Positions 1 through 64,000 of a stretch of 64,000 nucleotides of DNA are shown here, piece after piece (position 1 is the first letter of the stretch; every line of letters starts with the position of its first letter). Location of the stretch: NCBI RefSeq assembly GCF_004785795.1, contig NZ_SRRO01000001.1:3410001-3474000 (forward strand), read 5' to 3'. The DNA comes from Nocardioides eburneiflavus. Its GTDB lineage: Bacteria; Actinomycetota; Actinomycetes; Propionibacteriales; Nocardioidaceae. The notes beneath the pieces were generated by a model. The model saw only the letters and a program-made list of their open reading frames with translations. It made no database searches and had not been told where the DNA came from. A program made the translations under genes and the position numbers.

Positions 1-1491
1 GAGGCACGAGGGGTCGCAGACGACCTCTCACCCGCCGACCTGCTCGCCACGATCCGGTCTGCTCGTGAGGACGAGAACCGTGCCGCCGCCCAGCAACTCG
101 CTCTCGCCGCCCGGTGGGCTGACCTGCACCCGCCCGAGTCGATCCACTCCGCGGCGTCGTTCACGGTTCCGGGGTCGCAGCACGAGGAGCCCATCGCGGG
201 TGAGGGTGCTCCGCTGGTGGCGGAGTTCTGTTGCGCCGAGCTCGGCACCGTCCTCGGGATCACGTCGACGGCGGCGAAGAAGCTCATCGGTCACGCCCTC
301 GAGCTGCGCCACCGCCTGCCGCGGTTGTGGGCACAGGTCCACGCCGGTGCGGTGCCGGCGTGGCGGGCCCGGGCGATCGCGGACACCACCATCCACTCCA
401 CCCCTCCCCTCACGGTCGAGGCGGCCGGGTTCGTCGACGCGCAGGTCGCCGCCGTCGCCGGACGTGTCGGGTCCGCGCAGCTCGACCGGCTCGTCGCCGA
501 GACCATCAGGCGCTACGACCTCGCGACCGCCGACCCGGCCGCGGACCCGGAGGACGGCTACCTGCACGTCGACCCGCGTCACGTCACCGTGGACACCGAC
601 GACGTGCACTACGCCGGCACCCTGCGGATCGAGGCCGAGGTCGACATCGCCGACGCCCTCGACCTCGACCGCGCCCTCGCCCACCACGCCGCCACCCAGC
701 AGGCCCTCGGATCCCTGCTGCCACTCGACGCCCGACGAGCCAAGGCCCTCGGGGACCTCGCCCGGACCCAGACCGCGCTCGAGCTCCTGACCGGGGGGCC
801 GGGAACGGACCGCGCCAGCGGGCCGGACCCGGACACCCGGAGACAGGACCGGGTGAACCCCGACACCGACACCGACACCGACGCCGATGCCGATGTCGAC
901 GAGACGCACCTGCCCGCTGCCCGCGAGGTCGTGATCCACGCCCACTTCGACGCCTCCGTCTCCGGCGACACCACGGTCTTCGGTCCCACCGGGCGCATGG
1001 AGAACGGCCAACGCCTCGTCCTGCTCGACCAGATCCAGTCCTGGTGCGCCGACACCCGCACCGAGGTCACCATCAAGCCCGTCATCGACCTCAACACCAC
1101 GCTCACCGCGCAGACGCGGAAGGTCCCGGCAACGATCCGCGAACACGTGATCCTGAGAGATCGCACCTGCGTGTTCCCGCGATGCACCCGCCCCGCACGG
1201 CGCTGCGACGTCGACCACGTCATCCCGTGGGACGACGACGCCGACGCCGAGGGCCGCCCGCAACCCGGCCCGACGACCACGAGCAACCTGGCCTGCCTGT
1301 GCCGGTTCCACCACCGCCTCAAGACCCACTCCCCCTGGCGCTACGAGATGACCGCACCCGGGATCTTCGAGTGGACCTCACCCCACGGCCACCGCTACCG
1401 CCGCGACCACACCGGCACCACCGACCTCGACCCACCGCATCCACCGCATCCGACGGCTCCGCCCGGCATCCCACGACCACGCCGACGATGA
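1..1491 (+). CDS. DUF222 / HNH endonuclease domain protein (13E12 family), 5' end cut by window
   Basis: The frame is open from the first base, so the true start lies upstream and 496 residues are visible. The N-terminal two thirds is the helical DUF222 region of the actinobacterial 13E12-repeat family. The C-terminus carries an HNH nuclease fold: a Cys pair around CVFPRC, the first His in DVDHVIPW, the Asn in TSNLACLC and the last His in RFHHRLKTH. A low-complexity acidic linker of alternating Asp, Thr and Ala (about nt 855-900) separates the two parts. Such proteins occur in many copies in actinobacterial genomes and are often linked to mobile DNA, but their role is unproven. A GTG at 217 could be read as a start, but the upstream codons encode family-like sequence, so I treat that as internal. 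Family call firm, function unknown. Confidence 0.85.
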   Translation, partial: EARGVADDLSPADLLATIRSAREDENRAAAQQLALAARWADLHPPESIHSAASFTVPGSQHEEPIAGEGAPLVAEFCCAELGTVLGITSTAAKKLIGHALELRHRLPRLWAQVHAGAVPAWRARAIADTTIHSTPPLTVEAAGFVDAQVAAVAGRVGSAQLDRLVAETIRRYDLATADPAADPEDGYLHVDPRHVTVDTDDVHYAGTLRIEAEVDIADALDLDRALAHHAATQQALGSLLPLDARRAKALGDLARTQTALELLTGGPGTDRASGPDPDTRRQDRVNPDTDTDTDADADVDETHLPAAREVVIHAHFDASVSGDTTVFGPTGRMENGQRLVLLDQIQSWCADTRTEVTIKPVIDLNTTLTAQTRKVPATIREHVILRDRTCVFPRCTRPARRCDVDHVIPWDDDADAEGRPQPGPTTTSNLACLCRFHHRLKTHSPWRYEMTAPGIFEWTSPHGHRYRRDHTGTTDLDPPHPPHPTAPPGIPRPRRR

Positions 1492-1804
1492 CCCCGCCCC
1501 ACACCCCGCCGACCTGACGTTCGCGGGGCTTCGGTGGCGCCCGCACGTCCGGATCCAGCGCGTGCTGGGGCCATGCACTCGGACGACCTCGTTGCTGCTG
1601 ACCGGCTTGGCTGCGGCCGGCAAGACGACTCTCGGGCCGTGTCGACTCCGGCTGGGAGCCCACGTACCCGGCCCTCTTATCCGCGTCCTACGCGCCTCGC
1701 GCCGGTGGCTCCGTCGGCATGGAGGGGTCCGTCACGTGCAGCATCTTCCTGTGCCAGGCCCATGGTGGCGGAAGTGACTGCGCTGGCTGAGCAGGTGCGT
1801 CTCC
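1492..1804. other. Intergenic region, no confident gene
   Basis: This 313-bp gap lies between the HNH gene and the convergent lipoprotein gene. No convincing gene or RNA is visible. One frame (about 1562-1777) reads LLLTGLAAAGKTTLG, which looks like a P-loop, but the rest of that frame is Arg/Pro-rich and shows no ATPase continuation. It may be a decayed fragment or chance. Confidence 0.4.
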
Positions 1805-2473
1805 TCAGTCGCGGACGTCGACCACCAGGCGAGGCGGTTCGGCGAGCGCGAACACCCTGAAGGGTCGCTCCTCGCCCGTGAAGCCGGCGAAGACCTGGGT
1901 GTAGCCCTCGAACCAGCCGGTGACCTGGACCTCGGCGACGTCGCCGGTCGGTCCGAGCCGCTGGGGCACCTCGAAGGACCCGGGCTCGGGCATGGCCGTG
2001 CCGGACGCGCTGATCGTGAGGACGCGGTCGCCGTCGAGCGGAACGACCTCGCCGCTGCCGTCGGCCACGGCCTCCTCGGTCCACTCCACGCCCCACCCCG
2101 GGCCGGCGGTGCCGCTGAACTCCAGCACCACGCGGTCGAAGCCGTCGTGCTCGCCCACCCGCACGTCCTGCAGCTGGAGGTCCCAGTCGCCGCTGGGCTC
2201 CGCGGTCTGCGGGTCGGTCGAGGCCGAGAACTCCGGTCCGCCGGGTGCGGGGGACGACGAGGGGGACCCCGGCGAGTCGGACGGCTCCGGCTCAGCCGGA
2301 CGCTCGGAGTCCTTCGAGCGGGACGCGGCGCCCCCGCTGCCCCCGCCGCCGCCGACGTCGTCGGCCGAGGTACGGGAGACGTCGCTCCCGGTCCCGCACG
2401 CGCTCAGCAGCAGGCTCGCCGCGGCAACCGCCGCAGCAGTGGCCGCAGCTCGTCCGGTGGTCGTACGTCGCAT
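1805..2473 (-). CDS. Lipoprotein with AMIN-like domain
   Basis: A 222-residue protein that starts MRRTTT and has a short basic N-terminus, an Ala-rich hydrophobic stretch and a lipobox LLSAC with the acylated Cys at residue 26, so it should be anchored to the outer face of the membrane. A Gly/Ser/Pro/Glu-rich linker (about residues 30-90) leads to a globular C-terminal domain containing GFDRVVLEF, GPGWGVEW and RLVVDVRD, typical of the AMIN-like domain seen in actinobacterial lipoproteins; AMIN relatives bind cell-wall polymers. An AAGGGGGA ribosome site precedes the ATG at 2473. A TAGGTT box at 2499-2504 on the minus strand could be its -10. Ligand unknown. Confidence 0.8.
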   Translation of the reverse strand: MRRTTTGRAAATAAAVAAASLLLSACGTGSDVSRTSADDVGGGGGSGGAASRSKDSERPAEPEPSDSPGSPSSSPAPGGPEFSASTDPQTAEPSGDWDLQLQDVRVGEHDGFDRVVLEFSGTAGPGWGVEWTEEAVADGSGEVVPLDGDRVLTISASGTAMPEPGSFEVPQRLGPTGDVAEVQVTGWFEGYTQVFAGFTGEERPFRVFALAEPPRLVVDVRD

Positions 2474-2544
2474 GGTCCCCCTTCGGGTCGAAGGTCCCAA
2501 CCTACGCGGCGGGACCTCCGAACCTGGGGAGGACAGGGCCCCGG

Positions 2545-3522
2545 TCAGGGACGCAGCAACACCTTGCCGCGGCGCCCGGGCTCGAAGCTGGCGCGGGCCG
2601 CGTCGGCGATCTCGTCGAGGCCGTAGACCTTCTCGACAGGGAGGGTGAGCGTCCCAGAGGCGATGCCCGTGACGAGCTCGCCCATGAGCGCCGCTCGCTT
2701 CTCGCGCGACATCGCGGCGAAGACCTTGCTGCCCCAGAAGCCCTTGATCGAGACCTGCTTGAAGATGACGTCGCCCGACGAGATCTCCAGCGTGGGCGAG
2801 GCCATCGCGCCGAACACGACCAGCACGCCGTCGCCGGCGAGCAGCGACACCACGTCACCCGCGGCGCGGCCGCCGACGGAGTCGACGCCCGCGACGACAG
2901 GGGCGTCGCCCACGATCTCGCGCACGCGGTCGCGCCAGCCGTCGTCGTCGGTCGCGACGACCCGCTCGATGCCCTGCTCGCGCAGCTCCTCGACGCCGTC
3001 CGCCCGGCGGACGAGGCCCAGGACGTGGACGCCACGGGCCGCGGCGAGCTGGGCCACGAGGCGGCCGACCGCGCCGTTGGCCGCGTTCTGCACGATCCAG
3101 TCGCCCTCGGACACGTCGAGGAAGTCGAGCAGGGCGATCGCGCTGAACGGCATCGACACCAGCTGCGAGGCGGCCTCGTCGCCGACCTGGTCGGGCACGG
3201 GCACGAGTCCCGCGGCCGGGGCCACGATGAGCTCGGCCCACGCGCCGAAGCTGCCACCGGTCGCGACCCGCTGGCCGACCGCCAGCCCGTCGACGCCCTC
3301 GCCGAGGGCCTCGACGACGCCGACGGCCTCGGTGCCTGCGCGCGCCGGCATCTCGGGCTTGAAGCCGTAGCTGCCGCGCACGGTCCAGAGGTCGTGGTTG
3401 TGGATGGGGGAGAGCAGCACCCGGACGAGCACCTCGCCCGGACCGGGCTGCGGGTCCGGGACCTCCTGGACCGAGAGGACCTCGGCCGGGTCGCCGAACC
3501 GGGGCTGGACGAGTGCGCGCAT
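2545..3522 (-). CDS. Zinc-free medium-chain dehydrogenase/reductase (enoyl reductase-like)
   Basis: A 325-residue NADPH-dependent oxidoreductase of the MDR superfamily. The N-terminal GroES-like domain has FGDPAEVLSVQEVPDPQPGPGEVLVRV, written here in parts: FGDPAEVL and GPGEVLVRV. It lacks the catalytic-zinc Cys/His set of alcohol dehydrogenases. The Rossmann domain has NAANGAVGRLVAQLA, the nucleotide loop of the trans-2-enoyl-CoA reductase (MECR/ETR) and quinone-reductase branch, followed by VVAGVDSVGG. The motif GSYGFKPEMPARAGTEAVG also fits the MECR-like group. I chose ATG 3522, preceded by GGAAGG; an open upstream extension carries no family sequence. Substrate cannot be fixed from sequence: 2-enoyl thioesters or quinones are the main options. 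Confidence 0.82.
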   Translation of the reverse strand: MRALVQPRFGDPAEVLSVQEVPDPQPGPGEVLVRVLLSPIHNHDLWTVRGSYGFKPEMPARAGTEAVGVVEALGEGVDGLAVGQRVATGGSFGAWAELIVAPAAGLVPVPDQVGDEAASQLVSMPFSAIALLDFLDVSEGDWIVQNAANGAVGRLVAQLAAARGVHVLGLVRRADGVEELREQGIERVVATDDDGWRDRVREIVGDAPVVAGVDSVGGRAAGDVVSLLAGDGVLVVFGAMASPTLEISSGDVIFKQVSIKGFWGSKVFAAMSREKRAALMGELVTGIASGTLTLPVEKVYGLDEIADAARASFEPGRRGKVLLRP

Positions 3523-3819
3523 GACTGGACCTTCCGTCGGGGGACTGGCGTACGTCCGCCCCAACGAGGTGGAGCAGCCCGCTATGCCCGCCCGCCGCGA
3601 GATGAGGGCGAGGTCACGCCGGGCACACTGGGCGACCCCTCGACGGCGACGGGCCCCGATCCGCATCCGACGACGTTGAGCCTGCGGGGCAGATCAGTAC
3701 TGCCCGAGGCCGGGCCGCTCCTCCTCGCTGCGCTCGCATCCCGCGCTGCCGTGCTCGGCGAGCTGCGCGGGGGAGCAGTCGGCGGGAAGTGCCAGCGGGC
3801 GCAACGACGACACACCCGC
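3523..3819. other. Intergenic region with no recognisable gene
   Basis: About 300 bp between the SelO stop and the dehydrogenase start. It must hold the promoter for the minus-strand dehydrogenase near its left edge and the end of the selO transcript near its right edge. I saw no credible small ORF, RNA or repeat. Confidence 0.4.
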
Positions 3820-5280
3820 CTAGGTCCCGCAGAAGGTCTGGTAGCCGGCGAACGACTCGGGGGCGGGCTCGGCGTAGCGCTCCAGGCCGGGACGTACGTC
3901 GTAGGGCGCCGCCACGACCGCGAGCAGGCGCTCGAAGGGCTCCAGGTCGCCGGCGGTCGCGGCGTCGAGCGCCTCCTCCACCAGGTGGTTGCGGGGGACG
4001 TACGCCGGGTTGACGCGGTCCATCGCATCGGCGTCCGGGCCCACGGCGAGCCAGCGCTCGGCCCACGCGTCGAAGCCGGCGAGGTCGAGGAACATCCCGC
4101 GGGCGGGCTCGGTGTCGCCGCGCGCAGCCCGGCCGAGGCTGCGGAAGAACGAGGTGTGGTCGACGTGGTCGGCCTGCACCAGGGCCAGCAGGTCCGCGAC
4201 GAGCGCGGACGCCACCGCGCCGTCGAGGCCGTCGGGGAGGCCGAGCTTGGCCCGCATCCCGGCCGACCACGCGGCGGAGTAGCGCTCGCGGAAGCCACCC
4301 AGCGACTCGACCGCCAGGGCCACGGCCGCGTCCTGCTCCTCGGCGAGCAGCGGGAGCAGCGCCTCGGCGAAGCGCGCCAGGTTCCACTCCGCGACCACCG
4401 GCTGGTTGCCGTACGCGTAGCGCCCGCCGGTGTCGATGGAGCTGTAGACGGTGGCGGGGTCGAAGGCGTCCATGAAGGCGCACGGGCCGTAGTCGATGGT
4501 CTCGCCGGAGATCGTCATGTTGTCGGTGTTCATCACGCCGTGGACGAAGCCGACGAGCATCCACTGCGCGACCAGGTCGGCCTGGGCGGCGACGACGGCC
4601 TCGAAGAGGGCGAGGGCGGAGTTGTCCGCGTCGGCCGCGTGCGGGTGGTGGCGCGCGATGGCATGGTCGGTGAGGCGGCGCAGCAGGTCGAGGTCGTCGG
4701 TCGCGCGGGCGTACTGGAAGCTGCCGACGCGCAGGTGGCTGCTCGCGACGCGCGCCAGCACGGCGCCCGGCAGGACGGTCTCGCGCTGCACGGCGCGACC
4801 GGTGGCGACGACGGCGAGGCTGCGGGTGGTCCGGACGCCGAGGGCGTGCATGGCCTCGCTGACGAGGTGCTCGCGCAGCATCGGGCCGACCACGGCGAGC
4901 CCGTCGCCGCCGCGCGAGAAGGGGGTGCGGCCGGAGCCCTTGAGGTGCAGGTCGCGCACTCGGCCGGAGGAGTCCACGAGCTCGCCGAGCAGCAGCGCGC
5001 GCCCGTCGCCGAGGCGCGGGGAGTAGCCGCCGAACTGGTGCCCGGCGTACGCCTGGGCGACCGGAGTCGCACCCGCCGGCGGCCGGGTGCCGGTCAGCAG
5101 CCCGAGGCCCTCGCCACGCAGCCAGGCGGGGTCGAGACCGAGCTCCTCGGCCAGCGGCTCGTTGAGGACGAGCAGCCGGGGCTTCGGGGTGTCCACGGCC
5201 CGCCACGGCAGGGCCAGCTCGGGGAGCTCGCGCGCGAAGCGGCTGTCCAGCGCGAGGGTCGGGGTGGGGGCTGACGTCAC
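3820..5280 (-). CDS. selO: Protein adenylyltransferase SelO (YdiU/UPF0061 family)
   Basis: A 486-residue pseudokinase-fold enzyme. SelO/YdiU transfers AMP from ATP to Ser, Thr or Tyr of proteins and is linked to redox stress. Diagnostic blocks are visible: [82 protein letters not shown]. The protein ends [10 protein letters not shown], with Cys third from the end, where eukaryotic SelO carries selenocysteine. The GTG at 5280 is preferred: a TATCGT box lies seven bases upstream, fitting a leaderless mRNA, while a longer in-frame start at 5379 would overlap prfC by 50 bp and adds no family sequence. It lies directly downstream of prfC on the same strand. Confidence 0.93.
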
Positions 5281-5287
5281 CCTCTCG

Positions 5288-5293
5288 ACGATA
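5288..5293 (-). promoter_or_regulatory. Candidate -10 box of leaderless selO
   Basis: TATCGT on the minus strand, seven bases before GTG 5280, so the start codon would be at or next to the transcription start. No clear -35. Confidence 0.4.
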
Positions 5294-5329
5294 CGCGGCG
5301 GGCGGAGGTCAGGACGGAGGCCCGGGGTC

Positions 5330-6895
5330 TCAGCTCCCGCCGGCGGGCAGCGCCTCGAGCATGATGTCGGGGTTGTCACGAGCCGTGACCTGCGCGCGCC
5401 ACTGGTCGACGAAGAGCGCCAGCCGGGTGCCGTCGCTGCGCTCGAGCACCTCGACGCCGCGCTTGCCGGCCAGGGCGGCGGCGCCGGCGGCGTCGGTGCG
5501 CCGGGCGACCTGGTAGTCGAGGCGCGAGAACCGGATCGGTGAGTTGAACTCGTTGGTCATCCGGTCCTCGACGACCTCGAACTGCATCGGCCCGACGGCC
5601 GCGAGGACGGGGTTCTGGTCGCCGCGCAGGTCGGAGCGCAGCACCTGCACCACGCCCTCCTGGTCGAGCTGCTCGATGCCGCGCCGGAACTGCTTGTAGC
5701 GGCCGATGTCGCCGGCACTGGCGGTGACGAAGTGCTCGGGCGCGAAGCTCGGGACGGGCGGGTACTCGATAGGGTCGCCGACGTAGACCGTGTCGCCGAC
5801 CCGCAGGGACTGGGCGTTGACGAAGCCGATGATGTCGCCGGGCTCGGCGCTCTCGACGGCTGCGGTGTCGCGGCCGAACACCGACTGGGCGAACTTCGTC
5901 GCGAACGGTCGGCCGCTGCCGGCGTGGGTGACGACCATCCCGCGCTCGAAGGTCCCGGACACGACGCGGGCGTAGGCGAGCCGGTCGCGGTGCGCGTTGT
6001 TCATGCCCGACTGCACCTTGAAGACGAACGCGCTGAACTCGTCGCCGACCTTCCGCACGGAGCCGTCGACACCCTCGGTCGGGCTGGGGTCGGGCGCGAT
6101 GTCCAGCAGCAGGTCGAGCAGCTGGGCGACGCCGAAGTTCTGCAGCGCCGAGGCGAACATGACCGGGGTGGTCTCGCCGGCGAGGAACCGCGCCTGGTCG
6201 TGGTCGGCCTCGTCGAGCTCGAGCAGCTCGTGCTCCTCGACGGCGGTGGCCCAGGGAAGCGCGTCGGCCTCCTCGACCTCCTCGGCAGCCATCCGACGCT
6301 CGGGTGCCCGGGTGGCGCCGCCGGCCGTGCGGGTGTACTTCACGAACTCGCCGGTGCGGCGGTCGATCACCCCGCGGAAGTCGCCGGCCTCGCCGACCGG
6401 CCAGGTCAGAGGAGTGGGCCGCAGCTTGATCTTCTCCTGGATGAGGTCCATCAGCTCGAGGGCCGACAGGCCGGGGCGGTCCCACTTGTTGATGACCGTC
6501 ATGACCGGGATGCCGCGCAGCGCGCAGACCTTGAACAGCTTGAGGGTCTGCGGCTCCAGCCCCTTGCCGGCGTCGACCAGCATCACCGCGGAGTCCACCG
6601 CGGACAGTACGCGGTAGGTGTCCTCGGAGAAGTCGCTGTGGCCGGGGGTGTCGACGAGGTTGATCACGTGGTCGCGGTAGACGAACTGCAGTGCGGCCGA
6701 CGTGATCGAGATGCCGCGGGCCTTCTCCATCGCCATCCAGTCCGAGACCGTGGCGCGGCGGTCGCCCTTGCCGTGGACGGCGCCGGCCTCGGTGATCACC
6801 CTGGCGTGGAGCGCGAGTGCCTCGGTGAGGGTCGACTTGCCCGCGTCGGGGTGGCTGATGACGGCGAACGTACGGCGGGGGCGGGTGTCGGGCAC
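5330..6895 (-). CDS. prfC: Peptide chain release factor 3 (RF3)
   Basis: A 521-residue translational GTPase that recycles release factors 1 and 2 from the ribosome after termination. The G domain shows G1 SHPDAGKST, switch [10 protein letters not shown] and G4 NKWDRPG. The RF3-specific start [13 protein letters not shown] and the region [20 protein letters not shown] match the family. Domains II and III follow, including [19 protein letters not shown]. Length is normal for RF3. GTG 6895 is preceded by TAGGTT at exactly six bases, so the mRNA is probably leaderless. The promoter sits across the stop codon of the ROK gene, so prfC need not depend on that gene. Confidence 0.96.
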
Positions 6896-6901
6896 CGCGT
6901 G

Positions 6902-6907
6902 AACCTA
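6902..6907 (-). promoter_or_regulatory. Candidate -10 box of leaderless prfC
   Basis: TAGGTT on the minus strand, then six bases, then GTG 6895. It overlaps the end of the ROK gene. No good -35. Confidence 0.5.
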
Positions 6908-8131
6908 CCCGGCCTGGCGCGCCAGTGCGGAGTCGACGGCACGCGGTGAGAGCACGGAGTCGAGGGCCAGGCGCACGCAGCCGACCAGCCCGGCGCGGTC
7001 GCCGTACGCTGCGGGGACGATCTGGAGGTCCCGGCCGGCGAGTGCGGTGGTGGCGCTGAAGACGCCCTCGCGCAGTCCGGCCGAGAACGTGTCGAACGCG
7101 CCCGCCATGTCGCCGCCGACGACGACGGTGCGGGGGTTGAGGACGGTGACCGTCGCGGCGAGCGCCTCACCGATGTGGCGACCGGACTCGCGTACGACCG
7201 AGCGCGCGCGACCGCTGCCGCGGCCGGCGGCGGCGACCAGGTCGCGGACGTGGTGGACGTCCTCGCCCTCCGCCTGCAGTCGCTCCACCAGCGCCCAGCC
7301 GCTCGCCACGGTCTCCAAGCACCCGATCTCGCCGCACCGGCAGCGGAGCCTGGCGGCGGCAGGCACCTTCACGTGGCCGAGCTGTCCGGCGGCGTCGCGG
7401 TGCCCGCGGACCAGCTGGCCGTCGGCCACGATCGCGAGGCCGACGCCGGTCGAGGCCTTGAGGACGAGCGCCTCGTCGTGCGCGTGCACGGTGGGCTCGA
7501 CGTCCGCGCCCGCGAGGGGCATCTGCGACAGCGCCATGACCCGCATGTCGTTGTCGAGCGTCAGCGGCGCGTCGGTGACCTGCCGGAGCCACGGGGCGAG
7601 CGGCACGCCGTCCCAGCCGGTCAGCGCCGGTGAGTCGACGCTCATCGCCCGGGCGGGGTCCACGGCGCCGGCCAGTGACATCCCGACCCCGCGGACGTCC
7701 CGGCCGCCGCGACCGAGGTCGCCGAGCAGCTGCTCGAGCCGGGCGACGACCAGGGGCATCAGGACGTCCGGCCCCTGGCCGGTCTCCTGGTCGAGGCTGG
7801 CCGAGGCGAGCTCGGTGCCGTCGAGCGCGCACACCGACAGCTGCGAACGGCTGCGGCCCACCGCGACGGCCAGGACGAGACCGGCGTCGCGGTTGAGGAC
7901 GAGCGTGGTGGCGGGCCGTCCTCCCGTCGCGGACTCCTCCTCGCCCTCGAGCACGAGGCCGGCGTCGGCCAGGGCCGCGAGCCGCGCGTTGACGGCCGTT
8001 CGGGACAGGCCGGTGGCCCGCCCCAGCGCGCCCCGGGTCGCGGCCCGGCCGGAGCGGATGAGGGCGAGGACCTCGCCGGCGGTGGCGGCTGGACTGAGGG
8101 GGGCGGCAGCCGGCGCGGAAGTGGTCGTCAT
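6905..8131 (-). CDS. ROK-family transcriptional regulator, probably of the Entner-Doudoroff operon
   Basis: A 408-residue protein. Residues about 15-75 form a winged helix-turn-helix (GEVLALIRSGRAATRGALGRATGLSRTAVNARL in outline), followed by a ROK sugar-kinase-like domain with GVGMSLAGAVD, LDNDMRVMAL and the zinc cluster CRCGEIGCLE. The DNA-binding domain makes it a repressor-type ROK protein (NagC/XylR class) rather than a glucokinase. It is divergent from zwf, with a palindrome in the shared 89-bp gap, so regulation of zwf-edd-eda and of itself by a sugar or sugar phosphate is the simplest reading. I chose ATG 8131 because the longer frame from 8203 would run through the zwf promoter. Confidence 0.88.
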   Translation of the reverse strand: MTTTSAPAAAPLSPAATAGEVLALIRSGRAATRGALGRATGLSRTAVNARLAALADAGLVLEGEEESATGGRPATTLVLNRDAGLVLAVAVGRSRSQLSVCALDGTELASASLDQETGQGPDVLMPLVVARLEQLLGDLGRGGRDVRGVGMSLAGAVDPARAMSVDSPALTGWDGVPLAPWLRQVTDAPLTLDNDMRVMALSQMPLAGADVEPTVHAHDEALVLKASTGVGLAIVADGQLVRGHRDAAGQLGHVKVPAAARLRCRCGEIGCLETVASGWALVERLQAEGEDVHHVRDLVAAAGRGSGRARSVVRESGRHIGEALAATVTVLNPRTVVVGGDMAGAFDTFSAGLREGVFSATTALAGRDLQIVPAAYGDRAGLVGCVRLALDSVLSPRAVDSALARQAG

Positions 8132-8158
8132 GGTGCCGCGATTGTGGCACTCCCAAAT

Positions 8159-8175
8159 ATGTCTTGAAAAGACGT
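8159..8175. promoter_or_regulatory. Palindromic operator candidate in the ROK-zwf gap
   Basis: ATGTCTTGAAAAGACGT: a perfect GTCTT-GAA-AAGAC core (8161-8173) with one mismatch in the outer two bases of each arm. It sits 9 bp upstream of the zwf -35 and in the promoter region of the divergent ROK gene. Inferred to bind the ROK protein. Confidence 0.5.
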
Positions 8176-8183
8176 AAGTTCCG

Positions 8184-8212
8184 TTGCATCGGGACGGAAG
8201 CATCCGTACGGT
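8184..8212 (+). promoter_or_regulatory. Promoter of zwf-edd-eda
   Basis: TTGCAT at 8184-8189, a 17-bp spacer, then TACGGT at 8207-8212. The ATG at 8221 is eight bases after the -10, so the leader would be at most a couple of bases. Confidence 0.55.
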
Positions 8213-8220
8213 GGTGCGCC

Positions 8221-9699
8221 ATGGACGTGCTCACCCCGGTCGACCCCTGCGACTTCACCGTCTTCGGCGGCACCGGCGACCTCGCACTGCGCAAGCTGCT
8301 GCCCGCGCTCTACCTGCGCGACCGCGACGGCCAGCTGCCCGACGGCTTCCGGGTGGTCGGCGTCTCGCGCGCCGAGGTGGACGACGCCGGCTACCGCGCC
8401 CTCGTGGCCGACGCGCTGCGCGTCCACGTCGCCGCAGCCGACCTGGACGCGCCCGTCGTGGAGCGGCTGCTCGCCCGGCTGCACCACGTCACGCTCGACA
8501 TCGAGGACGTGGCCGCCTGGCACCAGCTCCACGACCGGCTCAAGGACGGTGCCGCCTCCGACGACGTCATCCGGGTCTTCTACCTCGCCGTCGCGCCCGG
8601 CCTCTTCGGCACCATCTGCGAGCACCTCGACGAGGCAGGGCTCGTCACCGCGCGCTCCCGCGTGGTGCTGGAGAAGCCGATGGGCAGCGACCTGGCGACC
8701 GCGCAGCAGGTCAACGCCGCGGTCGGTCGCGTCTTCGACGAGTCGAGCATCTTCCGCATCGATCACTACCTCGGCAAGGAGAGCGTGCAGAACCTGCTGG
8801 TCACCCGGTTCGCCAACACCTTCCTCGAGCCGCTGTGGAACAGCCGGTGGGTCGACCACGTGCAGATCACCGTCTCGGAGTCGCTCGGCGTCGGCGAGCG
8901 TGGCTCCTACTACGACCGCTCCGGCGCGCTGCGCGACATGGTGCAGAACCACCTCCTCCAGCTGCTGTGCCTGGTGGCGATGGAGCCCCCGACGTACGTC
9001 GACCGCGAGACGGTGCGCGACGAGAAGCTCAAGGTGCTCCAGGCGCTGCGGCCCATGACGCCGGAGCTCGTCGACCGCGACACCGTCGCCGGCCAGTACG
9101 CCGCCGGGCTCTGCGAGGGCCGCCCCGCGGCGTCGTACGCCGACGAGGTCGGGCACGCCAGCAGCACCGAGACGTTCGTGGCGATCAGGACCGAGGTGCA
9201 GAACTGGCGCTGGGCGGGCGTTCCGTTCTACCTGCGGACCGGCAAGCGGATGCCCGAGCGGGTCTCGGAGATCGTGGTGGTCTTCAAGGAGCCGCCGCAC
9301 GCGATGTTCCCGCACAGCGAGGGCCCGACCGAGGCCAACCGCCTGCACATCCGCGTGCAGCCCGACGAGGGCATGCGCCTGCACATGACGGCCAAGGAGC
9401 CCGGCCCCGGCGGCATCCGGCTGCGGCCGGTGTCGCTCGACCTCAGCTATGCCGCCGCCTTCGGCACCCGCTCGCCCGACGCGTACGAGCGCCTGCTCAT
9501 GGACGTCGTGCGCGGCAACACCACCCTGTTCATGCGCCGCGACGAGGTCGAGGCCGCGTGGACGTGGGTCGCCCCCATCCTCGAGCGCTGGTCCCAGCCC
9601 TCGCACCGCCCCCGGAAGTACCCGGCCGGCACGCACGGTCCCGTTGCCGCCGTCACGCTCCTCGAGCGCGACGGCCGATCCTGGCAGGAGACAGAATGA
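8221..9699 (+). CDS. zwf: Glucose-6-phosphate 1-dehydrogenase
   Basis: A 492-residue cytosolic enzyme that oxidises glucose 6-phosphate to 6-phosphogluconolactone with NAD(P)+. The Rossmann start [21 protein letters not shown] is complete. The active-site signature RIDHYLGKE begins at Arg179, with substrate-binding Lys186. ATG 8221 is favoured by the promoter just upstream. It is first gene of zwf-edd-eda and its TGA overlaps the edd ATG (ATGA). No opcA or pgl lies nearby, so this copy seems dedicated to feeding the Entner-Doudoroff enzymes rather than the pentose-phosphate cluster. Confidence 0.97.
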
Positions 9700-11591
9700 G
9701 CACCCCCAGCAAGCCCGGCATCCACCCGGTGGTCGCCGAGGTCACCGATCGCATCACGCGGCGCAGCGCCGCCACCCGCACGGCCTACCTCGCCCGCACC
9801 GACGCGGCGATCGACAAGGGCACCGCGCGCGGCAGGCTCGCCTGCGCCAACCTCGCCCACGGCTTCGCCGCCGCCGAGGAGCCGGTGAAGTCCGGCCTGC
9901 GGTCGGGTCGCAAGCCCAACGTGGCGATCGTCTCGGCGTACAACGACATGCTCTCCGCGCACCAGCCCTTCCGCGACGTGCCCGAGGTGCTGAAGAAGTC
10001 GATCATCCGCGCAGGCGGCCTCGCGCAGTTCGCCGGTGGCGTTCCGGCGATGTGCGATGGCATCACGCAAGGTCGCGCGGGCATGGAGCTCTCGCTCTTC
10101 AGTCGCGACCTCATCGCCATGTCGACCGCCGTCGCGCTCTCGCACGACATGTTCGACGCCGCGATGATGCTCGGCGTCTGCGACAAGATCGTCCCCGGCC
10201 TGCTGATCGGGGCCCTGTCCTTCGGCCACCTGCCGACCGTCTTCGTGCCGGCCGGCCCGATGCCCTCGGGCCTGCCCAACGCCGAGAAGGCGCGCGTCCG
10301 CCAGCTCTACGCCGAGGGCAAGGTCGGTCGCGAGGAGCTGCTCGAGGCCGAGTCGCAGTCCTACCACTCGGCCGGCACGTGCACGTTCTACGGCACGGCC
10401 AACAGCAACCAGATGCTGATGGAGGTCATGGGCCTGCACCTGCCCGACGCGACCTTCGCCAACCCGGGTACGCCGCTTCGCGCGGCGCTGACCCGCGCGG
10501 CGGGGGAGCGTACGGTCGCCATCACCGCCGCGGGCGGCGAGCCGACCCCGGTCGGCCACCTCGTCGACGAGAAGGCGATCGTCAACGCCTGCGTCGCGCT
10601 GCTCGCCACCGGTGGGTCGACCAACCACACGATGCACCTGGTCGCGATCGCCGCCGCGGCCGGCATCACGCTCACCTGGGACGACCTGTCCGACCTGTCG
10701 GCGGCCGTCCCGCTGCTGACCCGGATCTATCCCAACGGCTCGGCCGACATCAACCACTTCGTCGCCGCGGGCGGCACGCCGTTCCTGGTGCACACGCTGC
10801 TCAAGCACGGCTACCTCCACGACGACGTGCTCACGGTCTCCGGGCGTGGCCTCTGGCGGCACACCCGCGAGGCGCGCCTCGACGGCGCGGGGGAGCAGGC
10901 CGGGATCGTCTGGGAGGAGGGGCCGAAGTCCTCCCTCGACACCGACGTGCTCCGGCCGGCCGACGACCCCTTCGCCCCCGACGGGGGCCTGCGGATGCTG
11001 TCGGGCCGTCTCGGCCGCGCCGTGGTCAAGACCTCGGCGGTCAAGCCCGAGCACCGCGTGGTGACCGCGCCGGCGATGGTCTTCGACGACCAGGCCGACT
11101 TCCTGGCCGCCTTCGCCGAGGGCCGCCTCGACGGACGCGACCTCGTGGCCGTGGTGCGCTACCAGGGCCCCGCCGCCAACGGGATGCCCGAGCTGCACAA
11201 GCTGATGCCTGCCCTCGGCGTGCTCCAGGACCGCGGCCAGCGGGTGGCGGTGGTCACCGACGGCCGGATGTCCGGCGCGTCCGGCAAGGTGCCCGCCGCC
11301 ATCCACGTCACGCCGGAGGCCGCGCTCGGCGGTCCGCTGGCCCGGGTGCGCGACGGCGACCTCGTCACCGTCGACGCCGGGACCGGGGTGCTCGAGGTCG
11401 AGCTGGCCGACGCCGAGTTCGAGCGTCGCGAGGCCACCGGCCGGGCGCCGCACGACGTCGAGTGGGCCGGCACCGGGCGCGAGCTGTTCTCCGGGTTCCG
11501 CGCCATCGTCGGCACCGCCGAGACCGGCGCCAGCGTCATCCGTCCCCTGCCCGCCCCCACCGAGGAGGCCCCCGTTGTCCAGCACGTCTGA
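9696..11591 (+). CDS. edd: 6-phosphogluconate dehydratase
   Basis: A 631-residue member of the IlvD/Edd family that converts 6-phosphogluconate to 2-keto-3-deoxy-6-phosphogluconate using an iron-sulfur cluster. Edd-type blocks include [62 protein letters not shown] and [18 protein letters not shown]. The length exceeds dihydroxy-acid dehydratases and fits Edd. Its ATG overlaps the zwf stop by four bases, and its last 17 bases overlap eda, so the three are translationally coupled. Confidence 0.97.
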
Positions 11592-12228
11592 CGTCCAGGC
11601 ACGCCCTGTGCCCGCATCGCTGCTGTCGCTGGTGCCCGTGGTGCCGGTGGTCGTGCTCGACGACCTCGCCCACGCCGTACCGGTGGCGCGCGCGCTCGTC
11701 GTCGGCGGCCTGCCGGTCATCGAGCTCACCCTGCGCACCCCGGTCGCGCTCGACGCCATCGCGGCGATCGCGGCCGACGTCCCCGAGATCCTCGTCGGCG
11801 CTGGCACCATCACCTCGCCCGAGCTCGTCGGACGGGCCGTCGACGCGGGCGCGCAGTTCCTGGTGTCGCCCGGCACGACCCCAGGGCTGCTGCGGGAGCT
11901 GGCCGGCTCGGGCGTCCCGTTCCTGCCCGGCACCGCCACGGTCTCCGAGGCGATGGCCGTGCTCGAGGCGGGCTTCTCGGAGATGAAGTTCTTCCCCGCC
12001 GAGGCCTCGGGCGGCGCGGCGTACCTGAAGTCGCTCGCCTCGCCGCTGCCGGCCGCCCGGTTCTGCCCGACCGGCGGCATCACCGCGACCTCCGCACCGG
12101 CGTACCTCTCACTGCCCAACGTCGGCTGCGTGGGCGGGTCCTGGCTCACCCCGGCCGACGCGCTCGCCGCCCGTGACTGGGACCGCGTCGCCACGCTGGC
12201 GCGGCAGGCCGCGGCGCTCGGGGCCTGA
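11575..12228 (+). CDS. eda: 2-dehydro-3-deoxy-phosphogluconate (KDPG) aldolase
   Basis: A 217-residue class I aldolase that splits KDPG into pyruvate and glyceraldehyde 3-phosphate, the last step of the Entner-Doudoroff route. It shows [39 protein letters not shown] and the Schiff-base region EMKFFPAE with Lys138. It starts with TTG at 11575, inside the end of edd. Strand, spacing and function place it in one operon with zwf and edd. Confidence 0.96.
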
Positions 12229-12266
12229 CCCGACAACCAAACCGGGGACAGTGGCATCCCAGTGGC

Positions 12267-13538
12267 ATGCCTCCCCGATCTCTGCTCCCTGCGCGACTCC
12301 TCCGTGCGGCGACCGCGCTCGTCCTCCCGGCCTCCCTGCTCGCCTGGTCGGGGACGGCCACGGGTGAGGTGACCGCCTCCGCCGCCGCGGCCGAGGAGGT
12401 GCCCGCGAGCGTCTCGGTGCGCGCCACCCGCCACCAGCGGATCCGCCTGGAGGCGCTGCCGCAGGTCGTGCAGCCGGGCGGTCGGGTCGCCAGCCCGGAC
12501 GCGGCGCGTACGGCCGTGACGGCCTCCCTGCGACCGGTCCGCCCGGGTCGGCGCGTCCAGCTGCAGGTGCGCGAGGACCACGGCGCGGACCTGCCCGCGA
12601 CGTGGCGCGCGGTCGCGGTCACCCGGCAGGACCGCTGGGGGAGGGCGCAGTTCGGGACCGCCGCGTCCGAGGGTGGCGAGGCACTGACCTACCGCGTCAA
12701 GGCGATGGCGTCGGGGCGGACCGGCCCGATGAAGAGCAACCCGGTCAGCACCGCGCGCTGGCTGCGAGCGACGTGGACCGACGAGTTCTCCGGCTCCCAC
12801 CTCGACCCGGTGTGGAGCCACCGCGGACGCGAGTACGCACCCACGAGCCGGCGCTCCTGCGCGAAGGGCGACCCCCGCGCGGTCAGCGTCGGCGGTGGGA
12901 CGGTGCGGCTCAGCGTCATCGCGGACCCCGACGCCACCGGCCGGTGCCGCATCCGCAGCCGCGACGCGCGACCCGGCCGCTTCGCGTACCGCCTCAACGG
13001 CCACATCGGCACGGAGGGTGCCTTCTCGTTCCGCTACGGCGTCGCCGCGGCGCGCGTGAGGTTCCACCGCCTCCGTGGGCAGCACGGCGCCTTCTGGATG
13101 CAGCCCGTCGACGGGATGTACCCCGGTGCGGCCGGCAACGAGATCGACGTCGTCGAGTACTTCGGCGACCGCCACCCCCAGGGCGGCCTCGCGTCCTTCA
13201 TGCACCGCTACGAGGGCAAGCGCCGCGTCCCGTCGGGCGGGTGGATCCCGAACTCGCGCTCGTTCCTCAGCGGCCGTCACGACGGCTGGTCGAAGAACTA
13301 CCACGTCTTCTCCGTGGAGTGGACGCCCCGGCAGCTCGTCTTCCGCATCGACGGCAAGGAGACCGGCCGGCTGCGCGGCAAGATCTCCGCGGTGCGCCAG
13401 TTCCCGATCCTCAGCCTGCTCGCGGCCGACTACGAGATCCCCAAGATCGGCGAGCGCCGCCTGCCCCAGCACCTGTACGTCGACTGGGTGCGGGTGTGGG
13501 AGACGGGAGACTCGCGGCCACCCGGGACGTCGAGGTGA
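12267..13538 (+). CDS. Secreted glycoside hydrolase family 16 protein
   Basis: A 423-residue protein. An N-terminal signal peptide (Arg-rich start, hydrophobic stretch LVLPASLLAW, Ala-rich cleavage region) directs export. Residues about 45-165 look like a beta-sandwich accessory domain. The catalytic GH16 domain follows, with the signature EIDVVE: Glu292 as nucleophile, Asp294, and Glu297 as acid/base. GSHLDPVW, QHGAFWMQP and LYVDWVRVWE also fit GH16. Family members cut beta-1,3 or beta-1,4 glucans and galactans; the exact polymer cannot be told. It lies 38 bp after eda, so sugar release feeding the Entner-Doudoroff enzymes is possible, though it may have its own promoter. Confidence 0.92.
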   Translation: MPPRSLLPARLLRAATALVLPASLLAWSGTATGEVTASAAAAEEVPASVSVRATRHQRIRLEALPQVVQPGGRVASPDAARTAVTASLRPVRPGRRVQLQVREDHGADLPATWRAVAVTRQDRWGRAQFGTAASEGGEALTYRVKAMASGRTGPMKSNPVSTARWLRATWTDEFSGSHLDPVWSHRGREYAPTSRRSCAKGDPRAVSVGGGTVRLSVIADPDATGRCRIRSRDARPGRFAYRLNGHIGTEGAFSFRYGVAAARVRFHRLRGQHGAFWMQPVDGMYPGAAGNEIDVVEYFGDRHPQGGLASFMHRYEGKRRVPSGGWIPNSRSFLSGRHDGWSKNYHVFSVEWTPRQLVFRIDGKETGRLRGKISAVRQFPILSLLAADYEIPKIGERRLPQHLYVDWVRVWETGDSRPPGTSR

Positions 13539-13590
13539 AAGGCTTCGCATTCACACGTGTCGGGGCCGGCGCCCAGAGCCAGCCGAGGCG

Positions 13591-13854
13591 TCAGCCCCGG
13601 CCGCGCAACCCCCGGTAGAGGTCGATCTCGCTGCGCAGCCGGTGGGGGAGCGGCACCCCGGCCTCGGCGAGCGCAGCGGCGTACGCGTCGAGCGCGTCGA
13701 GCAGTGTCTGGCGCAGCTGCTGCTGCTCCGCGAGCCGCTTGTCGTGCCGTGCGGTCTCGAGACGAGCGCGCGCCGAGTGCACCTCGTCCAGCAGCACCGT
13801 CAGGTGCTCGTGCCGACCCGGGTCCGAACGTCGTCCTGCGTACAACCTGGCCAT
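13591..13854 (-). CDS. Small conserved hypothetical protein
   Basis: An 87-residue soluble protein with no signal peptide or membrane segment. Composition suggests two long amphipathic helices (LTVLLDEVHSARARLETAR and LRQTLLDALDAYAAALAEAG), so it could form a coiled coil. It stands alone between the convergent GH16 gene and the MFS gene. I do not recognise a function. Confidence 0.65.
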   Translation of the reverse strand: MARLYAGRRSDPGRHEHLTVLLDEVHSARARLETARHDKRLAEQQQLRQTLLDALDAYAAALAEAGVPLPHRLRSEIDLYRGLRGRG

Positions 13855-13911
13855 CCGACCTGCCCAGCGGGGCTGCCGCGGGGGTGCAGCAGCGTCGTGG
13901 ACCCGTCCAAC

Positions 13912-15171
13912 CTACCCGGTCCGGACGGCCTCGGTGCCCGAAACGACGGCGGGCGGGTCCGCGACGACGGGCGCCGCCGCCGCACGCAGGCGCCGCTGCT
14001 GGGTGGTCATCAGCGCCACGGCGAGGACCGTGGCGCCCACCGTCACCGCGAAGGCCGACGTCGAGCCGGACTCGTCGGCCAGGCGCCCGGCGAGGCTCGA
14101 GCCCAGCGCGTAGCCCAGCCCGGTCGCACTCGCGAGCGTCGTCATCGCGGCGCCCACGCGGGCCGGCGCCACCACGCGCTCAGCGAGGGAGAACACGGCG
14201 ATCATGTAGGGCGCGACGGCGACACCGAGGACCAGCACGGTCATCGTCGTGGTGGCGAGCGAGTCCACCACGAGCAGCGGCAGCGACAGGGCGAGCAGTG
14301 CCCACGACGCCGCCAGCGCGCGCAGCTCGTGACCGATCCGCTCGGGCACGTACGCCGTGGCGAGGCCGGCGACAGCGCTGCCGACGCCGAGGGTGGCGTG
14401 CACGAGACCAGCGGTGCCCGGCGTACCGGCGTCGGTGGCGAGGACGGTCGCGCCGGTCTGGGTCGCGCCGAAGAGCATGCCGATCGAGACCTGGGCGCCG
14501 ACCAGCACCAGGTATGCAGCGCCCAGCAGCCGGCCGGAGCCGACGGGCCGCTCGGCGGCATGGGTGAGACGGGCCGAGGGGTCGAGCGCGAAGGCGGACC
14601 CGAACACCGCGAGCAGCACGGCGGCGAGAAGCATCGCCCCGCCGGGGGAGAAGGCCGCGACGGACAGTCCGACGAGTGCGGGACCGATGGCGAAGGAGGC
14701 CTCGTCGGCAGCGCCCTCGTAGGAGAACGCCGCATCGACGAGACGACGTTGGTGCGCGCCGGTGGCCCGCGTCATCGGTCGCCACCTGACCCGGGCGAGC
14801 GGGCCGACCTGCGGGAGGACCAGGCCGGTGGCCGCGGCGGTGAGGACCAGGGTCGTCGGCGCGGCGTCGCCGCCCACGACGGCGACGAGCAAGGCGAGTC
14901 CGGTGGCGCCCAGCAGTGACTGGACGAGCACGACGGGGCGCTGGCCGACACGGTCGGCGAGCGCCCCGGCGACCGGTGCGCCGACGGCGTTGGCGACGGC
15001 GAGCGCACCGGCGCTCAGTCCGCCGAGGCCGTAGCTGCCGGACGCGGTCGAGACGAGGAGGAGGGTGCCGAGCTGGCTCATCGCCAGCGGGAGGCGGCCG
15101 ACGAACGCCACCAGGACGTAGGTCGGGCCGGCGAGGCGGAGCAGTCGTCGGTAGGAGGCGAGAGGGGTCAC
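13912..15171 (-). CDS. MFS transporter
   Basis: A 419-residue integral membrane protein with about twelve hydrophobic segments in two halves. The loop between segments 2 and 3 has the MFS signature (GALADRVGQRPVVLV), and a similar ERIG loop follows in the second half. GTG 15171 is preceded by AAGGAC six bases upstream; a longer frame to 15276 would run into the crcB promoter region. It is divergent from the crcB pair. Efflux-type relatives are common, but the substrate cannot be inferred. Confidence 0.88.
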   Translation of the reverse strand: MTPLASYRRLLRLAGPTYVLVAFVGRLPLAMSQLGTLLLVSTASGSYGLGGLSAGALAVANAVGAPVAGALADRVGQRPVVLVQSLLGATGLALLVAVVGGDAAPTTLVLTAAATGLVLPQVGPLARVRWRPMTRATGAHQRRLVDAAFSYEGAADEASFAIGPALVGLSVAAFSPGGAMLLAAVLLAVFGSAFALDPSARLTHAAERPVGSGRLLGAAYLVLVGAQVSIGMLFGATQTGATVLATDAGTPGTAGLVHATLGVGSAVAGLATAYVPERIGHELRALAASWALLALSLPLLVVDSLATTTMTVLVLGVAVAPYMIAVFSLAERVVAPARVGAAMTTLASATGLGYALGSSLAGRLADESGSTSAFAVTVGATVLAVALMTTQQRRLRAAAAPVVADPPAVVSGTEAVRTG

Positions 15172-15317
15172 GAGGGTCCTTCGGGGTGCGTCGATACGAC
15201 GCGCCGAACCCACCTCCAAGACGCGTTGAACCCTCTGCTGCCACGATTCTACGGATCGTGGGTCCGGCCCGGGCAATCGCCGCGCGGCCGCGTCCAGCGG
15301 CTACAGTTCACGCCGCG

Positions 15318-15758
15318 ATGGAGAACGACGAGAAGCGGCCCCGCGGACCGTTGCACGCCGACGTGCTGGCGGTGATCAGCGCCGGAGGCTCGCTCGGGAG
15401 CCTCGGTCGCTGGGGTGTCGGTGAGCTGCTGCCGTGGTCGGGCACGACCTTCCCCTGGGCGACCTTCGTGGTCAACGTCTCCGGCGCCCTCGCCCTCGGC
15501 GTGCTGATGGTCTTCGTGCTCGAGGTGTGGCGCCCGCACCGCTACGTCAGGCCGTTCGTCGGGATCGGCGTCCTCGGCGGCTGGACGACGTTCTCCACGT
15601 ACGCCCTCGAGGCGCGCGACCTGCTCGCCGCCGGGCGGCCGGCCACGGCCTTCGCCTACGTGGGCGGGTCGCTGGTGGCCGGGCTCGTCGCGGTGTGGCT
15701 CGGCATCCTCGCGGCGCGCCTGCTGGTGCCCTCGTCGCACCAGGAGGTGCCCTGGTGA
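15318..15758 (+). CDS. crcB: Fluoride channel CrcB/Fluc, first subunit
   Basis: A 146-residue membrane protein with four predicted helices. Fluc channels export fluoride as double-barrelled dimers in opposite orientation. The family motifs are present: GSLGRWGVG, the pore motif FPWATFVVNVSGALALG and GGWTTFSTYALE. Compared with single-gene Fluc proteins it has an extra charged N-terminus (MENDEKRPRGPL). A TACAGT box ten bases upstream may be its -10. It overlaps the next crcB by four bases (GTGA), so the two probably form a heterodimer. Confidence 0.95.
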   Translation: MENDEKRPRGPLHADVLAVISAGGSLGSLGRWGVGELLPWSGTTFPWATFVVNVSGALALGVLMVFVLEVWRPHRYVRPFVGIGVLGGWTTFSTYALEARDLLAAGRPATAFAYVGGSLVAGLVAVWLGILAARLLVPSSHQEVPW

Positions 15759-16126
15759 CGGTCCTGGTGGTCGTGCTCGGCGGGGCGATCGGCGCTCCGC
15801 TGCGCTACCTCGCGGACGTGTTCGTGCAGTCCCGGCACGACAGCGACTTCCCGTGGGGCACCTTCACCGTCAACATCGTCGGCTCCCTGGTCCTCGGTGT
15901 CACCGCCGCCGCGGTCGTCGAGCTCGGCTCCCCGCCGTGGGTGCTGGCGTTCGTCGGCACCGGGATCTGCGGTGCCCTGACGACCTTCTCCACGTTCGGC
16001 TACGAGACCGTCCGCCTGCTCGACGAGGGATCGGTCCTTGCGGCCGCGGCGAACAGCGTCGCGAGCATCGTGGTCGGGCTCGGAGCGTGCGCGGGCGGCT
16101 TCGCGGTCGCGTCGACGCTCCTGTGA
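15755..16126 (+). CDS. crcB: Fluoride channel CrcB/Fluc, second subunit
   Basis: A 123-residue membrane protein with four helices. Motifs: GGAIGAPLRYLAD, FPWGTFTVNIVGSLVLG and CGALTTFSTFGYET, including the pore Asn and the TTFST segment. GTG 15755 overlaps the stop of the first crcB gene, so translation is coupled. Paired crcB genes encode channels built from one copy of each. I looked for a fluoride riboswitch before the pair and saw none. Confidence 0.95.
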   Translation: MTVLVVVLGGAIGAPLRYLADVFVQSRHDSDFPWGTFTVNIVGSLVLGVTAAAVVELGSPPWVLAFVGTGICGALTTFSTFGYETVRLLDEGSVLAAAANSVASIVVGLGACAGGFAVASTLL

Positions 16127-16161
16127 CACCCGTCGTTCACGAGTCGAGCACCCGCCTTCCG

Positions 16162-16167
16162 TAGGGT
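16162..16167 (+). promoter_or_regulatory. Candidate -10 box of the leaderless membrane glycosyltransferase gene
   Basis: TAGGGT, six bases (GTGCGC), then GTG 16174. This favours the start at 16174 over the GTG at 16168. Confidence 0.45.
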
Positions 16168-16173
16168 GTGCGC

Positions 16174-17739
16174 GTGTCCCCACGACCCGACCGGCCCGAC
16201 ACCGACCGGCGCGGCGGGGACCGGACGTACGGCCTGCGCGACCCGCTCGTCCTCGTGGTGGGCCTGGTGTCGGCGGCTGTCTACGTGCTGCACGGCTTCC
16301 ACGGCGTCCTGACGCGCGACCTCGGGATCTACAGCTATGCCGGCCAGCGGGTCGCCGACGGCGTACCTCCTTATCTAGGGGTCCTCAACCGCGCCGGGCC
16401 GCTCGCCCACGTGCTGCCCGGGGTCGGCGCGCTCGTCGCCCGCGCCGGCGGGCTGGACGACGTGGTCACCATGCGCGTGCTCTTCATGCTGATGGCCACG
16501 GCGGCCGTGTGCCTGGCCTACCTCCTCGGCCGAGACCTCTTCCGCTCCCGGGCCGCCGGCCTGGTGACCGCGAGCGCGATGCTCGCCTTCCACGGGTTCA
16601 TCAACTACGCCTCCAACGGCCCGCGCGAGAAGACGCCGATGGCGCTGTTCGTGCTCGGTGCGATGTGGGCGGTGACCCATCGCCGCTGGTTCACCGCGGG
16701 CGTCCTGACCAGCCTCGCCACGCTCTGCCTCCAGACGGCCTTCTTCAGCACCTTCGCCGCCGTGGTGGTCGCGGTGCTGCTGCTCGCGCACGGCGAGCGG
16801 CTGCGGTCGCTCGCGAAGGTCGCGGCCGGCGGACTGGTGCCCGTCGTCGTCCTGGGCGTGTGGTTCGCGCTCGCCGGCTCGCTGCGCGCGACGTACGACG
16901 GCTTCTACGGCATCAACCGTCGCTACACGGTGCCCAACCCGCTCTCCGCCGATCGCGAGCTGGTCTGGGAGGACCTGCAGGCCGCCTACGGCGTGTCGGT
17001 CTGGCTGCTGCTGGCCGGACCGGTGCTCCTCGCGCTGGTCTCCCTGGCCGCGGTGTCGCGTCGCGCCCGGACCGCCCAGCCGGGGCTGGTGGCGCTGCCC
17101 GCCATGACCGCCGGCCTCGCCGCCGGGCTGTGGTGGATCCTGCAGGAGTACGACGCCTGGGCCGACCTCTTCCCCATCCTGCCGTTCGCCGCGCTCGGCC
17201 TCGGGGCGGCGTACGCCGTGGCGGCCCAGCGGCTGGCGCCGAGGTGGCAGGTGGCCACGGCGGGCGTGCTCGCCGGAGCGGCGGTGGTGGTCGCGCTGAC
17301 CTACGCCCTGACCAGTCGCGAGGACTCGCTGGACGACCAGCGCGAGGCGACGGATGCGGTGCTCGCGACCCTCCCGGAGGGGGCGACGATCACGTCGATC
17401 GAGGCGCCGCAGCCGCTGGTGCTGACCGGCCGCACCAACCCCACGCGCTACCAGATGTTCCGCAGCGGGCTCCAGGACTACATGGAGGACACCTGGCCGG
17501 GCGGGCTCGTCGGGTTCCAGGCCGACCTGGTCGCCGAGGAGCCCGACCTCGTCGCCGTGGGCGAGACGGTCTCGCAGCGCTGGCGGGCGTCGCTGCAGCC
17601 CGAGTACGTGTACGTCGGCAGCGCACCGCTCTGGGACTGGTACGCCCGGGACTCCCTCGGCGAGGACGCGATCGCGGACCTGCGGGACGCCGCCGGCTTC
17701 GACCCCGACGACCCCCTCGCCGAGCCGCTGGCGCCATGA
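16174..17739 (+). CDS. Polytopic membrane glycosyltransferase-like protein (GT-C/DPM-dependent type)
   Basis: A 521-residue integral membrane protein. After a basic N-terminus it has about ten hydrophobic segments, and an extracytoplasmic C-terminal domain follows (from about residue 375). The first loop holds the Asp pattern FHGVLTRDLGIYSYAGQRVADGVPPY, here in parts RDLGIYSYAGQ and DGVPPY, which resembles ArnT/PMT-type transferases that use polyprenyl-phosphate sugars. NYASNGPREKTPM and ILQEYDAWADLFPILPFA follow. It overlaps the flippase gene by four bases. Acceptor and donor are unknown; a role in surface glycan assembly is inferred from neighbours. Confidence 0.75.
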   Translation: MSPRPDRPDTDRRGGDRTYGLRDPLVLVVGLVSAAVYVLHGFHGVLTRDLGIYSYAGQRVADGVPPYLGVLNRAGPLAHVLPGVGALVARAGGLDDVVTMRVLFMLMATAAVCLAYLLGRDLFRSRAAGLVTASAMLAFHGFINYASNGPREKTPMALFVLGAMWAVTHRRWFTAGVLTSLATLCLQTAFFSTFAAVVVAVLLLAHGERLRSLAKVAAGGLVPVVVLGVWFALAGSLRATYDGFYGINRRYTVPNPLSADRELVWEDLQAAYGVSVWLLLAGPVLLALVSLAAVSRRARTAQPGLVALPAMTAGLAAGLWWILQEYDAWADLFPILPFAALGLGAAYAVAAQRLAPRWQVATAGVLAGAAVVVALTYALTSREDSLDDQREATDAVLATLPEGATITSIEAPQPLVLTGRTNPTRYQMFRSGLQDYMEDTWPGGLVGFQADLVAEEPDLVAVGETVSQRWRASLQPEYVYVGSAPLWDWYARDSLGEDAIADLRDAAGFDPDDPLAEPLAP

Positions 17740-18974
17740 GCGACCCCCGCCGGACCTCGATGCTGCTCGCCGCCGGCTCGGTGGTGAGCGGTGTCCTGGC
17801 CTACGTGCTCTTCGCGCTCGTCACCCGCGGCCTGGGCGCGGTCGCCGCCGCGCCGGTCGCGGTGCTCTGGACGGTGTGGGCCCTCGCCGGTGCGGCCTTC
17901 ACGTTCCCGTTGCAGCACTGGATCACCCGGTGCCTGACGGCCGGTCGCGAGGACGAGGTCCGGAGCTCGGCCTCCCGGGTGGGGGCCGTGGTCGCAGGCG
18001 CGGCCCTGGCGGCCGGCGGCCTGTCGTGGATCGCGGGTGCACGGCTCTTCCAGCGCGAGGACGCGGCCTTCCCGGTGCTGGTCGTGCTCGTGCTGGTCGG
18101 CTCGGCCGCCGTCGGGGTGCTGCGGGGCGGCCTGGCCGGTCGCGGCCGGATGGCGGCGGTCGCGTGGAGCCTCGTCGCGGAGAACGCGCTGCGCTGCGTG
18201 CTGGTCGGCGTCCTGCTCCTGGCCGGCGTGCACGACCCGGTCGCGCACGGGCTGTGCCTGGTCGCCGGGTCGCTGGTCGCGCTGTGGCCGGGCGCCTGGC
18301 GGTTCGAGGCGGCAGCCGGGGGACGGGCCGGCTCCCTGGCGTTCCTGGGCGGAGCGGCCACTGCCCAGCTGCTGGCGCAGGGCGTGCTGACCGGTGGCGC
18401 GGTCGTGCTGGCGCTGGTCGGCGGCTCGCCCGCGGAGGTCACGGCGATGTTCGCGACCCTGGCCCTGTTCCGCGCCCCCTACATGGTCGTGCTCGGCACG
18501 CTGCCCCAGGTCACCCACCACGTCACCGGGCTCGTCGTCGCCGGCGAGCACCGTACGCTCCGCTCCCTCGCGCGGCGCCTGGCGGTGCTCGGCACCGGGA
18601 CCGTGGCGGTGGGCACGGTCCTCGGCCTGGCCGTCGGACCGCTGCTCGTGCGCGGTGTCTTCGGCTCCACCGTCGACATCGGCACGGGCGTCGCCGGGGT
18701 GGTCGCCGCAGGCTGCGCGCTCGCGCTGGTCAGCGTCGTCCTCATGGTGGGCGCCCTCGCGCTGGACCGCCCGGGCCGGGTCGCCGGAGCGTGGGGCCTC
18801 GCCGTCGTCGCCGGCGCGACCGTGCTGCTGGTGACCGCGGTCGGGCCGGTCGAGCGCGTCGCCTACGCGTTCCTCACGGCCGAGGTCGTCGCGACCGTGC
18901 TCCTCGCAGCGGCGGCCTCCTCGGTGCTCAGGGACGGGCGGGCCGGCCGCGCGCGCCGGGTCGAGCCGCGCTGA
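17736..18974 (+). CDS. Polysaccharide flippase-like membrane protein
   Basis: A 412-residue membrane protein with about twelve hydrophobic segments and short charged loops. The start MSDPRRTSMLLAAGSVVSG and the long chain of Leu/Val/Ala helices resemble the Wzx/MurJ (MOP superfamily) lipid-linked oligosaccharide exporters, though no catalytic motif exists to prove it. ATGA overlap with the upstream glycosyltransferase shows they are co-translated, which supports a joint role in moving and building a lipid-linked glycan. Some MOP members export other substrates, so the call is by fold and context. Confidence 0.68.
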   Translation: MSDPRRTSMLLAAGSVVSGVLAYVLFALVTRGLGAVAAAPVAVLWTVWALAGAAFTFPLQHWITRCLTAGREDEVRSSASRVGAVVAGAALAAGGLSWIAGARLFQREDAAFPVLVVLVLVGSAAVGVLRGGLAGRGRMAAVAWSLVAENALRCVLVGVLLLAGVHDPVAHGLCLVAGSLVALWPGAWRFEAAAGGRAGSLAFLGGAATAQLLAQGVLTGGAVVLALVGGSPAEVTAMFATLALFRAPYMVVLGTLPQVTHHVTGLVVAGEHRTLRSLARRLAVLGTGTVAVGTVLGLAVGPLLVRGVFGSTVDIGTGVAGVVAAGCALALVSVVLMVGALALDRPGRVAGAWGLAVVAGATVLLVTAVGPVERVAYAFLTAEVVATVLLAAAASSVLRDGRAGRARRVEPR

Positions 18975-19122
18975 TCGGGCTCGTCGCCGAGCGGAGGGAC
19001 CGCGATCCGCGGGTGCATCGACCGAAAGTACGAGAGACACCGACTCCGAAGCCGATTCGCCCGGGGGCGGTGTCGGCGATCGTGCTGTGACCGGTCATCC
19101 GAGGGCGACGAAGGAGCATGAG

Positions 19123-19821
19123 ATGAGATCAGAGCAGGTGGTCGGCGCGACGTCGATCGCGTTGGCGGCGTCGTTGCTGACCCAGAACGCGGTCCTGATC
19201 TGTGCCGGGGCGCCCGGCTTCGGGGACCCGATCGAGGACGTGCTCGCCTTCCACGCCGACAACCGGGGCGCGGTCGCGATCGCGGTCGGCTCAGAGGCGC
19301 TGAACCTGCCGCTGCTGCTCGGGCTCGTGACCGGCCTGCACGGGCTCGTCGGGCGCCGCGGGGGGCTGGGCGCGGACTGGTCGCGCCTGGCGGTGGCCGC
19401 GGGCGCGGCACTCTCGGCGATCTTCGCGCTCTACAGCGTCCTGTGGATCGGAGTCGTGCTGTCGGCCGGAGACCTCGCCGGGCCGAGCCCGGTGCTCGAG
19501 CTCGCCTGGCAGCTCCACGCAGCAGCGTTCGCGCTCGCGCTGCCTGCGCTCGGCACCACCTTCGTCGGCGCTGCGCTGGCGGCGCACGCGAGCGGGCTGA
19601 CTGCGGGGTGGCAGCGTGTGCTCGGCCTGGCCGGGGGAGGCCTGCTGCTCGCCGCCGGGGTCGCCGGCCTGGCGATCGCCGACGGCTCGGCGCTCCTGTT
19701 CGTGGGGATGCCCGGCTACGCCGCCTGGCTCGTGTGGCTGCTCGCGACCGGCGTACGGCTGCTGCGCGCCCGGTCCGCCCAGGCAGTCACCCAGCGCCGG
19801 GTCGCGACGCCTGCGGCTTGA
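19123..19821 (+). CDS. Integral membrane protein of unknown function
   Basis: A 232-residue protein with about six hydrophobic segments. ATG 19123 is chosen because AAGGAG lies seven bases upstream, and a nearby ATG at 19118 is out of frame. I do not recognise the family. Its last 35 bases overlap the 3' end of the convergent methyltransferase gene. It is separated from the flippase by about 150 bp and may have its own promoter. Confidence 0.7.
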   Translation: MRSEQVVGATSIALAASLLTQNAVLICAGAPGFGDPIEDVLAFHADNRGAVAIAVGSEALNLPLLLGLVTGLHGLVGRRGGLGADWSRLAVAAGAALSAIFALYSVLWIGVVLSAGDLAGPSPVLELAWQLHAAAFALALPALGTTFVGAALAAHASGLTAGWQRVLGLAGGGLLLAAGVAGLAIADGSALLFVGMPGYAAWLVWLLATGVRLLRARSAQAVTQRRVATPAA

Positions 19822-20515
19822 CGGCCGCGACCAGCACCGACGAGCCGAAGGGCAGGTCGCGGCGGCGCAGGACGCGCGCCTCGGCGCGGCACATGCCCAT
19901 GAGCGCCCGGTCCACGCCCGGGGAGACCTCGGGCAGGCGCGCGTCGCCCGGACGTGCCGGACGCACCCGCCGGGCCAGTCGCTCGGCGGCGAAGAGCGGG
20001 AACACGCCCGCGAAGGCGTACGTCGCCCGCAGCACGCGCATCCCGGAGCCCTCGACCAGGTCGACGAACGCCGGTCGCGTGTAGCGGCGGTGGTGGCCCG
20101 CGCGTACGTCGTGGTCCGACCAGGCCCACTGGTAGGCGGGGACCGAGAGCAGCATCCGGCCGCCCGGCGCCAGCACACGCGCGAGCTCGGCGACGGCGCG
20201 GGCGTCGTCGGCACAGTGCTCGACGACGTCGAAGGCCGAGACCACGTCGAAGGTCGCGTCGGCGAAGGGCAGCTCGGTCGCCGAGCCGACGACGCCCTCG
20301 CCCGGCCGCAGGCCCTCGGGGAACAGGTCGAGGCTGACGTGCTGCTGCTCACCGCGCATCCAGCCGACGCTGGGCGCGTCTGCACTGCCCACGTCGAGGG
20401 TGCGAGCAGGCGCGGCGAGGTGCGGCGACATCACGGCGTCCAGCAGACCGGTCCGGGCGCGGTGCCACCAGTAGCCGTCGCAGCGCAGCGACGACGAGCC
20501 GGGCTGGGCGCTCAC
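19787..20515 (-). CDS. SAM-dependent methyltransferase (class I, Methyltransf_11 type)
   Basis: A 242-residue cytosolic protein. The SAM site is the motif RTLDVGSADA, followed by LPFADATFDVVSAFDVVEHC and LAPGGRMLLSVPAYQWAWSDHD, typical of small-molecule methyltransferases in sugar and lipid clusters. GTG 20515 overlaps the stop of the upstream aminotransferase gene (GTGA), so it is the last gene of a four-gene minus-strand operon (GT2, sulfotransferase, aminotransferase, methyltransferase). Methylation of a glycan or glycolipid made by that operon is likely but the acceptor is unknown. Confidence 0.87.
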   Translation of the reverse strand: MSAQPGSSSLRCDGYWWHRARTGLLDAVMSPHLAAPARTLDVGSADAPSVGWMRGEQQHVSLDLFPEGLRPGEGVVGSATELPFADATFDVVSAFDVVEHCADDARAVAELARVLAPGGRMLLSVPAYQWAWSDHDVRAGHHRRYTRPAFVDLVEGSGMRVLRATYAFAGVFPLFAAERLARRVRPARPGDARLPEVSPGVDRALMGMCRAEARVLRRRDLPFGSSVLVAAVKPQASRPGAG

Positions 20516-21702
20516 CTGGTCGGCAGGGTCGAGGTGCACGCATCGACGAACGTGGCCACCACCCGGTCGACGTCGGGCTCGGACAGGTCGTTGTAGAACG
20601 GCAGGCGCAGCAGCCGGTCGCTGATGTCCTGGGAGACCGGGCACTCGGTCGGTCGTACGGCGAACCCGCGGCCCGCGTCGGAGGAGTGGAGCGGCTGGTA
20701 GTGGAACGTCGCCTGCACGCCGGCCTTGCGCATCAGCTCCAGGACGTCGTTGCGCCGGTCGCGGTGCGGCAGGAGCACGTAGTACATGTGGTGGGCGGGC
20801 TGCCGGTCCTCCGGCACCCGCATCACCTCGAAGTCCAGCTCCCCGGTCAGCGGCGTGAGCGCCGCCTCGTAGCGCTCGTGCAGGTGGCGGCGCCGCCCCT
20901 GCACCAGCTCGCGCTGCTCGAGCTGGCCGAGAAGGAAGGCGGCCAGGACGTCGGAGAGCCCGAACGACGAGCCGGTGTCCTTCCACGTGTACTTGTCGAC
21001 CTGGCCGAGCATGAACGCGTGGCGGTTCGTGCCCTTGTCGTAGAGCACCCGGGCGCGGTCGACGTCCTCCTCGTCGTTGAGGACGAGCGCGCCGCCCTCC
21101 CCGCAGACGAAGTTCTTGGTCTCGTGGAAGCTCAGGGTGGCGTACCTCCCGAGGCTGCCGAGCGGCTCGCCGCGCCAGGACCCGAACAGTCCGTGCGCGT
21201 TGTCCTCGACCAGGCGTACGTCTGGCCACGCGGCCAGGACCTCGCGGATCCCCTCGACGTCGCAGGCGACCCCCGCGTAGTGGACGATCACGACAGCGCG
21301 CACGTGCTCGTCGAGCAGCGTGGCGAGGTGCGCGGGGTCGAGGCCGAGCGTGCGGGGCTCGATGTCGCAGAAGAGCAGGCCGGCCCCCTGCCGCGCGAAG
21401 GCCAGCCCCGTGCTGGTGAAGGTGAAGGACGGCACGATCACCGTGTCGCCCTCCTGCAGGTCCATGAGCATCGCCGAGAGCTCGAGGGCGGAGGTGCAGG
21501 AGGTGGTCATCAGCACCTCAGGGGAGCCCGTGGCGGCGGCCAGGATCTCCGCGGTGCGGCGCGCGAAGGACCCTCCCGAGGAGAGGTGGCCGCTCCTGAC
21601 GGCCTCCTGCACGTGGTCGAGCTCGCGACCCACCACCGACGCGAGGTTGAACGGTACGTCCCGGGGCTCGCCCTGCTGGTCGTCGATCTCGTGCTGTGCC
21701 AT
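20512..21702 (-). CDS. rffA: dTDP-4-amino-4,6-dideoxygalactose transaminase-like PLP enzyme (RffA/WecE type)
   Basis: A 396-residue member of the DegT/DnrJ/EryC1/StrS sugar aminotransferases. WecE/RffA makes dTDP-Fuc4N from dTDP-4-keto-6-deoxyglucose with glutamate as amino donor. The PLP lysine is Lys196 in SFHETKNFVCGEGG, a block typical of RffA; LMTTSCTSALELSAML and VPSFTFTSTGLAF also match. The start ATG 21702 has an excellent AAGGAGGTG site seven bases upstream; a longer in-frame start at 21735 lacks this. No dTDP-glucose synthase or dehydratase is in the window, so the precursor must come from elsewhere. The 4-amino sugar probably enters the glycan built by this operon. Confidence 0.9.
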   Translation of the reverse strand: MAQHEIDDQQGEPRDVPFNLASVVGRELDHVQEAVRSGHLSSGGSFARRTAEILAAATGSPEVLMTTSCTSALELSAMLMDLQEGDTVIVPSFTFTSTGLAFARQGAGLLFCDIEPRTLGLDPAHLATLLDEHVRAVVIVHYAGVACDVEGIREVLAAWPDVRLVEDNAHGLFGSWRGEPLGSLGRYATLSFHETKNFVCGEGGALVLNDEEDVDRARVLYDKGTNRHAFMLGQVDKYTWKDTGSSFGLSDVLAAFLLGQLEQRELVQGRRRHLHERYEAALTPLTGELDFEVMRVPEDRQPAHHMYYVLLPHRDRRNDVLELMRKAGVQATFHYQPLHSSDAGRGFAVRPTECPVSQDISDRLLRLPFYNDLSEPDVDRVVATFVDACTSTLPTR

Positions 21703-21738
21703 CGCCGGCACCTCCTTCTCGTCACTGCTCGCCACGAC

Positions 21739-22485
21739 TCACCATGGCAACGGCCTGCCCAGCAGGGTGGCCAGCTGTGCGTTGCTCTCCTCGAAGTACC
21801 CCGTGAGCGTCCTCCTCACGCCTGGATCCAGCGTCGGCGCGTCGCCTGCGCTCGCGTTGACCGCGTCGGGCGGCGCCGGCGTACGTCCCGGGTCGAGGCC
21901 GAGGGCCCCGACGAGCGCGGGCAGCGCGCCGCGGTCTCCCAGCAGCTCCTCGAGGAGGACGACCCGCGTGGTCGTGGGGAACGTGGCGACCCACGGCGCG
22001 AGCTGCTCGGCGTAGCGACCCCGCCGCACGTAGGCGTAGGGGGACACCGACGACAGCTGCGGGTCCCAGGGCTGGTCGTCGCGGAGGTCGGCGAGCAGGG
22101 CCTCCTCGAGGTCCCGGGTCTCGAGACCGTTGGCGGTGCTGAACCGCCAGTGCGACACCGCCCGGCGCACCGGGTCACGGAGCAGCGCCACCACCTCGGC
22201 CCCGCCCAGCACCTCCGCGGCCCGTGACGGGGCGTCGGGGTCCTCGAGGTAGCTGGTGCTCTTGTCGCCGAGCAGCTCCTCGTCGCGGACATGCGCGAAC
22301 CACGTGCGGTGGTACCAGTCCGAGCCCTTCGCGGTGAGCGCGGCGTCGCAGAAGACCTTGGGCTCCGGGGGTGACGGCCGGGCCATCGCGACGTCCGGGT
22401 GGTCGTCCAGGACCCGGCTGAGGAACGTCGTGCCGCAGCGCTGGGCGCCGACGAGCAGGAGGTGGCGATGGTCGCACCCGCTCAC
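21739..22485 (-). CDS. Sulfotransferase domain protein
   Basis: A 248-residue cytosolic enzyme expected to move sulfate from PAPS to a hydroxyl. The 5'-phosphosulfate loop is LLLVGAQRCGTTFLSRVL (residues 9-26) and the 3'-phosphate site is LLRDPVRRAVSHW. Regions KVFCDAAL and DKSTSYLED fit the heparan-sulfate NST-like bacterial sulfotransferases. GTG 22485 overlaps the stop of the GT2 gene (GTGA). Within this operon the acceptor is probably a sugar or glycolipid. It ends 36 bp before the aminotransferase start. Confidence 0.9.
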   Translation of the reverse strand: MSGCDHRHLLLVGAQRCGTTFLSRVLDDHPDVAMARPSPPEPKVFCDAALTAKGSDWYHRTWFAHVRDEELLGDKSTSYLEDPDAPSRAAEVLGGAEVVALLRDPVRRAVSHWRFSTANGLETRDLEEALLADLRDDQPWDPQLSSVSPYAYVRRGRYAEQLAPWVATFPTTTRVVLLEELLGDRGALPALVGALGLDPGRTPAPPDAVNASAGDAPTLDPGVRRTLTGYFEESNAQLATLLGRPLPW

Positions 22486-23432
22486 GAGGAGACCCTCCGC
22501 GCGACGTGGTAGGAGCTCACGGTGCTGACCGCGTCGAGGGTGCGTACGACGTACTCGCCCAGCATCGACAGCAGCATGATGACGAAGCCGTTGAGGACGG
22601 CCAGCAGCACCGCGATCGTCGTCCATCCCGGCACCTCCGAGTCCACGAAGAGCGAGCGGACGAGGTAGAAGAGGCCGAGGAGGAAGCTGCCGCCGGCCAC
22701 CGCGAAGCCGACACCCGCGGCGGCCCGAAGGGGGAAGACCGAGTAGCTGAAGAGGATGGTCAGCACGAGGGAGGCGATGCGCCGCAGGCCGTAGTTGCTG
22801 GTGCCGACGGGGCGCGCGTCGTGCCGCACCAGCACGTCGGCGGGATCGCTGGAGAACATCAGCGCCTGACCGGTGATGTAGGGGTGGGCGGTGCGGGCGC
22901 TGCAGATCCGCTCCACGACGTCACGGCTCAGGATGCGAAAGTTGGACACCGCGAGACCGGGCGGCTGGTTGAAGACGCGGCGGTTGATCATGCTGATCAC
23001 CCGGCTCCCCAGCCGTCGGTGGCCGCGGGCCTGCTTCTGCTCGAAGCGACCGAAGACGACGTCGTGGCCATCCATCGCCTTCTCGATCAGCAGAAGTGCC
23101 TGGTCGGGCGGATTCTGCAGGTCGTCGTCGAGGGTGATGACGTAGTCACCGGTCGCCTCACGCATGCCGGCGAGGTTGGCGTGGTGCTGGCCGTAGTTGC
23201 GCAGCAGGTCGAGCGCGACGACGTGGGGCGAGCTCCGGGCGCGCTCCGAGATGACGTCCCAGCTCGCGTCGCGGCTGCCGTCGTTGACCAGGACGACCTG
23301 GTGGCGCAGCCCCGCGCGCTCAAACACGTCGAGTACGGCGTCGATGGTCCGACCGACGACGTCCTGGCTGTTGTAGACCGGGATGACGAGGGAGTAGGAG
23401 TAGTCGGAGGCTTGCATCGGGGTGTCGACCAC
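22482..23432 (-). CDS. Family 2 glycosyltransferase (polyprenyl-phosphate sugar synthase type)
   Basis: A 316-residue protein. The N-terminal GT-A domain shows YSLVIPVYNSQDVVG, VLVNDGSRDASW and the metal-binding DDDLQNPP motif of the GtrB/ArnC/DPM1 class. Two hydrophobic helices near the C-terminus (about residues 225-290) anchor it in the membrane. Such enzymes attach a sugar to undecaprenyl phosphate on the cytosolic side, which would supply the donor for a polytopic transferase such as the one at 16174. GTG 23432 is preceded at six bases by TATGCT, suggesting a leaderless mRNA; ATG 23417 is the alternative. First gene of the operon. Confidence 0.92.
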   Translation of the reverse strand: MVDTPMQASDYSYSLVIPVYNSQDVVGRTIDAVLDVFERAGLRHQVVLVNDGSRDASWDVISERARSSPHVVALDLLRNYGQHHANLAGMREATGDYVITLDDDLQNPPDQALLLIEKAMDGHDVVFGRFEQKQARGHRRLGSRVISMINRRVFNQPPGLAVSNFRILSRDVVERICSARTAHPYITGQALMFSSDPADVLVRHDARPVGTSNYGLRRIASLVLTILFSYSVFPLRAAAGVGFAVAGGSFLLGLFYLVRSLFVDSEVPGWTTIAVLLAVLNGFVIMLLSMLGEYVVRTLDAVSTVSSYHVARRVSS

Positions 23433-23438
23433 GCTTCG

Positions 23439-23444
23439 AGCATA
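23439..23444 (-). promoter_or_regulatory. Candidate -10 box of leaderless GT2 operon
   Basis: TATGCT on the minus strand, six bases before GTG 23432. No clear -35. Confidence 0.5.
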
Positions 23445-23490
23445 GGGTCACGCGGTGACGCGCGCCCCACCCCTCGGCACAGGCACGGGG

Positions 23491-26400
23491 TCAGCGGAAG
23501 TCACGCGACGACGCCCGCGCCTGGAGCACCGCCCCGGCGCCCGGCACGACCACGTCGATGCCCTCCACCCGGTCGGCGACCAGGTTGGTGACGCCCTCGT
23601 TGCGCTCGAGCCGTCCGCGCACGACCACGGCGACCCGGTTGCGGGCGGCCCGTCGGTGCGCCTTCATCACCCCGATCGAGCAGACGACGTTGAGCATGCC
23701 CGTCTCGTCCTCGAGGTTGAGGAAGGTGACGCCCATCGCGGTGCCGGGGCGTTGCCGGTGGGTGACCAGGCCGCCGACGTGCACCCGGCGGCCGGCCTCC
23801 GCCGTGGCGAGCTCGGCGACCGAGCGGATCCCGGCACGGCGGAGTTCGTCGCGCAGGTGCTCGAGGGGGTGCCGCTCCGGCGAGACGCCGGTGGCCCAGA
23901 GGTCGGCCAGGGTGACCTCCGGCTCGCTCATCGCGGGCAGGGTCGGGGGTGGCGTCGTCGGGGTGGTGCCAGCCAGGTGCCCGGGACCCTCGGCGAAGCC
24001 GGCCGCCCACAGCGCCTCGCGCCGGCCGAGGCCCCACGCGTCGAAGGCGCCCGCGGTGGCCAGCGCCTCCAGCTGCGCCGACGTCAGTCCCGCGCGACGG
24101 GACAGGTCGGTGATGTCGGAGAACGGCGCCTCCTCGCGTGCGGCGACGATGCGGCGCGCCACGTCGAGCCCGATGCCGCGCACCGAGTCCAGCCCGAGGC
24201 GTACGGCGAGGTGGGCGTCGCGGCGGTGGGCGGGCACCGGGTCGGGGGTCCCGGGGACCCATTCGACCCTCTCGAAGCGCGGGCGGCAGCACGCCTCGAG
24301 CCCGGTCGCGGCGACCGGGCCCGGCACCACCCCTTCGAGGTCGGCCTGTGCGGCGGACCGGGTGACGTCGGGGCGGCGTACGTCGACACCGTGGCGGCGT
24401 GCGTCACCCACGAGCGACTGCGGGGAGTAGAACCCCATCGGCTGGTTGCGCAGCAGCCCGGCCAGGAACGCCGCGGGGTAGTGCAGCTTGAACCAGGACG
24501 AGGCGTAGACCAGCAGGGCGAACGACAGCGCGTGGGACTCGGCGAAGCCGAAGTTGGCGAAGGACAGGATCTTGACGTAGATCGAGTCGGCCAGCTCGCC
24601 GGTGATGCCGCGCCGCGACATGCCGTCGTAGAGCTTGGCCTTGACCGACTCGATGCGCTCGACGCCGCGCTTGGAGCCCATCGCGCGCCGCAGGAGGTCG
24701 GCGTCGTCCCGCGTGCAGTCGCCGAGGGTGACCGCCATCGCCATCAGCTGCTCCTGGAACAGGGGCACGCCCTTGGTGCGCTCGAGCACGGGGACGAGCT
24801 CGGGGTGGTCGTAGGTCACCGGCTCCTGCCCGGTGGCGCGGCGGACGTAGGGGTGGACGGCCCCGCCCTGGATCGGACCCGGACGGATGAGCGCGATCTC
24901 GATCGCGAGGTCGTAGAACTCGCGCGGCCGCAGCCGCGGGAGCGTGCCGATCTGGGCCCGGCTCTCGACCTGGAAGACCCCGATCGAGTCGGCGCGACAG
25001 AGCATGTCGTAGACCGCGGGCTCCTCCTTGGGCATGGTCGCGAGGTCCCACTCCTCACCGAGGTGCTCGGCGACCAGCCGCATCATGTGGTCGAGGGCGC
25101 CCAGCATCCCGAGGCCGAGCAGGTCGAACTTCACCAGCCCCATCGACTCGCAGGCGTCCTTGTCCCACTGGAGGACGGTGCGCCTGTCCATGCGGGCGCG
25201 CTCGATGGGGCAGACCTCGCCGATCGGCCGCTCGGTGAGCACCATCCCGCCCGAGTGGATGCCGAGGTGGCGCGGCGCCCCCATCAGCTCCTCGGCGAGC
25301 GCGACCACCGGCGCCGGCACGTCGTGGGCGTCGGGGTCGCCCTGGTCGCCGGCCACGACGGACCTCCACCCGTCGATCTGCTTGGACCAGGCGTCCTGCT
25401 GCCCGGGGGAGAAGCCGAGCGCCTTGGCGGCGTCGCGCACCGCCATCCGGGGGCGGTAGGCGATGACGTTGGCGACCTGGGCGGCGTTGCGGCGGCCGTA
25501 GGTGTCGTAGACCCACTGGATGACCTCCTCGCGCCGGTCGGAGTCGAAGTCGACGTCGATGTCGGGCTCCTCGTCGCGGTGCGCGGAGATGAACCGCTCG
25601 AACGGGAGCCGGTAGAAGACTGCGTCGACCGCGGTGATCCCGAGGGCGTAGCAGACCGCGGAGCTCGCGGCCGACCCGCGGCCCTGGCAGAGGATCTTCC
25701 GCCCACGGGCGAAGGCGACGATGTCGTGGACGATCACGAAGTAGCCGGCGAAGTCCTTCTCGGCGATGATCCGCAGCTCGTGCTCGAGCCGCTCGCGGGC
25801 CTCGGCCTCGTGGGGGACGCCGGCGTACCTCTCGGCGAAGCCGCGCTCGGCCAGCACCCGCAGCCACGAGTCGGCGGTGTGGCCCTCGGGGATCTGGCGC
25901 TTGGGCAGGGCAGGGGAGGCCTTGTGCAGGTCGAAGGCGAGCTCGTCGGCGAGCGAGACGCTGCGGGCGACGGCCCGGCGCCCGACGTCGCCGGCGTGGG
26001 CCGCCAGCGCGGTGGCCGTCTCGGCGCCGCTGCGCAGGTGGGCGGAGCCCGACAGGTCGAGCCAGCCGTCGAGCTCGGCGAGGCTGCGGCGCGAGCGTAC
26101 GGCGGCCATCGCGGAGGCCAGCCGGTGGCGCTGGGGGGTGGCGTGGTGGACGTTGCCGGCCGCGACGACGTCGAGGCCGTGGACGCCGGCGAGCCGGGCG
26201 AGCGAGGAGTTGGCAGTGTCGGCGCCGGGGCGCGGGGACAGCTCGACGAGGACGTGCTCGAGGCCGAAGAGCGACGTCAGCCGGTCGAGGGCCTCGGCGG
26301 CCGCGGACTCGCCCTCCGACGCCAACGCCTGTGGGACGGTGCCCTTGCGACAGCCGGTGAGCACCACCCAGTGCCCCCGCCCCTGCTCGCCGAGCTCGTC

Positions 26401-26901
26401 GAGGTCGTAGACGGGACGGCCCTTCTCGTCGCCGCGCAGGTGGGCCTCGGTCATCGCGGCGGCGAGCCGGTGGTAGCCCTCGACCCCGCGCGCGAGCACC
26501 AGCAGGTGGCTGCCCTCGGGGTCGGGCACGCCGGCCTGCGGTGCGGTGAGGCCGAGGGACAGCTCCGCGCCGAACACCGTGGGCAGGCCGTGGGCCGCGG
26601 CGGCCTCAGCCAGCATCGGGGCGCCGTAGAACCCGTCGTGGTCGGTGATCGCCAGCGCGTGCAGGCCGAGGCGTACGGACTCCTCGACGAGCTCGGCCGG
26701 GGAGCTGGCGCCGTCGAGGAAGCTGAAGTGGCTGTGGCAGTGCAGCTCGGCGTAGGGGGTCACCACGGCGGGACGCTCGATGGCACGCTGCTCCACGGCG
26801 GCGCGCTTGCGCCGCGACACGGGCGCGTCGTCCGCGCCCGGGAGCCCGCTGAGCCGGCGCTCGAGCTCCTTCCAGCTCATGGCGGGGTTGTTCCAGCCCA
26901 T
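23491..26901 (-). CDS. dnaE2: Error-prone DNA polymerase DnaE2 (ImuC)
   Basis: A 1,136-residue C-family polymerase that performs damage-induced mutagenic translesion synthesis with ImuB and ImuA'. The start MGWNNPAMSWKELE matches the actinobacterial DnaE2 opening. Domains: PHP (YAELHCHSHFSFLDGAS, about residues 50-300), polymerase core with catalytic PDIDVDFDSD (Asp447 and Asp449), tandem helix-hairpin-helix (GIGLDVARRIV, about 900) and a C-terminal OB fold (FLNLEDETGMLNVVC). It lacks the C-terminal extension of replicative DnaE1. It follows imuB by 15 bp and shares the LexA-controlled promoter at 29207-29235. Confidence 0.96.
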   Translation of the reverse strand: MGWNNPAMSWKELERRLSGLPGADDAPVSRRKRAAVEQRAIERPAVVTPYAELHCHSHFSFLDGASSPAELVEESVRLGLHALAITDHDGFYGAPMLAEAAAAHGLPTVFGAELSLGLTAPQAGVPDPEGSHLLVLARGVEGYHRLAAAMTEAHLRGDEKGRPVYDLDELGEQGRGHWVVLTGCRKGTVPQALASEGESAAAEALDRLTSLFGLEHVLVELSPRPGADTANSSLARLAGVHGLDVVAAGNVHHATPQRHRLASAMAAVRSRRSLAELDGWLDLSGSAHLRSGAETATALAAHAGDVGRRAVARSVSLADELAFDLHKASPALPKRQIPEGHTADSWLRVLAERGFAERYAGVPHEAEARERLEHELRIIAEKDFAGYFVIVHDIVAFARGRKILCQGRGSAASSAVCYALGITAVDAVFYRLPFERFISAHRDEEPDIDVDFDSDRREEVIQWVYDTYGRRNAAQVANVIAYRPRMAVRDAAKALGFSPGQQDAWSKQIDGWRSVVAGDQGDPDAHDVPAPVVALAEELMGAPRHLGIHSGGMVLTERPIGEVCPIERARMDRRTVLQWDKDACESMGLVKFDLLGLGMLGALDHMMRLVAEHLGEEWDLATMPKEEPAVYDMLCRADSIGVFQVESRAQIGTLPRLRPREFYDLAIEIALIRPGPIQGGAVHPYVRRATGQEPVTYDHPELVPVLERTKGVPLFQEQLMAMAVTLGDCTRDDADLLRRAMGSKRGVERIESVKAKLYDGMSRRGITGELADSIYVKILSFANFGFAESHALSFALLVYASSWFKLHYPAAFLAGLLRNQPMGFYSPQSLVGDARRHGVDVRRPDVTRSAAQADLEGVVPGPVAATGLEACCRPRFERVEWVPGTPDPVPAHRRDAHLAVRLGLDSVRGIGLDVARRIVAAREEAPFSDITDLSRRAGLTSAQLEALATAGAFDAWGLGRREALWAAGFAEGPGHLAGTTPTTPPPTLPAMSEPEVTLADLWATGVSPERHPLEHLRDELRRAGIRSVAELATAEAGRRVHVGGLVTHRQRPGTAMGVTFLNLEDETGMLNVVCSIGVMKAHRRAARNRVAVVVRGRLERNEGVTNLVADRVEGIDVVVPGAGAVLQARASSRDFR

Positions 26902-26916
26902 CAGCCCCTCCGCCCA

Positions 26917-28509
26917 TCAGTCATAGCCCGCCTCCAGCGCCCAGCCGCCGGGTGCGCGAACGAGCAGCCAGGCGCGCCCGTCGGCACCGACGACCTGGAA
27001 GCGGGCCGTGGGCCCGGACCCGCCGGACCACCACCCCTCGTCGACCGGCCACGGCCCGGCCCACGCGGTGACGGGTTGCCAGGGCAGTCCCTGGCCGTCG
27101 CGATCGCCGCCGACGCGGAAGCGGCGCGGCTCGCCCGTGACCACGCCGCGATCGGTGACCCGCACGTCACGGCCCGACTCGTCCACGACCTCGGCGGCCG
27201 GCGGGGTGGCGAAGACCCGCACCGGCGCCGGTCCCGGCACCCGTCCGGGCCACGGCCGGTCGACCGGGCGCAGGTCGACGGCGCGCTCGCCCCACGGCAC
27301 CAGGACCTGCCGGGCTGCCGGGCTGCGACCGCCCTGGAGCACCGGCCGCTGGACGGCGTCGAAGCCGACCATTCCCTGCACCCGCGCGACGCCGCGCTCG
27401 ACGAGGTCGTCGGACGCCGATCCCCACAGGGCCTCGCCGTGCGCGGCGGCAGGCTCGACCACCTCGGGCACGAACCGCACCCGGTCGATCGGGGCGCGCA
27501 CGGTGCCGGTGTCCTTGCGGGCGCGCAGCGAGCTGCCGCCCCGGCTCGTGGAGCCGGCGGACTGCAGCTGCCAGTGCACCCGGTCGACCAGGTCGCGGGC
27601 GCCGAAGTGGCGCGGGTGCAGCCAGGTGCGCGAGGAGCACACGACGCCGTCGGTCTCCGCCTCGACGCGCACCCCGGTCGCGACGAGCTGGTGGTGCGCC
27701 AGCTGCGTCACGAACCGCTCGGCGGTCGTGCGCACGCTGAAGGTGATCGCCTCGACGGAGTCGAGGGGCGGCTCGAACGCGACGTCGGCCTCCAGCTCGG
27801 GAGGAGGCGTACGGGCGGCGAAGAGCTCCCGGTCGTCGCCCCGCGCCCGTCGGTGCACGGCCGCTCCGTGGGCCCCCAGCCGCTGCGCCACCGCCTCGGC
27901 GGGCAGGTCGGCCAGGTCGCCCAGCGTGCGGAGCCCGAGTCGCTGCAGCAGCCCGACCAGGTCTCGACCGCGAGGTCCGTCGTCGGCGAGCACGTGGACC
28001 GGCAGCCCCCGCAGGAAGGAGGGGGATCCGCCCTCGGGCACGACGACCCACTGCTGCACCTCGGCGGTGCGGGCCGCCTGCTCGGCGGTGAAGAGGTCGT
28101 CGGCGATGCCGATGCGGACGTCCCAGACCTCGGCCTCGACCAGGGCCTGGCAGACGGTCGCCGCGGCGTCGGCCTCGGTGCCGTACCAGCTGCCCGGGGC
28201 GCGGACGGCGAGCAGGCCGGGGCGCAGCGCTGCCACTCCCGGGCGGAGGTCCTCCACGGTCGCCAGGACCGGCTCGAAGGCGCGCGCGTCGCGGTCGGGG
28301 TTGGCGGGCAGCAGCAGGAGCTCGGGACACCGGGCCTGGGCGTCGCGACGGCGCTGCCCCCGGCGTACGCCCTCGGCGCGGGCCGGACCGTTGCACACCT
28401 CCACGACGTTGGCCGCGAGCACGGCGGCGGGGGAGCGCGACGACCTCGCGGCATCCTCGAGCGCGGCGACCACCGACCAGTCGGGGCACCACACGACCAT
28501 GACCCTCAT
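26917..28509 (-). CDS. imuB: DNA polymerase Y-family protein ImuB
   Basis: A 530-residue relative of Y-family polymerases that acts as the hub of the mutasome, linking DnaE2 and ImuA' to the beta clamp. The opening MVVWCPDWSVVAAL keeps one Asp of the palm, but the second acidic pair of active Pol IV is not evident, as expected for ImuB, which is thought catalytically inactive. A helix-hairpin-helix-like part (LQRLGLRTLGDLADLPAEAVAQRLG) and a long C-terminal region follow. Two starts are possible, ATG 28509 and ATG 28500. It lies between imuA' (7 bp) and dnaE2 (15 bp). Confidence 0.92.
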   Translation of the reverse strand: MRVMVVWCPDWSVVAALEDAARSSRSPAAVLAANVVEVCNGPARAEGVRRGQRRRDAQARCPELLLLPANPDRDARAFEPVLATVEDLRPGVAALRPGLLAVRAPGSWYGTEADAAATVCQALVEAEVWDVRIGIADDLFTAEQAARTAEVQQWVVVPEGGSPSFLRGLPVHVLADDGPRGRDLVGLLQRLGLRTLGDLADLPAEAVAQRLGAHGAAVHRRARGDDRELFAARTPPPELEADVAFEPPLDSVEAITFSVRTTAERFVTQLAHHQLVATGVRVEAETDGVVCSSRTWLHPRHFGARDLVDRVHWQLQSAGSTSRGGSSLRARKDTGTVRAPIDRVRFVPEVVEPAAAHGEALWGSASDDLVERGVARVQGMVGFDAVQRPVLQGGRSPAARQVLVPWGERAVDLRPVDRPWPGRVPGPAPVRVFATPPAAEVVDESGRDVRVTDRGVVTGEPRRFRVGGDRDGQGLPWQPVTAWAGPWPVDEGWWSGGSGPTARFQVVGADGRAWLLVRAPGGWALEAGYD

Positions 28510-28516
28510 GGCGCGC

Positions 28517-29200
28517 TCATCCCGACGCCCGTCGGAGCTCGCGCACCTCTGCCCCCTGCACCTCGGGCCAGGTCAGGTCCGCGCGCCGCGGCGGGCGCGC
28601 GCCGCGGCGCACGACCACGCGGGCGCGACGCTCCAGCAGCTGGCCGCTGCCGGCCAGCGGACCGGTCCAGCTCGACTCCTCGACGCTCAGGCGGGCCTCG
28701 GCCCGCGGCCAGGCGCCGTGGACGACGAGCACCGCGGACCGGGTGCGCAGGCGCGAGTCGAGGATGCCCGCCGTGCGCTCGTCGACGGAGGCGGGTGGCC
28801 GCAGGACCACCACGCGCAGCACGTCGACCAGCGCGGCCGTGACCTCCAGCCAGTGCTCACCGGGGTCGGGCACCAGCACCGTGCGGGCGAGGTCGATCCC
28901 GAGCTCGGCAGCGGCCTCGGCGCCGAAGTCGGTGCAGCCTGCGAAGCCGACCCACTCCCCTGCCCGGGACGCCCCGGCAGCCAGTGCGAGGGCCAGCGAC
29001 GCCGTGTCGACGGAGTAGGTCGAGCCCGCGTGCATCGGGACCAGGTCGGCGATGCCGGGCAGGGTCGGGACCGGCTCGAGCGCAGGCCTGCGCTCCATCG
29101 CCGCGACCCGTTCGCGGAGCTGCTCGACCACCGATCGTCCCGGGTCGAGCCCCGGCGCCAGGCCCGACACGAGGTCGGTGACGGGGCGGGCGGAGGACAT
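28517..29200 (-). CDS. imuA': ImuA'-like mutasome protein
   Basis: A 227-residue protein weakly similar to RecA-fold ImuA/ImuA' proteins. Visible parts are a helical N-terminus, the strand-loop pattern GEWVGFAGCTDFG in the place of a P-loop but without Walker A residues, and LRVVVLRPP and SAVLVVHGAW beta strands. In mycobacteria ImuA' is essential for DnaE2-dependent mutagenesis and binds ImuB. ATG 29200 is preferred to ATG 29218, because the latter lies inside the LexA box and a -10 box stands six bases before 29200, making the mRNA leaderless. First gene of the operon. Confidence 0.82.
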   Translation of the reverse strand: MSSARPVTDLVSGLAPGLDPGRSVVEQLRERVAAMERRPALEPVPTLPGIADLVPMHAGSTYSVDTASLALALAAGASRAGEWVGFAGCTDFGAEAAAELGIDLARTVLVPDPGEHWLEVTAALVDVLRVVVLRPPASVDERTAGILDSRLRTRSAVLVVHGAWPRAEARLSVEESSWTGPLAGSGQLLERRARVVVRRGARPPRRADLTWPEVQGAEVRELRRASG

Positions 29201-29206
29201 GTCCCC

Positions 29207-29235
29207 ATGATCGAACATGCGTTCGAACGAGTCAA
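29207..29235 (-). promoter_or_regulatory. Promoter of imuA'-imuB-dnaE2
   Basis: On the minus strand, TTGACT (29230-29235), 17-bp spacer, GATCAT (29207-29212), then six bases to ATG 29200. The LexA box fills the spacer, so bound LexA would block RNA polymerase. Confidence 0.6.
29211..29226. promoter_or_regulatory. LexA binding site (SOS box)
   Basis: TCGAACATGCGTTCGA: a perfect 6+6 palindrome with a four-base centre, matching the actinobacterial/Bacillus-type SOS box CGAAC-N4-GTTCG. It lies within the promoter of the mutasome operon and about 110 bp from the divergent phospholipase-D-like gene. Confidence 0.9.
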
Positions 29236-29297
29236 GCGAGAGGTGCGCTTGAGGCCCCTCCCGGGCGCGGCGTCGGTCGAGCCGCCCAGGGGATGCC

Positions 29298-29303
29298 TAT
29301 GCT
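29298..29303 (+). promoter_or_regulatory. Candidate -10 box of the secreted phospholipase-D-like gene
   Basis: TATGCT, 31 bases before GTG 29335, with an AAGGGGGA ribosome site between. -35 unclear. Confidence 0.35.
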
Positions 29304-29334
29304 GACACGGCTCATCTCGCAAGGGGGACTGGTC

Positions 29335-30792
29335 GTGACGAAGTTGTCGGTGCTCGTGGGGAGCATCTGCCTGGTGCTGTCGACGCTGGGCGGTGCCGCG
29401 CCCGGAGCGGTCGCGGCGCAGCCCGGCACCGCCGCCGCGAAGCCCGGCATCGCCGGCGAGAAGCCGGGGACGTCGAAGAAGTGGAAGGCGCCCAGCGGAC
29501 CGTTCTTCAACGACCCGCACCGCGCGAAGGGCCACTTCCGCATCGAGCGCAAGGTCATCGACACCATCGATCGCACCCGCAAGGGCTCCACCATCCGGAT
29601 CGCGATCTACTCCCTGGACCGCCTCAACGTGGCGCGGGCCCTCGTGGCCGCCCACCGTCGTGGCGTCAGGGTGCAGATGCTCCTCAACGACCACTGGGAG
29701 AACGCGGCCGTGCGGACCCTCCGCGCCGAGGTCGGCAAGAACCCGCGGCGCAACAGCTTCGTCTACAAGTGCCGCCAGAGCTGTCGCGGCGCGGCCAACG
29801 AGTTCAACAACCTGCACTCGAAGTTCTACCTCTTCAGCCAGGCAGGGCGGTCGAAGGACGTGGTGGCGGTCGGCTCGGCCAACATGACGCGCAACGCCGC
29901 GATCCACCAGTGGAACGACCTCTACTTCACCGACGGTGACCACGAGCTGTTCCGCCAGTTCGTCGGGCTGTTCAACGACATGCGCAAGGACCACGACACC
30001 CGCCAGGAACCGATCGCGTTCTGCGGCGTCGCGCTCACCGGCGTCTGCGACGACTCGGTCGACAAGCACACGGCGGTCGCGTTCCCGCGGGTCTCGAGGC
30101 CGAAGGACGACCTGGTGGTCCACCTGCTCGACCGAGTCCGGTGCCTGACTCCCGACCCCGGGACCGGCAAGGTGAAGCGCACCCGCCTGGCCCTGTCGAT
30201 GCACACCATGCGCGGCGCCCGCGGCGACTACCTCGCCGAGGCCATCCGGCAGAAATGGGTTCAGGGCTGCGACGTGCGGGTGACCTACGGCCTCATCGGC
30301 TACCACACGAAGGGCGTCATCGCCGCTCCGACCAAGCGCGGTCGCATCCCGCTCCGCTCGACAGGCATGGACTACAACCTCGACGACAACTTCGACCTCA
30401 ACAACGACGGCGTCGACGACCTCATCCTCGACTACTACAGCCACCAGAAGTACCTGGTCGTCCAAGGCACCTACAACGGCGTGCCGGACTCGTCGATGGT
30501 GCTCACCGGCTCGGTCAACTGGTCGAGCCTCAGCACGGCCAACGACGAGGTGTGGTTCACCGTGCGCGGGGCCGTCGTGGCGAAGAAGTACCTGACGAAC
30601 TTCAACTACCAGTGGGACCACGCCCGCAACTCGCGCAACGCCTACACCACGTCGTACGCCAACTTCCGGGTCCGCCGCACGGTGACCGACCCGGACGGGA
30701 CGACCCGTACGGTCTGGCGGACCGTGCGGCGTCCCGTCACCACCGTCGAGCGCGACCCCTACCTGAAGGGCCCCTACTGGGAGGACGACTGA
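29335..30792 (+). CDS. Secreted phospholipase D-like domain protein
   Basis: A 485-residue exported protein. GTG 29335 follows AAGGGGGA and gives a clean signal peptide (MTKLSVLVGSICLVLSTLGG, then Ala-rich). Two PLD-like half-domains are visible: LHSKFYLF followed by GSANMTRN, and SHQKYLVV followed by LTGSVNWSS. Each provides HxK and a downstream Asn/Ser, so the active site looks intact, though the Asp of a classic HKD is less clear. Just before the second HxK is DLNNDGVDDL, a calcium-binding-type loop. The family includes phospholipases and nucleases; which applies is unknown. Its last 19 bases overlap the convergent EEP gene. Confidence 0.83.
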   Translation: MTKLSVLVGSICLVLSTLGGAAPGAVAAQPGTAAAKPGIAGEKPGTSKKWKAPSGPFFNDPHRAKGHFRIERKVIDTIDRTRKGSTIRIAIYSLDRLNVARALVAAHRRGVRVQMLLNDHWENAAVRTLRAEVGKNPRRNSFVYKCRQSCRGAANEFNNLHSKFYLFSQAGRSKDVVAVGSANMTRNAAIHQWNDLYFTDGDHELFRQFVGLFNDMRKDHDTRQEPIAFCGVALTGVCDDSVDKHTAVAFPRVSRPKDDLVVHLLDRVRCLTPDPGTGKVKRTRLALSMHTMRGARGDYLAEAIRQKWVQGCDVRVTYGLIGYHTKGVIAAPTKRGRIPLRSTGMDYNLDDNFDLNNDGVDDLILDYYSHQKYLVVQGTYNGVPDSSMVLTGSVNWSSLSTANDEVWFTVRGAVVAKKYLTNFNYQWDHARNSRNAYTTSYANFRVRRTVTDPDGTTRTVWRTVRRPVTTVERDPYLKGPYWEDD

Positions 30793-31976
30793 GGTCCACC
30801 CGCGTCCGCTCCGCGTCGAGCGGGGAACACCAGGCGCGCCACCACGCCGGCGTGGTCCGAGGGCCACAGTCCCGACGCGGTCATGTCGGCCGGCTCGTCG
30901 CCGACGATGTGGGCGCGGGCGGCCTTGACGTCCCGGCTGTGCAGGACCAGGTCGATCCGTGAGGTGAGTGGGTTGTCCGGGTCGGTGAGGGTCGCGCCGA
31001 GGCAGCAGGTGAACCCGGGGTCGCCGGGGTGGGTCCGCGGCCACGCGTCGGCGCCCACGCCGGCCAGCAGCTGCGAGTACGCCGGGGCGTCGGGGGCACG
31101 TGAGTTGTAGTCGCCGACGTAGACCATCGGCAGCTCGCCGATCCGGGACGCCAGGTCCGCCTGCGCGGCGAGGAGCTCGCGCGCCTGGGCGACCCGGAGC
31201 TGCTCGGCATCGAGGCCGGGGAGGCCGAAGGCCTCGAGGTGGGAGTTGACGAACCGGAACGACGCCTTGCCGACGCCGACGTCCGCCGAGCCCCAGCCGC
31301 GGGCGACCGGCAGCAGCGCCCCGCCGACGGGGAAGCGGATGATCACCTGGAACGTCCCGGTGCGGGCGTTCGTGGTGCGCACGTCGTCGCGGGCGATGAT
31401 CACGTCACGGTCGGCCAGTCGCACCGCACGGGTCGGGAATGTGGCCGAGGGGCTGGCCAGGACCGGGATGGGCGGCGAGGAGAAGTTGTGTGCGGTGGCG
31501 CCGGCGACCTCGCGGTAGTCGGCACCACGCTCGGCCAGTGCGTCGAGCAGCAGGTCGAGGAAGTCGTACGCCACGGTCGGGTCGCTCGCCACGCCGGTCG
31601 CGGGGTCGTAGGCGAACGTGGTCCAGGTCGTGACCTCCTGGAGGCCGACCACGGCCGGGGCGGCCGCGACGATCTCGTCGGCCATCGCGGCCATCCGCTC
31701 GGCCGGACGCGTCGCCTGGACCGCTGCCCAGGTCTGGGTGGCGGCGCCCACGATCGCAGCGCTGTTGCCGGAGCCGAGCGCCGCCAGGACCGGTCCGAGC
31801 TCGGCGCCGAGGTAGAGGTTGCGCGTCATCACCGTGGCCGTACGCGCCGGGGTGCCGGCCGCCCCGGCGCCGGGAGGCCCCGCATGGACGCTGGTGCCGG
31901 ACGCCAGGGCGGTGCCCAGGGCGAGGGCGGAGGCGAGGAGGCCGATCAGGACGTGGTGGCGGCGCGGTCCGGTCAT
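30774..31976 (-). CDS. Secreted endonuclease/exonuclease/phosphatase-family protein
   Basis: A 400-residue protein with an N-terminal signal sequence (basic MTGPRRHH, hydrophobic VLIGLLASALALGTALA). The EEP fold follows: VMTRNLYLGAEL, the metal ligand Glu in VVGLQEVTTW, YVGDYNSRAPDA (DxN) and the terminal WPSDHAGV (SDH). This set supports a metal-dependent phosphodiesterase. Family members cut DNA, sphingomyelin or phosphoinositides, and the extracellular location argues for nutrient scavenging or lipid turnover. ATG 31976 is chosen because the upstream open frame has no family sequence. It ends within the tail of the convergent phospholipase-D-like gene. Confidence 0.87.
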   Translation of the reverse strand: MTGPRRHHVLIGLLASALALGTALASGTSVHAGPPGAGAAGTPARTATVMTRNLYLGAELGPVLAALGSGNSAAIVGAATQTWAAVQATRPAERMAAMADEIVAAAPAVVGLQEVTTWTTFAYDPATGVASDPTVAYDFLDLLLDALAERGADYREVAGATAHNFSSPPIPVLASPSATFPTRAVRLADRDVIIARDDVRTTNARTGTFQVIIRFPVGGALLPVARGWGSADVGVGKASFRFVNSHLEAFGLPGLDAEQLRVAQARELLAAQADLASRIGELPMVYVGDYNSRAPDAPAYSQLLAGVGADAWPRTHPGDPGFTCCLGATLTDPDNPLTSRIDLVLHSRDVKAARAHIVGDEPADMTASGLWPSDHAGVVARLVFPARRGADAGGPQSSSQ

Positions 31977-32059
31977 CCTCGGACCGTGGCACCACGGTGG
32001 GCGGCGGACAAGCCCCATTTCGGGGGCAACGGTGAGACGTTCCCGCCCGGGTGCGAGGG

Positions 32060-32857
32060 TCAGGCGGCGGGGACCGGCTCGGACAGGCCCGCCCGCAGTC
32101 GGGCGAGGACGCGCGTCAGGATGCGGGAGACCTGCGCCTGCGTGAGCCCGACGAGCTCGGCGATCTCCTGCTGCGTGTGCTCGTCGACGAAGCGCCACTG
32201 GAGGATGCGCTGCTCGCGCTCGGAGAGAGTGCTGACGGCGGTGCCCAGCACCAGCCTGGCCTCCACGGAGGCCAGGGCGGTGTCGTCCCAGCCCAGCAGG
32301 TCGGCGATCGTGTCCGTGCCGTTGCCCGTGGGGCTGTCGATGGAGGTCGGCCGGAAGCAACCCGAGGCGGCGAGCGCCTCGATGACGTCGTCGAGGTCGG
32401 CCTCGAGGTGGGCGGCGACCTCGGTGGCGCGTGGCGAGCGTCCCAGGTGCGCCTCGAGGACGGGCTGGGCGCGCTGGATGCGCGCCTGCAGGTCCTGCAC
32501 CCGGCGGGGCACGCGGATCATCCAGCCCGCGTCGCGGAAGTGGCGGCGCAGCTCGCCGCGGATGGTCGGGACGGCGTAGGACAGGAAGTCGTGCCCGGCG
32601 GAGGCGTCGAAGCGCTGGGCCGCCTTGGTGAGGCCGACGAGGGCGACCTGCTGGAGGTCCTCGAGGTCGATGCCGCGGTTGCGGTAGCGGGCGGCCATGG
32701 AGCGGGCCATCGCGAGGTTGGCCTCGATCAGCTCGTCGACCGGCCGCTGTCGCTCGCCCGCGGAGCTCGTGTCGCGCAACCCGGCGACGACGCTGGTCGT
32801 ACGCGTGGCGCGTGCCTGGCTGCGGAGGGGAGTCGGGGGCATCGCGAGCGTTGTCAC
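32060..32857 (-). CDS. SigB/SigF-family RNA polymerase sigma factor
   Basis: A 265-residue alternative sigma factor of the SigB/SigF/SigG group, usually for general stress. Region 2 is ANLAMARSMAARYRNRGID, DLQQVALVGLTKAAQRFD and FLSYAVPTIRGELRRHFRD. Region 3 follows, and region 4 ends with a helix-turn-helix TQQEIAELVGLTQAQVSRIL. GTG 32857 has AAGGAG a few bases upstream. No anti-sigma or anti-anti-sigma gene lies beside it, which is unusual for this group; control must come from elsewhere or at transcription. The tandem repeats in the divergent region (32995-33023) are possible operators. Confidence 0.92.
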   Translation of the reverse strand: MTTLAMPPTPLRSQARATRTTSVVAGLRDTSSAGERQRPVDELIEANLAMARSMAARYRNRGIDLEDLQQVALVGLTKAAQRFDASAGHDFLSYAVPTIRGELRRHFRDAGWMIRVPRRVQDLQARIQRAQPVLEAHLGRSPRATEVAAHLEADLDDVIEALAASGCFRPTSIDSPTGNGTDTIADLLGWDDTALASVEARLVLGTAVSTLSEREQRILQWRFVDEHTQQEIAELVGLTQAQVSRILTRVLARLRAGLSEPVPAA

Positions 32858-32994
32858 GAGGTCTCCTTCGGGGGGTGTGGGTCGATGGTCGCTGCGCCGT
32901 TGGGTGCGCACGACGATCCTGACCGGGGGCCGACCGTCCCGACAGCCGAAAAGCGAAGACCTTGGACAAACCATGGACAGACGGTCCGTCGGGT

Positions 32995-33023
32995 AAAGGT
33001 TGACGAAAGGTTGACGACAACCT
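32995..33023. repeat. Tandem 11-bp repeat plus inverted repeat in the sigma-factor upstream region
   Basis: AAAGGTTGACG occurs twice in tandem (32995-33005, 33006-33016). The second copy runs into an inverted repeat AGGTTG-ACGA-CAACCT (33008-33023). Each copy contains TTGACG, which also resembles a -35 box. It lies between the divergent sigma-factor gene and the 66-residue gene and may be a regulator site for either. Confidence 0.5.
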
Positions 33024-33064
33024 CCGTGGTCTCGTCCGGTGCTGGGGCATCCTTGTCCGCAGCG

Positions 33065-33081
33065 AGGGGCGTGGGGCCCCT
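33065..33081 (+). promoter_or_regulatory. Stem-loop just upstream of the 66-residue gene
   Basis: AGGGGC-GTGGG-GCCCCT, a perfect 6-bp stem with a 5-base loop, about 20 bp before ATG 33102 and just upstream of the GGGGAG ribosome site. It could tune translation or be chance in GC-rich DNA. Confidence 0.3.
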
Positions 33082-33101
33082 GGCGACACAGGGGAGACAT
33101 C

Positions 33102-33302
33102 ATGAACGACGAGGTACGGGACCACCTGACAGCAGCGGGGCAGCGCATCGTGCTCGCGGACGTGCTGCGACAGGACGCGCTCACCGACGTACGTGCACTG
33201 CTGAACGGGGGCGGCGCGGACATGTCGATCGCCGACGCCGCCCGGTGGACGGCGCTCCCGGAGCCGGAGCTGCGGCGGCTGCTCGACGAGACGCCGGGCT
33301 GA
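33102..33302 (+). CDS. Small hypothetical protein (66 aa), possible helix-turn-helix
   Basis: ATG 33102 follows GGGGAG at suitable spacing. The 66-residue product is soluble and helical; the C-terminal part, SIADAARWTALPEPELRRLL, has the shape of a helix-turn-helix (small residues at the turn, hydrophobic spacing), but no family is recognised. It is divergent from the sigma-factor gene and 91 bp before the jetA-like gene. A role as regulator of either neighbour is possible. Confidence 0.55.
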   Translation: MNDEVRDHLTAAGQRIVLADVLRQDALTDVRALLNGGGADMSIADAARWTALPEPELRRLLDETPG

Positions 33303-33393
33303 ACCGGCTGGGCCACCCGGCTCCACGTGCTGTCCGAGCCCTTTGCCATGCTTGCGCACCGACCACAGGCAGGCAGGAAGCGGGGACCGGACG

Positions 33394-34893
33394 TTGAGCG
33401 GGATCGCAGGCGAGCTCGCGCGCGTCAAGGGAGCCTTCGCGCAACCCACGCTGACCCTCCTGCACCAGCGCCAGGCGCCCGTGGTGATCACGATCTTCCG
33501 CACCGCGTTCGGTCGCAGCAACAACCCGATCCCCACCGCCCGGCTGCACACGCAGGTCGAGGAGCACCTCGCCGCGATGCGGGTGGCGGGGGAGCAGGAC
33601 GTCCCGACCGGCAGCGGCCGGGAGATCTGCCAGCGCTGGATGCGCGGGCAGTGGTTGGTGCGCTCGCTCGACGATGCGGGCCACGAGGTCTACGCGCTGA
33701 CCTCGCACGCCCAGCAGGCACTCGAGCTGGTGAAGAACCTGGCGCGTGACCGGGCCACGCTCAGCGAGCACCGGGTCGCGACCATCCTCGGCACGGTCCG
33801 GCGCTTCAACTCCGAGGCGAACCCGGACCGTACGGCGCGCGTCTCGATCCTCAACGCGGAGATCGCGCGACTCCGAGCTGAGCGCGACCGCCTGGTCGAC
33901 GGCGGGGACCTGGCCGGGGCCACCGAGGACTACATGCTCGAGGGGTTCACCGAGCTGCTCTCCCTGATCTCCGCGCTGCCGAGCGACTTCGCCCGGGTCG
34001 AGGAGCGCTTCGCGACGATCCGCTCGGAGATCTTGTCGGCGTTCCGGGCCGAGGACCGGCCGGCCGGCGAGGTGATCGACGACTACCTCGCCCGCGCCGA
34101 CGCCCTGATGACCGCGACCCACGAGGGTCGTGCCTTCGAGGGGGCGTTCGCGCTGCTGCGCGACGACGCCCTGGTGACGCAGCTGCGGGAGGACCTGACC
34201 GCCCTGCTCGAGCACCCGCTGTCCGACCGGATCCTCAGCGACGCCGACCGCGCCGAGCTGCGCGGCACGGTGCGGCTGGTGCGCGACGGCCTCGACCGGG
34301 TCCTCGCGCAGCGCTCCCGGGTGACCGCCACCCTCAAGGAGTACATCGTCTCCCACGACGCGGCCCGCGACCGCGAGCTCGAGCAGACCCTGCGCCAGGT
34401 GGAGGCCGAGCTGATGACCTGGATGGCGACCACCGGCCCGCGCGCCACCCACGACGTCGCGCTCCTGCCCGCACGAGCTGGCGTCGAGCACCTCCGCGAG
34501 CGCTTCCACGACCCCGCGGACGACGTCCTCCCCGACCGCATCAGCACGCCGGACCCGGCTCTCGCGCCCCCGGTCTCGCTCGAGGAGCTCGTGGCGCAGG
34601 GCGGACCCCGGCTGGCGACGCTGCGCGAGCGCCTCGACGCCGCGACCACCTCGCTGCTCCCGGTGGCCTCCCTCGGCGCCCTGTTCGACGACCTGGAGCC
34701 GTCCCTGCGTCGTCCGGTCGAGATCTTCGGCCTCCTGCACCTCGCCGCCGACCGGGCCTGGCCCTCCGAGGAGGCCGTGGAGCCCTTCGCGGCCGTACGC
34801 CCCGACGGCAGCCAGCGGACCTTCGCCGTGCCCCGCACCCCCCTGCCCGACCCCGACCGGCCGACCCCGCACGAGACGGAGGAGCGCGCATGA
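33394..34893 (+). CDS. jetA: JetA/MksF-like protein (DUF3375), kleisin subunit of a Wadjet-type SMC complex
   Basis: A 499-residue protein of the DUF3375 family. In type I Wadjet (JetABCD) and MksBEFG complexes this kleisin-like subunit bridges the SMC heads and binds JetB. Typical parts are the opening LSGIAGELARVKGAFAQPT, LTLLHQRQAPVVITIFRTAF, GREICQRWMRGQWLVR, DYMLEGFTELLSLISALP and VEIFGLLHLAADR. The likely start is TTG 33394, where family similarity begins and a GGGGA lies about nine bases upstream; ATG 33343 would add 17 residues without family sequence. Its stop overlaps jetB (ATGA). First of three coupled genes. Confidence 0.9.
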   Translation: MSGIAGELARVKGAFAQPTLTLLHQRQAPVVITIFRTAFGRSNNPIPTARLHTQVEEHLAAMRVAGEQDVPTGSGREICQRWMRGQWLVRSLDDAGHEVYALTSHAQQALELVKNLARDRATLSEHRVATILGTVRRFNSEANPDRTARVSILNAEIARLRAERDRLVDGGDLAGATEDYMLEGFTELLSLISALPSDFARVEERFATIRSEILSAFRAEDRPAGEVIDDYLARADALMTATHEGRAFEGAFALLRDDALVTQLREDLTALLEHPLSDRILSDADRAELRGTVRLVRDGLDRVLAQRSRVTATLKEYIVSHDAARDRELEQTLRQVEAELMTWMATTGPRATHDVALLPARAGVEHLRERFHDPADDVLPDRISTPDPALAPPVSLEELVAQGGPRLATLRERLDAATTSLLPVASLGALFDDLEPSLRRPVEIFGLLHLAADRAWPSEEAVEPFAAVRPDGSQRTFAVPRTPLPDPDRPTPHETEERA

Positions 34894-35693
34894 GCGTCCA
34901 CACCCACCCGGAGACGGAGACCGGGACGGGGATCGACCCGGAGACCGACCGGGAGCTCGCGCCGGAGGTCGACACGGAGGTCGACGACGAGGTGCTCCAC
35001 GACTCGGTGTCCCTCTTCGAGGGCGACGAGGGCGGCCTCGAGTACGCCCAGCGGCGCGCCCTCGTGACGCTGCTCAAGCAGCGCTTCATCAGCGCACGCA
35101 CCCACCCGCGGGACTGGACCGTGCTCGTCGAGCACGAGCGCTTGCTCCGCTCGCGGCTCAACGACCTCTTCCTCGACCTGCAGGTGGACCGCGCCCGTGA
35201 GGTCGCGTGGAAGCGGCAGGCGACCTCCGAGACGGGGAGCCGCTTCCCCACCATGCTCTACGACGCCGCGTGGTCGCGCGAGGAGACGCTGGTGCTGGTC
35301 CACCTGCGCGACCGGCTCCGCGCCGGCCTCGCGAGCGGCGACCTGCGCGTGTTCGTCGACCGCGAGGACGTCGTCGGCTACGTCGCGAGCTTCCGCCCCG
35401 CGCACGCCACGGATGTCGCCGGCGACGACAAGCGGGCACGCAACGCGGTCGCCAGCGTCGTGAAGTCCGGGCTGCTGATCCCGACCGCCACCGATGAGCG
35501 GTTCGAGATCAGCGAGGCGGTGGAGCCGTTGATCCCGCTGGAGCTCCTGCAGGACCTCCTGGCGGCGCTGGTCGCGGCCAACAGCAACGAGGTCCCTGCG
35601 GCCGACGACCCGGACGACCTGTTCGACGACGTCCCGGACGCGGCCGGAAGCACAACCGGAACCACAGCGGGCACGACAGCAGGGGAGCAGTGA
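34890..35693 (+). CDS. jetB: JetB/MksE-like protein (DUF4194)
   Basis: A 267-residue protein of the DUF4194 family, the winged-helix KITE subunit (MksE/JetB) that pairs with the kleisin. A disordered acidic, Thr-rich N-terminus (residues 1-35) precedes the domain, which contains LVTLLKQRFISARTHPRDW, LNDLFLDLQVDRAREVAWKRQ and LLIPTATDERFEISEAVEPLIPLELLQDL. The C-terminus is acidic and Thr/Gly-rich. ATG 34890 overlaps the jetA stop; its own stop lies just before the jetC ATG with an AGGGGAG site inside its end, so the complex is made from one transcript with coupled translation. Confidence 0.9.
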   Translation: MSVHTHPETETGTGIDPETDRELAPEVDTEVDDEVLHDSVSLFEGDEGGLEYAQRRALVTLLKQRFISARTHPRDWTVLVEHERLLRSRLNDLFLDLQVDRAREVAWKRQATSETGSRFPTMLYDAAWSREETLVLVHLRDRLRAGLASGDLRVFVDREDVVGYVASFRPAHATDVAGDDKRARNAVASVVKSGLLIPTATDERFEISEAVEPLIPLELLQDLLAALVAANSNEVPAADDPDDLFDDVPDAAGSTTGTTAGTTAGEQ

Positions 35694-35695
35694 GC

Positions 35696-38600
35696 ATGTC
35701 CATCGACGAGATCGAGCAGCCGGTGGTCGACGGGCTCTTCGACCGCAAGGACGTCGCCACGCCCGCCGACGACACCATGCAGTGGCGGGCAGCCCTGCTC
35801 CAGATGGTCAACTGGGGAGGCTTCGACGGGCTCACCGTCGTGCCGCTGCGCGGCGACGCGACGATGATCTCCGGCGCGTCCGGCGTCGGCAAGAGCACCA
35901 TCCTCGACGCCTACACGGCGCTGATGATGCCGTCCGACACGAAGTTCAACGGCGCGTCCAACGACGCCGTCGCGGGCCGCGCCCGTGGCGTCGGCCAGCG
36001 CAACCTCCTGTCCTACCTGCGCGGCGCGGTCGACGTGGTCGACGACCCCCGCACGGGTCGGCCGGTCGAGAAGCTGCTCCGCGGCAAGGGCGGCGACACC
36101 TGGGGCGCCATCGCGATGACGTTCGTCAACGACCAGGGCGGTCGCTTCACGGCGCTGCGCACCTACTACGTCCCCCGGCGCGCGACCCGGTCCGGCGACG
36201 TCCAGATGCAGCTGGCCACCCAGGACGGCGCGCTGCCGCTCGACTCGCTCGAGGTCGCCGTGCCCGAGCGCTTCCACGCCACCACCCTGAAGAAGCTCTT
36301 CCCCGGCATCCGGGTGCACCGCACGTACGCCGAGCTCGCCGCCGTCCTGCACGCGCGGCTCGGCATCGGCGCCAACGGCGACGGCGCGAAGGCCCTGCGG
36401 CTGCTCGCCCGGATCCAGGCGGGCAACCAGGTCCGCAGCGTGGACGAGCTCTACAAGGACATGGTCCTCGAGCGGCCCTCCACCTTCGCGGCCGCGGACC
36501 GGGCCATCGAGCACTTCGACGACCTCGACACGGCCCACTCCGCCATGCGCACCGAGGAGCAGAAGCTCGAGCTGCTGGCGCCGATCGCCGACCTCCACGA
36601 CCGCAAGGTCGAGGCCACTCGGCGGCTCGCGGAGCTCGACTCCTACGGGGTGACCGCGTCCGGCGACACCCCGCTCCGGCTGTGGCTGCTGCGCACGCAC
36701 CTCCGGTTGATCGAGGCCGCGGTCGTCACCAACCGGGCCGCGCGCGCCGCGACCGCCGACGAGCTCGGCGCGACGACCTCGGCGGAGCAGACCCACCTGT
36801 CCGACCTCGAGGGCACCAAGGAGTCGCACCGCGCGGCCGGAGGGTCCACGCTCCAGTCGCTCGCCCTGTCGCTCGAGCAGGAGCAGGTCGTCCGCGAGGA
36901 CCGGCTCGCCCGACGCTCGGTCCTGCAGGAGCGCCTGCTGCCGCTCATCGACGCCACGGACGCCCAGGCGCCGGACGTCGAGTCGGCATTGCTGTCGAGC
37001 GAGGCGTACGCCGTGCTGCAGCTGCACGCGCAGCAGTGGCTCGCCGGCTGGCAGCGCGAGCAGGAGCGGAACCGCCGCGAGCGCGACGCGGTGCTGCGCA
37101 GCCAGTTCCCGCTCAGCGAGCGGCAGGCCGAGCTGCGCCGCGAGCGTGCGTCGCTCGAGCACCGGGCCGGGCGGATGCCGGCGCGCATGCACGAGCTGCG
37201 CGCCGAGGTCGCCCGGGCGAGCGGGATCGGCGAGGACGAGCTGCCCTTCGTCGCCGAGCTCATCGACGTGGCACCCGAGGAGGCGCGGTGGCGCACCGCG
37301 ATCGAGACGGTCCTCGGCGCCAGCGCCAGGATGCTGCTCGTGCCCCTCGACCGGCTGGAGGCCTTCTCGTCGGCGATCGACGGGCTCCGGCTGCGCGGCC
37401 GCCTCGTGTTCGAGGGGGTCGAGCTCGACCTGCCCGATCTCGGCCCGGCCGACCCCGAGCGGGTCGCCGGCAAGCTGGTCTTCCAGGACTCGCCGTTCTC
37501 CGGCTGGGTCCAGGCCCATGTCGGGGAGCCCTCGCGCAACGCCCTCTGCGTCGAGGACGCGGACGGCCTCGCCGGCCCGGGGTTCCGGGTCACCCTCGCG
37601 GGCCAGACCCGCAACGGGCGTCGTGGCACCCACGGGCGCAACGACGCCCGCAGCATCATCGGCTTCTCCAGCACGGACGCGATCGCCGACGTCGACGCCG
37701 AGCTGGCCGACCTCGAGGAGCGACTGGACCGGGTCGGGGCCGAGCTCGTGCAGCTCGACCAGCGGTCGCGGGTGCTGGAGCAGCAGCGCGCGTCCTACGA
37801 CGCCGTCGCCACCGCGCGGTTCGACGACCTCGACGTCGACGGCAGCGACCGCCGGATCGCCGACCTCGAGCGCCGCCGGGCCGAGATCCTCGGGTCCGAC
37901 GACGGCCTGCAGGCGCTGGACGCACAGATCGCCGAGCTCTCCGCGCGGCTGGAGGAGACGCGGCGCACCCGCTACGCCCTCGAGCAGCGGCAACGCGAGC
38001 TCAACGCGGAGCACGCCGAGCTCGTCGACGCCGAGGACGACGTCAAGGACCGGCTGCAGGCGATCGAGGAGGCCGGCACGGTCGTGCTGGAGCCCGAGCA
38101 GGACGACGCACTGGCCGCCGACTTCGCGGCCGCTGCGGCGCCGGCGGACCCCGACGACCTCGCACGGTTCGCCGAGACGTCCCACCGCCTCGCCCAGCGG
38201 CTCCGCGACGCGGTCGCCGACGCCGAGGCGGAGGTCCGACGCGTCGACGACGACCTGGTGCAGGTGTTCCGGGTCTACAAGCTGCAGTGGGACTCCCCGA
38301 ACCTCGGCACCACCGCGGAGTCCTACCCGGACTACGCCCGCATCCTCGACGACATCCGCGGGGAGGGCCTCGCGGCGCGACGCTCCGAGTGGCGGCGCCG
38401 GCTCACGGAGTGGAGCGGCCAGGACCTGGTACCCCTCGTCGGCGCCATGGCCGCCTCCGTCGAGGAGATCGAGGACCGGCTCGAGCCGATCAACGCCATC
38501 CTGCGTCGTCTCGAGTTCGGCGCGTCGGGGGACCGGCTCCGGATCCGGCTCCGCCGCCTGGCGCCGGCCCAGGTCCAGACCTTCATGAAGGACCTCCGCG

Positions 38601-39184
38601 CGGTCTCGTCGGGCTCCACGAACGACCTGGGCGAGGAGGCCCTCGAGCAGCGCTTCGCCGACCTGAGCAGGTTCATGCAGCAGCTGCGCAGGCCCAGCCA
38701 GGTCGGTGAGGCCACCGCGTCGCTCACCGACCGCGAACGGCTGCTCGACGTACGCCGCCACGTCGAGATCAGCGCCGAGCGCTACGACCACACCACCGGC
38801 GAGCTGCGCGCCACCTACCGCACGCTCGGGGAGAAGAGCGGTGGCGAGAGCCAGGAGCTGGTGGCGTTCATCGTCGGCTCCGCGCTGCGCTTCCGCCTCG
38901 GCGACGAGATGCGGTCGCGTCCCCGGTTCGCCCCGGTGTTCCTCGACGAGGGGTTCGTCAAGGCCGACTCCGAGTTCGCCGGTCGTGCCGTCCAGGCGTG
39001 GCGCGGCCTCGGCTTCCAGCTCATCGTGGGCGTCCCGCTCGACAAGGTCACCGGCCTCGAGCCGCACATGGACGAGCTGCTCGCCATCACCAAGAACAGC
39101 ACGACCCACCAGTCGTGGATCACGCCGATCACCGACGCCGGTGCGTCGTCGACACGCGTCCGTGGTGATGTGACTTCACGGTAG
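35696..39184 (+). CDS. jetC: JetC/MksB-like SMC ATPase
   Basis: A 1,162-residue SMC-type ATPase. Walker A is GASGVGKST (residues 60-68). Two long coiled-coil arms with high Glu/Arg/Leu content (about 250-480 and 650-820) flank a hinge-like globular region (about 505-640, with FVAELIDVAPEEARWRTAIETVLG in parts FVAELIDV and RWRTAIETVLG). The C-terminal head has the signature LGEKSGGESQ (1044-1053) and Walker B VFLDEGF with Asp1084 and Glu1085. All ATPase residues look intact. ATG 35696 has AGGGGAG eight bases upstream and is preferred to GTG 35690. Type I Wadjet cleaves closed plasmid DNA using JetD, but the next gene 27 bp later is a carboxylase, not jetD. Confidence 0.92.
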   Translation: MSIDEIEQPVVDGLFDRKDVATPADDTMQWRAALLQMVNWGGFDGLTVVPLRGDATMISGASGVGKSTILDAYTALMMPSDTKFNGASNDAVAGRARGVGQRNLLSYLRGAVDVVDDPRTGRPVEKLLRGKGGDTWGAIAMTFVNDQGGRFTALRTYYVPRRATRSGDVQMQLATQDGALPLDSLEVAVPERFHATTLKKLFPGIRVHRTYAELAAVLHARLGIGANGDGAKALRLLARIQAGNQVRSVDELYKDMVLERPSTFAAADRAIEHFDDLDTAHSAMRTEEQKLELLAPIADLHDRKVEATRRLAELDSYGVTASGDTPLRLWLLRTHLRLIEAAVVTNRAARAATADELGATTSAEQTHLSDLEGTKESHRAAGGSTLQSLALSLEQEQVVREDRLARRSVLQERLLPLIDATDAQAPDVESALLSSEAYAVLQLHAQQWLAGWQREQERNRRERDAVLRSQFPLSERQAELRRERASLEHRAGRMPARMHELRAEVARASGIGEDELPFVAELIDVAPEEARWRTAIETVLGASARMLLVPLDRLEAFSSAIDGLRLRGRLVFEGVELDLPDLGPADPERVAGKLVFQDSPFSGWVQAHVGEPSRNALCVEDADGLAGPGFRVTLAGQTRNGRRGTHGRNDARSIIGFSSTDAIADVDAELADLEERLDRVGAELVQLDQRSRVLEQQRASYDAVATARFDDLDVDGSDRRIADLERRRAEILGSDDGLQALDAQIAELSARLEETRRTRYALEQRQRELNAEHAELVDAEDDVKDRLQAIEEAGTVVLEPEQDDALAADFAAAAAPADPDDLARFAETSHRLAQRLRDAVADAEAEVRRVDDDLVQVFRVYKLQWDSPNLGTTAESYPDYARILDDIRGEGLAARRSEWRRRLTEWSGQDLVPLVGAMAASVEEIEDRLEPINAILRRLEFGASGDRLRIRLRRLAPAQVQTFMKDLRAVSSGSTNDLGEEALEQRFADLSRFMQQLRRPSQVGEATASLTDRERLLDVRRHVEISAERYDHTTGELRATYRTLGEKSGGESQELVAFIVGSALRFRLGDEMRSRPRFAPVFLDEGFVKADSEFAGRAVQAWRGLGFQLIVGVPLDKVTGLEPHMDELLAITKNSTTHQSWITPITDAGASSTRVRGDVTSR

Positions 39185-39210
39185 GGGTGTCCGCCTGACA
39201 GTCTCGGCTC

Positions 39211-42200
39211 GTGTCCTCTGAGTCGCGGTCCTCCAGTCGTGTCCGGTTCTCCCGCATCGCGGTCGTCAACCGGGGGGAGGCAGCCATGCGCCTCATCCAT
39301 GCGGTCAGGGACCACAACGCCGAGCAGGCCGGTGCCCCGATCGAGGTCGTGGCGCTCCACACCGACGCGGAGCACGCCGCGATGTTCGTGCGCGAGGCCG
39401 ACGTGGCGTACTCCCTGGGTCCTGCCGCGGCCCGTCCCTACCTCGACCTGGCCGTGCTGGAGCGGGCGCTCGTGGAGACCGGTGCCGACGCGGCGTGGGT
39501 GGGCTGGGGCTTCGTGGCCGAGGACCCCGCCTTCGTCGACCTCTGCGACCGCCTCGGCGTCACGTTCATCGGCCCGAGCTCGGAGGCCATGCGCACCCTG
39601 GGCGACAAGATCGGCTCGAAGCTGATCGCCGAGGAGGTCGGCGTCCCCGTCGCGCCCTGGAGCCGTGGCGGCGTCGACACCCTCGAGGACGCGTTGGCGG
39701 CCGCCGAGCGGGTGGGCTATCCCTTGATGCTCAAGGCGACCGCGGGCGGAGGCGGTCGGGGCATCCGGATGGTGGCCGCGCCGGCCGACCTCGAGGACGC
39801 CTACCAGCGCACCCGCGACGAGGCCGAGCGGGCCTTCGGCAGCGGCGTGGTCTTCCTCGAGAAGCTCGTGACCGGGGCCCGGCACGTCGAGGTGCAGGTG
39901 ATCGCCGACAGCCACGGCCACGCCTGGGCGCTCGGGGTGCGCGACTGCTCGGTCCAGCGTCGCAACCAGAAGGTCATCGAGGAGTCCGCGTCCCCGCTGC
40001 TCGACCGCGAGCAGACCGAGGAGCTGAAGGCCTCCGCCGAGCGGCTCGCGCTCGCCGTGGGCTACGTCGGCGCCGCCACGGTCGAGTTCCTCTACCACCC
40101 CGGCGAGCGGACCTTCGCCTTCCTCGAGGTCAACACGCGCCTGCAGGTCGAGCACCCCATCACCGAGGCCACCACCGGGATCGACCTGGTCCGGGCCCAG
40201 CTGCTCGTCGCGTCCGGGGGAGTGCTCGAGGGGGACAAGCCGGGCGAGGTCGGGCACGCGGTCGAGGCGCGGCTCAACGCCGAGGACCCCGACCGCGACT
40301 TCGCCCCCTCCCCGGGCCGCATCGCGCTGCTCGACCTGCCCGCCGGCCCCGGCGTGCGGGTCGACACCGGGGTCGGCACCGGCGACTCGATCCCCGCCGA
40401 CTTCGACTCGATGATCGCCAAGATCATCGCCGTCGGCTCGACCCGGCAGGAGGCGCTCGCACGGCTGCGCAGGGCCGTCGCGGAGACGACGGTCGTGATC
40501 GAGGGCGGCGCCACGAACAAGAGCTTCATCCTCGACCTGCTCGCCCAGCCCGAGGTGACCGACGGCGGCGGGACCGGCTGGGCGGACACCGGCTGGATCG
40601 ACCGGGTACGCGGCGAGGGCCGCCTCCACTCCCACCGGCACTCCGGGGTCGCCCTGGTCGCCGCCGCGATCCACGCGTACGAGGACGAGGAGCGCCTCGA
40701 GATCGAGCACCTCCTCGAGACGTCCCGAGGGGGCCGGCCCAACGTCCAGCACGAGGTGGGCCGCGGCGTCGACCTCAAGCTGCGCGGGACCACCTACAAG
40801 GTGACGGCGCTGCGCACCGGGCCGCACCGCTTCCGCGTGGCCGTCGCCGCCGGCGAGGGTGCCGACGCGACTGTGGTCGACGCCCAGGTCGCGCGGATCG
40901 ACGAGTTCCACAGCACGCTCACCGTCAACGGCCAGCGGTTCCGGCTGGTCACCGCCACCCACGGACCCGTCCAGCTGGTCGAGGTGGACGGGGTCACCCA
41001 CCGGGTGACCCGCGACGAGGGCGGCATGCTCAGGTCGCCGGCGCCCGCACTGGTCGTCGCCACACCGGTCGCCGAGGGCGACCTGGTCGAGGCGGGGACC
41101 TCGGTCCTCGTCCTCGAGAGCATGAAGATGGAGACGGTGCTCCACGCGCCGTTCGCGGGACGGGTACGCGAGATCCTGGTCAAGACAGGCAGCCAGGTCG
41201 AGAACGGCGCTCCGCTGCTGCGCATCGAGCCCGTCGCCGACGCCGCCGAGACCGCCGCCGACGATGCGGCGGGCTCCGGACCGGACCTCGAGCTGCCCGA
41301 GGCGGCGACCGAGGTCGCCCCGGACGCGCGGGCGGCCCGAGGACTCGCCGACCTGCGCGCCATCATGCTCGGCTACGACACCGACCCGGCCACCGAGCGA
41401 CGCACCCTCACGCGCTACCTCGGCGACCGCGAGGAGGCCCTGGCCGCGGGCCACGACGTGCTGGCCGGGGAGCTCGAGCTGCTGCGGATGTTCGCCGAGC
41501 TCGCGGAGCTGAGTCGCAACCGGCCGGGCGGCGAGGAGGAGCACACGGAGCTGCGCGTGCACAGCTCGCGCGAGCACTTCCACACCTACCTGCAGAGCCT
41601 CGACCTCGAGCGCCACGGCCTCGGCCCGCACTTCGGCGTACGCCTGGGCGCCGTGCTGGCGCGCTACGGCGTCACCGACCTGGACCGGACCCCGGAGCTC
41701 GAGGAGGCGGTCTTCCGCATCTACCTGGCCCAGCGGCGCTCGGCTGCCGACGTCCAGCTCGTCACCAGCCTCCTGCAGGGCTGGATCGCCGGTCCGCCAC
41801 CGGCCGGGGTCGACGCCGACGTCGTGCGCTCGCTCCTCGAGCGCCTGGTGCGCGCCACCCAGCTGCGGTTCCCGATCGTCGGCGACCTGGCGCGCAGCCT
41901 CCGCTTCCGCTGGTTCGACCAGCCCGCTGTCGACGAGGAGCGCTCCAGCGTCCTGGCCGGCGTGCGGGGTGAGCTCGTCGAGCTGTCCGACGACGATGCC
42001 CCGGACCGGGCCCGGCGGATCGAGGCGCTGGCGGCGATCCCCGAGCAGATCGTCCGGTTCCTCGCCGAGCGCCTGGCCGGCGGGATCCCGTCCCGGGAGC
42101 CGATGCTCGAGGTGCTCGTGCGTCGCCACTACCGCGAGCACGAGCTGCACGACCTCCGGGTCCTCGACGTCGACGGCCGTCCGTTCGCCGTGGCCGACTA

Positions 42201-44787
42201 CGTCCTCGATGTCGACCGTCCCACCCGGCTCGTGACCACGGTGGGGACGATCGACGAGCTCGGCGAGACCGACGGTGCTCTGGTCCGGGCGATCGGCGAG
42301 CAGGTCGCGGCGCGCCCGGCCGGCTCCGAGGCCGTCGTCGACCTCTACCTGTCGTGGCCGGGGGAGGAGCTCACCGCGGAGGAGACCAGCGACCGGCTGG
42401 GTGCGCTCGTCGGCGAGACCGCCTTCGCCGGCGACATCCGGCGCATCGTCGTCGCGGTGACCCGCGGCGGGGAGCGCCCGGTCGACTACGTCACCCTCCG
42501 GCCCGTCGCCGACCAGACCCCGACGGCGATGGCCGAGGACCGCCTGGTCCGCGGCATCCACCCGATGGTCGGTCGTCGCCTCAACCTGTGGCGGCTGCGG
42601 CAGTTCGACGTCGTACGGCTCGAGGCGCCCGAGGACGTGCTGCTCTACCACTGCACGGCCCCCGACAACCCGGCCGACCAGCGTCTCGTGGCCCTCGCCC
42701 AGGTGCGGCAGGTGGCGGTCGTGCGCGACGAGACCGGCGCCGTGGTGGCGCTGCCGCACGCGGAGCGCGCGGTGGAGAACTGCCTCGAGGCGATCCGCCG
42801 CGCCCGCACCGAGCGGCCCGACGGCGCGAAGCTCGACCTCAACCAGGTCTGGGTCCACGTGTGGCCCGTCGTCGACGCCGACGTCGACCAGCTCAGCACC
42901 CTGCGTGACAAGATCACCCCGCTGACGGAGGGCGCCAGCATCGAGGAGGTCCAGGCCCACGGTCGGGTGCCCGGCCCGGACGGTACGCCGCAGCAGATCG
43001 TGGTGCGGTTCCGGGCCCGGGTCGGCGGGGGAGCCGACACCACCATCGACGTCCCCCCCACGGAGCCGCTGCAGCCGCTCGACGACTACGCCTCCAAGGT
43101 GCTGCGGGCCAAGCGGCGCGGCCTGGTCTACCCCTACGAGCTCGAGACCCTCCTGGCCGGACCGGGCGGCACCGTCGTCGAGCACGACCTCGACGACTCC
43201 GGCGCGCTGGTGCCCGTCCAGCGCCCCCGCGGGCTCAACAAGGCGGCGCTGCTCGTCGCGGTGGTCACGACACCGACCGACCTGCACCCCGAGGGCGTCA
43301 CCCGCGTCGTGCTGTGCGGCGACCCCACCAAGGCCCTGGGCGCCGTCTCCGAGCCGGAGTGCACCCGCATCATCGCGGCGATCGACCTCGCCGAGCGGAT
43401 GCAGGTGCCGGTGGAGTGGTTCGCGTTGTCGGCCGGTGCCCGGATCTCGATGGACTCCGGCACCGAGAACATGGACTGGGTCGCGGCCGCGCTCAAGCGG
43501 ATCGTGGAGTTCACCCAGGACGGTGGCGAGATCAACGTCGTGGTGGCCGGCATCAACGTCGGCGCGCAGCCCTACTGGAACGCCGAGGCGACGATGCTCA
43601 TGCACACGCGCGGCATCCTCGTGATGACGCCCGACAGCGCCATGGTGCTCACCGGCAAGCAGTCGCTCGACTTCTCCGGCGGCGTGTCCGCGGAGGACAA
43701 CTTCGGGATCGGCGGCTACGACCGGGTGATGGGACCCAACGGCCAGGCGCAGTACTGGGCGCCGCACCTGCCCGCGGCCCTCGACGTGCTCATGCAGCAC
43801 TACGCCCACACCTACGTCGTGCCCGGCGAGGCCGGTCCCCGCCGCGCCCCGACCACGGACCCTACGGACCGCGACGTCACGTCGTACCCGCACAGCACGC
43901 CCGACAGCGACTTCACCACGGTCGGGGAGATCTTCTCCAGCACCCGCAACCCCGAGCGCAAGAAGGCCTTCGACATCCGCACGGTGATGCGGGCGGTGTC
44001 CGACGCGGACCACGCGACGTTGGAGCGGTGGGCCGGCATGGCCGACGCGGAGACGGCCGTGGTGATGGACGCGCACCTCGGCGGCTGGCCGGTCTGCCTG
44101 CTCGGCATCGAGTCGCGGCCCGTGCCGCGCCGCGGATTCCCTCCCACCGACGGGCCGGACACCTACACCGCGGGCACGCTCTTCCCGCGGTCGTCGAAGA
44201 AGGCGGCGCGGGCGATCAACGCCGCGAGCGGCAACCGCCCGCTGGTGGTGCTCGCCAACCTGTCCGGCTTCGACGGCTCGCCCGACTCGATGCGCAGCCT
44301 CCAGCTCGAGTACGGCGCCGAGATCGGCCGGGCGATCGTCAACTTCGACGGACCCATCGTCTTCTGCGTGATCTCGCGTTACCACGGCGGTGCGTTCGTG
44401 GTGTTCTCCAAGGCGCTCAACCCCGCCATGACGGTGCTGGCGGTCGAGGGCTCCTTCGCCTCGGTGATCGGCGGAGCCCCGGCCGCGGCGGTCGTGTTCT
44501 CCGCGGAGGTCGACAAGCGGGCCGCGGCGGACCCGCGCCACCAGGAGCTGGAGGCGCAGGTCGCGGCTGCCGAGGGCCCGGCGCGCGCCAGGCTGCTGCT
44601 CGAGCTGGCCGACCTCAGGACCACGCTGCGCGCCGAGAAGATCAGCGAGGTGGCGGCCGCGTTCGACGGGGTCCACAACATCCACCGCGCCGTCGAGGTC
44701 GGCTCGGTCGACGCGGTCATCCATCCGACCGAGCTGCGTCCACGGATCATCGCGGAGCTCGACCGCGGGATGGCGGCGCGCACCTGA
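39211..44787 (+). CDS. Single-chain multidomain acyl-CoA carboxylase (BC-BCCP-CT)
   Basis: A 1,858-residue enzyme with all functions of a biotin-dependent acyl-CoA carboxylase in one chain. Biotin carboxylase covers about residues 10-460 (ATP-grasp KATAGGGGRGIRMV, catalytic FLEVNTRLQVEHPITE). BCCP lies near 600-670 with ESMKMET, the biotin site being Lys639. A long central region (about 700-1150) follows as in eukaryotic-type ACC, then the carboxyltransferase (ALSAGARISMDSG, MVLTGKQSLDFSGG, ISRYHGGAFVVFS, MTVLAVEGSFASVIGGAPA). It would carboxylate acetyl-, propionyl- or another acyl-CoA for fatty-acid or polyketide supply; the acyl group cannot be told. GTG 39211 starts 26 bp after jetC. Confidence 0.93.
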   Translation: MSSESRSSSRVRFSRIAVVNRGEAAMRLIHAVRDHNAEQAGAPIEVVALHTDAEHAAMFVREADVAYSLGPAAARPYLDLAVLERALVETGADAAWVGWGFVAEDPAFVDLCDRLGVTFIGPSSEAMRTLGDKIGSKLIAEEVGVPVAPWSRGGVDTLEDALAAAERVGYPLMLKATAGGGGRGIRMVAAPADLEDAYQRTRDEAERAFGSGVVFLEKLVTGARHVEVQVIADSHGHAWALGVRDCSVQRRNQKVIEESASPLLDREQTEELKASAERLALAVGYVGAATVEFLYHPGERTFAFLEVNTRLQVEHPITEATTGIDLVRAQLLVASGGVLEGDKPGEVGHAVEARLNAEDPDRDFAPSPGRIALLDLPAGPGVRVDTGVGTGDSIPADFDSMIAKIIAVGSTRQEALARLRRAVAETTVVIEGGATNKSFILDLLAQPEVTDGGGTGWADTGWIDRVRGEGRLHSHRHSGVALVAAAIHAYEDEERLEIEHLLETSRGGRPNVQHEVGRGVDLKLRGTTYKVTALRTGPHRFRVAVAAGEGADATVVDAQVARIDEFHSTLTVNGQRFRLVTATHGPVQLVEVDGVTHRVTRDEGGMLRSPAPALVVATPVAEGDLVEAGTSVLVLESMKMETVLHAPFAGRVREILVKTGSQVENGAPLLRIEPVADAAETAADDAAGSGPDLELPEAATEVAPDARAARGLADLRAIMLGYDTDPATERRTLTRYLGDREEALAAGHDVLAGELELLRMFAELAELSRNRPGGEEEHTELRVHSSREHFHTYLQSLDLERHGLGPHFGVRLGAVLARYGVTDLDRTPELEEAVFRIYLAQRRSAADVQLVTSLLQGWIAGPPPAGVDADVVRSLLERLVRATQLRFPIVGDLARSLRFRWFDQPAVDEERSSVLAGVRGELVELSDDDAPDRARRIEALAAIPEQIVRFLAERLAGGIPSREPMLEVLVRRHYREHELHDLRVLDVDGRPFAVADYVLDVDRPTRLVTTVGTIDELGETDGALVRAIGEQVAARPAGSEAVVDLYLSWPGEELTAEETSDRLGALVGETAFAGDIRRIVVAVTRGGERPVDYVTLRPVADQTPTAMAEDRLVRGIHPMVGRRLNLWRLRQFDVVRLEAPEDVLLYHCTAPDNPADQRLVALAQVRQVAVVRDETGAVVALPHAERAVENCLEAIRRARTERPDGAKLDLNQVWVHVWPVVDADVDQLSTLRDKITPLTEGASIEEVQAHGRVPGPDGTPQQIVVRFRARVGGGADTTIDVPPTEPLQPLDDYASKVLRAKRRGLVYPYELETLLAGPGGTVVEHDLDDSGALVPVQRPRGLNKAALLVAVVTTPTDLHPEGVTRVVLCGDPTKALGAVSEPECTRIIAAIDLAERMQVPVEWFALSAGARISMDSGTENMDWVAAALKRIVEFTQDGGEINVVVAGINVGAQPYWNAEATMLMHTRGILVMTPDSAMVLTGKQSLDFSGGVSAEDNFGIGGYDRVMGPNGQAQYWAPHLPAALDVLMQHYAHTYVVPGEAGPRRAPTTDPTDRDVTSYPHSTPDSDFTTVGEIFSSTRNPERKKAFDIRTVMRAVSDADHATLERWAGMADAETAVVMDAHLGGWPVCLLGIESRPVPRRGFPPTDGPDTYTAGTLFPRSSKKAARAINAASGNRPLVVLANLSGFDGSPDSMRSLQLEYGAEIGRAIVNFDGPIVFCVISRYHGGAFVVFSKALNPAMTVLAVEGSFASVIGGAPAAAVVFSAEVDKRAAADPRHQELEAQVAAAEGPARARLLLELADLRTTLRAEKISEVAAAFDGVHNIHRAVEVGSVDAVIHPTELRPRIIAELDRGMAART

Positions 44788-44842
44788 CCCGACCCCACAC
44801 GCGGATGTCACCGTTTCGTGGGTATGACGTGGCTGCTCGTTG

Positions 44843-44848
44843 TATGTT
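44843..44848 (+). promoter_or_regulatory. Candidate -10 box of the leaderless response regulator gene
   Basis: TATGTT, six bases, then GTG 44855. It lies in the short gap after the carboxylase gene. Confidence 0.5.
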
Positions 44849-44854
44849 CGGCGA

Positions 44855-45238
44855 GTGCCCGCCACTGTGCTGATCGTCGAGGACGAACCCGACCTCGTGC
44901 ACGTCATGGGACTGGTCCTCACGCGGGCCGGCTTCGAGGTCCGCCAGGAGGGCGCGGGGCAGGCCGCCCGCACGCTCGTCCGGGAGGGCGGGTTCGACGC
45001 GGTGGTCATGGATCGCGGCCTGCCCGACATGGACGGCCTCGACGCCGTCCGCCTGCTGCGGTCCGACGGCTACCTCGGCCCGATCCTCGTCGTCAGCGGC
45101 TTCGCCGGCGACGAGCACGTCGCGGCCTCGCTGGACGCTGGAGCCGATGCGGTCCTCGCCAAGCCGTTCTCACTGGCCGACCTCGTCGACTGGGTGCGCC
45201 TCGCGCTCGACACGGTCACGGTCGCCGAGGCGGGCTGA
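44855..45238 (+). CDS. Single-domain response regulator (receiver only)
   Basis: A 127-residue CheY-like receiver domain without an output domain. Acidic pocket residues are in VLIVEDEPDLV, the phospho-acceptor is Asp53 in VVMDRGLPDMDG, and the conserved Thr/Ser and Lys are in ILVVSGF and VLAKPFSLADLV. It must act by protein contact or in a phosphorelay. No histidine kinase lies beside it. The GTG 44855 start follows from the promoter box six bases upstream; a TTG at 44840 would lie inside that promoter. Confidence 0.93.
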   Translation: MPATVLIVEDEPDLVHVMGLVLTRAGFEVRQEGAGQAARTLVREGGFDAVVMDRGLPDMDGLDAVRLLRSDGYLGPILVVSGFAGDEHVAASLDAGADAVLAKPFSLADLVDWVRLALDTVTVAEAG

Positions 45239-45251
45239 GGCAGGGCGGCTC

Positions 45252-45264
45252 GCCACGGGGTGGC
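45252..45264. terminator. Hairpin between convergent genes, possible bidirectional terminator
   Basis: GCCAC-GGG-GTGGC, a perfect 5-bp stem with a 3-base loop in the 34-bp gap between the response regulator and ABC-F stops. No T-run on either side, so efficiency as an intrinsic terminator is uncertain. Confidence 0.35.
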
Positions 45265-45272
45265 CGGTCGCG

Positions 45273-46916
<1,644 letters not shown>

Positions 46917-46922
46917 GCCCCG

Positions 46923-46928
46923 AGCCTA
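46923..46928 (-). promoter_or_regulatory. Candidate -10 box of the leaderless ABC-F gene
   Basis: TAGGCT on the minus strand, six bases before GTG 46916. It lies just after the pcaJ stop. Confidence 0.5.
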
Positions 46929-46957
46929 TCGCTGCGGGTGCGCGGTGGGCGCACGCC

Positions 46958-47626
46958 TCAGGCGCTGCGCAGGTCCAGCCCGGTGCGGCGCCTCAGCTCC
47001 TGGAGGGTGATCCCGTACGTCGCCTGCACGCTCGGGCCGTCCGGACCCACGTCGACGATGGCGTGGTCGGTGTAGACCCGGCTGACGCAGGCGACGCCGG
47101 TGAGCGGGTAGGTGCAGGCCTCGACCAGCTTGGAGCTGCCGTCGCGCGTGAACAGCGACATCATCACGAAGACGTCCTTGGCCCCGATGGCGAGGTCCAT
47201 CGCGCCGCCGACGGCGGGGATCGCCTCGGGCTCGCCGGTGTGCCAGTTGGCGAGGTCGCCGCCGGTGGAGACCTGGAAGGCACCGAGGACGCAGACGTCG
47301 AGGTGGCCGCCGCGCATCATGGCGAAGGAGTCGGCGTGGTGGAAGTACGACGCCCCGGGGGTCTCGATGACGGGGATCTTGCCGGCGTTGACGAGGTCGG
47401 GGTCGACCTCGTCGCCGACGGCGGCGCGGCCCATGCCGAGCATGCCGTTCTCGGTGTGGAGCACGACGCCCTGTGCGGGGGTGAGGTGGTCGGCGACGGT
47501 GGTGGGCTGACCGATCCCGAGGTTGACGAAGGCGCCGTGGGGGATGTCGGCGGCGACCAGGGCGGCGAGCTCGTCCTTGGACAGCGGACCGCGATCGGTG
47601 TGCTCGACGAGCAGGGAGTCGGTCAT
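46958..47626 (-). CDS. pcaJ: 3-oxoadipate CoA-transferase subunit B
   Basis: A 222-residue beta subunit of a class I CoA-transferase. With PcaI it moves CoA from succinyl-CoA to 3-oxoadipate. The catalytic Glu is Glu59 in LHTENGMLGMG. Other family blocks: VNLGIGQPTTVADHL, GAFQVSTGGDLANW and MDLAIGAKDVFVMM. It could also be called a generic 3-oxoacid CoA-transferase, but its place as last gene of the pca operon fixes the likely substrate. Its ATG overlaps the pcaI stop (ATGA). Confidence 0.93.
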   Translation of the reverse strand: MTDSLLVEHTDRGPLSKDELAALVAADIPHGAFVNLGIGQPTTVADHLTPAQGVVLHTENGMLGMGRAAVGDEVDPDLVNAGKIPVIETPGASYFHHADSFAMMRGGHLDVCVLGAFQVSTGGDLANWHTGEPEAIPAVGGAMDLAIGAKDVFVMMSLFTRDGSSKLVEACTYPLTGVACVSRVYTDHAIVDVGPDGPSVQATYGITLQELRRRTGLDLRSA

Positions 47627-48285
47627 GAGGTGTGCACCACCCGGTCGACGAAGATGCTCGGGGTCACGACGTTCTCGGGGTCGAGGTCGCCGGTGTCCAC
47701 GACGTCGTCGACCTGGACGATCGTGGTGGTGGCGGCGGTGGCCATGACCGGTCCGAAGTTGCGAGCGGTCTTGCGGTAGACGAGGTTGCCCATCCGGTCG
47801 GCGCGGTGGGCCTTGATCAGCGCGAAGTCGCCGCGGATCGGGTGCTCGAGGACGTAGTCGCGGCCCTCGATCGTGCGCCGCTCCTTGCCCTCGGCGAGCG
47901 GGGTGCCGACGCCGGTGGGGGAGAAGAACGCGCCGATGCCGGCGCCTGCGGCGCGCATCCGCTCGGCGAGGTTGCCCTGCGGCACCACCTCGAGCTCGAT
48001 GCGGCCGGTGCGGTAGAGGTCGTCGAAGACCCAGGAGTCGCTCTGGCGGGGGAAGGAGCAGATGATCTTCCGTACGTGGCCGGTCGCGAGCAGCGCGGCG
48101 AGGCCGTGGTCGCCGTTGCCGGCGTTGTTGTTGACCACGGTCAGGTCGGCGGCGCCCTGCAGGCGCAGCGCGTCGATGAGCTCGGTCGGCTGCCCGGCGA
48201 GCCCGAAGCCGCCGATGAGCACGGTCGCTCCGTCGGGGATGTCGGCGACGGCCTCGGCGGGGTCGGTGAGGTGGGTGGTGGTCAT
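47623..48285 (-). CDS. pcaI: 3-oxoadipate CoA-transferase subunit A
   Basis: A 220-residue alpha subunit, partner of PcaJ. Family blocks: GATVLIGGFGLAGQPTELI, VVNNNAGNGDHGLAALL and the C-terminal VDDVVDTGDLDPENVVTP. ATG 48285 overlaps the thiolase stop and its own stop overlaps pcaJ, so it is embedded in the translation-coupled pca operon. Together the two subunits activate 3-oxoadipate for thiolytic cleavage. Confidence 0.93.
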   Translation of the reverse strand: MTTTHLTDPAEAVADIPDGATVLIGGFGLAGQPTELIDALRLQGAADLTVVNNNAGNGDHGLAALLATGHVRKIICSFPRQSDSWVFDDLYRTGRIELEVVPQGNLAERMRAAGAGIGAFFSPTGVGTPLAEGKERRTIEGRDYVLEHPIRGDFALIKAHRADRMGNLVYRKTARNFGPVMATAATTTIVQVDDVVDTGDLDPENVVTPSIFVDRVVHTS

Positions 48286-49487
48286 GCGGCGTCCTCGTTC
48301 TCGAGCACCACGGCGAGGCCCTGGCCGACGCCGATGCAGATCGCAGCGACCCCCCAGCGGTGCCCGTCGGCGCGCATGGCGGCGGCGAGCGTGCCGAGGA
48401 CGCGACCGCCGGACGCTCCCAGTGGGTGGCCGAGCGCGATCGCGCCGCCGCGGGTGTTGACGACCTCCGGGCCGGCGAGGCCCTGCCGGAGCCAGGCGTC
48501 GACGCAGACGAGGGACTGCACGGCGAAGGCCTCGTTGAGCTCGACGACCCCGACGTCGGACCAGCCGATGCCGGCTCGGGCGAGGGCCTTGCCGGCCGCC
48601 TCGACGGGCGCGAAGCCGAAGCGGTGCGGCTCGACGGCGTGGGTGCCGCGCCCGGCGATGCGGGCGATCGGGTCGCTGCCGATGCGGTCGGCCGCCGCGG
48701 CGGAGCCGAGGAGGACGGCGGAGGCGCCGTCGCTGAGAGGCGAGGCGTTGCCGGCGGTGATCGTGCCGTCGGGCCGGAACGACGGCTTGAGCGCGGACAG
48801 CGTCTCGGGGGAGGCGTCCGGGCGGATGCCCTCGTCGCGGGCGAGGTCCACGCCCTCGACGGGCACGACGAGGTCGTCGTAGAAGCCCGACTCCCACGCC
48901 TCGTGCGCGAGTCGGTGGGAGCGCGCCGCGAAGGCGTCCTGGCGCTCGCGGGGGACGTCGTGGATGTCCTGGAGCTGCTCGTTGGACTCACCCAGCGACA
49001 CGGTCCACTCCTCGGGCATGCGCGGGTTGACCAGCCGCCAGCCCAGCGTCGTCGAGACCAGCTCGGTGTTGGCCGCGGGGAACGCGCGCTCGGGCTTGGG
49101 CAGCACCCAGGGGGCGCGGGTCATCGACTCGACGCCACCGGTGAGGACGATGTCGGCGTCGCCGGTCTCGATGGTGCGCGAGCCGATCATCGCGGCGTCC
49201 AGGGACGATCCGCAGAGGCGGTTGACCGAGGTGCCGGGCACCGAGACCGGGAGGCCGGCGAGCAGGGCGGCCATGCGGGCGACGTTGCGGTTGTCCTCGC
49301 CCGCGCCGTTGGCGTTGCCGAGCACGACCTCGTCGACCTCGGCCGGGTCGAGCCCGGTGCGCGCGAGGGCCGCCCGGAGCACGCCGGCGGCGAGGTCGTC
49401 GGGACGGGTCTTCGCCAGCGCCCCACCGAAGCGGCCGAACGGCGTGCGGACCGTCGCGTAGAGGTGGGCCTGCGGGGTGCTGCTCAT
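48282..49487 (-). CDS. pcaF: 3-oxoadipyl-CoA thiolase
   Basis: A 401-residue thiolase that cleaves 3-oxoadipyl-CoA to succinyl-CoA and acetyl-CoA, the last step of the beta-ketoadipate pathway. The acylated Cys is Cys92 in SVNRLCGSSLDA. The C-terminal motifs GGAIALGHPLGASG and CIGVGQG supply the catalytic His and second Cys. VELNEAFAVQ is also typical. Sequence alone cannot exclude a general acetyl-CoA acetyltransferase, but its overlap with pcaI and pcaL settles the role. Confidence 0.93.
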   Translation of the reverse strand: MSSTPQAHLYATVRTPFGRFGGALAKTRPDDLAAGVLRAALARTGLDPAEVDEVVLGNANGAGEDNRNVARMAALLAGLPVSVPGTSVNRLCGSSLDAAMIGSRTIETGDADIVLTGGVESMTRAPWVLPKPERAFPAANTELVSTTLGWRLVNPRMPEEWTVSLGESNEQLQDIHDVPRERQDAFAARSHRLAHEAWESGFYDDLVVPVEGVDLARDEGIRPDASPETLSALKPSFRPDGTITAGNASPLSDGASAVLLGSAAAADRIGSDPIARIAGRGTHAVEPHRFGFAPVEAAGKALARAGIGWSDVGVVELNEAFAVQSLVCVDAWLRQGLAGPEVVNTRGGAIALGHPLGASGGRVLGTLAAAMRADGHRWGVAAICIGVGQGLAVVLENEDAA

Positions 49488-50689
49488 GAGGGAGTGTCCT
49501 TCGGGTCGTGCTCGAGGTCGTCGAGGGTGGTCTGCGCGATGCGGAAGGCGGTGTTGGCGTCGGGCACACCGCAGTAGATCGCGGTCTGCAGGATCAGCTC
49601 CTTGATCTCGTCGTCGGTCAGTCCGTTGGTGCGGGCCGCGCGGAGGTGCATCGCGAGCTCCTCGTGGTGCGCGCGGGCGATGAGCGCGGTGAGGGTGATC
49701 ATGGAGCGGCTGCGGCGGTCGAGACCGGGACGGGTCCAGATGCCACCCCAGGCGTAGTCGGTGATGAGCTCCTGGAACTCGCGGGTCAGGTCGGTCGCGG
49801 ATGCGGTGGCCCGGTCGACGTGGGCGTCGCCCAGCACCTCGCGACGGACCTTCATGCCCGCCTCGACGCGTCCGGCGACCGTGTCCGGTGGGCCTGCGAG
49901 GCCGGCCACCTCCCGGATCGCCGCCGCGGTCTCGGCGGGTGCCTCGACGGGCGCCTGGTGCGCCACCCGGTCGAGCACGAACAGCCGGCCGTCCGACACC
50001 CCGTGGGCGACCTCGGCCATGCCGGCGACCGGCGCGGCGACGTCGTACGCCCCGGCGACCGCGACGACCGGTGCGGTGATCTCGCCGAGCCGGTCGCGCA
50101 CGTCGAAGGTGGCGAGCGCCCCGCACACCGAGGCGTAGCCGAAGCGGTCCGCCTCCTGGAGCGCGCGGAGGAGCCCGGTCACGAGCTCGGGCTGCTCCTC
50201 GATGAACCCGGGGCGGAACCAGCGTCGAGCCGATCCCTCCACCATGACGGGTGTGCCGGAGCGGCGGACGAGGTCGGCGCGCTCGCGCCACATCGCCTCG
50301 TCCCCCAGCCGGGCACCGGAGCACACGACCGCGGCAGCGCGGACGCGCTCGGGCGCGTCGAGCAGCAGCTGGAGCCCGACCGCACCGCCCACGGAGTCGC
50401 CTGCGTGGACGAACGACCCGCCGGCCTCCCCCCGCGCGGCGAGGACCCCGTCGACGAAGGCCAGCACCCCCGCGGCGAGGTCGGTCATGGTGGGGTCCTC
50501 GGTCGGGACGGAGCGGTTCACGCCGTGACCGGGCAGGTCCCAGGCGACGACGTGGAAGTCGTCGCCCAGGAGCGCCGCGACGGGGGACCACAGCGCGGTG
50601 GCCGACGTGCCGAGGGAGGGGCCGCAGACCAGCAGCGGCAGGTCGGGCGATCCGGCCAGCTCGACGCCGGCGAGGTGCGGGGTGCTCAT
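49484..50689 (-). CDS. pcaL: Fused 3-oxoadipate enol-lactonase / 4-carboxymuconolactone decarboxylase
   Basis: A 401-residue fusion of PcaD and PcaC, common in actinobacteria. Residues 1-260 are an alpha/beta hydrolase with nucleophile Ser99 in HAGDSVGGAVG and a late His in VLDRVAHQAPVEAP. Residues about 275-400 are the carboxymuconolactone decarboxylase domain (FQELITDYAWGGIWTRPGL, RSMITLTALIARAHHEELAMH in parts). The fusion performs decarboxylation then lactone hydrolysis to 3-oxoadipate. ATG 50689 overlaps the pcaB stop and its own stop overlaps pcaF. Confidence 0.95.
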   Translation of the reverse strand: MSTPHLAGVELAGSPDLPLLVCGPSLGTSATALWSPVAALLGDDFHVVAWDLPGHGVNRSVPTEDPTMTDLAAGVLAFVDGVLAARGEAGGSFVHAGDSVGGAVGLQLLLDAPERVRAAAVVCSGARLGDEAMWRERADLVRRSGTPVMVEGSARRWFRPGFIEEQPELVTGLLRALQEADRFGYASVCGALATFDVRDRLGEITAPVVAVAGAYDVAAPVAGMAEVAHGVSDGRLFVLDRVAHQAPVEAPAETAAAIREVAGLAGPPDTVAGRVEAGMKVRREVLGDAHVDRATASATDLTREFQELITDYAWGGIWTRPGLDRRSRSMITLTALIARAHHEELAMHLRAARTNGLTDDEIKELILQTAIYCGVPDANTAFRIAQTTLDDLEHDPKDTPS

Positions 50690-51933
50690 GGGTGTCGTCC
50701 TCCGGATGCGGCGCGGGCCAGCAGCAGGTCGATCAGCGCGTCGGTGCTGCCGAGGTAGTGCGTGGGGTCGAAGTCGTCCGTCGCAGCGCCGTCGACGAGG
50801 CCGGTCAGGCTGCGCTGCTCGGCGAGCAGCCCTGATCCTGCCGCCTGCACCAGCCTGGCCATGCGACCGGTGTCCACGTGCAGGCCCGCGAGGAGCTCGG
50901 CGGTCTGGGAGGTCGCGGTCAGGGTGTGGCGACCGAGCCGGGCCAGTGGCGACCACTCGGTGTGCCAGGCGCCGTCCGGTCGCTCGTCGACCGCGGTGGC
51001 CGCGGCGAGGTGGAGCTGGGCGGCCAGACCGGGGGTCGTGAGGGCGGCGCGCCGGACCAGCACGGCCAGGACGGGGTTGGCCTTCTGGGGCATGGTCGAG
51101 GACCCGCCGCGGCCTTCAACGGCGGGCTCGGCGAGCTCGGCGATCTCGGGGCGGGCGAGCACCAGCACGTCGGCGGCGATCCGGCCGCAGGCGTCGGTGG
51201 CGCGGACGAGCGAGTCCGCGACCCGGGTCAGCGGAGCGCGGTTGGTGTGCCACGGCGGGGCGTGGGGGAGGGCGAGCCGGTCGGCGAGGTCCGCCGCCAG
51301 GGCCACCGCGTCGCCCCCGCCCACGGCGAGTCGCAGCAGCTCGGCAGACGCGGCCAGGGTGCCGGCAGCGCCGCCCACCTGCGCGGGAAGGCGGTCCCGC
51401 GCGTCGACGAGGTCGTCCCGCGCGTCGAGGACGCCGTGCAACCACTGGGCCGCCTTGAGCCCGAAGGTGATCGGCACCGCGTGCTGGGTCAGGGTGCGGC
51501 CGGCCATCGGGTCCGAACGGTGTCGCTCGGCCAGGGCGGCCAGGGCGGCCACCTGCTCGTCGAGCCGCGTCAGGACGGCGTCCACGGCGTCACGCAGGGC
51601 GAGCACGAGCGCGGTGTCGAGCACGTCCTGGCTGGTGAGGCCCCGATGCAGCCAACGAGCGGCCTCGGGGTGGGGGCCGGCCAGCCGCTCACGGACGTCC
51701 GCGAGGAGCGGGATCACGACGTTGCCCCCTGCCTCGGAGGCCACCGCGAGAGCCTGGAGGTCGAGCCGGGCGGCCAGGGGCTCCACGTCCACCTGGGCGG
51801 CCGAGGGGGCGACACCGGCGGCCACCAGGGCCGCGAGCCAGGCGCTCTCGACGCGGAGCGCTGCCCGGACGACGGCCGCGTCCGTGAGGTGGTCGCCGGC
51901 GCGGTGGTCGCCCGGCCACAGCAGGTCGGCCAT
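50686..51933 (-). CDS. pcaB: 3-carboxy-cis,cis-muconate cycloisomerase
   Basis: A 415-residue member of the fumarase/aspartase superfamily that lactonises 3-carboxy-cis,cis-muconate. The superfamily signature GSSTMPQKANP (about residue 275) is intact and GRTLTQHAVPITFG supports the PcaB assignment over adenylosuccinate lyase. The ATG overlaps the pcaG stop by one base. Middle of the pca operon. Confidence 0.94.
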   Translation of the reverse strand: MADLLWPGDHRAGDHLTDAAVVRAALRVESAWLAALVAAGVAPSAAQVDVEPLAARLDLQALAVASEAGGNVVIPLLADVRERLAGPHPEAARWLHRGLTSQDVLDTALVLALRDAVDAVLTRLDEQVAALAALAERHRSDPMAGRTLTQHAVPITFGLKAAQWLHGVLDARDDLVDARDRLPAQVGGAAGTLAASAELLRLAVGGGDAVALAADLADRLALPHAPPWHTNRAPLTRVADSLVRATDACGRIAADVLVLARPEIAELAEPAVEGRGGSSTMPQKANPVLAVLVRRAALTTPGLAAQLHLAAATAVDERPDGAWHTEWSPLARLGRHTLTATSQTAELLAGLHVDTGRMARLVQAAGSGLLAEQRSLTGLVDGAATDDFDPTHYLGSTDALIDLLLARAASGGRHP

Positions 51934-52502
51934 CAGGCCTCGCCGAAGTCGAGGAAGACGGTCTCGTCCGTGCCCTGCAGCCGGATGTCGAAGACGTAAC
52001 CATCGGCGTCCTCGCCGGCGACGAGGGTGTGCCGACGGTCCTCGGGCACCGAGGTCAGCACCGGGTCACCGGCGGCCACGGCGTCCTCGAGGGACAGGTA
52101 GGCGCGGGTGACCAGGCGGTGCAGGAGACCGCGGGCGAAGACGGTCACCGCGAAGAAGGGCGTCTGCACTCCCGCCGTCGCGCCCGGGCGGACGGTGGTG
52201 AAGGAGTAGTGGCCGGTGTCGTCCACGGGCGTGCGGCCGAAGCCGGTGAAGGTCCAGCAGTCGCGGGCCCGGGACCCCTGCACCTGGGCGACCCGGCCGT
52301 GCTCGTCGGCCTGCCACAGCTCGATCAGGGCGTCGGGCACCGGCTCTCCCGCCCCGTCGTACACGGTGCCGTGCAGCCGGATCGCGGCCGGGTGGCTGCG
52401 TGGGACGAGGTCGGCTCCGCCGTCGAAGGGGAGCGCGTAGCCGAAGAAGGGGCCGACGGTCTGGCCGGGCGTGGGCGGCAGCCCGGTCGAGTCCGTGCTC
52501 AT
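51933..52502 (-). CDS. pcaG: Protocatechuate 3,4-dioxygenase alpha subunit
   Basis: A 189-residue alpha subunit of the intradiol dioxygenase. It has the family start TPGQTVGPFFGYALP, the beta-sandwich block VPDALIELWQADEHGR and FTTVRPGA. It lacks the iron-ligand Tyr/His set, as alpha subunits do; the beta subunit PcaH supplies the iron. Its start overlaps the pcaH stop by four bases. Confidence 0.95.
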   Translation of the reverse strand: MSTDSTGLPPTPGQTVGPFFGYALPFDGGADLVPRSHPAAIRLHGTVYDGAGEPVPDALIELWQADEHGRVAQVQGSRARDCWTFTGFGRTPVDDTGHYSFTTVRPGATAGVQTPFFAVTVFARGLLHRLVTRAYLSLEDAVAAGDPVLTSVPEDRRHTLVAGEDADGYVFDIRLQGTDETVFLDFGEA

Positions 52503-53305
52503 GCGGTCTCCTCCTCCATCGGGGTCCGGCGGCTGCCGGTCAGCACGATGTCCCACGTGTACCCGGTGGCCCACTCGTGCTGGGTCACGTCGTGGTCGTA
52601 GGTCGCCACCAGCCGCGCACGGGCGGCGGGGTCGACGATCGCCTGGTAGATCGGGTCGAGGGCGAACAGCGGGTCGCCCGGGAAGTACATCTGGGTGACC
52701 AGCCGCTGGGTGAAGTCGGTCCCGAAGAGGGAGAAGTGGATGTGCGCGGGACGCCACGCGTTGCGGTGGTTCCTCCACGGGTACGGACCGGGCTTGATGG
52801 TGGTGAAGCGGTAGCGGCCCTCGTCGTCGGTGAGCATGCGGCCGACGCCGGTGAAGTGCGGGTCGATCGGGGCGGGGTGCTGGTCCCGCTTGTGGATGTA
52901 GCGCCCGGCCGAGTTGGCCTGCCAGATCTCGACGAGCTGCCGTCGGACCGGGCGGCCCTCGCCGTCGAGCACGCGACCGGTGACGACCATCCGCTCGCCC
53001 ACGGGCTCGCCACCGTCCTGGATCGTGAGGTCGGACTCGAGGCGGCCGACGTCGCGGTGGCCGAAGACGGGAGCGAACAGCTCGACCCCCTCGGGGTCCG
53101 CGTGGTGCAGGTCCTTGGTGGGGTGGCGGAGCAGGCTGCTGCGGTACGGGGCGTAGTCGAGGCGCGGCTGGGTCTCGGCGCGGCCGCCCTGGCGGAGCGA
53201 GGCGTCGTACGCGGTGCTGATCGCCGCCATCTCGGCGTCGATCGCCGACTGGCTCGCCGACGCCGAGTCGGGGCCCGACGACAGGGGCTCGGAGGTCTGG
53301 GTCAC
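52499..53305 (-). CDS. pcaH: Protocatechuate 3,4-dioxygenase beta subunit
   Basis: A 268-residue iron-bearing subunit that opens the protocatechuate ring between the hydroxyls. The non-haem Fe(III) ligands are visible: Tyr136 (ANSAGRYIHKRDQH), Tyr175 (KPGPYPWRNH), His188 and His190 (WRPAHIHFS). GTG 53305 is chosen because TACGGT lies seven bases upstream, indicating a leaderless mRNA; a longer open frame to 53581 would cross the operator and the divergent regulator. First gene of pcaHGBLFIJ. Confidence 0.95.
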   Translation of the reverse strand: MTQTSEPLSSGPDSASASQSAIDAEMAAISTAYDASLRQGGRAETQPRLDYAPYRSSLLRHPTKDLHHADPEGVELFAPVFGHRDVGRLESDLTIQDGGEPVGERMVVTGRVLDGEGRPVRRQLVEIWQANSAGRYIHKRDQHPAPIDPHFTGVGRMLTDDEGRYRFTTIKPGPYPWRNHRNAWRPAHIHFSLFGTDFTQRLVTQMYFPGDPLFALDPIYQAIVDPAARARLVATYDHDVTQHEWATGYTWDIVLTGSRRTPMEEETA

Positions 53306-53312
53306 GGGGCCG

Positions 53313-53318
53313 ACCGTA
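53313..53318 (-). promoter_or_regulatory. Candidate -10 box of the leaderless pca operon
   Basis: TACGGT on the minus strand, seven bases before GTG 53305. The -35 region is poor (AGCCAC), as expected for a promoter that needs an activator. The operator centre at 53358 is 53 bp upstream of the start. Confidence 0.5.
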
Positions 53319-53350
53319 GCCAGCCCGCCGGTGCTGTGGCTTGCCTTCCT

Positions 53351-53365
53351 TTCCACTGGACGAAA
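53351..53365. promoter_or_regulatory. IclR-type operator, copy 1 (pcaH/pcaR)
   Basis: On the minus strand TTTCGTCCAGTGGAA, matching TTCCGTCCAACGGAA (copy 4) at 12 of 15 positions. It is the least perfect copy. It lies between pcaH and the divergent IclR gene and could serve both. Confidence 0.55.
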
Positions 53366-53375
53366 GGATGCCGGC

Positions 53376-54158
53376 ATGGCAGGCAACTCCGCGAGCGCCG
53401 GGCGGTCGGTCACCAGCCGTGCCCTGGCGGTGCTGGGAGCCTTCGACGCGCGGCACCGGAGGCTCACGCTGACGGAGATCGCCGGGCGCGCCGGACTGCC
53501 GGTCGCGACGGCGCACCGGCTGGTGGGCGAGCTGGTGGGCTGGGGCGCTCTCGCCCGCACCCCGTCGGGTGAGTACGTCATCGGCCGGCGACTGTGGGAC
53601 GTCGGGCTGCTCGCGCCCGTCCACAGCGGGCTCCGTGAGCTCGCCTCGCCCTACCTCCACGACCTCTACGGAGCGACCCTCGCGACGGTCCACCTGGCGG
53701 TGCGCGACGGGCTCCAGGTGCTCTACGTCGACCGGCTCTCCGGGCATGCCTCCGTCCCGGTGGTGAGCACCATCGGGTCGCGCCTGCCCCTGCACGCCAC
53801 CGGGGTCGGCAAGGTGCTGCTGGCCCACGCGCCACCCGAGGTCCAGGAGGCGGTGATGGGCTCGCTCACGCGGATCACGCCGTACACCATCAGCCAGCCC
53901 GGCCGGCTGCGACGCCAGCTGGAGGCCGTCCTCGAGGACGACCACGCGACGACCGTCGAGGAGATGACGCTCGGCGCCTGCTCGGTGGCGGTGCCGATCC
54001 GCGCGGGGACCCAGGTGGTGGCCGCGCTGGGCGTGGTGGTGCCGACCCTGCAGCCACGTGAGCGCGACCGCCTGGTGAGCGCCATGCAGGTGGCGGCGCG
54101 CGGGGTGGGCCGCCACCTGCCGTCCGTCTCGGACGGCGACCGAGTCGACTTCCGCTGA
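53376..54158 (+). CDS. pcaR: IclR-family regulator, probably of protocatechuate/4-hydroxybenzoate catabolism
   Basis: A 260-residue regulator. Residues about 10-75 form the winged helix-turn-helix (LTLTEIAGRAGLPVATAHRLV). The effector domain follows with YVDRLSG, SRLPLHATGVGKVLLA and a C-terminal ACSVAVPI motif typical of IclR ligand pockets. ATG 53376 has GAAAGGA nine bases upstream; a closer ATG at 53368 is out of frame. It is divergent from pcaH, and its own stop codon lies inside the pobA operator. Sequence does not show whether it or the IclR protein at 57411 binds the shared palindromes. Confidence 0.85.
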   Translation: MAGNSASAGRSVTSRALAVLGAFDARHRRLTLTEIAGRAGLPVATAHRLVGELVGWGALARTPSGEYVIGRRLWDVGLLAPVHSGLRELASPYLHDLYGATLATVHLAVRDGLQVLYVDRLSGHASVPVVSTIGSRLPLHATGVGKVLLAHAPPEVQEAVMGSLTRITPYTISQPGRLRRQLEAVLEDDHATTVEEMTLGACSVAVPIRAGTQVVAALGVVVPTLQPRERDRLVSAMQVAARGVGRHLPSVSDGDRVDFR

Positions 54159-54164
54159 GCGGAA
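54150..54164. promoter_or_regulatory. IclR-type operator, copy 2 (pobA)
   Basis: TTCCGCTGAGCGGAA, a perfect 7+1+7 palindrome. It overlaps the pcaR stop codon and is centred at 54157, 53 bp before ATG 54210. Confidence 0.6.
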
Positions 54165-54196
54165 CGCCCCCGTGGCAGTGCGCCGCGCGGCGGGCC

Positions 54197-54202
54197 GATG
54201 AT
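54197..54202 (+). promoter_or_regulatory. Candidate -10 box of leaderless pobA
   Basis: GATGAT, seven bases before ATG 54210, the same spacing as at pcaH. It matches TATAAT at four of six positions. Confidence 0.35.
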
Positions 54203-54209
54203 GCAGCGC

Positions 54210-55403
54210 ATGGCCACCACCCCCGTCCCTGTCCGCACCCAGGTCGCGATCGTCGGTGCCGGTCCGGCCGCGCTGATGCTGTCCCACCTGCTCGCCCGCG
54301 CCGGCATCGACTCCGTCGCGATCGACCTGCGCACCCGCGAGGAGATCGAGCAGACGCACCGCGCCGGGATCCTCGAGCAGGACTCCGTGGACCTCCTCGT
54401 CGACTCCGGGGTGTCCGACCGCGTGCTCCGCGACGGCTACCGGCACGACGGCATCGAGCTCGCCTTCGGCGGTGGATCGCACCGCATCGACTTCCGCGGG
54501 CTGGTCGGGGCGTCGACCCAGCTCTACCCGCAGACCGATGTCTTCATCGACCTCGCCGACGCCCGCGCCCGCGACGGAGGGGACGTGCGGTTCGGCGTCA
54601 CGGACGTCGAGGTGGGCGGGCTCACCGACCGCCCGGTCGTGCGCTTCACGGCCAGTGACGGGCTGGCCCACGAGGTCCGCGCCGACTTCCTCGTCGGGGC
54701 CGACGGGTCGCGCAGCCTGTGCCGCCGCGCGGTGCCGGAGGCCGAGCGCCTCCAGTACTTCCGGGAGTACCCGTTCGCCTGGTTCGGCATCCTCGCCGAG
54801 GCGCCCCCGAGCGCCCCCGAGCTGATCTACAACCACTCTCCGCACGGGTTCGCGCTCATCAGCCAGCGCACCGAGACCCTCCAGCGGATGTACTTCCAGT
54901 GCGATCCCGCCGAGGACGCCACCACGTGGTCGGACGACCGCATCTGGGAGAGGCTCCAGGCCGCGGTGGGCGCCAACGGCCACACGCTCGCGGAGGGCGC
55001 GATCACCTCGCGCACGGTGCTGCCCTTCCGCAGCTTCGTCCAGGAGCCGATGCACCACGGCCGGATGGTGCTCGCGGGCGACGCCGCCCACACGGTGCCG
55101 CCCACGGGCGCCAAGGGCCTCAACCTCGCGCTGGCCGACGTACGGGTCCTCGCCGAGGAGCTGGAGCGGGCGGTCGACAAGGACGACCCGGCTCCGCTGG
55201 CGTCCTACAGCGAGAGGGCGCTGGCCCGGGTCTGGAAGGCCCAGCACTTCTCCTACTGGATGACCACGATGCTGCACACGCTGCCCGACGCGACCCCGTT
55301 CGACGTACGCCGCCAGGAGGGCGAGCTGGCCGCCGTGACCGGGTCGGTGGCGGGGTCGACCTACCTCGCCGAGGCCTACACGGGCTGGCCCGGGGCGCGC
55401 TGA
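54210..55403 (+). CDS. pobA: 4-hydroxybenzoate 3-monooxygenase
   Basis: A 397-residue FAD monooxygenase that turns 4-hydroxybenzoate into protocatechuate with NAD(P)H and O2. Motifs: GXGXXG in VAIVGAGPAALMLSHLLARAG, the DG motif GADGSRSLCRRA and the GD motif MVLAGDAAHTVPPTGAKGLNLALADV (in parts). FREYPFAWFGILAEAPPS and HSPHGFALISQR are specific to PobA. In-frame ATGs at 54198, 54201 and 54210 are possible; I chose 54210 because a -10 box at seven bases and an operator at -53 copy the pcaH layout. The downstream HD-domain gene starts two bases after its stop. Confidence 0.94.
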   Translation: MATTPVPVRTQVAIVGAGPAALMLSHLLARAGIDSVAIDLRTREEIEQTHRAGILEQDSVDLLVDSGVSDRVLRDGYRHDGIELAFGGGSHRIDFRGLVGASTQLYPQTDVFIDLADARARDGGDVRFGVTDVEVGGLTDRPVVRFTASDGLAHEVRADFLVGADGSRSLCRRAVPEAERLQYFREYPFAWFGILAEAPPSAPELIYNHSPHGFALISQRTETLQRMYFQCDPAEDATTWSDDRIWERLQAAVGANGHTLAEGAITSRTVLPFRSFVQEPMHHGRMVLAGDAAHTVPPTGAKGLNLALADVRVLAEELERAVDKDDPAPLASYSERALARVWKAQHFSYWMTTMLHTLPDATPFDVRRQEGELAAVTGSVAGSTYLAEAYTGWPGAR

Positions 55404-55405
55404 GC

Positions 55406-56095
55406 ATGGCGCTGCCGCCGCAGGAACCGTCCGCGAACCACCTCGGCACGGACGTCACGCCCTTCCTGCCCGACCCGACCACCGTGACCGGCACTGCCGG
55501 GTTCCGGCCCGCGGACGCAGAGGTGTGGCGGCTCGCCGTCGAGCACCTCCACGTGCGCAGCAACGACGCCCACACGGCGTACTCGTACGGACTGGCGGCG
55601 GCGCTGTGCGACCTGCACCCCGACGCCGACCGCGACGTCGTGCTGCCCGCGATCATCCTCCACGACACCGGCTGGTCGCGGGTCGCCGCGGACGAGGTGC
55701 TCGAGGCGATCCGGCCCGGCGGGGGTCGCGAGGACCTGGTGATCCGTCACGAGAAGGAGGGCGCCGCGATCGCGAGCGACGTGCTGGGCCGACTCGGTCG
55801 CGACCCGGCCCGCACGGCTGAGATCGTGGGGATCATCGACGGCCACGACTCGCGCCTCACCTCGCTCTCCCTCAACGACGCCCTGGTCAAGGACGCCGAC
55901 AAGCTCTGGCGGCTCACGCCCCACGGAGTGGAGACGGTGATGGACTGGTTCGGCCTGACCCGACAGCAGGCGCACGTGCTGATCGGCAGCCGGGTGCACG
56001 ACCACCTCTTCACCGACGCGGCACGCACCATGGCGCGGGCCCTGGCCGCGGTCGCCCTCATCGACAGCGCGCCCCAGCGGACAGCGCTCGGCTGA
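55406..56095 (+). CDS. HD-domain phosphohydrolase
   Basis: A 229-residue cytosolic HD-superfamily protein. The metal pair is His86-Asp87 in IILHDTGWS, with an upstream His in HVRSNDAHTAYSYG and downstream IIDGHDSR and DALVKDADKLWRL, giving the H-HD-D set for a divalent metal. HD proteins hydrolyse phosphate esters. It begins two bases after pobA, so both are co-translated. Inference: it may remove the phosphate from the phosphorylated aromatic acid made by the P450 operon, giving 4-hydroxybenzoate for PobA, the step done by CreD in the C. glutamicum 4-cresol pathway. Confidence 0.85.
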   Translation: MALPPQEPSANHLGTDVTPFLPDPTTVTGTAGFRPADAEVWRLAVEHLHVRSNDAHTAYSYGLAAALCDLHPDADRDVVLPAIILHDTGWSRVAADEVLEAIRPGGGREDLVIRHEKEGAAIASDVLGRLGRDPARTAEIVGIIDGHDSRLTSLSLNDALVKDADKLWRLTPHGVETVMDWFGLTRQQAHVLIGSRVHDHLFTDAARTMARALAAVALIDSAPQRTALG

Positions 56096-56112
56096 CGTCC
56101 ACACCAACGCGG

Positions 56113-56127
56113 TTCCGTCCGACGGAA
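56113..56127. promoter_or_regulatory. IclR-type operator, copy 3 (MBL-fold gene)
   Basis: TTCCGTCCGACGGAA, a perfect 7+1+7 palindrome in the gap before the MBL-fold gene. A GAGACT box at 56160-56165 would place the transcription start about 53 bp from its centre. Confidence 0.65.
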
Positions 56128-56199
56128 GCCGTCGATGGTCCTCGCTGCCCGGCGCCGGTGAGACTCCCGCCACCGTCCACCACCACGAGGAGCAACCCC

Positions 56200-57390
56200 A
56201 TGTGCGGATCCGTCAACGACCTGGCCCGGGCCACGCTGAGCAGGCGGGGCCTCCTCGCCGGCGCCGGCACGGCAGCCGTCGGAGCCTCGCTCTCCGGCGC
56301 CGCGGGCCCCGCGGGTGCAGCCCCGGCCACGGCCCCGCGGACTGCACGCGGGCACCGTACCCAGCTGGTGCTGCTCGGCACCTCCGGAGGGCCGGCGTAC
56401 TGGCCGGGGTCCACCCGCGCCGGGATCGCCTCGGCGGTGGTCGTGGGTGACCGGTTCTACCTCGTCGACTGCGGCTCCGGCGTGGTGCGGCAGGCGAGGT
56501 CGGCCGGGCTGGGCAACGCCTCCCACGACACCGACGGCCCGCTGGACGCCCTGCGCGGGGTGTTCCTGACCCACCTCCACTCCGACCACGTGGTCGACCT
56601 CAACAACGTGCTCACCGAGGGCCTGTTCAACGGGCTCCACCTCGTGGACCGGCAGGTCCCGATCTGGGGGCCGGGCAACCGTGGGGGCCTTCCGCCGCTC
56701 TTCGGGCCGCCTCCCGCACCGCCGGTCGTGGCGCCGGACAGCCCGACGCCGGGCACGCGCGAGATGGTGGACCTGATGGTCAGGACGTTCGCCACCGACT
56801 ACAACGACCGGGCCCTCGACAACCGCAAGCCCGTCCCGAGCCAGCTCTTCGCCGGCCACGACGTCCCGATCCCGGCCCACCTGCTTGCCGACCCCAACGG
56901 GACGCCCTGCCCTCGCATGTCGCCCGTGACCTTCTTCGAGGACGACCTCGTGCGCGTCTCCGCCACGCTCGTGCAGCACGCACCCGTCTTCCCGGCGCTG
57001 GCGTTCCGGTTCGAGACCGAGGACGGCAGCATCGTCTTCTCCGGTGACACGGGGCCGACCGAGAACCTCGTCGAGCTCGCCCGGGACGCCGACGTGCTGG
57101 TGCACGAGGTGATCGACCGCGAGTGGGTCGAGATGTTGCTGCCCGAGCCGCGCACCCCTGCCCAGGAGGGCCTCGTCAACCACCTCCTCCACGCCCACAC
57201 GGAGGTCACCGACGTCGGAGCGATCGCGGAGGCCGCGGGTGCGCGTACGCTCGTGCTGTCCCACCTCGTGCCGGGCAGCTGGCCCGAGCACAAGTGGCGC
57301 CGCGCCCACACCGGCTACTCCGGAGAGCTCGTCGTCGGTCGAGACCTCGACCGCATCGGAGTCGGCCGTCGGACACGACGCCGGCGGTGA
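56200..57390 (+). CDS. Exported metallo-beta-lactamase-fold hydrolase (Tat substrate)
   Basis: A 396-residue protein. The N-terminus has a twin-arginine signal (TLSRRGLLAGAGTAAVGA) followed by an Ala/Pro-rich cleavage region, so it should be folded before export. The MBL metal site is LTHLHSDH with His125, His127, Asp129 and His130; further ligands are in LVQHAPVFPALAF, FSGDTGPTENL and LVLSHLVPG. The overall pattern resembles RNase Z/arylsulfatase-type MBL hydrolases. ATG 56200 has GAGGAG seven bases upstream. It sits under the shared operator, so it is probably used in aromatic uptake, for instance hydrolysing an ester outside the cell, but no substrate is shown. Confidence 0.85.
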   Translation: MCGSVNDLARATLSRRGLLAGAGTAAVGASLSGAAGPAGAAPATAPRTARGHRTQLVLLGTSGGPAYWPGSTRAGIASAVVVGDRFYLVDCGSGVVRQARSAGLGNASHDTDGPLDALRGVFLTHLHSDHVVDLNNVLTEGLFNGLHLVDRQVPIWGPGNRGGLPPLFGPPPAPPVVAPDSPTPGTREMVDLMVRTFATDYNDRALDNRKPVPSQLFAGHDVPIPAHLLADPNGTPCPRMSPVTFFEDDLVRVSATLVQHAPVFPALAFRFETEDGSIVFSGDTGPTENLVELARDADVLVHEVIDREWVEMLLPEPRTPAQEGLVNHLLHAHTEVTDVGAIAEAAGARTLVLSHLVPGSWPEHKWRRAHTGYSGELVVGRDLDRIGVGRRTRRRR

Positions 57391-57410
57391 GCGAGCGGCA
57401 GGAGGCGTGA

Positions 57411-58196
57411 GTGCGCGGTGACGGACGAACGGTCACCTCGAAGGCCCTCGCCCTGCTCGGTGCCTTCGAGCAGGGTCCCTCCGCGCTCTCGCTGAGCGAC
57501 CTCGCCGCCCATGCCGACCTCCCGCTGCCCACCGCGCACCGGCTGGTCGGGGAGCTCGTCGAGTGGGGCGCCCTCGAGCGCGACTCGCAGGGGCGCTACA
57601 CCGTCGGCCTCCGGCTCTGGGAGGTGGCCCAGAACGCCGGCCGCCACCTGCGCGACACCGCACGGCCGCACCTGCAGGACCTCTTCTCGCTGACGAACGA
57701 GACGGCGCACCTCGCGATCCGCGAGGGGGACGAGGCGCTCTACATCGACCGCATCTACGGGTCGACCAGGGTGCCGCGCGCCTCCAGGGTCGGAGGGCGC
57801 CTGCCGCTGCACGCGACCGCGGTCGGCAAGGTGCTGCTCGCCTTCGAGGAGGACTGGGTCCGCGAGGCCTACCTCACCCACCGGCTGGAGCCGGCCACCA
57901 GGCACACGCACGTCAACCCCGGACGGCTGGCCGCCGAGCTGCGCAAGGTGCGCGACGAGGGCTACGCGACCACGCAGGAGGAGGTCCGCGAGGGGTCGTG
58001 CTCGATCGCCGTGCCGGTCCGCCTCGACCCGCACCCGGCCGCCATCGGGCTCGTCATGCTCTCGACACAGGGCACCGTCATGACGCGCCACCTGCCCACC
58101 CTGCGCGGGGTGGCGCACCGCATCGAGGTGGCTGCCGCGCGCCCGCAGCCGAGCGTCCTGCGGCTCCCGCGCCGCATCCCGCGCCGCCAGGGCTGA
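57411..58196 (+). CDS. Second IclR-family regulator
   Basis: A 261-residue IclR protein with a winged helix-turn-helix (LSLSDLAAHADLPLPTAHRLV) and an effector domain (YIDRIYGSTRVPRAS, GRLPLHATAVGKVLLA, SCSIAVPV). It resembles the regulator at 53376, including the recognition helix LP(L/V)(P/A)TAHRLVGELV, so the two may read similar operators. GTG 57411 has GCAGGAGG just upstream. It follows the MBL gene by 20 bp, probably as one operon, and precedes the P450 operon. It is the likely regulator of that operon. Confidence 0.9.
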   Translation: MRGDGRTVTSKALALLGAFEQGPSALSLSDLAAHADLPLPTAHRLVGELVEWGALERDSQGRYTVGLRLWEVAQNAGRHLRDTARPHLQDLFSLTNETAHLAIREGDEALYIDRIYGSTRVPRASRVGGRLPLHATAVGKVLLAFEEDWVREAYLTHRLEPATRHTHVNPGRLAAELRKVRDEGYATTQEEVREGSCSIAVPVRLDPHPAAIGLVMLSTQGTVMTRHLPTLRGVAHRIEVAAARPQPSVLRLPRRIPRRQG

Positions 58197-58212
58197 TCCA
58201 CGCGGGACGCAC

Positions 58213-58227
58213 TTCCGTCCAACGGAA
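58213..58227. promoter_or_regulatory. IclR-type operator, copy 4 (P450 operon)
   Basis: TTCCGTCCAACGGAA, differing from copy 3 at one central base. It is 17 bp after the second IclR stop. A CACGAT box at 58259-58264 would place the transcription start about 52 bp from its centre. Confidence 0.65.
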
Positions 58228-58308
58228 GATGCACGTGGACCCCGGATGTGCGCCGGGTCACGATGTGGTGGTCGTCACCCGGCGACACGACTTCCCAGGA
58301 GGCGCCCG

Positions 58309-59607
58309 ATGACGTCGACCCCGACCTCGACCGGAGCGGCCCGCGGCTGCCCGGTCCACCACGGCTACGAGCCGTTCGCGATGGACGACCCGTTCCCGTC
58401 GTACGCCGCCCTCCGCGAGGAAGAGCCGGTGATGTTCGACGAGCGGATCGGACACTGGGTGGTGAGCCGCTACGACGACGTCAAGGCGGTCTTCGAGGAC
58501 TGGGAGACCTTCTCCTCCGAGAACGCGCAGGCACCCGTCCGCGAGCGGGGGGCGCAGGCCAGGCAGATCATGGAGGAGGGCGGGTTCACCGCCTACTCCG
58601 GTCTCTCCGCGCGAGTCCCCCCGGACCACACGCGGATCCGCAAGGTCGCCGCGAAGGCGTTCACGCCGCGCCGCTTCAAGGTCCTCGAGCCGGAGATCCG
58701 GGCCAACGTGGTGCGGCTCCTCGAGCAGATGCTCACGCGCCCCGACCGTCGCGGCGACCTCGTGCGCGACCTGGCCTACGACGTCCCGACGATCACGATC
58801 CTCACCCTGATCGGCGCGGACCTGGGCATGGTCGGCACCTACAAGACCTGGTCGGACTCCCGAGCAGCGATGACCTGGGGCGACCTCAGCGACGACGAGC
58901 AGGTGCCGCACGCACACAACCTCGTCGACTACTGGGCCGAGTGCCGCCGCCTGGTCGACGAGGCGCACGAGACCGAGCGCGACAGCCTGGTCGGCGACAT
59001 GGTCCGCATGCAGGCCGACGGCGACCCCATCACCGACCACGAGATCGCCTCCATCTGCTACTCCCTGCTCTTCGCCGGCCACGAGACGACCACGACGCTG
59101 ATCTCCAACGCGCTGCGCGTCCTGCTCACCCACCCCGAGCAGTGGCAGCAGGTGGTGGCCGACCCCACCCGCATCCCGGCAGCCGTCGACGAGGTGCTGC
59201 GCTACAGCGGCTCGATCGTCGGCTGGCGCCGCCGGGCGCTGCGCGACGCTGAGATCGGGGGAGTGTCGGTCCCGAAGGGCGCCGACATCCTCCTGCTCAT
59301 GGGATCGGCCAACCGGGACGAGACCAGGTTCGAGGACGGCGAGTCCTTCGACATCGCCCGCCCCAACGCCCGCGAGCACCTCTCGTTCGGCTTCGGCATC
59401 CACTACTGCCTCGGCAACATGCTCGCCAAGCTGCAGGCGAAGGTCGCCCTGGAGGAGGTCGCCCGCCTCGCGCCCGGCCTCACCCTCGCCGACGACGCCG
59501 ACATCCACTTCGGCGACAACCTGTCCTTCCGGGCCCCGATCAGAGTGCCCGTCACCTGGCCCGCCGCCCTCCACGGCGAGTCCCCGACCGAGGAGGTCTC
59601 CCGATGA
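58309..59607 (+). CDS. Cytochrome P450 (CreJ-like)
   Basis: A 432-residue soluble bacterial P450. The I-helix oxygen motif is AGHETT (256-261), the ExxR pair is Glu295/Arg298 and the haem-binding Cys is Cys367 in FGFGIHYCLGN. ATG 58309 has AGGAGG seven bases upstream. It heads an operon with a phosphotransferase pair, an SDR, a [2Fe-2S] ferredoxin and a ferredoxin reductase, so it is a class I P450 with dedicated redox partners. In C. glutamicum, CreJ with CreE/CreF oxidises the methyl group of phosphorylated 4-cresol; this gene set is the same. Substrate is inferred from context, not from residues. Confidence 0.92.
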   Translation: MTSTPTSTGAARGCPVHHGYEPFAMDDPFPSYAALREEEPVMFDERIGHWVVSRYDDVKAVFEDWETFSSENAQAPVRERGAQARQIMEEGGFTAYSGLSARVPPDHTRIRKVAAKAFTPRRFKVLEPEIRANVVRLLEQMLTRPDRRGDLVRDLAYDVPTITILTLIGADLGMVGTYKTWSDSRAAMTWGDLSDDEQVPHAHNLVDYWAECRRLVDEAHETERDSLVGDMVRMQADGDPITDHEIASICYSLLFAGHETTTTLISNALRVLLTHPEQWQQVVADPTRIPAAVDEVLRYSGSIVGWRRRALRDAEIGGVSVPKGADILLLMGSANRDETRFEDGESFDIARPNAREHLSFGFGIHYCLGNMLAKLQAKVALEEVARLAPGLTLADDADIHFGDNLSFRAPIRVPVTWPAALHGESPTEEVSR

Positions 59608-60680
59608 GCGACTACGTCGTCTTCTTCGACAGCGGTCACGACCCCGCCCTCGAGCTCCTGGGCGGCAAGTGCGCTTCCCTCGTCTCGATGACCACGGCCG
59701 GCATGCCGGTGCCGCCCGGTTTCGCGGTGACCACGGCCGCCTTCGACCACTTCGTCGACGGCAGCGGGCTGCGCGCGGAGATCCGCGACCGCCTCGCCGA
59801 GATCGACCCCGACGACGTCGCGTCGGTCGACCGGGCCTCCGAGCAGATCCGGGACGCCATCGAGTCGCGTGAGGTGCCCGAGGACATGCACGGCGTCCTG
59901 CGCACGGCGTACGACGAGCTGATGACGCGGTTCGCCGGCGAGGTCCCGGTCGCCGTCCGCTCCTCCGCGACCGCCGAGGACCTGCCGGACGCCAGCTTCG
60001 CGGGCCAGCAGGACACCTACCTCTGGCTGACCGGATACCCCGAGGTGAGCCACCACGTACGCCGGTGCTGGGCGTCGCTCTACACCAGCCGGGCGATCAC
60101 CTACCGGTTGCGCAACAGCATCCCCGAGGACGACCTGTCGATGGCGGTCGCGGTGCAGAAGATGGTCAACGCCCGCGTCTCGGGTGTCGCGATGACCATG
60201 GACCCGTCCAACGGCGACCGCTCCAAGATCGTGGTGGACGCGTCCTGGGGCGTCGGCGAGATGGTCGTCTCCGGCCAGGTGACGCCCGACAACCTCATGC
60301 TGGACAAGGTGATGCTCTCGGTCGTGCGTGAGCACATCGGCGACAAGCACGCCGAGCTCGTCCCCGACGCGGCCAGCGGCTCGCTCCTGGAGCGGGAGGT
60401 CGAGCCCGAGCGCCAAGCCGTCCGGTGCCTCACCGACACCGAGCTGCACGCCGTCGCGAGCATGGCAAAGCGCGCCGAGCGGCACTACGGCTGCCCCCAG
60501 GACATCGAGTGGGCGCTGGACGCCGACCTGCCCGACGGCGACAACCTCCTGCTGCTCCAGTCCCGGCCGGAGACCGTCCACTCGGCCCCCGGCGCCGGTC
60601 CCACCCCGGCACCGCCCTCGACCTCGGGACCGACCGGATTCTCCCTGTCCGGTCTCACCACGTCCCTCATCGGCCGCTGA
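59604..60680 (+). CDS. PEP-synthase-like ATP-binding subunit of an aryl phosphotransferase (CreH/CreI-like)
   Basis: A 358-residue protein that covers only the N-terminal ATP-grasp domain of PEP synthase/pyruvate phosphate dikinase. Blocks: GGKCASLVSMTTAGMPVPPGFAVTT (in parts), VAVRSSATAEDLPDASFAGQQDTYL, and the C-terminal DIEWALDAD and LLLLQSRPETV. A Pro/Ser-rich tail ends it. Alone it lacks the phosphohistidine domain, which the next gene supplies, as in phenylphosphate synthase and in CreHI. ATG 59604 overlaps the P450 stop (ATGA). Role inferred: bind ATP and phosphorylate the partner's His. Confidence 0.88.
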   Translation: MSDYVVFFDSGHDPALELLGGKCASLVSMTTAGMPVPPGFAVTTAAFDHFVDGSGLRAEIRDRLAEIDPDDVASVDRASEQIRDAIESREVPEDMHGVLRTAYDELMTRFAGEVPVAVRSSATAEDLPDASFAGQQDTYLWLTGYPEVSHHVRRCWASLYTSRAITYRLRNSIPEDDLSMAVAVQKMVNARVSGVAMTMDPSNGDRSKIVVDASWGVGEMVVSGQVTPDNLMLDKVMLSVVREHIGDKHAELVPDAASGSLLEREVEPERQAVRCLTDTELHAVASMAKRAERHYGCPQDIEWALDADLPDGDNLLLLQSRPETVHSAPGAGPTPAPPSTSGPTGFSLSGLTTSLIGR

Positions 60681-60711
60681 GCCCCAGCGCCGCACACCCC
60701 AAGGAACCCGC

Positions 60712-62532
60712 ATGACGATCGAACAGACCATGAAGTCCTTCCCGAAGCCGTCACAGATCGAGGTGCCGGCCGGCGCCGAGGGCTGGGAGGACCTCTACCC
60801 CTACAACCTGGTCTTCGACAACGCCCCCGGCGGTGACGAGAAGTTCTGGTTCTGCGACAGCCAGCACTGGCCGACCGTCTTCAAGCCCTTCGAGACCATC
60901 GGCGGCGAGTTCGCGGTGAAGTGCCTGGGGCAGTACAACACCCGCCACCTGCTGATCCCGCCGGCCAACGGCATCGAGTTCAAGATCCACCTCGGCTACC
61001 TCTACATGAGCCCCGTCGGCGTGCCGGAGGAGGAGATCGCTGCCCGTGTGCCGGAGTTCGAGCGCCGCGCCGGGCACTACTTCCAGAACTGGGACAGCCT
61101 CCTCGAGGCCTGGCACTCCAAGGTCCGCGCCACCATCGACGAGATGGAGGACCTCACCTTCGAGGCCCTCCCCGACGCGGTGCCCTTCGACGACATCGTC
61201 TCCGGCAAGGCGATGGACGGTTCGCAGGTGCTGATGGAGAACTACGACCGCCTGATCGCTCTGCTCTACCGCAACTGGCAGTACCACTTCGAGTTCCTCA
61301 ACCTCGGCTACCTCGCCTACCTCGACTTCTTCGGCTTCTGCAAGGACGTGTTCCCCGGCATCCCGGACCAGGCGATCGCCAAGATGGTGCAGGGCGTCGA
61401 CATGGAGCTGTTCCGGCCCGACGACGAGCTCAAGAAGCTCGCGGTGCAGGCCGTCGAGCTGGGGATCCAGTCCGCCTTCGACGACACCGACGACGTCGAG
61501 GGGACCCTGCGAGCGGTGCGCGACGCGGGGGGTGAGGAGTGGCTGGTCGCCTACGAGGCCGCCCAGGACCCGTGGTTCAACTTCACCGTCGGCAACGGCT
61601 TCTACGGCCACGACAAGTACTGGCTCGAGCACCAGGACATCCCGCTGGGCTACATCAAGGACTACGTCCGGCGCGTCGACGACGGCCAGGACATCATGCG
61701 TCCCGTCGAGCACCTCCTGGCGGAGAAGGAGCGCATCATCGCGGAGTACCGCGAGCTGGTCTCGCCCGAGCTGCAGGCACAGTTCGACGCCAAGCGCGGT
61801 CTCGCCGCGACGGCGTACCCCTACGTGGAGAACCACAACTTCTACATCGAGCACTGGGCCATGGGCGTCTTCTGGCGCAAGGTGCGCGAGCTCGCCGGCG
61901 TGTTCGTCGAGGCCGGCTTCTGGGCCGACCCCGCGGACATGCTCTACCTCAACCGCAACGAGGTCCGGGACGCGATCTTCGACCTGGTCACGGGATGGGC
62001 GGTCGGGGCGGAGTCGACCGGCCCGCACTACTGGCCCGCCGAGATCGAGCGCCGCCGCGTCATCATCGACGCGCTCTCCACCCGTCGCCCGCAGCCGGCA
62101 CTCAACACGCCACCCGCGCAGATCACCGAGCCCTTCACGATGATGCTCTACGGCATCACCACCGAGCAGGTGCAGCAGTGGCTGGCAGGGGACGAGGGCT
62201 CCGAGGACGGCGCCATCACCGGCATGGCTGCCTCACCGGGCGTCGTCGAGGGCCTGGCCCGCGTGATCACGTCGGCCGACCAGCTCGGCGAGGTGCAGGA
62301 GGGCGAGATCCTCGTCGCCACCATCACCGCCCCGTCGTGGGGGCCGATCTTCGGCAAGATCCGGGCCACCGTCACCGACATCGGCGGCATGATGAGCCAC
62401 GCCGCCATCGTGTGCCGCGAGTACGGGCTCCCCGCCGTCACCGGCACGGGATCGGCCTCGACCACGATCGTGACCGGCCAGCGGATCCGCGTCGACGGCA
62501 ACGCCGGCCGGGTCGAGATCCTCCAGGACTGA
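60712..62532 (+). CDS. PEP-utilizing (swivelling His domain) subunit of an aryl phosphotransferase (CreH/CreI-like)
   Basis: A 606-residue protein. Residues about 510-606 are the PEP-mobilising swivel domain with predicted phosphohistidine His563 in GGMMSHAAIVCREYG. The large N-terminal part (about 1-480) is rich in aromatic residues (WFCDSQHWP, LYRNWQYHFEF, NFYIEHWAMG) and resembles the substrate-binding part of phenylphosphate synthase and rifampin phosphotransferase, so it probably holds the phenolic acceptor. It has no ATP-grasp domain. ATG 60712 follows AAGGAA. It would take phosphate from the ATP subunit and pass it to the phenol hydroxyl. Confidence 0.88.
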   Translation: MTIEQTMKSFPKPSQIEVPAGAEGWEDLYPYNLVFDNAPGGDEKFWFCDSQHWPTVFKPFETIGGEFAVKCLGQYNTRHLLIPPANGIEFKIHLGYLYMSPVGVPEEEIAARVPEFERRAGHYFQNWDSLLEAWHSKVRATIDEMEDLTFEALPDAVPFDDIVSGKAMDGSQVLMENYDRLIALLYRNWQYHFEFLNLGYLAYLDFFGFCKDVFPGIPDQAIAKMVQGVDMELFRPDDELKKLAVQAVELGIQSAFDDTDDVEGTLRAVRDAGGEEWLVAYEAAQDPWFNFTVGNGFYGHDKYWLEHQDIPLGYIKDYVRRVDDGQDIMRPVEHLLAEKERIIAEYRELVSPELQAQFDAKRGLAATAYPYVENHNFYIEHWAMGVFWRKVRELAGVFVEAGFWADPADMLYLNRNEVRDAIFDLVTGWAVGAESTGPHYWPAEIERRRVIIDALSTRRPQPALNTPPAQITEPFTMMLYGITTEQVQQWLAGDEGSEDGAITGMAASPGVVEGLARVITSADQLGEVQEGEILVATITAPSWGPIFGKIRATVTDIGGMMSHAAIVCREYGLPAVTGTGSASTTIVTGQRIRVDGNAGRVEILQD

Positions 62533-62534
62533 CG

Positions 62535-63299
62535 ATGACGGACTCGCACACCCACGACCCGGTCCGCACCGTCCTCGTGACGGGTGCGGGCGGGGGCCTG
62601 GGGCGGGCCTTCGCGCTCGGCTTCGCCTCCCGCGGCCACCGTGTCGCCGTGGCCGACATCGACGTCGACGGTGCCGAGGAGACGGCCCGCCTCGTCAAGG
62701 ACACCGGCGCCGAGGCCTGGTCGGGCCGCGTCGACGTCACCGACGAGGCGTCGACCCGCGAGCTGGCCGAGCAGGTGGCCGACTTCGGCGACGGGACCAT
62801 CGACGTGCTGGTCAACAAGGCCGCCGTCTACGGCACCGTCACCCGTTCGCCGCTCGAGGACATCGACCCGGCGGAGTGGGACCTCGTGATGGCCGTGAAC
62901 CTCAAGGGCCCCTGGCTCATGACGCGCGCGGTCAGCCCCTACCTCCCCGACGGCGGCCGGGTCGTCAACCTCTCCTCGGCCACGGTCTACTCGGGCTCGG
63001 AGCACTGGGCCCACTACGTCGCCTCCAAGGGCGGCGTCATCGCCCTCACGCGGGTGATGGCCAGGGAGCTCGGCCGTCGCGGCGTCACCGTCAACGCCAT
63101 CGCGCCGGGCTTCACCCTGACCGAGGCGAGCCGCGGCCTGCTCGAGGACGCCGAGTCCTACGGCGTCGACCGCGGATCGCTGCGCCGGGCCAGCCAGCCC
63201 GACGACATCGTCGGTGCCGCGCTCTACCTCGCCGGCCCCGACAGCGGCTTCGTGACCGGCCAGACCCTGGTCGTCGACGGCGGCCGCCAGTTCATCTGA
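62535..63299 (+). CDS. Short-chain dehydrogenase/reductase
   Basis: A 254-residue classical SDR. Cofactor loop TGAGGGLGRA, Asp in VAVADIDVDG (favouring NAD+), catalytic Ser in VVNLSSATV, Tyr161 and Lys165 in HYVASKGG, and the C-terminal GQTLVVDGGRQ. The usual NNAG/NNAA motif reads NKAA here (DVLVNKAAVYG), so the structural second Asn is a Lys. It begins three bases after the phosphotransferase gene. In the cre-like pathway an alcohol dehydrogenase oxidises the benzylic alcohol; this SDR is the candidate. Confidence 0.92.
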   Translation: MTDSHTHDPVRTVLVTGAGGGLGRAFALGFASRGHRVAVADIDVDGAEETARLVKDTGAEAWSGRVDVTDEASTRELAEQVADFGDGTIDVLVNKAAVYGTVTRSPLEDIDPAEWDLVMAVNLKGPWLMTRAVSPYLPDGGRVVNLSSATVYSGSEHWAHYVASKGGVIALTRVMARELGRRGVTVNAIAPGFTLTEASRGLLEDAESYGVDRGSLRRASQPDDIVGAALYLAGPDSGFVTGQTLVVDGGRQFI

Positions 63300-63326
63300 C
63301 CCACCCACACCAGCTGGAGGAACCAC

Positions 63327-63647
63327 ATGTCGACCGTCACCTACACCGACCACGCCGGCGAGTCCCGGGTCGTGGAGGCGACCGTGGGCGACTCGGTCAT
63401 GGAGACCGCGGTCCGCAACGGCGTGCCGGGCATCGTCGCCGAGTGCGGTGGCTCGCTGTCGTGCGCCACGTGCCACGTCTTCGTCGCCGAGGCCGACCTG
63501 GCCTCGCTCCCGCCCATGGACGAGATGGAGGACGAGATGCTCTGGGGCGCGGCCGAGGACCGGCGGGACAACTCCAGGCTGTCCTGCCAGCTCACCGTGA
63601 CCGAGGGCTCCGACCTGCACGTCACCACGCCGTCCACCCAGGTGTGA
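63327..63647 (+). CDS. [2Fe-2S] ferredoxin (adrenodoxin type)
   Basis: A 106-residue acidic electron carrier. The cluster ligands are Cys40, Cys46 and Cys49 (CGGSLSCATC) and Cys87 (LSCQL), the spacing of P450-linked ferredoxins such as putidaredoxin. It should pass electrons from the reductase to the P450 at 58309. Own ribosome site GGAGGA precedes the ATG. Confidence 0.96.
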   Translation: MSTVTYTDHAGESRVVEATVGDSVMETAVRNGVPGIVAECGGSLSCATCHVFVAEADLASLPPMDEMEDEMLWGAAEDRRDNSRLSCQLTVTEGSDLHVTTPSTQV

Positions 63648-63652
63648 CCGCC

Positions 63653-64000
63653 ATGACCGACGCGACGCCTGACGGCCTCCTCGTCATCGGCTCCTCCCAG
63701 GCCGGCGTCTCGCTCGCCACCTCGCTGCGCGCCCTGGGCTACGACGACCCGATCACCCTGCTCGGCGACGAGAACCACCGCCCCTACCAGCGCCCGGCGC
63801 TGTCCAAGGAGTGGCTCCAGGGCGAGATCACCAACGAGTCGCTCATGTTCCGCACCCAGGCCTACTGGGACGAGCACCGCATCGACGTCGTCAAGAACGA
63901 GCGCATCGTCCGCATCGACAAGGCCGCGGACGGATCGGGGACGGCGCACTCCCTGTCCGGGGCCACGTTCGCCTTCGACCGTCTCGCGCTGGCCGTGGGC
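63653..64000 (+). CDS. FAD-dependent ferredoxin reductase, 3' end cut by window
   Basis: The first 116 residues are visible. It opens with the FAD-binding motif LLVIGSSQAGVSLATSLRALG, followed by HRPYQRPALSKEWLQGE, a signature of putidaredoxin/rubredoxin reductases. It starts five bases after the ferredoxin stop, completing a class I P450 redox chain (NAD(P)H, reductase, ferredoxin, P450). The NAD domain and C-terminus lie beyond the window. Confidence 0.93.
   Translation, partial: MTDATPDGLLVIGSSQAGVSLATSLRALGYDDPITLLGDENHRPYQRPALSKEWLQGEITNESLMFRTQAYWDEHRIDVVKNERIVRIDKAADGSGTAHSLSGATFAFDRLALAVG

Follow-up and report, generated by a model that had tools for sequence, protein, structure and literature searches.

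Does the run of genes that begins with a cytochrome P450 gene in this part of the genome of the soil actinobacterium Nocardioides eburneiflavus code for a pathway in which an alkylphenol is phosphorylated before it is oxidised? We analysed a stretch of 64,000 nt (the window) of contig NZ_SRRO01000001.1; positions beyond 64000 belong to the same genome and follow the extended numbering of the window. The candidate substrate, 4-cresol, is a pollutant that is also a lignin and gut product. Du et al. (2016) reportedly found that the cre operon of Corynebacterium glutamicum serves 4-cresol catabolism starting by phosphorylation. Excerpts of later papers describe creC-creJ of that species in the same way (PMC7764795, PMC8796525, PMC9618137). 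Our analyses indicate with high confidence that creR, followed by creJIHGFEDC, makes up a complete cre operon that would serve growth on 4-cresol, and perhaps on other para-alkylphenols, and that this operon forms one island with pobA and the pca genes.

The run is coded on the plus strand. Its first gene, creJ (58309..59607), codes for a CYP288-like P450 of 432 residues with heme Cys367, and is followed by the genes of a two-part phenol dikinase. The ATP-grasp (PPDK_N) subunit has 358 residues (creI, 59604..60680; 368 bits to PPDK_N), and the swivel (PEP-utilisers) subunit, identified by its Pfam domain, its motif and its clade, has 606 (creH, 60712..62532). Next come genes for an SDR of 254 residues (creG, 62535..63299), which is probably a 4-hydroxybenzyl alcohol dehydrogenase as judged from Pfam and from its position relative to the gene table in PMC7764795, the part of that paper used here; a [2Fe-2S] ferredoxin of 106 residues with a Fer2 domain and cysteines 40, 46, 49 and 87 (creF, 63327..63647); and a ferredoxin reductase (creE, 63653..64933), of which the in-window part ends at 64000. 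The preliminary description had placed these six proteins in one operon, and all six lie where it stated. It had also pointed to His563 of the swivel subunit, the predicted phospho-histidine, which indeed lies in the motif TDIGGMMSH at residue 563. The aldehyde dehydrogenase that it sought beyond 64000 is encoded by creC (65631..67133, plus strand; Pfam), after a gene for an HD-domain hydrolase with the matching Pfam domain in the creD position (64942..65634, plus strand). The six proteins that begin within the window all score above the Pfam curated cut-offs, which excludes chance matches. The nine reading frames of the window and downstream region are intact, and the catalytic residues that we looked for are present.

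The P450 is 72% identical over 403 aligned residues to a crystallised chain (5xjn/7ccf; 685.5 bits), and the next P450 in the PDB sequence search scores 261 bits. Entries 5xjn, 5gwe and 7ccf, labelled just 'Cytochrome P450' by the search, are taken by us to be CreJ. CreJ is CYP288A2 according to an excerpt of PMC9357085. Relatedness extends along the operon: identities to three Corynebacterium loci are 64-65% for CreI, 69-72% for the CreG SDR, 60-62% for the HD protein in the creD position and 64-65% for the CreC aldehyde dehydrogenase. A PDB sequence search with CreD gave no match at E <= 0.1. In a tree with 77 cre rows and 24 subunits of other two-part dikinases, the swivel subunit belongs to the clade of the cre rows, which has a support of 100. 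Its catalytic histidine is directly preceded by a serine, a feature stated for CreH and PpsA in a passage of PMC12167813. Finally, the gene order is collinear with cg0637-cg0645 of C. glutamicum, i.e. creC-creJ in the table of PMC7764795, and with the three Corynebacterium loci. The proposal that the set is that of C. glutamicum cre is supported for all eight functions, for the P450, for the gene order and for the swivel clade. The accompanying idea that the gene order is new was rejected, since J-I-H-G-F-E-D-C is already the standard order of cre loci. This is an ordinary complete cre operon, and its pathway is already known from Corynebacterium.

We found 97 relatives and examined 80 loci. 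The order creJ-I-H-G-F-E-D-C is kept in 70/70 evaluable loci, the remaining 10 of the 80 ending too early to be scored, and an IclR gene lies upstream of creJ in 70 of 77. Far from being peculiar to Corynebacterium, the unusual phosphorylate-first route is encoded in many actinobacteria by an operon of eight genes with a rigid layout. Within the stretches of DNA covered, a pobA gene at >45% identity was found at 13/80 loci and pcaH at 6/80, and so the island form represents a minority.

In the window, NCBIfam naming confirmed that the cre genes adjoin pobA (54210..55403, plus strand) and a complete pca operon (46958..53230, minus strand) composed of pcaH, pcaG, pcaB, a pcaDC fusion, pcaF, pcaI and pcaJ. 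The pobA product passes the subfamily model NF006091 (506.6 bits for a cut-off of 351) but remains under that of the equivalog model (396.5 vs 538.7). PcaB (337.6 vs 355.75 bits) and PcaF (411.8 vs 597) are likewise below the strict cut-offs, although their families are right.

We infer the activities of these enzymes and their substrate from those of relatives; the genes, their relatedness and their conserved order are direct observations. By analogy, CreI would use ATP to phosphorylate His563 of CreH, and CreH would pass this phosphate on to the phenol oxygen. CreJ would oxidise the methyl group of the resulting aryl phosphate with electrons supplied through CreE and CreF, and CreD would remove the phosphate. 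The alcohol and then the aldehyde would be converted to 4-hydroxybenzoate by CreG and CreC. PobA would turn 4-hydroxybenzoate into protocatechuate, and the pca enzymes would yield succinyl-CoA and acetyl-CoA.

Other readings of the locus were considered. The same chemistry might chiefly serve 4-ethylphenol or another para- or meta-alkylphenol, given that various p- and m-alkylphenols have served as substrates for the C. glutamicum system (excerpt of PMC9549646) and that 28% of positions are not shared between the window P450 and CreJ. However, with pobA and pca as its last steps the pathway suits a side chain of one carbon, whose oxidation gives 4-hydroxybenzoate, longer chains would need extra steps, and the identity to the Corynebacterium loci is even along the whole operon; we hold a main substrate other than 4-cresol to be unlikely. 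It is improbable that the operon is non-functional or unexpressed in this strain. Decayed cre loci do exist among relatives, namely one with creR and creD alone (L163), one with an HD1 gene and a broken creC-like gene (L161) and one with a reductase fragment, creD and creC (L162), but here the nine frames are intact, the catalytic residues sought are in place and the upstream palindrome described below is present.

Pathways with other chemistries were rejected. The two-part dikinase family is common to the Hpe pathway for hydroxyacetophenones and to the phenylphosphate synthase/carboxylase pathway for phenol, with about 45% shared between HpeH, CreH and PpsA (excerpt of PMC12167813). It is nevertheless very improbable that one of these lies next to a P450 gene by chance, since Pfam detected no carboxylase, biotin or CoA-ligase domains among the nine proteins of the run and the swivel subunit belongs to the cre clade. 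HpeD, moreover, is NagD-like according to a passage of PMC9618137, unlike the HD protein here. Domains shared with rifamycin phosphotransferase might evoke a phosphotransferase that modifies drugs, or a P450 cluster for natural products, but we consider this reading extremely improbable: the kinase is split over two genes whose products score 280.6 and 111.4 bits against a family cut-off of 999, the closest PDB P450 other than CreJ is the one at 261 bits, and the gene order matches cre loci.

If the locus is a cre operon, how is it controlled? The candidate creR gene (57411..58196, plus strand) codes for a protein with IclR Pfam domains that scores below the cut-off of the PcaR/PcaU/PobR family model, and NCBIfam assigns a second IclR-family regulator (53376..54158, plus strand) to the PcaR/PcaU/PobR kind. 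The palindrome TTCC-N7-GGAA occurs upstream of creJ in 56 of 78 segments, compared with 0.27 on average in shuffles, and is absent from the other 22. Motif searches placed candidate operators, given without strand, before creJ (TTCCGTCCAACGGAA, 58213..58227), before the gene of an MBL-fold hydrolase (TTCCGTCCGACGGAA, 56113..56127) and before pobA (TTCCGCTGAGCGGAA, 54150..54164, overlapping the end of the iclR gene). A fourth candidate between pcaH and iclR, also without strand (TTCCACTGGACGAAA, 53351..53365), has one mismatch to the palindrome and ranks third by matrix score over about 90 kb. The recurrence of the palindrome is observed; regulation is deduced from relatives, and the IclR-family regulators probably bind this common site. 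An excerpt of PMC7764795 called the inducer of the cre operon unknown in 2020, and the palindrome and the IclR genes now offer a testable control circuit.

Three further genes flank the operon. HD1, a second HD-domain hydrolase identified by Pfam, is encoded directly 3' of pobA (55406..56095, plus strand). It is 41% identical to CreD over 146 residues and forms its own clade; hydrolases of this type, distinct from CreD, are found at 44/80 cre loci and in 0/13 Corynebacterium genomes having CreJ. The MBL-fold hydrolase (56200..57390, plus strand) has by eye a twin-arginine-like leader, and its closest solved structure is 8gyg (89.6 bits), named arylsulfatase, with weaker matches to RNase Z and other MBL chains. 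Its nearest relative sits at another cre locus. The hydrolase may nevertheless belong to another system: several homologues have neighbours that, judged from sequence starts only, resemble MFS-transporter and LysR genes, and these homologues do not have an insertion that the window protein shares with L164. The third gene, aroQ (67126..67566, plus strand; Pfam), follows creC and codes for a type II dehydroquinase. It was rejected as a pathway member because no aroQ was detected at the other 80 cre loci; as it is also the genome's only type II enzyme, with no type I match, aroQ is more likely a housekeeping gene.

A broader, speculative scheme, which we deem rather unlikely as a whole, would unite these genes in one IclR-controlled regulon, with conjugated cresol as its starting material and the citric acid cycle as its end point. 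The exported arylsulfatase-like enzyme would free p-cresol outside the cell, e.g. from p-cresyl sulfate; the Cre enzymes would oxidise the phosphate ester; CreD would dephosphorylate the alcohol and aldehyde; HD1 would act on 4-carboxyphenyl phosphate to give the PobA substrate; and one palindrome would control four transcription units. A literature search, with poor coverage of most subscription journals, revealed no recognised report linking the palindrome, HD1 or a sulfatase to cre. Bench work can now be directed at two named genes, those of HD1 and of the exported hydrolase; both of them, and the common control sites, are worth testing. The locus also supplies further CreJ and CreHI homologues for selective alkylphenol oxidation.

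Compared with known systems, the locus has the eight functions of C. glutamicum cre in identical order and an IclR gene adjoining creJ, but it differs in its neighbours, pobA, pca, HD1, the MBL hydrolase gene and aroQ. Its P450 shares 72% of positions with CYP288A2 and differs at 28%. As in HpeHI and PpsAB, the dikinase consists of ATP-grasp and swivel parts with a catalytic histidine in T/SxxGGxxxH; in those systems carboxylation comes next, whereas P450 oxidation would follow here (excerpts of PMC12167813 and PMC9618137). Rifamycin phosphotransferase also combines ATP-grasp and swivel domains, but in a single chain instead of two, and the window proteins score far below the cut-off of its family.

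All six proteins of the preliminary description (58309–64000, forward strand) were confirmed, namely the P450 (CreJ), the ATP-grasp subunit (CreI), the swivel subunit (CreH, whose His563 is numbered exactly), the SDR (CreG), the [2Fe-2S] ferredoxin (CreF) and the start of the ferredoxin reductase (CreE). Neighbouring genes in this run overlap or are separated by at most 31 bases. In the organism's own genome, where the window spans 3410001–3474000 of contig C1, an HD-domain protein (CreD, 64942–65634 in window coordinates carried past 64000) follows, and the aldehyde dehydrogenase that was to be looked for beyond 64000 is present at 65631–67133 (CreC). The end of creC is overlapped by 8 bases by the start of aroQ, which codes for a type II dehydroquinase (67126–67566; L009:11127–11567 in the own-genome stretch). 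It is the sole type II dehydroquinase match in this genome, which yielded no match for a type I enzyme. A search of the 80 other cre loci turned up no aroQ. A probable housekeeping gene may here be tied to cresol-induced transcription. Further downstream (68684–72395 of the same numbering, L009), a TetR-like gene on the opposite strand precedes three genes whose products resemble, by eye, an extradiol dioxygenase, a fumarylacetoacetase-like hydrolase and an MhpA-like flavin monooxygenase, and which look like a second aromatic pathway.

A scan of public genomes yielded 97 relatives of the P450, and the loci of the best 80 were examined. All eight cre genes occur in the same order at each of the 70 loci with at least 8.5 kb downstream of the P450 gene; at the other 10 the sequence ends too soon after it, and they were left out of this count. 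An IclR gene is found within 3 kb upstream at 70 of the 77 loci with enough sequence. All family names are actinobacterial (four loci carry no family label), and three loci belong to Nocardioidaceae. CreJ was found in only two of 198 genomes sampled from this family, including the present one. Among the best 80 of 97, the nearest operons are those of Nocardioides guangzhouensis, Nocardia higoensis and Streptomyces (CreH 90–92% identical). This patchy distribution, together with near-identity across families, suggests horizontal transfer of the cre operon. L162, from a genome of the same family with 8% contamination (G811), has a pca operon adjoining a C-terminal piece of the cre reductase, creD and creC (3067–10444), and is either a truncated locus or an assembly fault. 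Two cre loci are decayed, L163 with only a creR-like gene and creD with a palindrome of the kind described below in between (8.9–10.5 kb), and L161 with HD1, a second HD-domain hydrolase gene, plus a broken creC-like gene (9.5–11.0 kb). Arthrobacter sp. C2 has two cre loci about 150 kb apart on one chromosome (L092 and L093), and at L092 another pair of dikinase genes (51 and 43%) lies on the upstream side of the P450 gene, ~7.6 kb away.

The pobA and pca genes described as lying beside the operon are indeed present. The order pca, iclR, pobA, HD1, creR, cre also occurs at L042 of Nocardia higoensis and at L055 of Nocardioides terrigena, a locus that appears a second time as L149. This compact island is a minority form, since pobA is found at 13 and pcaH at six of the 80 cre loci (>45% identity, within the stretches examined).

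HD1 (55406–56095) is encoded directly after pobA and is 41% identical to CreD over 146 residues. In a census of 84 loci (the 80 from the scan, three from Corynebacterium and L149), HD1-type matches were found at 45 and CreD-type matches at 77; HD1 is present at 44 of the 80 scan loci, 43 of them at >45% identity, and L088 gives a weak match (36%). HD1 and CreD types form separate clades (support 100/100; 122 rows, without L149) distinguished by positions A101/E103, I102/G104, K162/R165 and K166/R169. Each type keeps H56, H86-D87, H115, H147-D148 and D163 (HD1 numbering), or the equivalent residues, in at least 98% of its rows; by analogy with the HD family, these residues probably bind metal. 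In five metagenome-assembled genomes (L114, L115, L117, L118 and L120), HD1 sits inside the operon itself, flanked by creH and creG.

Among the 198 family genomes, HD1 exceeds 300 bits in exactly the two that have CreJ, and a third has solely a CreD-type match of 123 bits. Of 15 genomes from the genus to which Arthrobacter sp. C2 belongs, 10 have HD1 (>200 bits) and seven have CreJ, all seven being among those 10. One of the three genomes with HD1 and no CreJ has HD1 adjoining a broken creC-like gene; the other two contain no further cre gene in the 20 kb read, which argues against a strict link between HD1 and cre. HD1 is dispensable, as in the 13 CreJ-bearing genomes among 242 of Corynebacterium the best matches to HD1 reach just 105–127 bits, the best match in one of them (G614) being CreD itself. 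From its place after pobA, our guess is that HD1 might act on 4-carboxyphenyl phosphate.

The gap between creJ and creR, the upstream IclR-family regulator candidate gene, contains TTCCGTCCAACGGAA. The palindrome TTCC-N7-GGAA, a candidate operator, is present in 56 and absent from 22 of the 78 segments taken from upstream of creJ at 77 loci and in the window, against a mean of 0.265 and a maximum of 2 in 200 dinucleotide shuffles. The window has three exact palindromes against 0.18 expected, a number reached in none of 100 shuffles. A weight matrix built on the 55 other sites was run over ~90 kb of the window and downstream DNA. Its best four sites lie before pobA (54150, score 24.9), before creJ (58213, 22.1), between pcaH and iclR (53351, 19.5, one mismatch to the palindrome) and before an MBL-fold hydrolase gene (56113, 17.8), the fifth scoring 8.7. 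One of five single-base shuffles also attained 17.8, so that the site at 56113 carries less weight by itself. A relaxed consensus gave 81 matches at the 80 loci: 55 before the P450 gene, 10 before HD1, seven before pobA, two between pcaH and iclR, two between ALDH-like and SDR-like genes, and five with no assigned place. The two IclR proteins of the window show 49% identity across 219 residues, and TAHRLVGELV occurs in the N-terminal DNA-binding region of each, which fits a candidate operator shared by both. PMC7764795 calls the inducer of the cre operon unknown and raises a possible role for another IclR protein, Cg3388/IhtR.

The MBL-fold protein (56200–57390) has a twin-arginine-like leader by eye. 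Its best PDB match is 8gyg, 'Arysulfatase' (89.6 bits), followed by RNase Z and further MBL chains that score no more than 41 bits, and we hypothesize that it may be a sulfatase. Matches at E ≤ 1e-70 were found in two of 396 genomes of the phylum, including the present one; however, Arthrobacter sp. C2 alone has six homologues, which counts against rarity. The nearest relative found (64%) is encoded in that organism, at one of its two cre loci (L092/L164), downstream of creC and separated from it by an amidohydrolase-like gene (named by eye). It has an insertion in common with the window protein that is absent from seven other homologues. At L164 nothing matches the palindrome, and this speaks against a common regulon at that locus. 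Among the other loci, L060 alone carries a homologue (45%), encoded on the opposite strand. At L168–L170, L172 and L173, MBL homologues adjoin what by eye are LysR-type and MFS-transporter-like genes.

The points of interest of this region are the palindrome, HD1, the predicted exported hydrolase and how rigidly the cre operon is kept. The proposed assignment of the operon to the cre pathway is supported by sequence comparison. The P450 is 72% identical (685.5 bits) to PDB chains 5xjn/7ccf and 5gwe, which we take to be CreJ, the next-best PDB P450 scoring 260.7 bits; the crystallised chain has a 100% match in one genome of the Corynebacterium group. A FastTree phylogeny built on the swivel subunit separates, with support 100, the 77 cre rows (the window included) from 24 subunits from elsewhere in the phylum, drawn from 28 short loci (<5 kb) in which no cre-type P450 was found. 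The gene set and order likewise agree with this assignment. In the literature, CreJ is named CYP288A2 of C. glutamicum (PMC9357085), CreE and CreF are the reductase and the ferredoxin (PMC9549646), and a table of cg0637–cg0645 lists creC, creD, creE, creF, creG, creH, creI and creJ, with creC as aldehyde dehydrogenase, creD as phosphohydrolase and creG as 4-hydroxybenzyl alcohol dehydrogenase (PMC7764795). Read from J to C, this list is the gene run of the window. Three Corynebacterium genomes, with CreJ proteins 96, 91 and 87% identical to the crystallised chain, have the identical cre order, and their loci encode proteins 58–81% identical to those of the window operon and 51–53% identical to its IclR protein. 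The gene order, first thought to be new, is thus that of the C. glutamicum cre genes and of all 70 evaluable loci: the system is already known and its order is standard.
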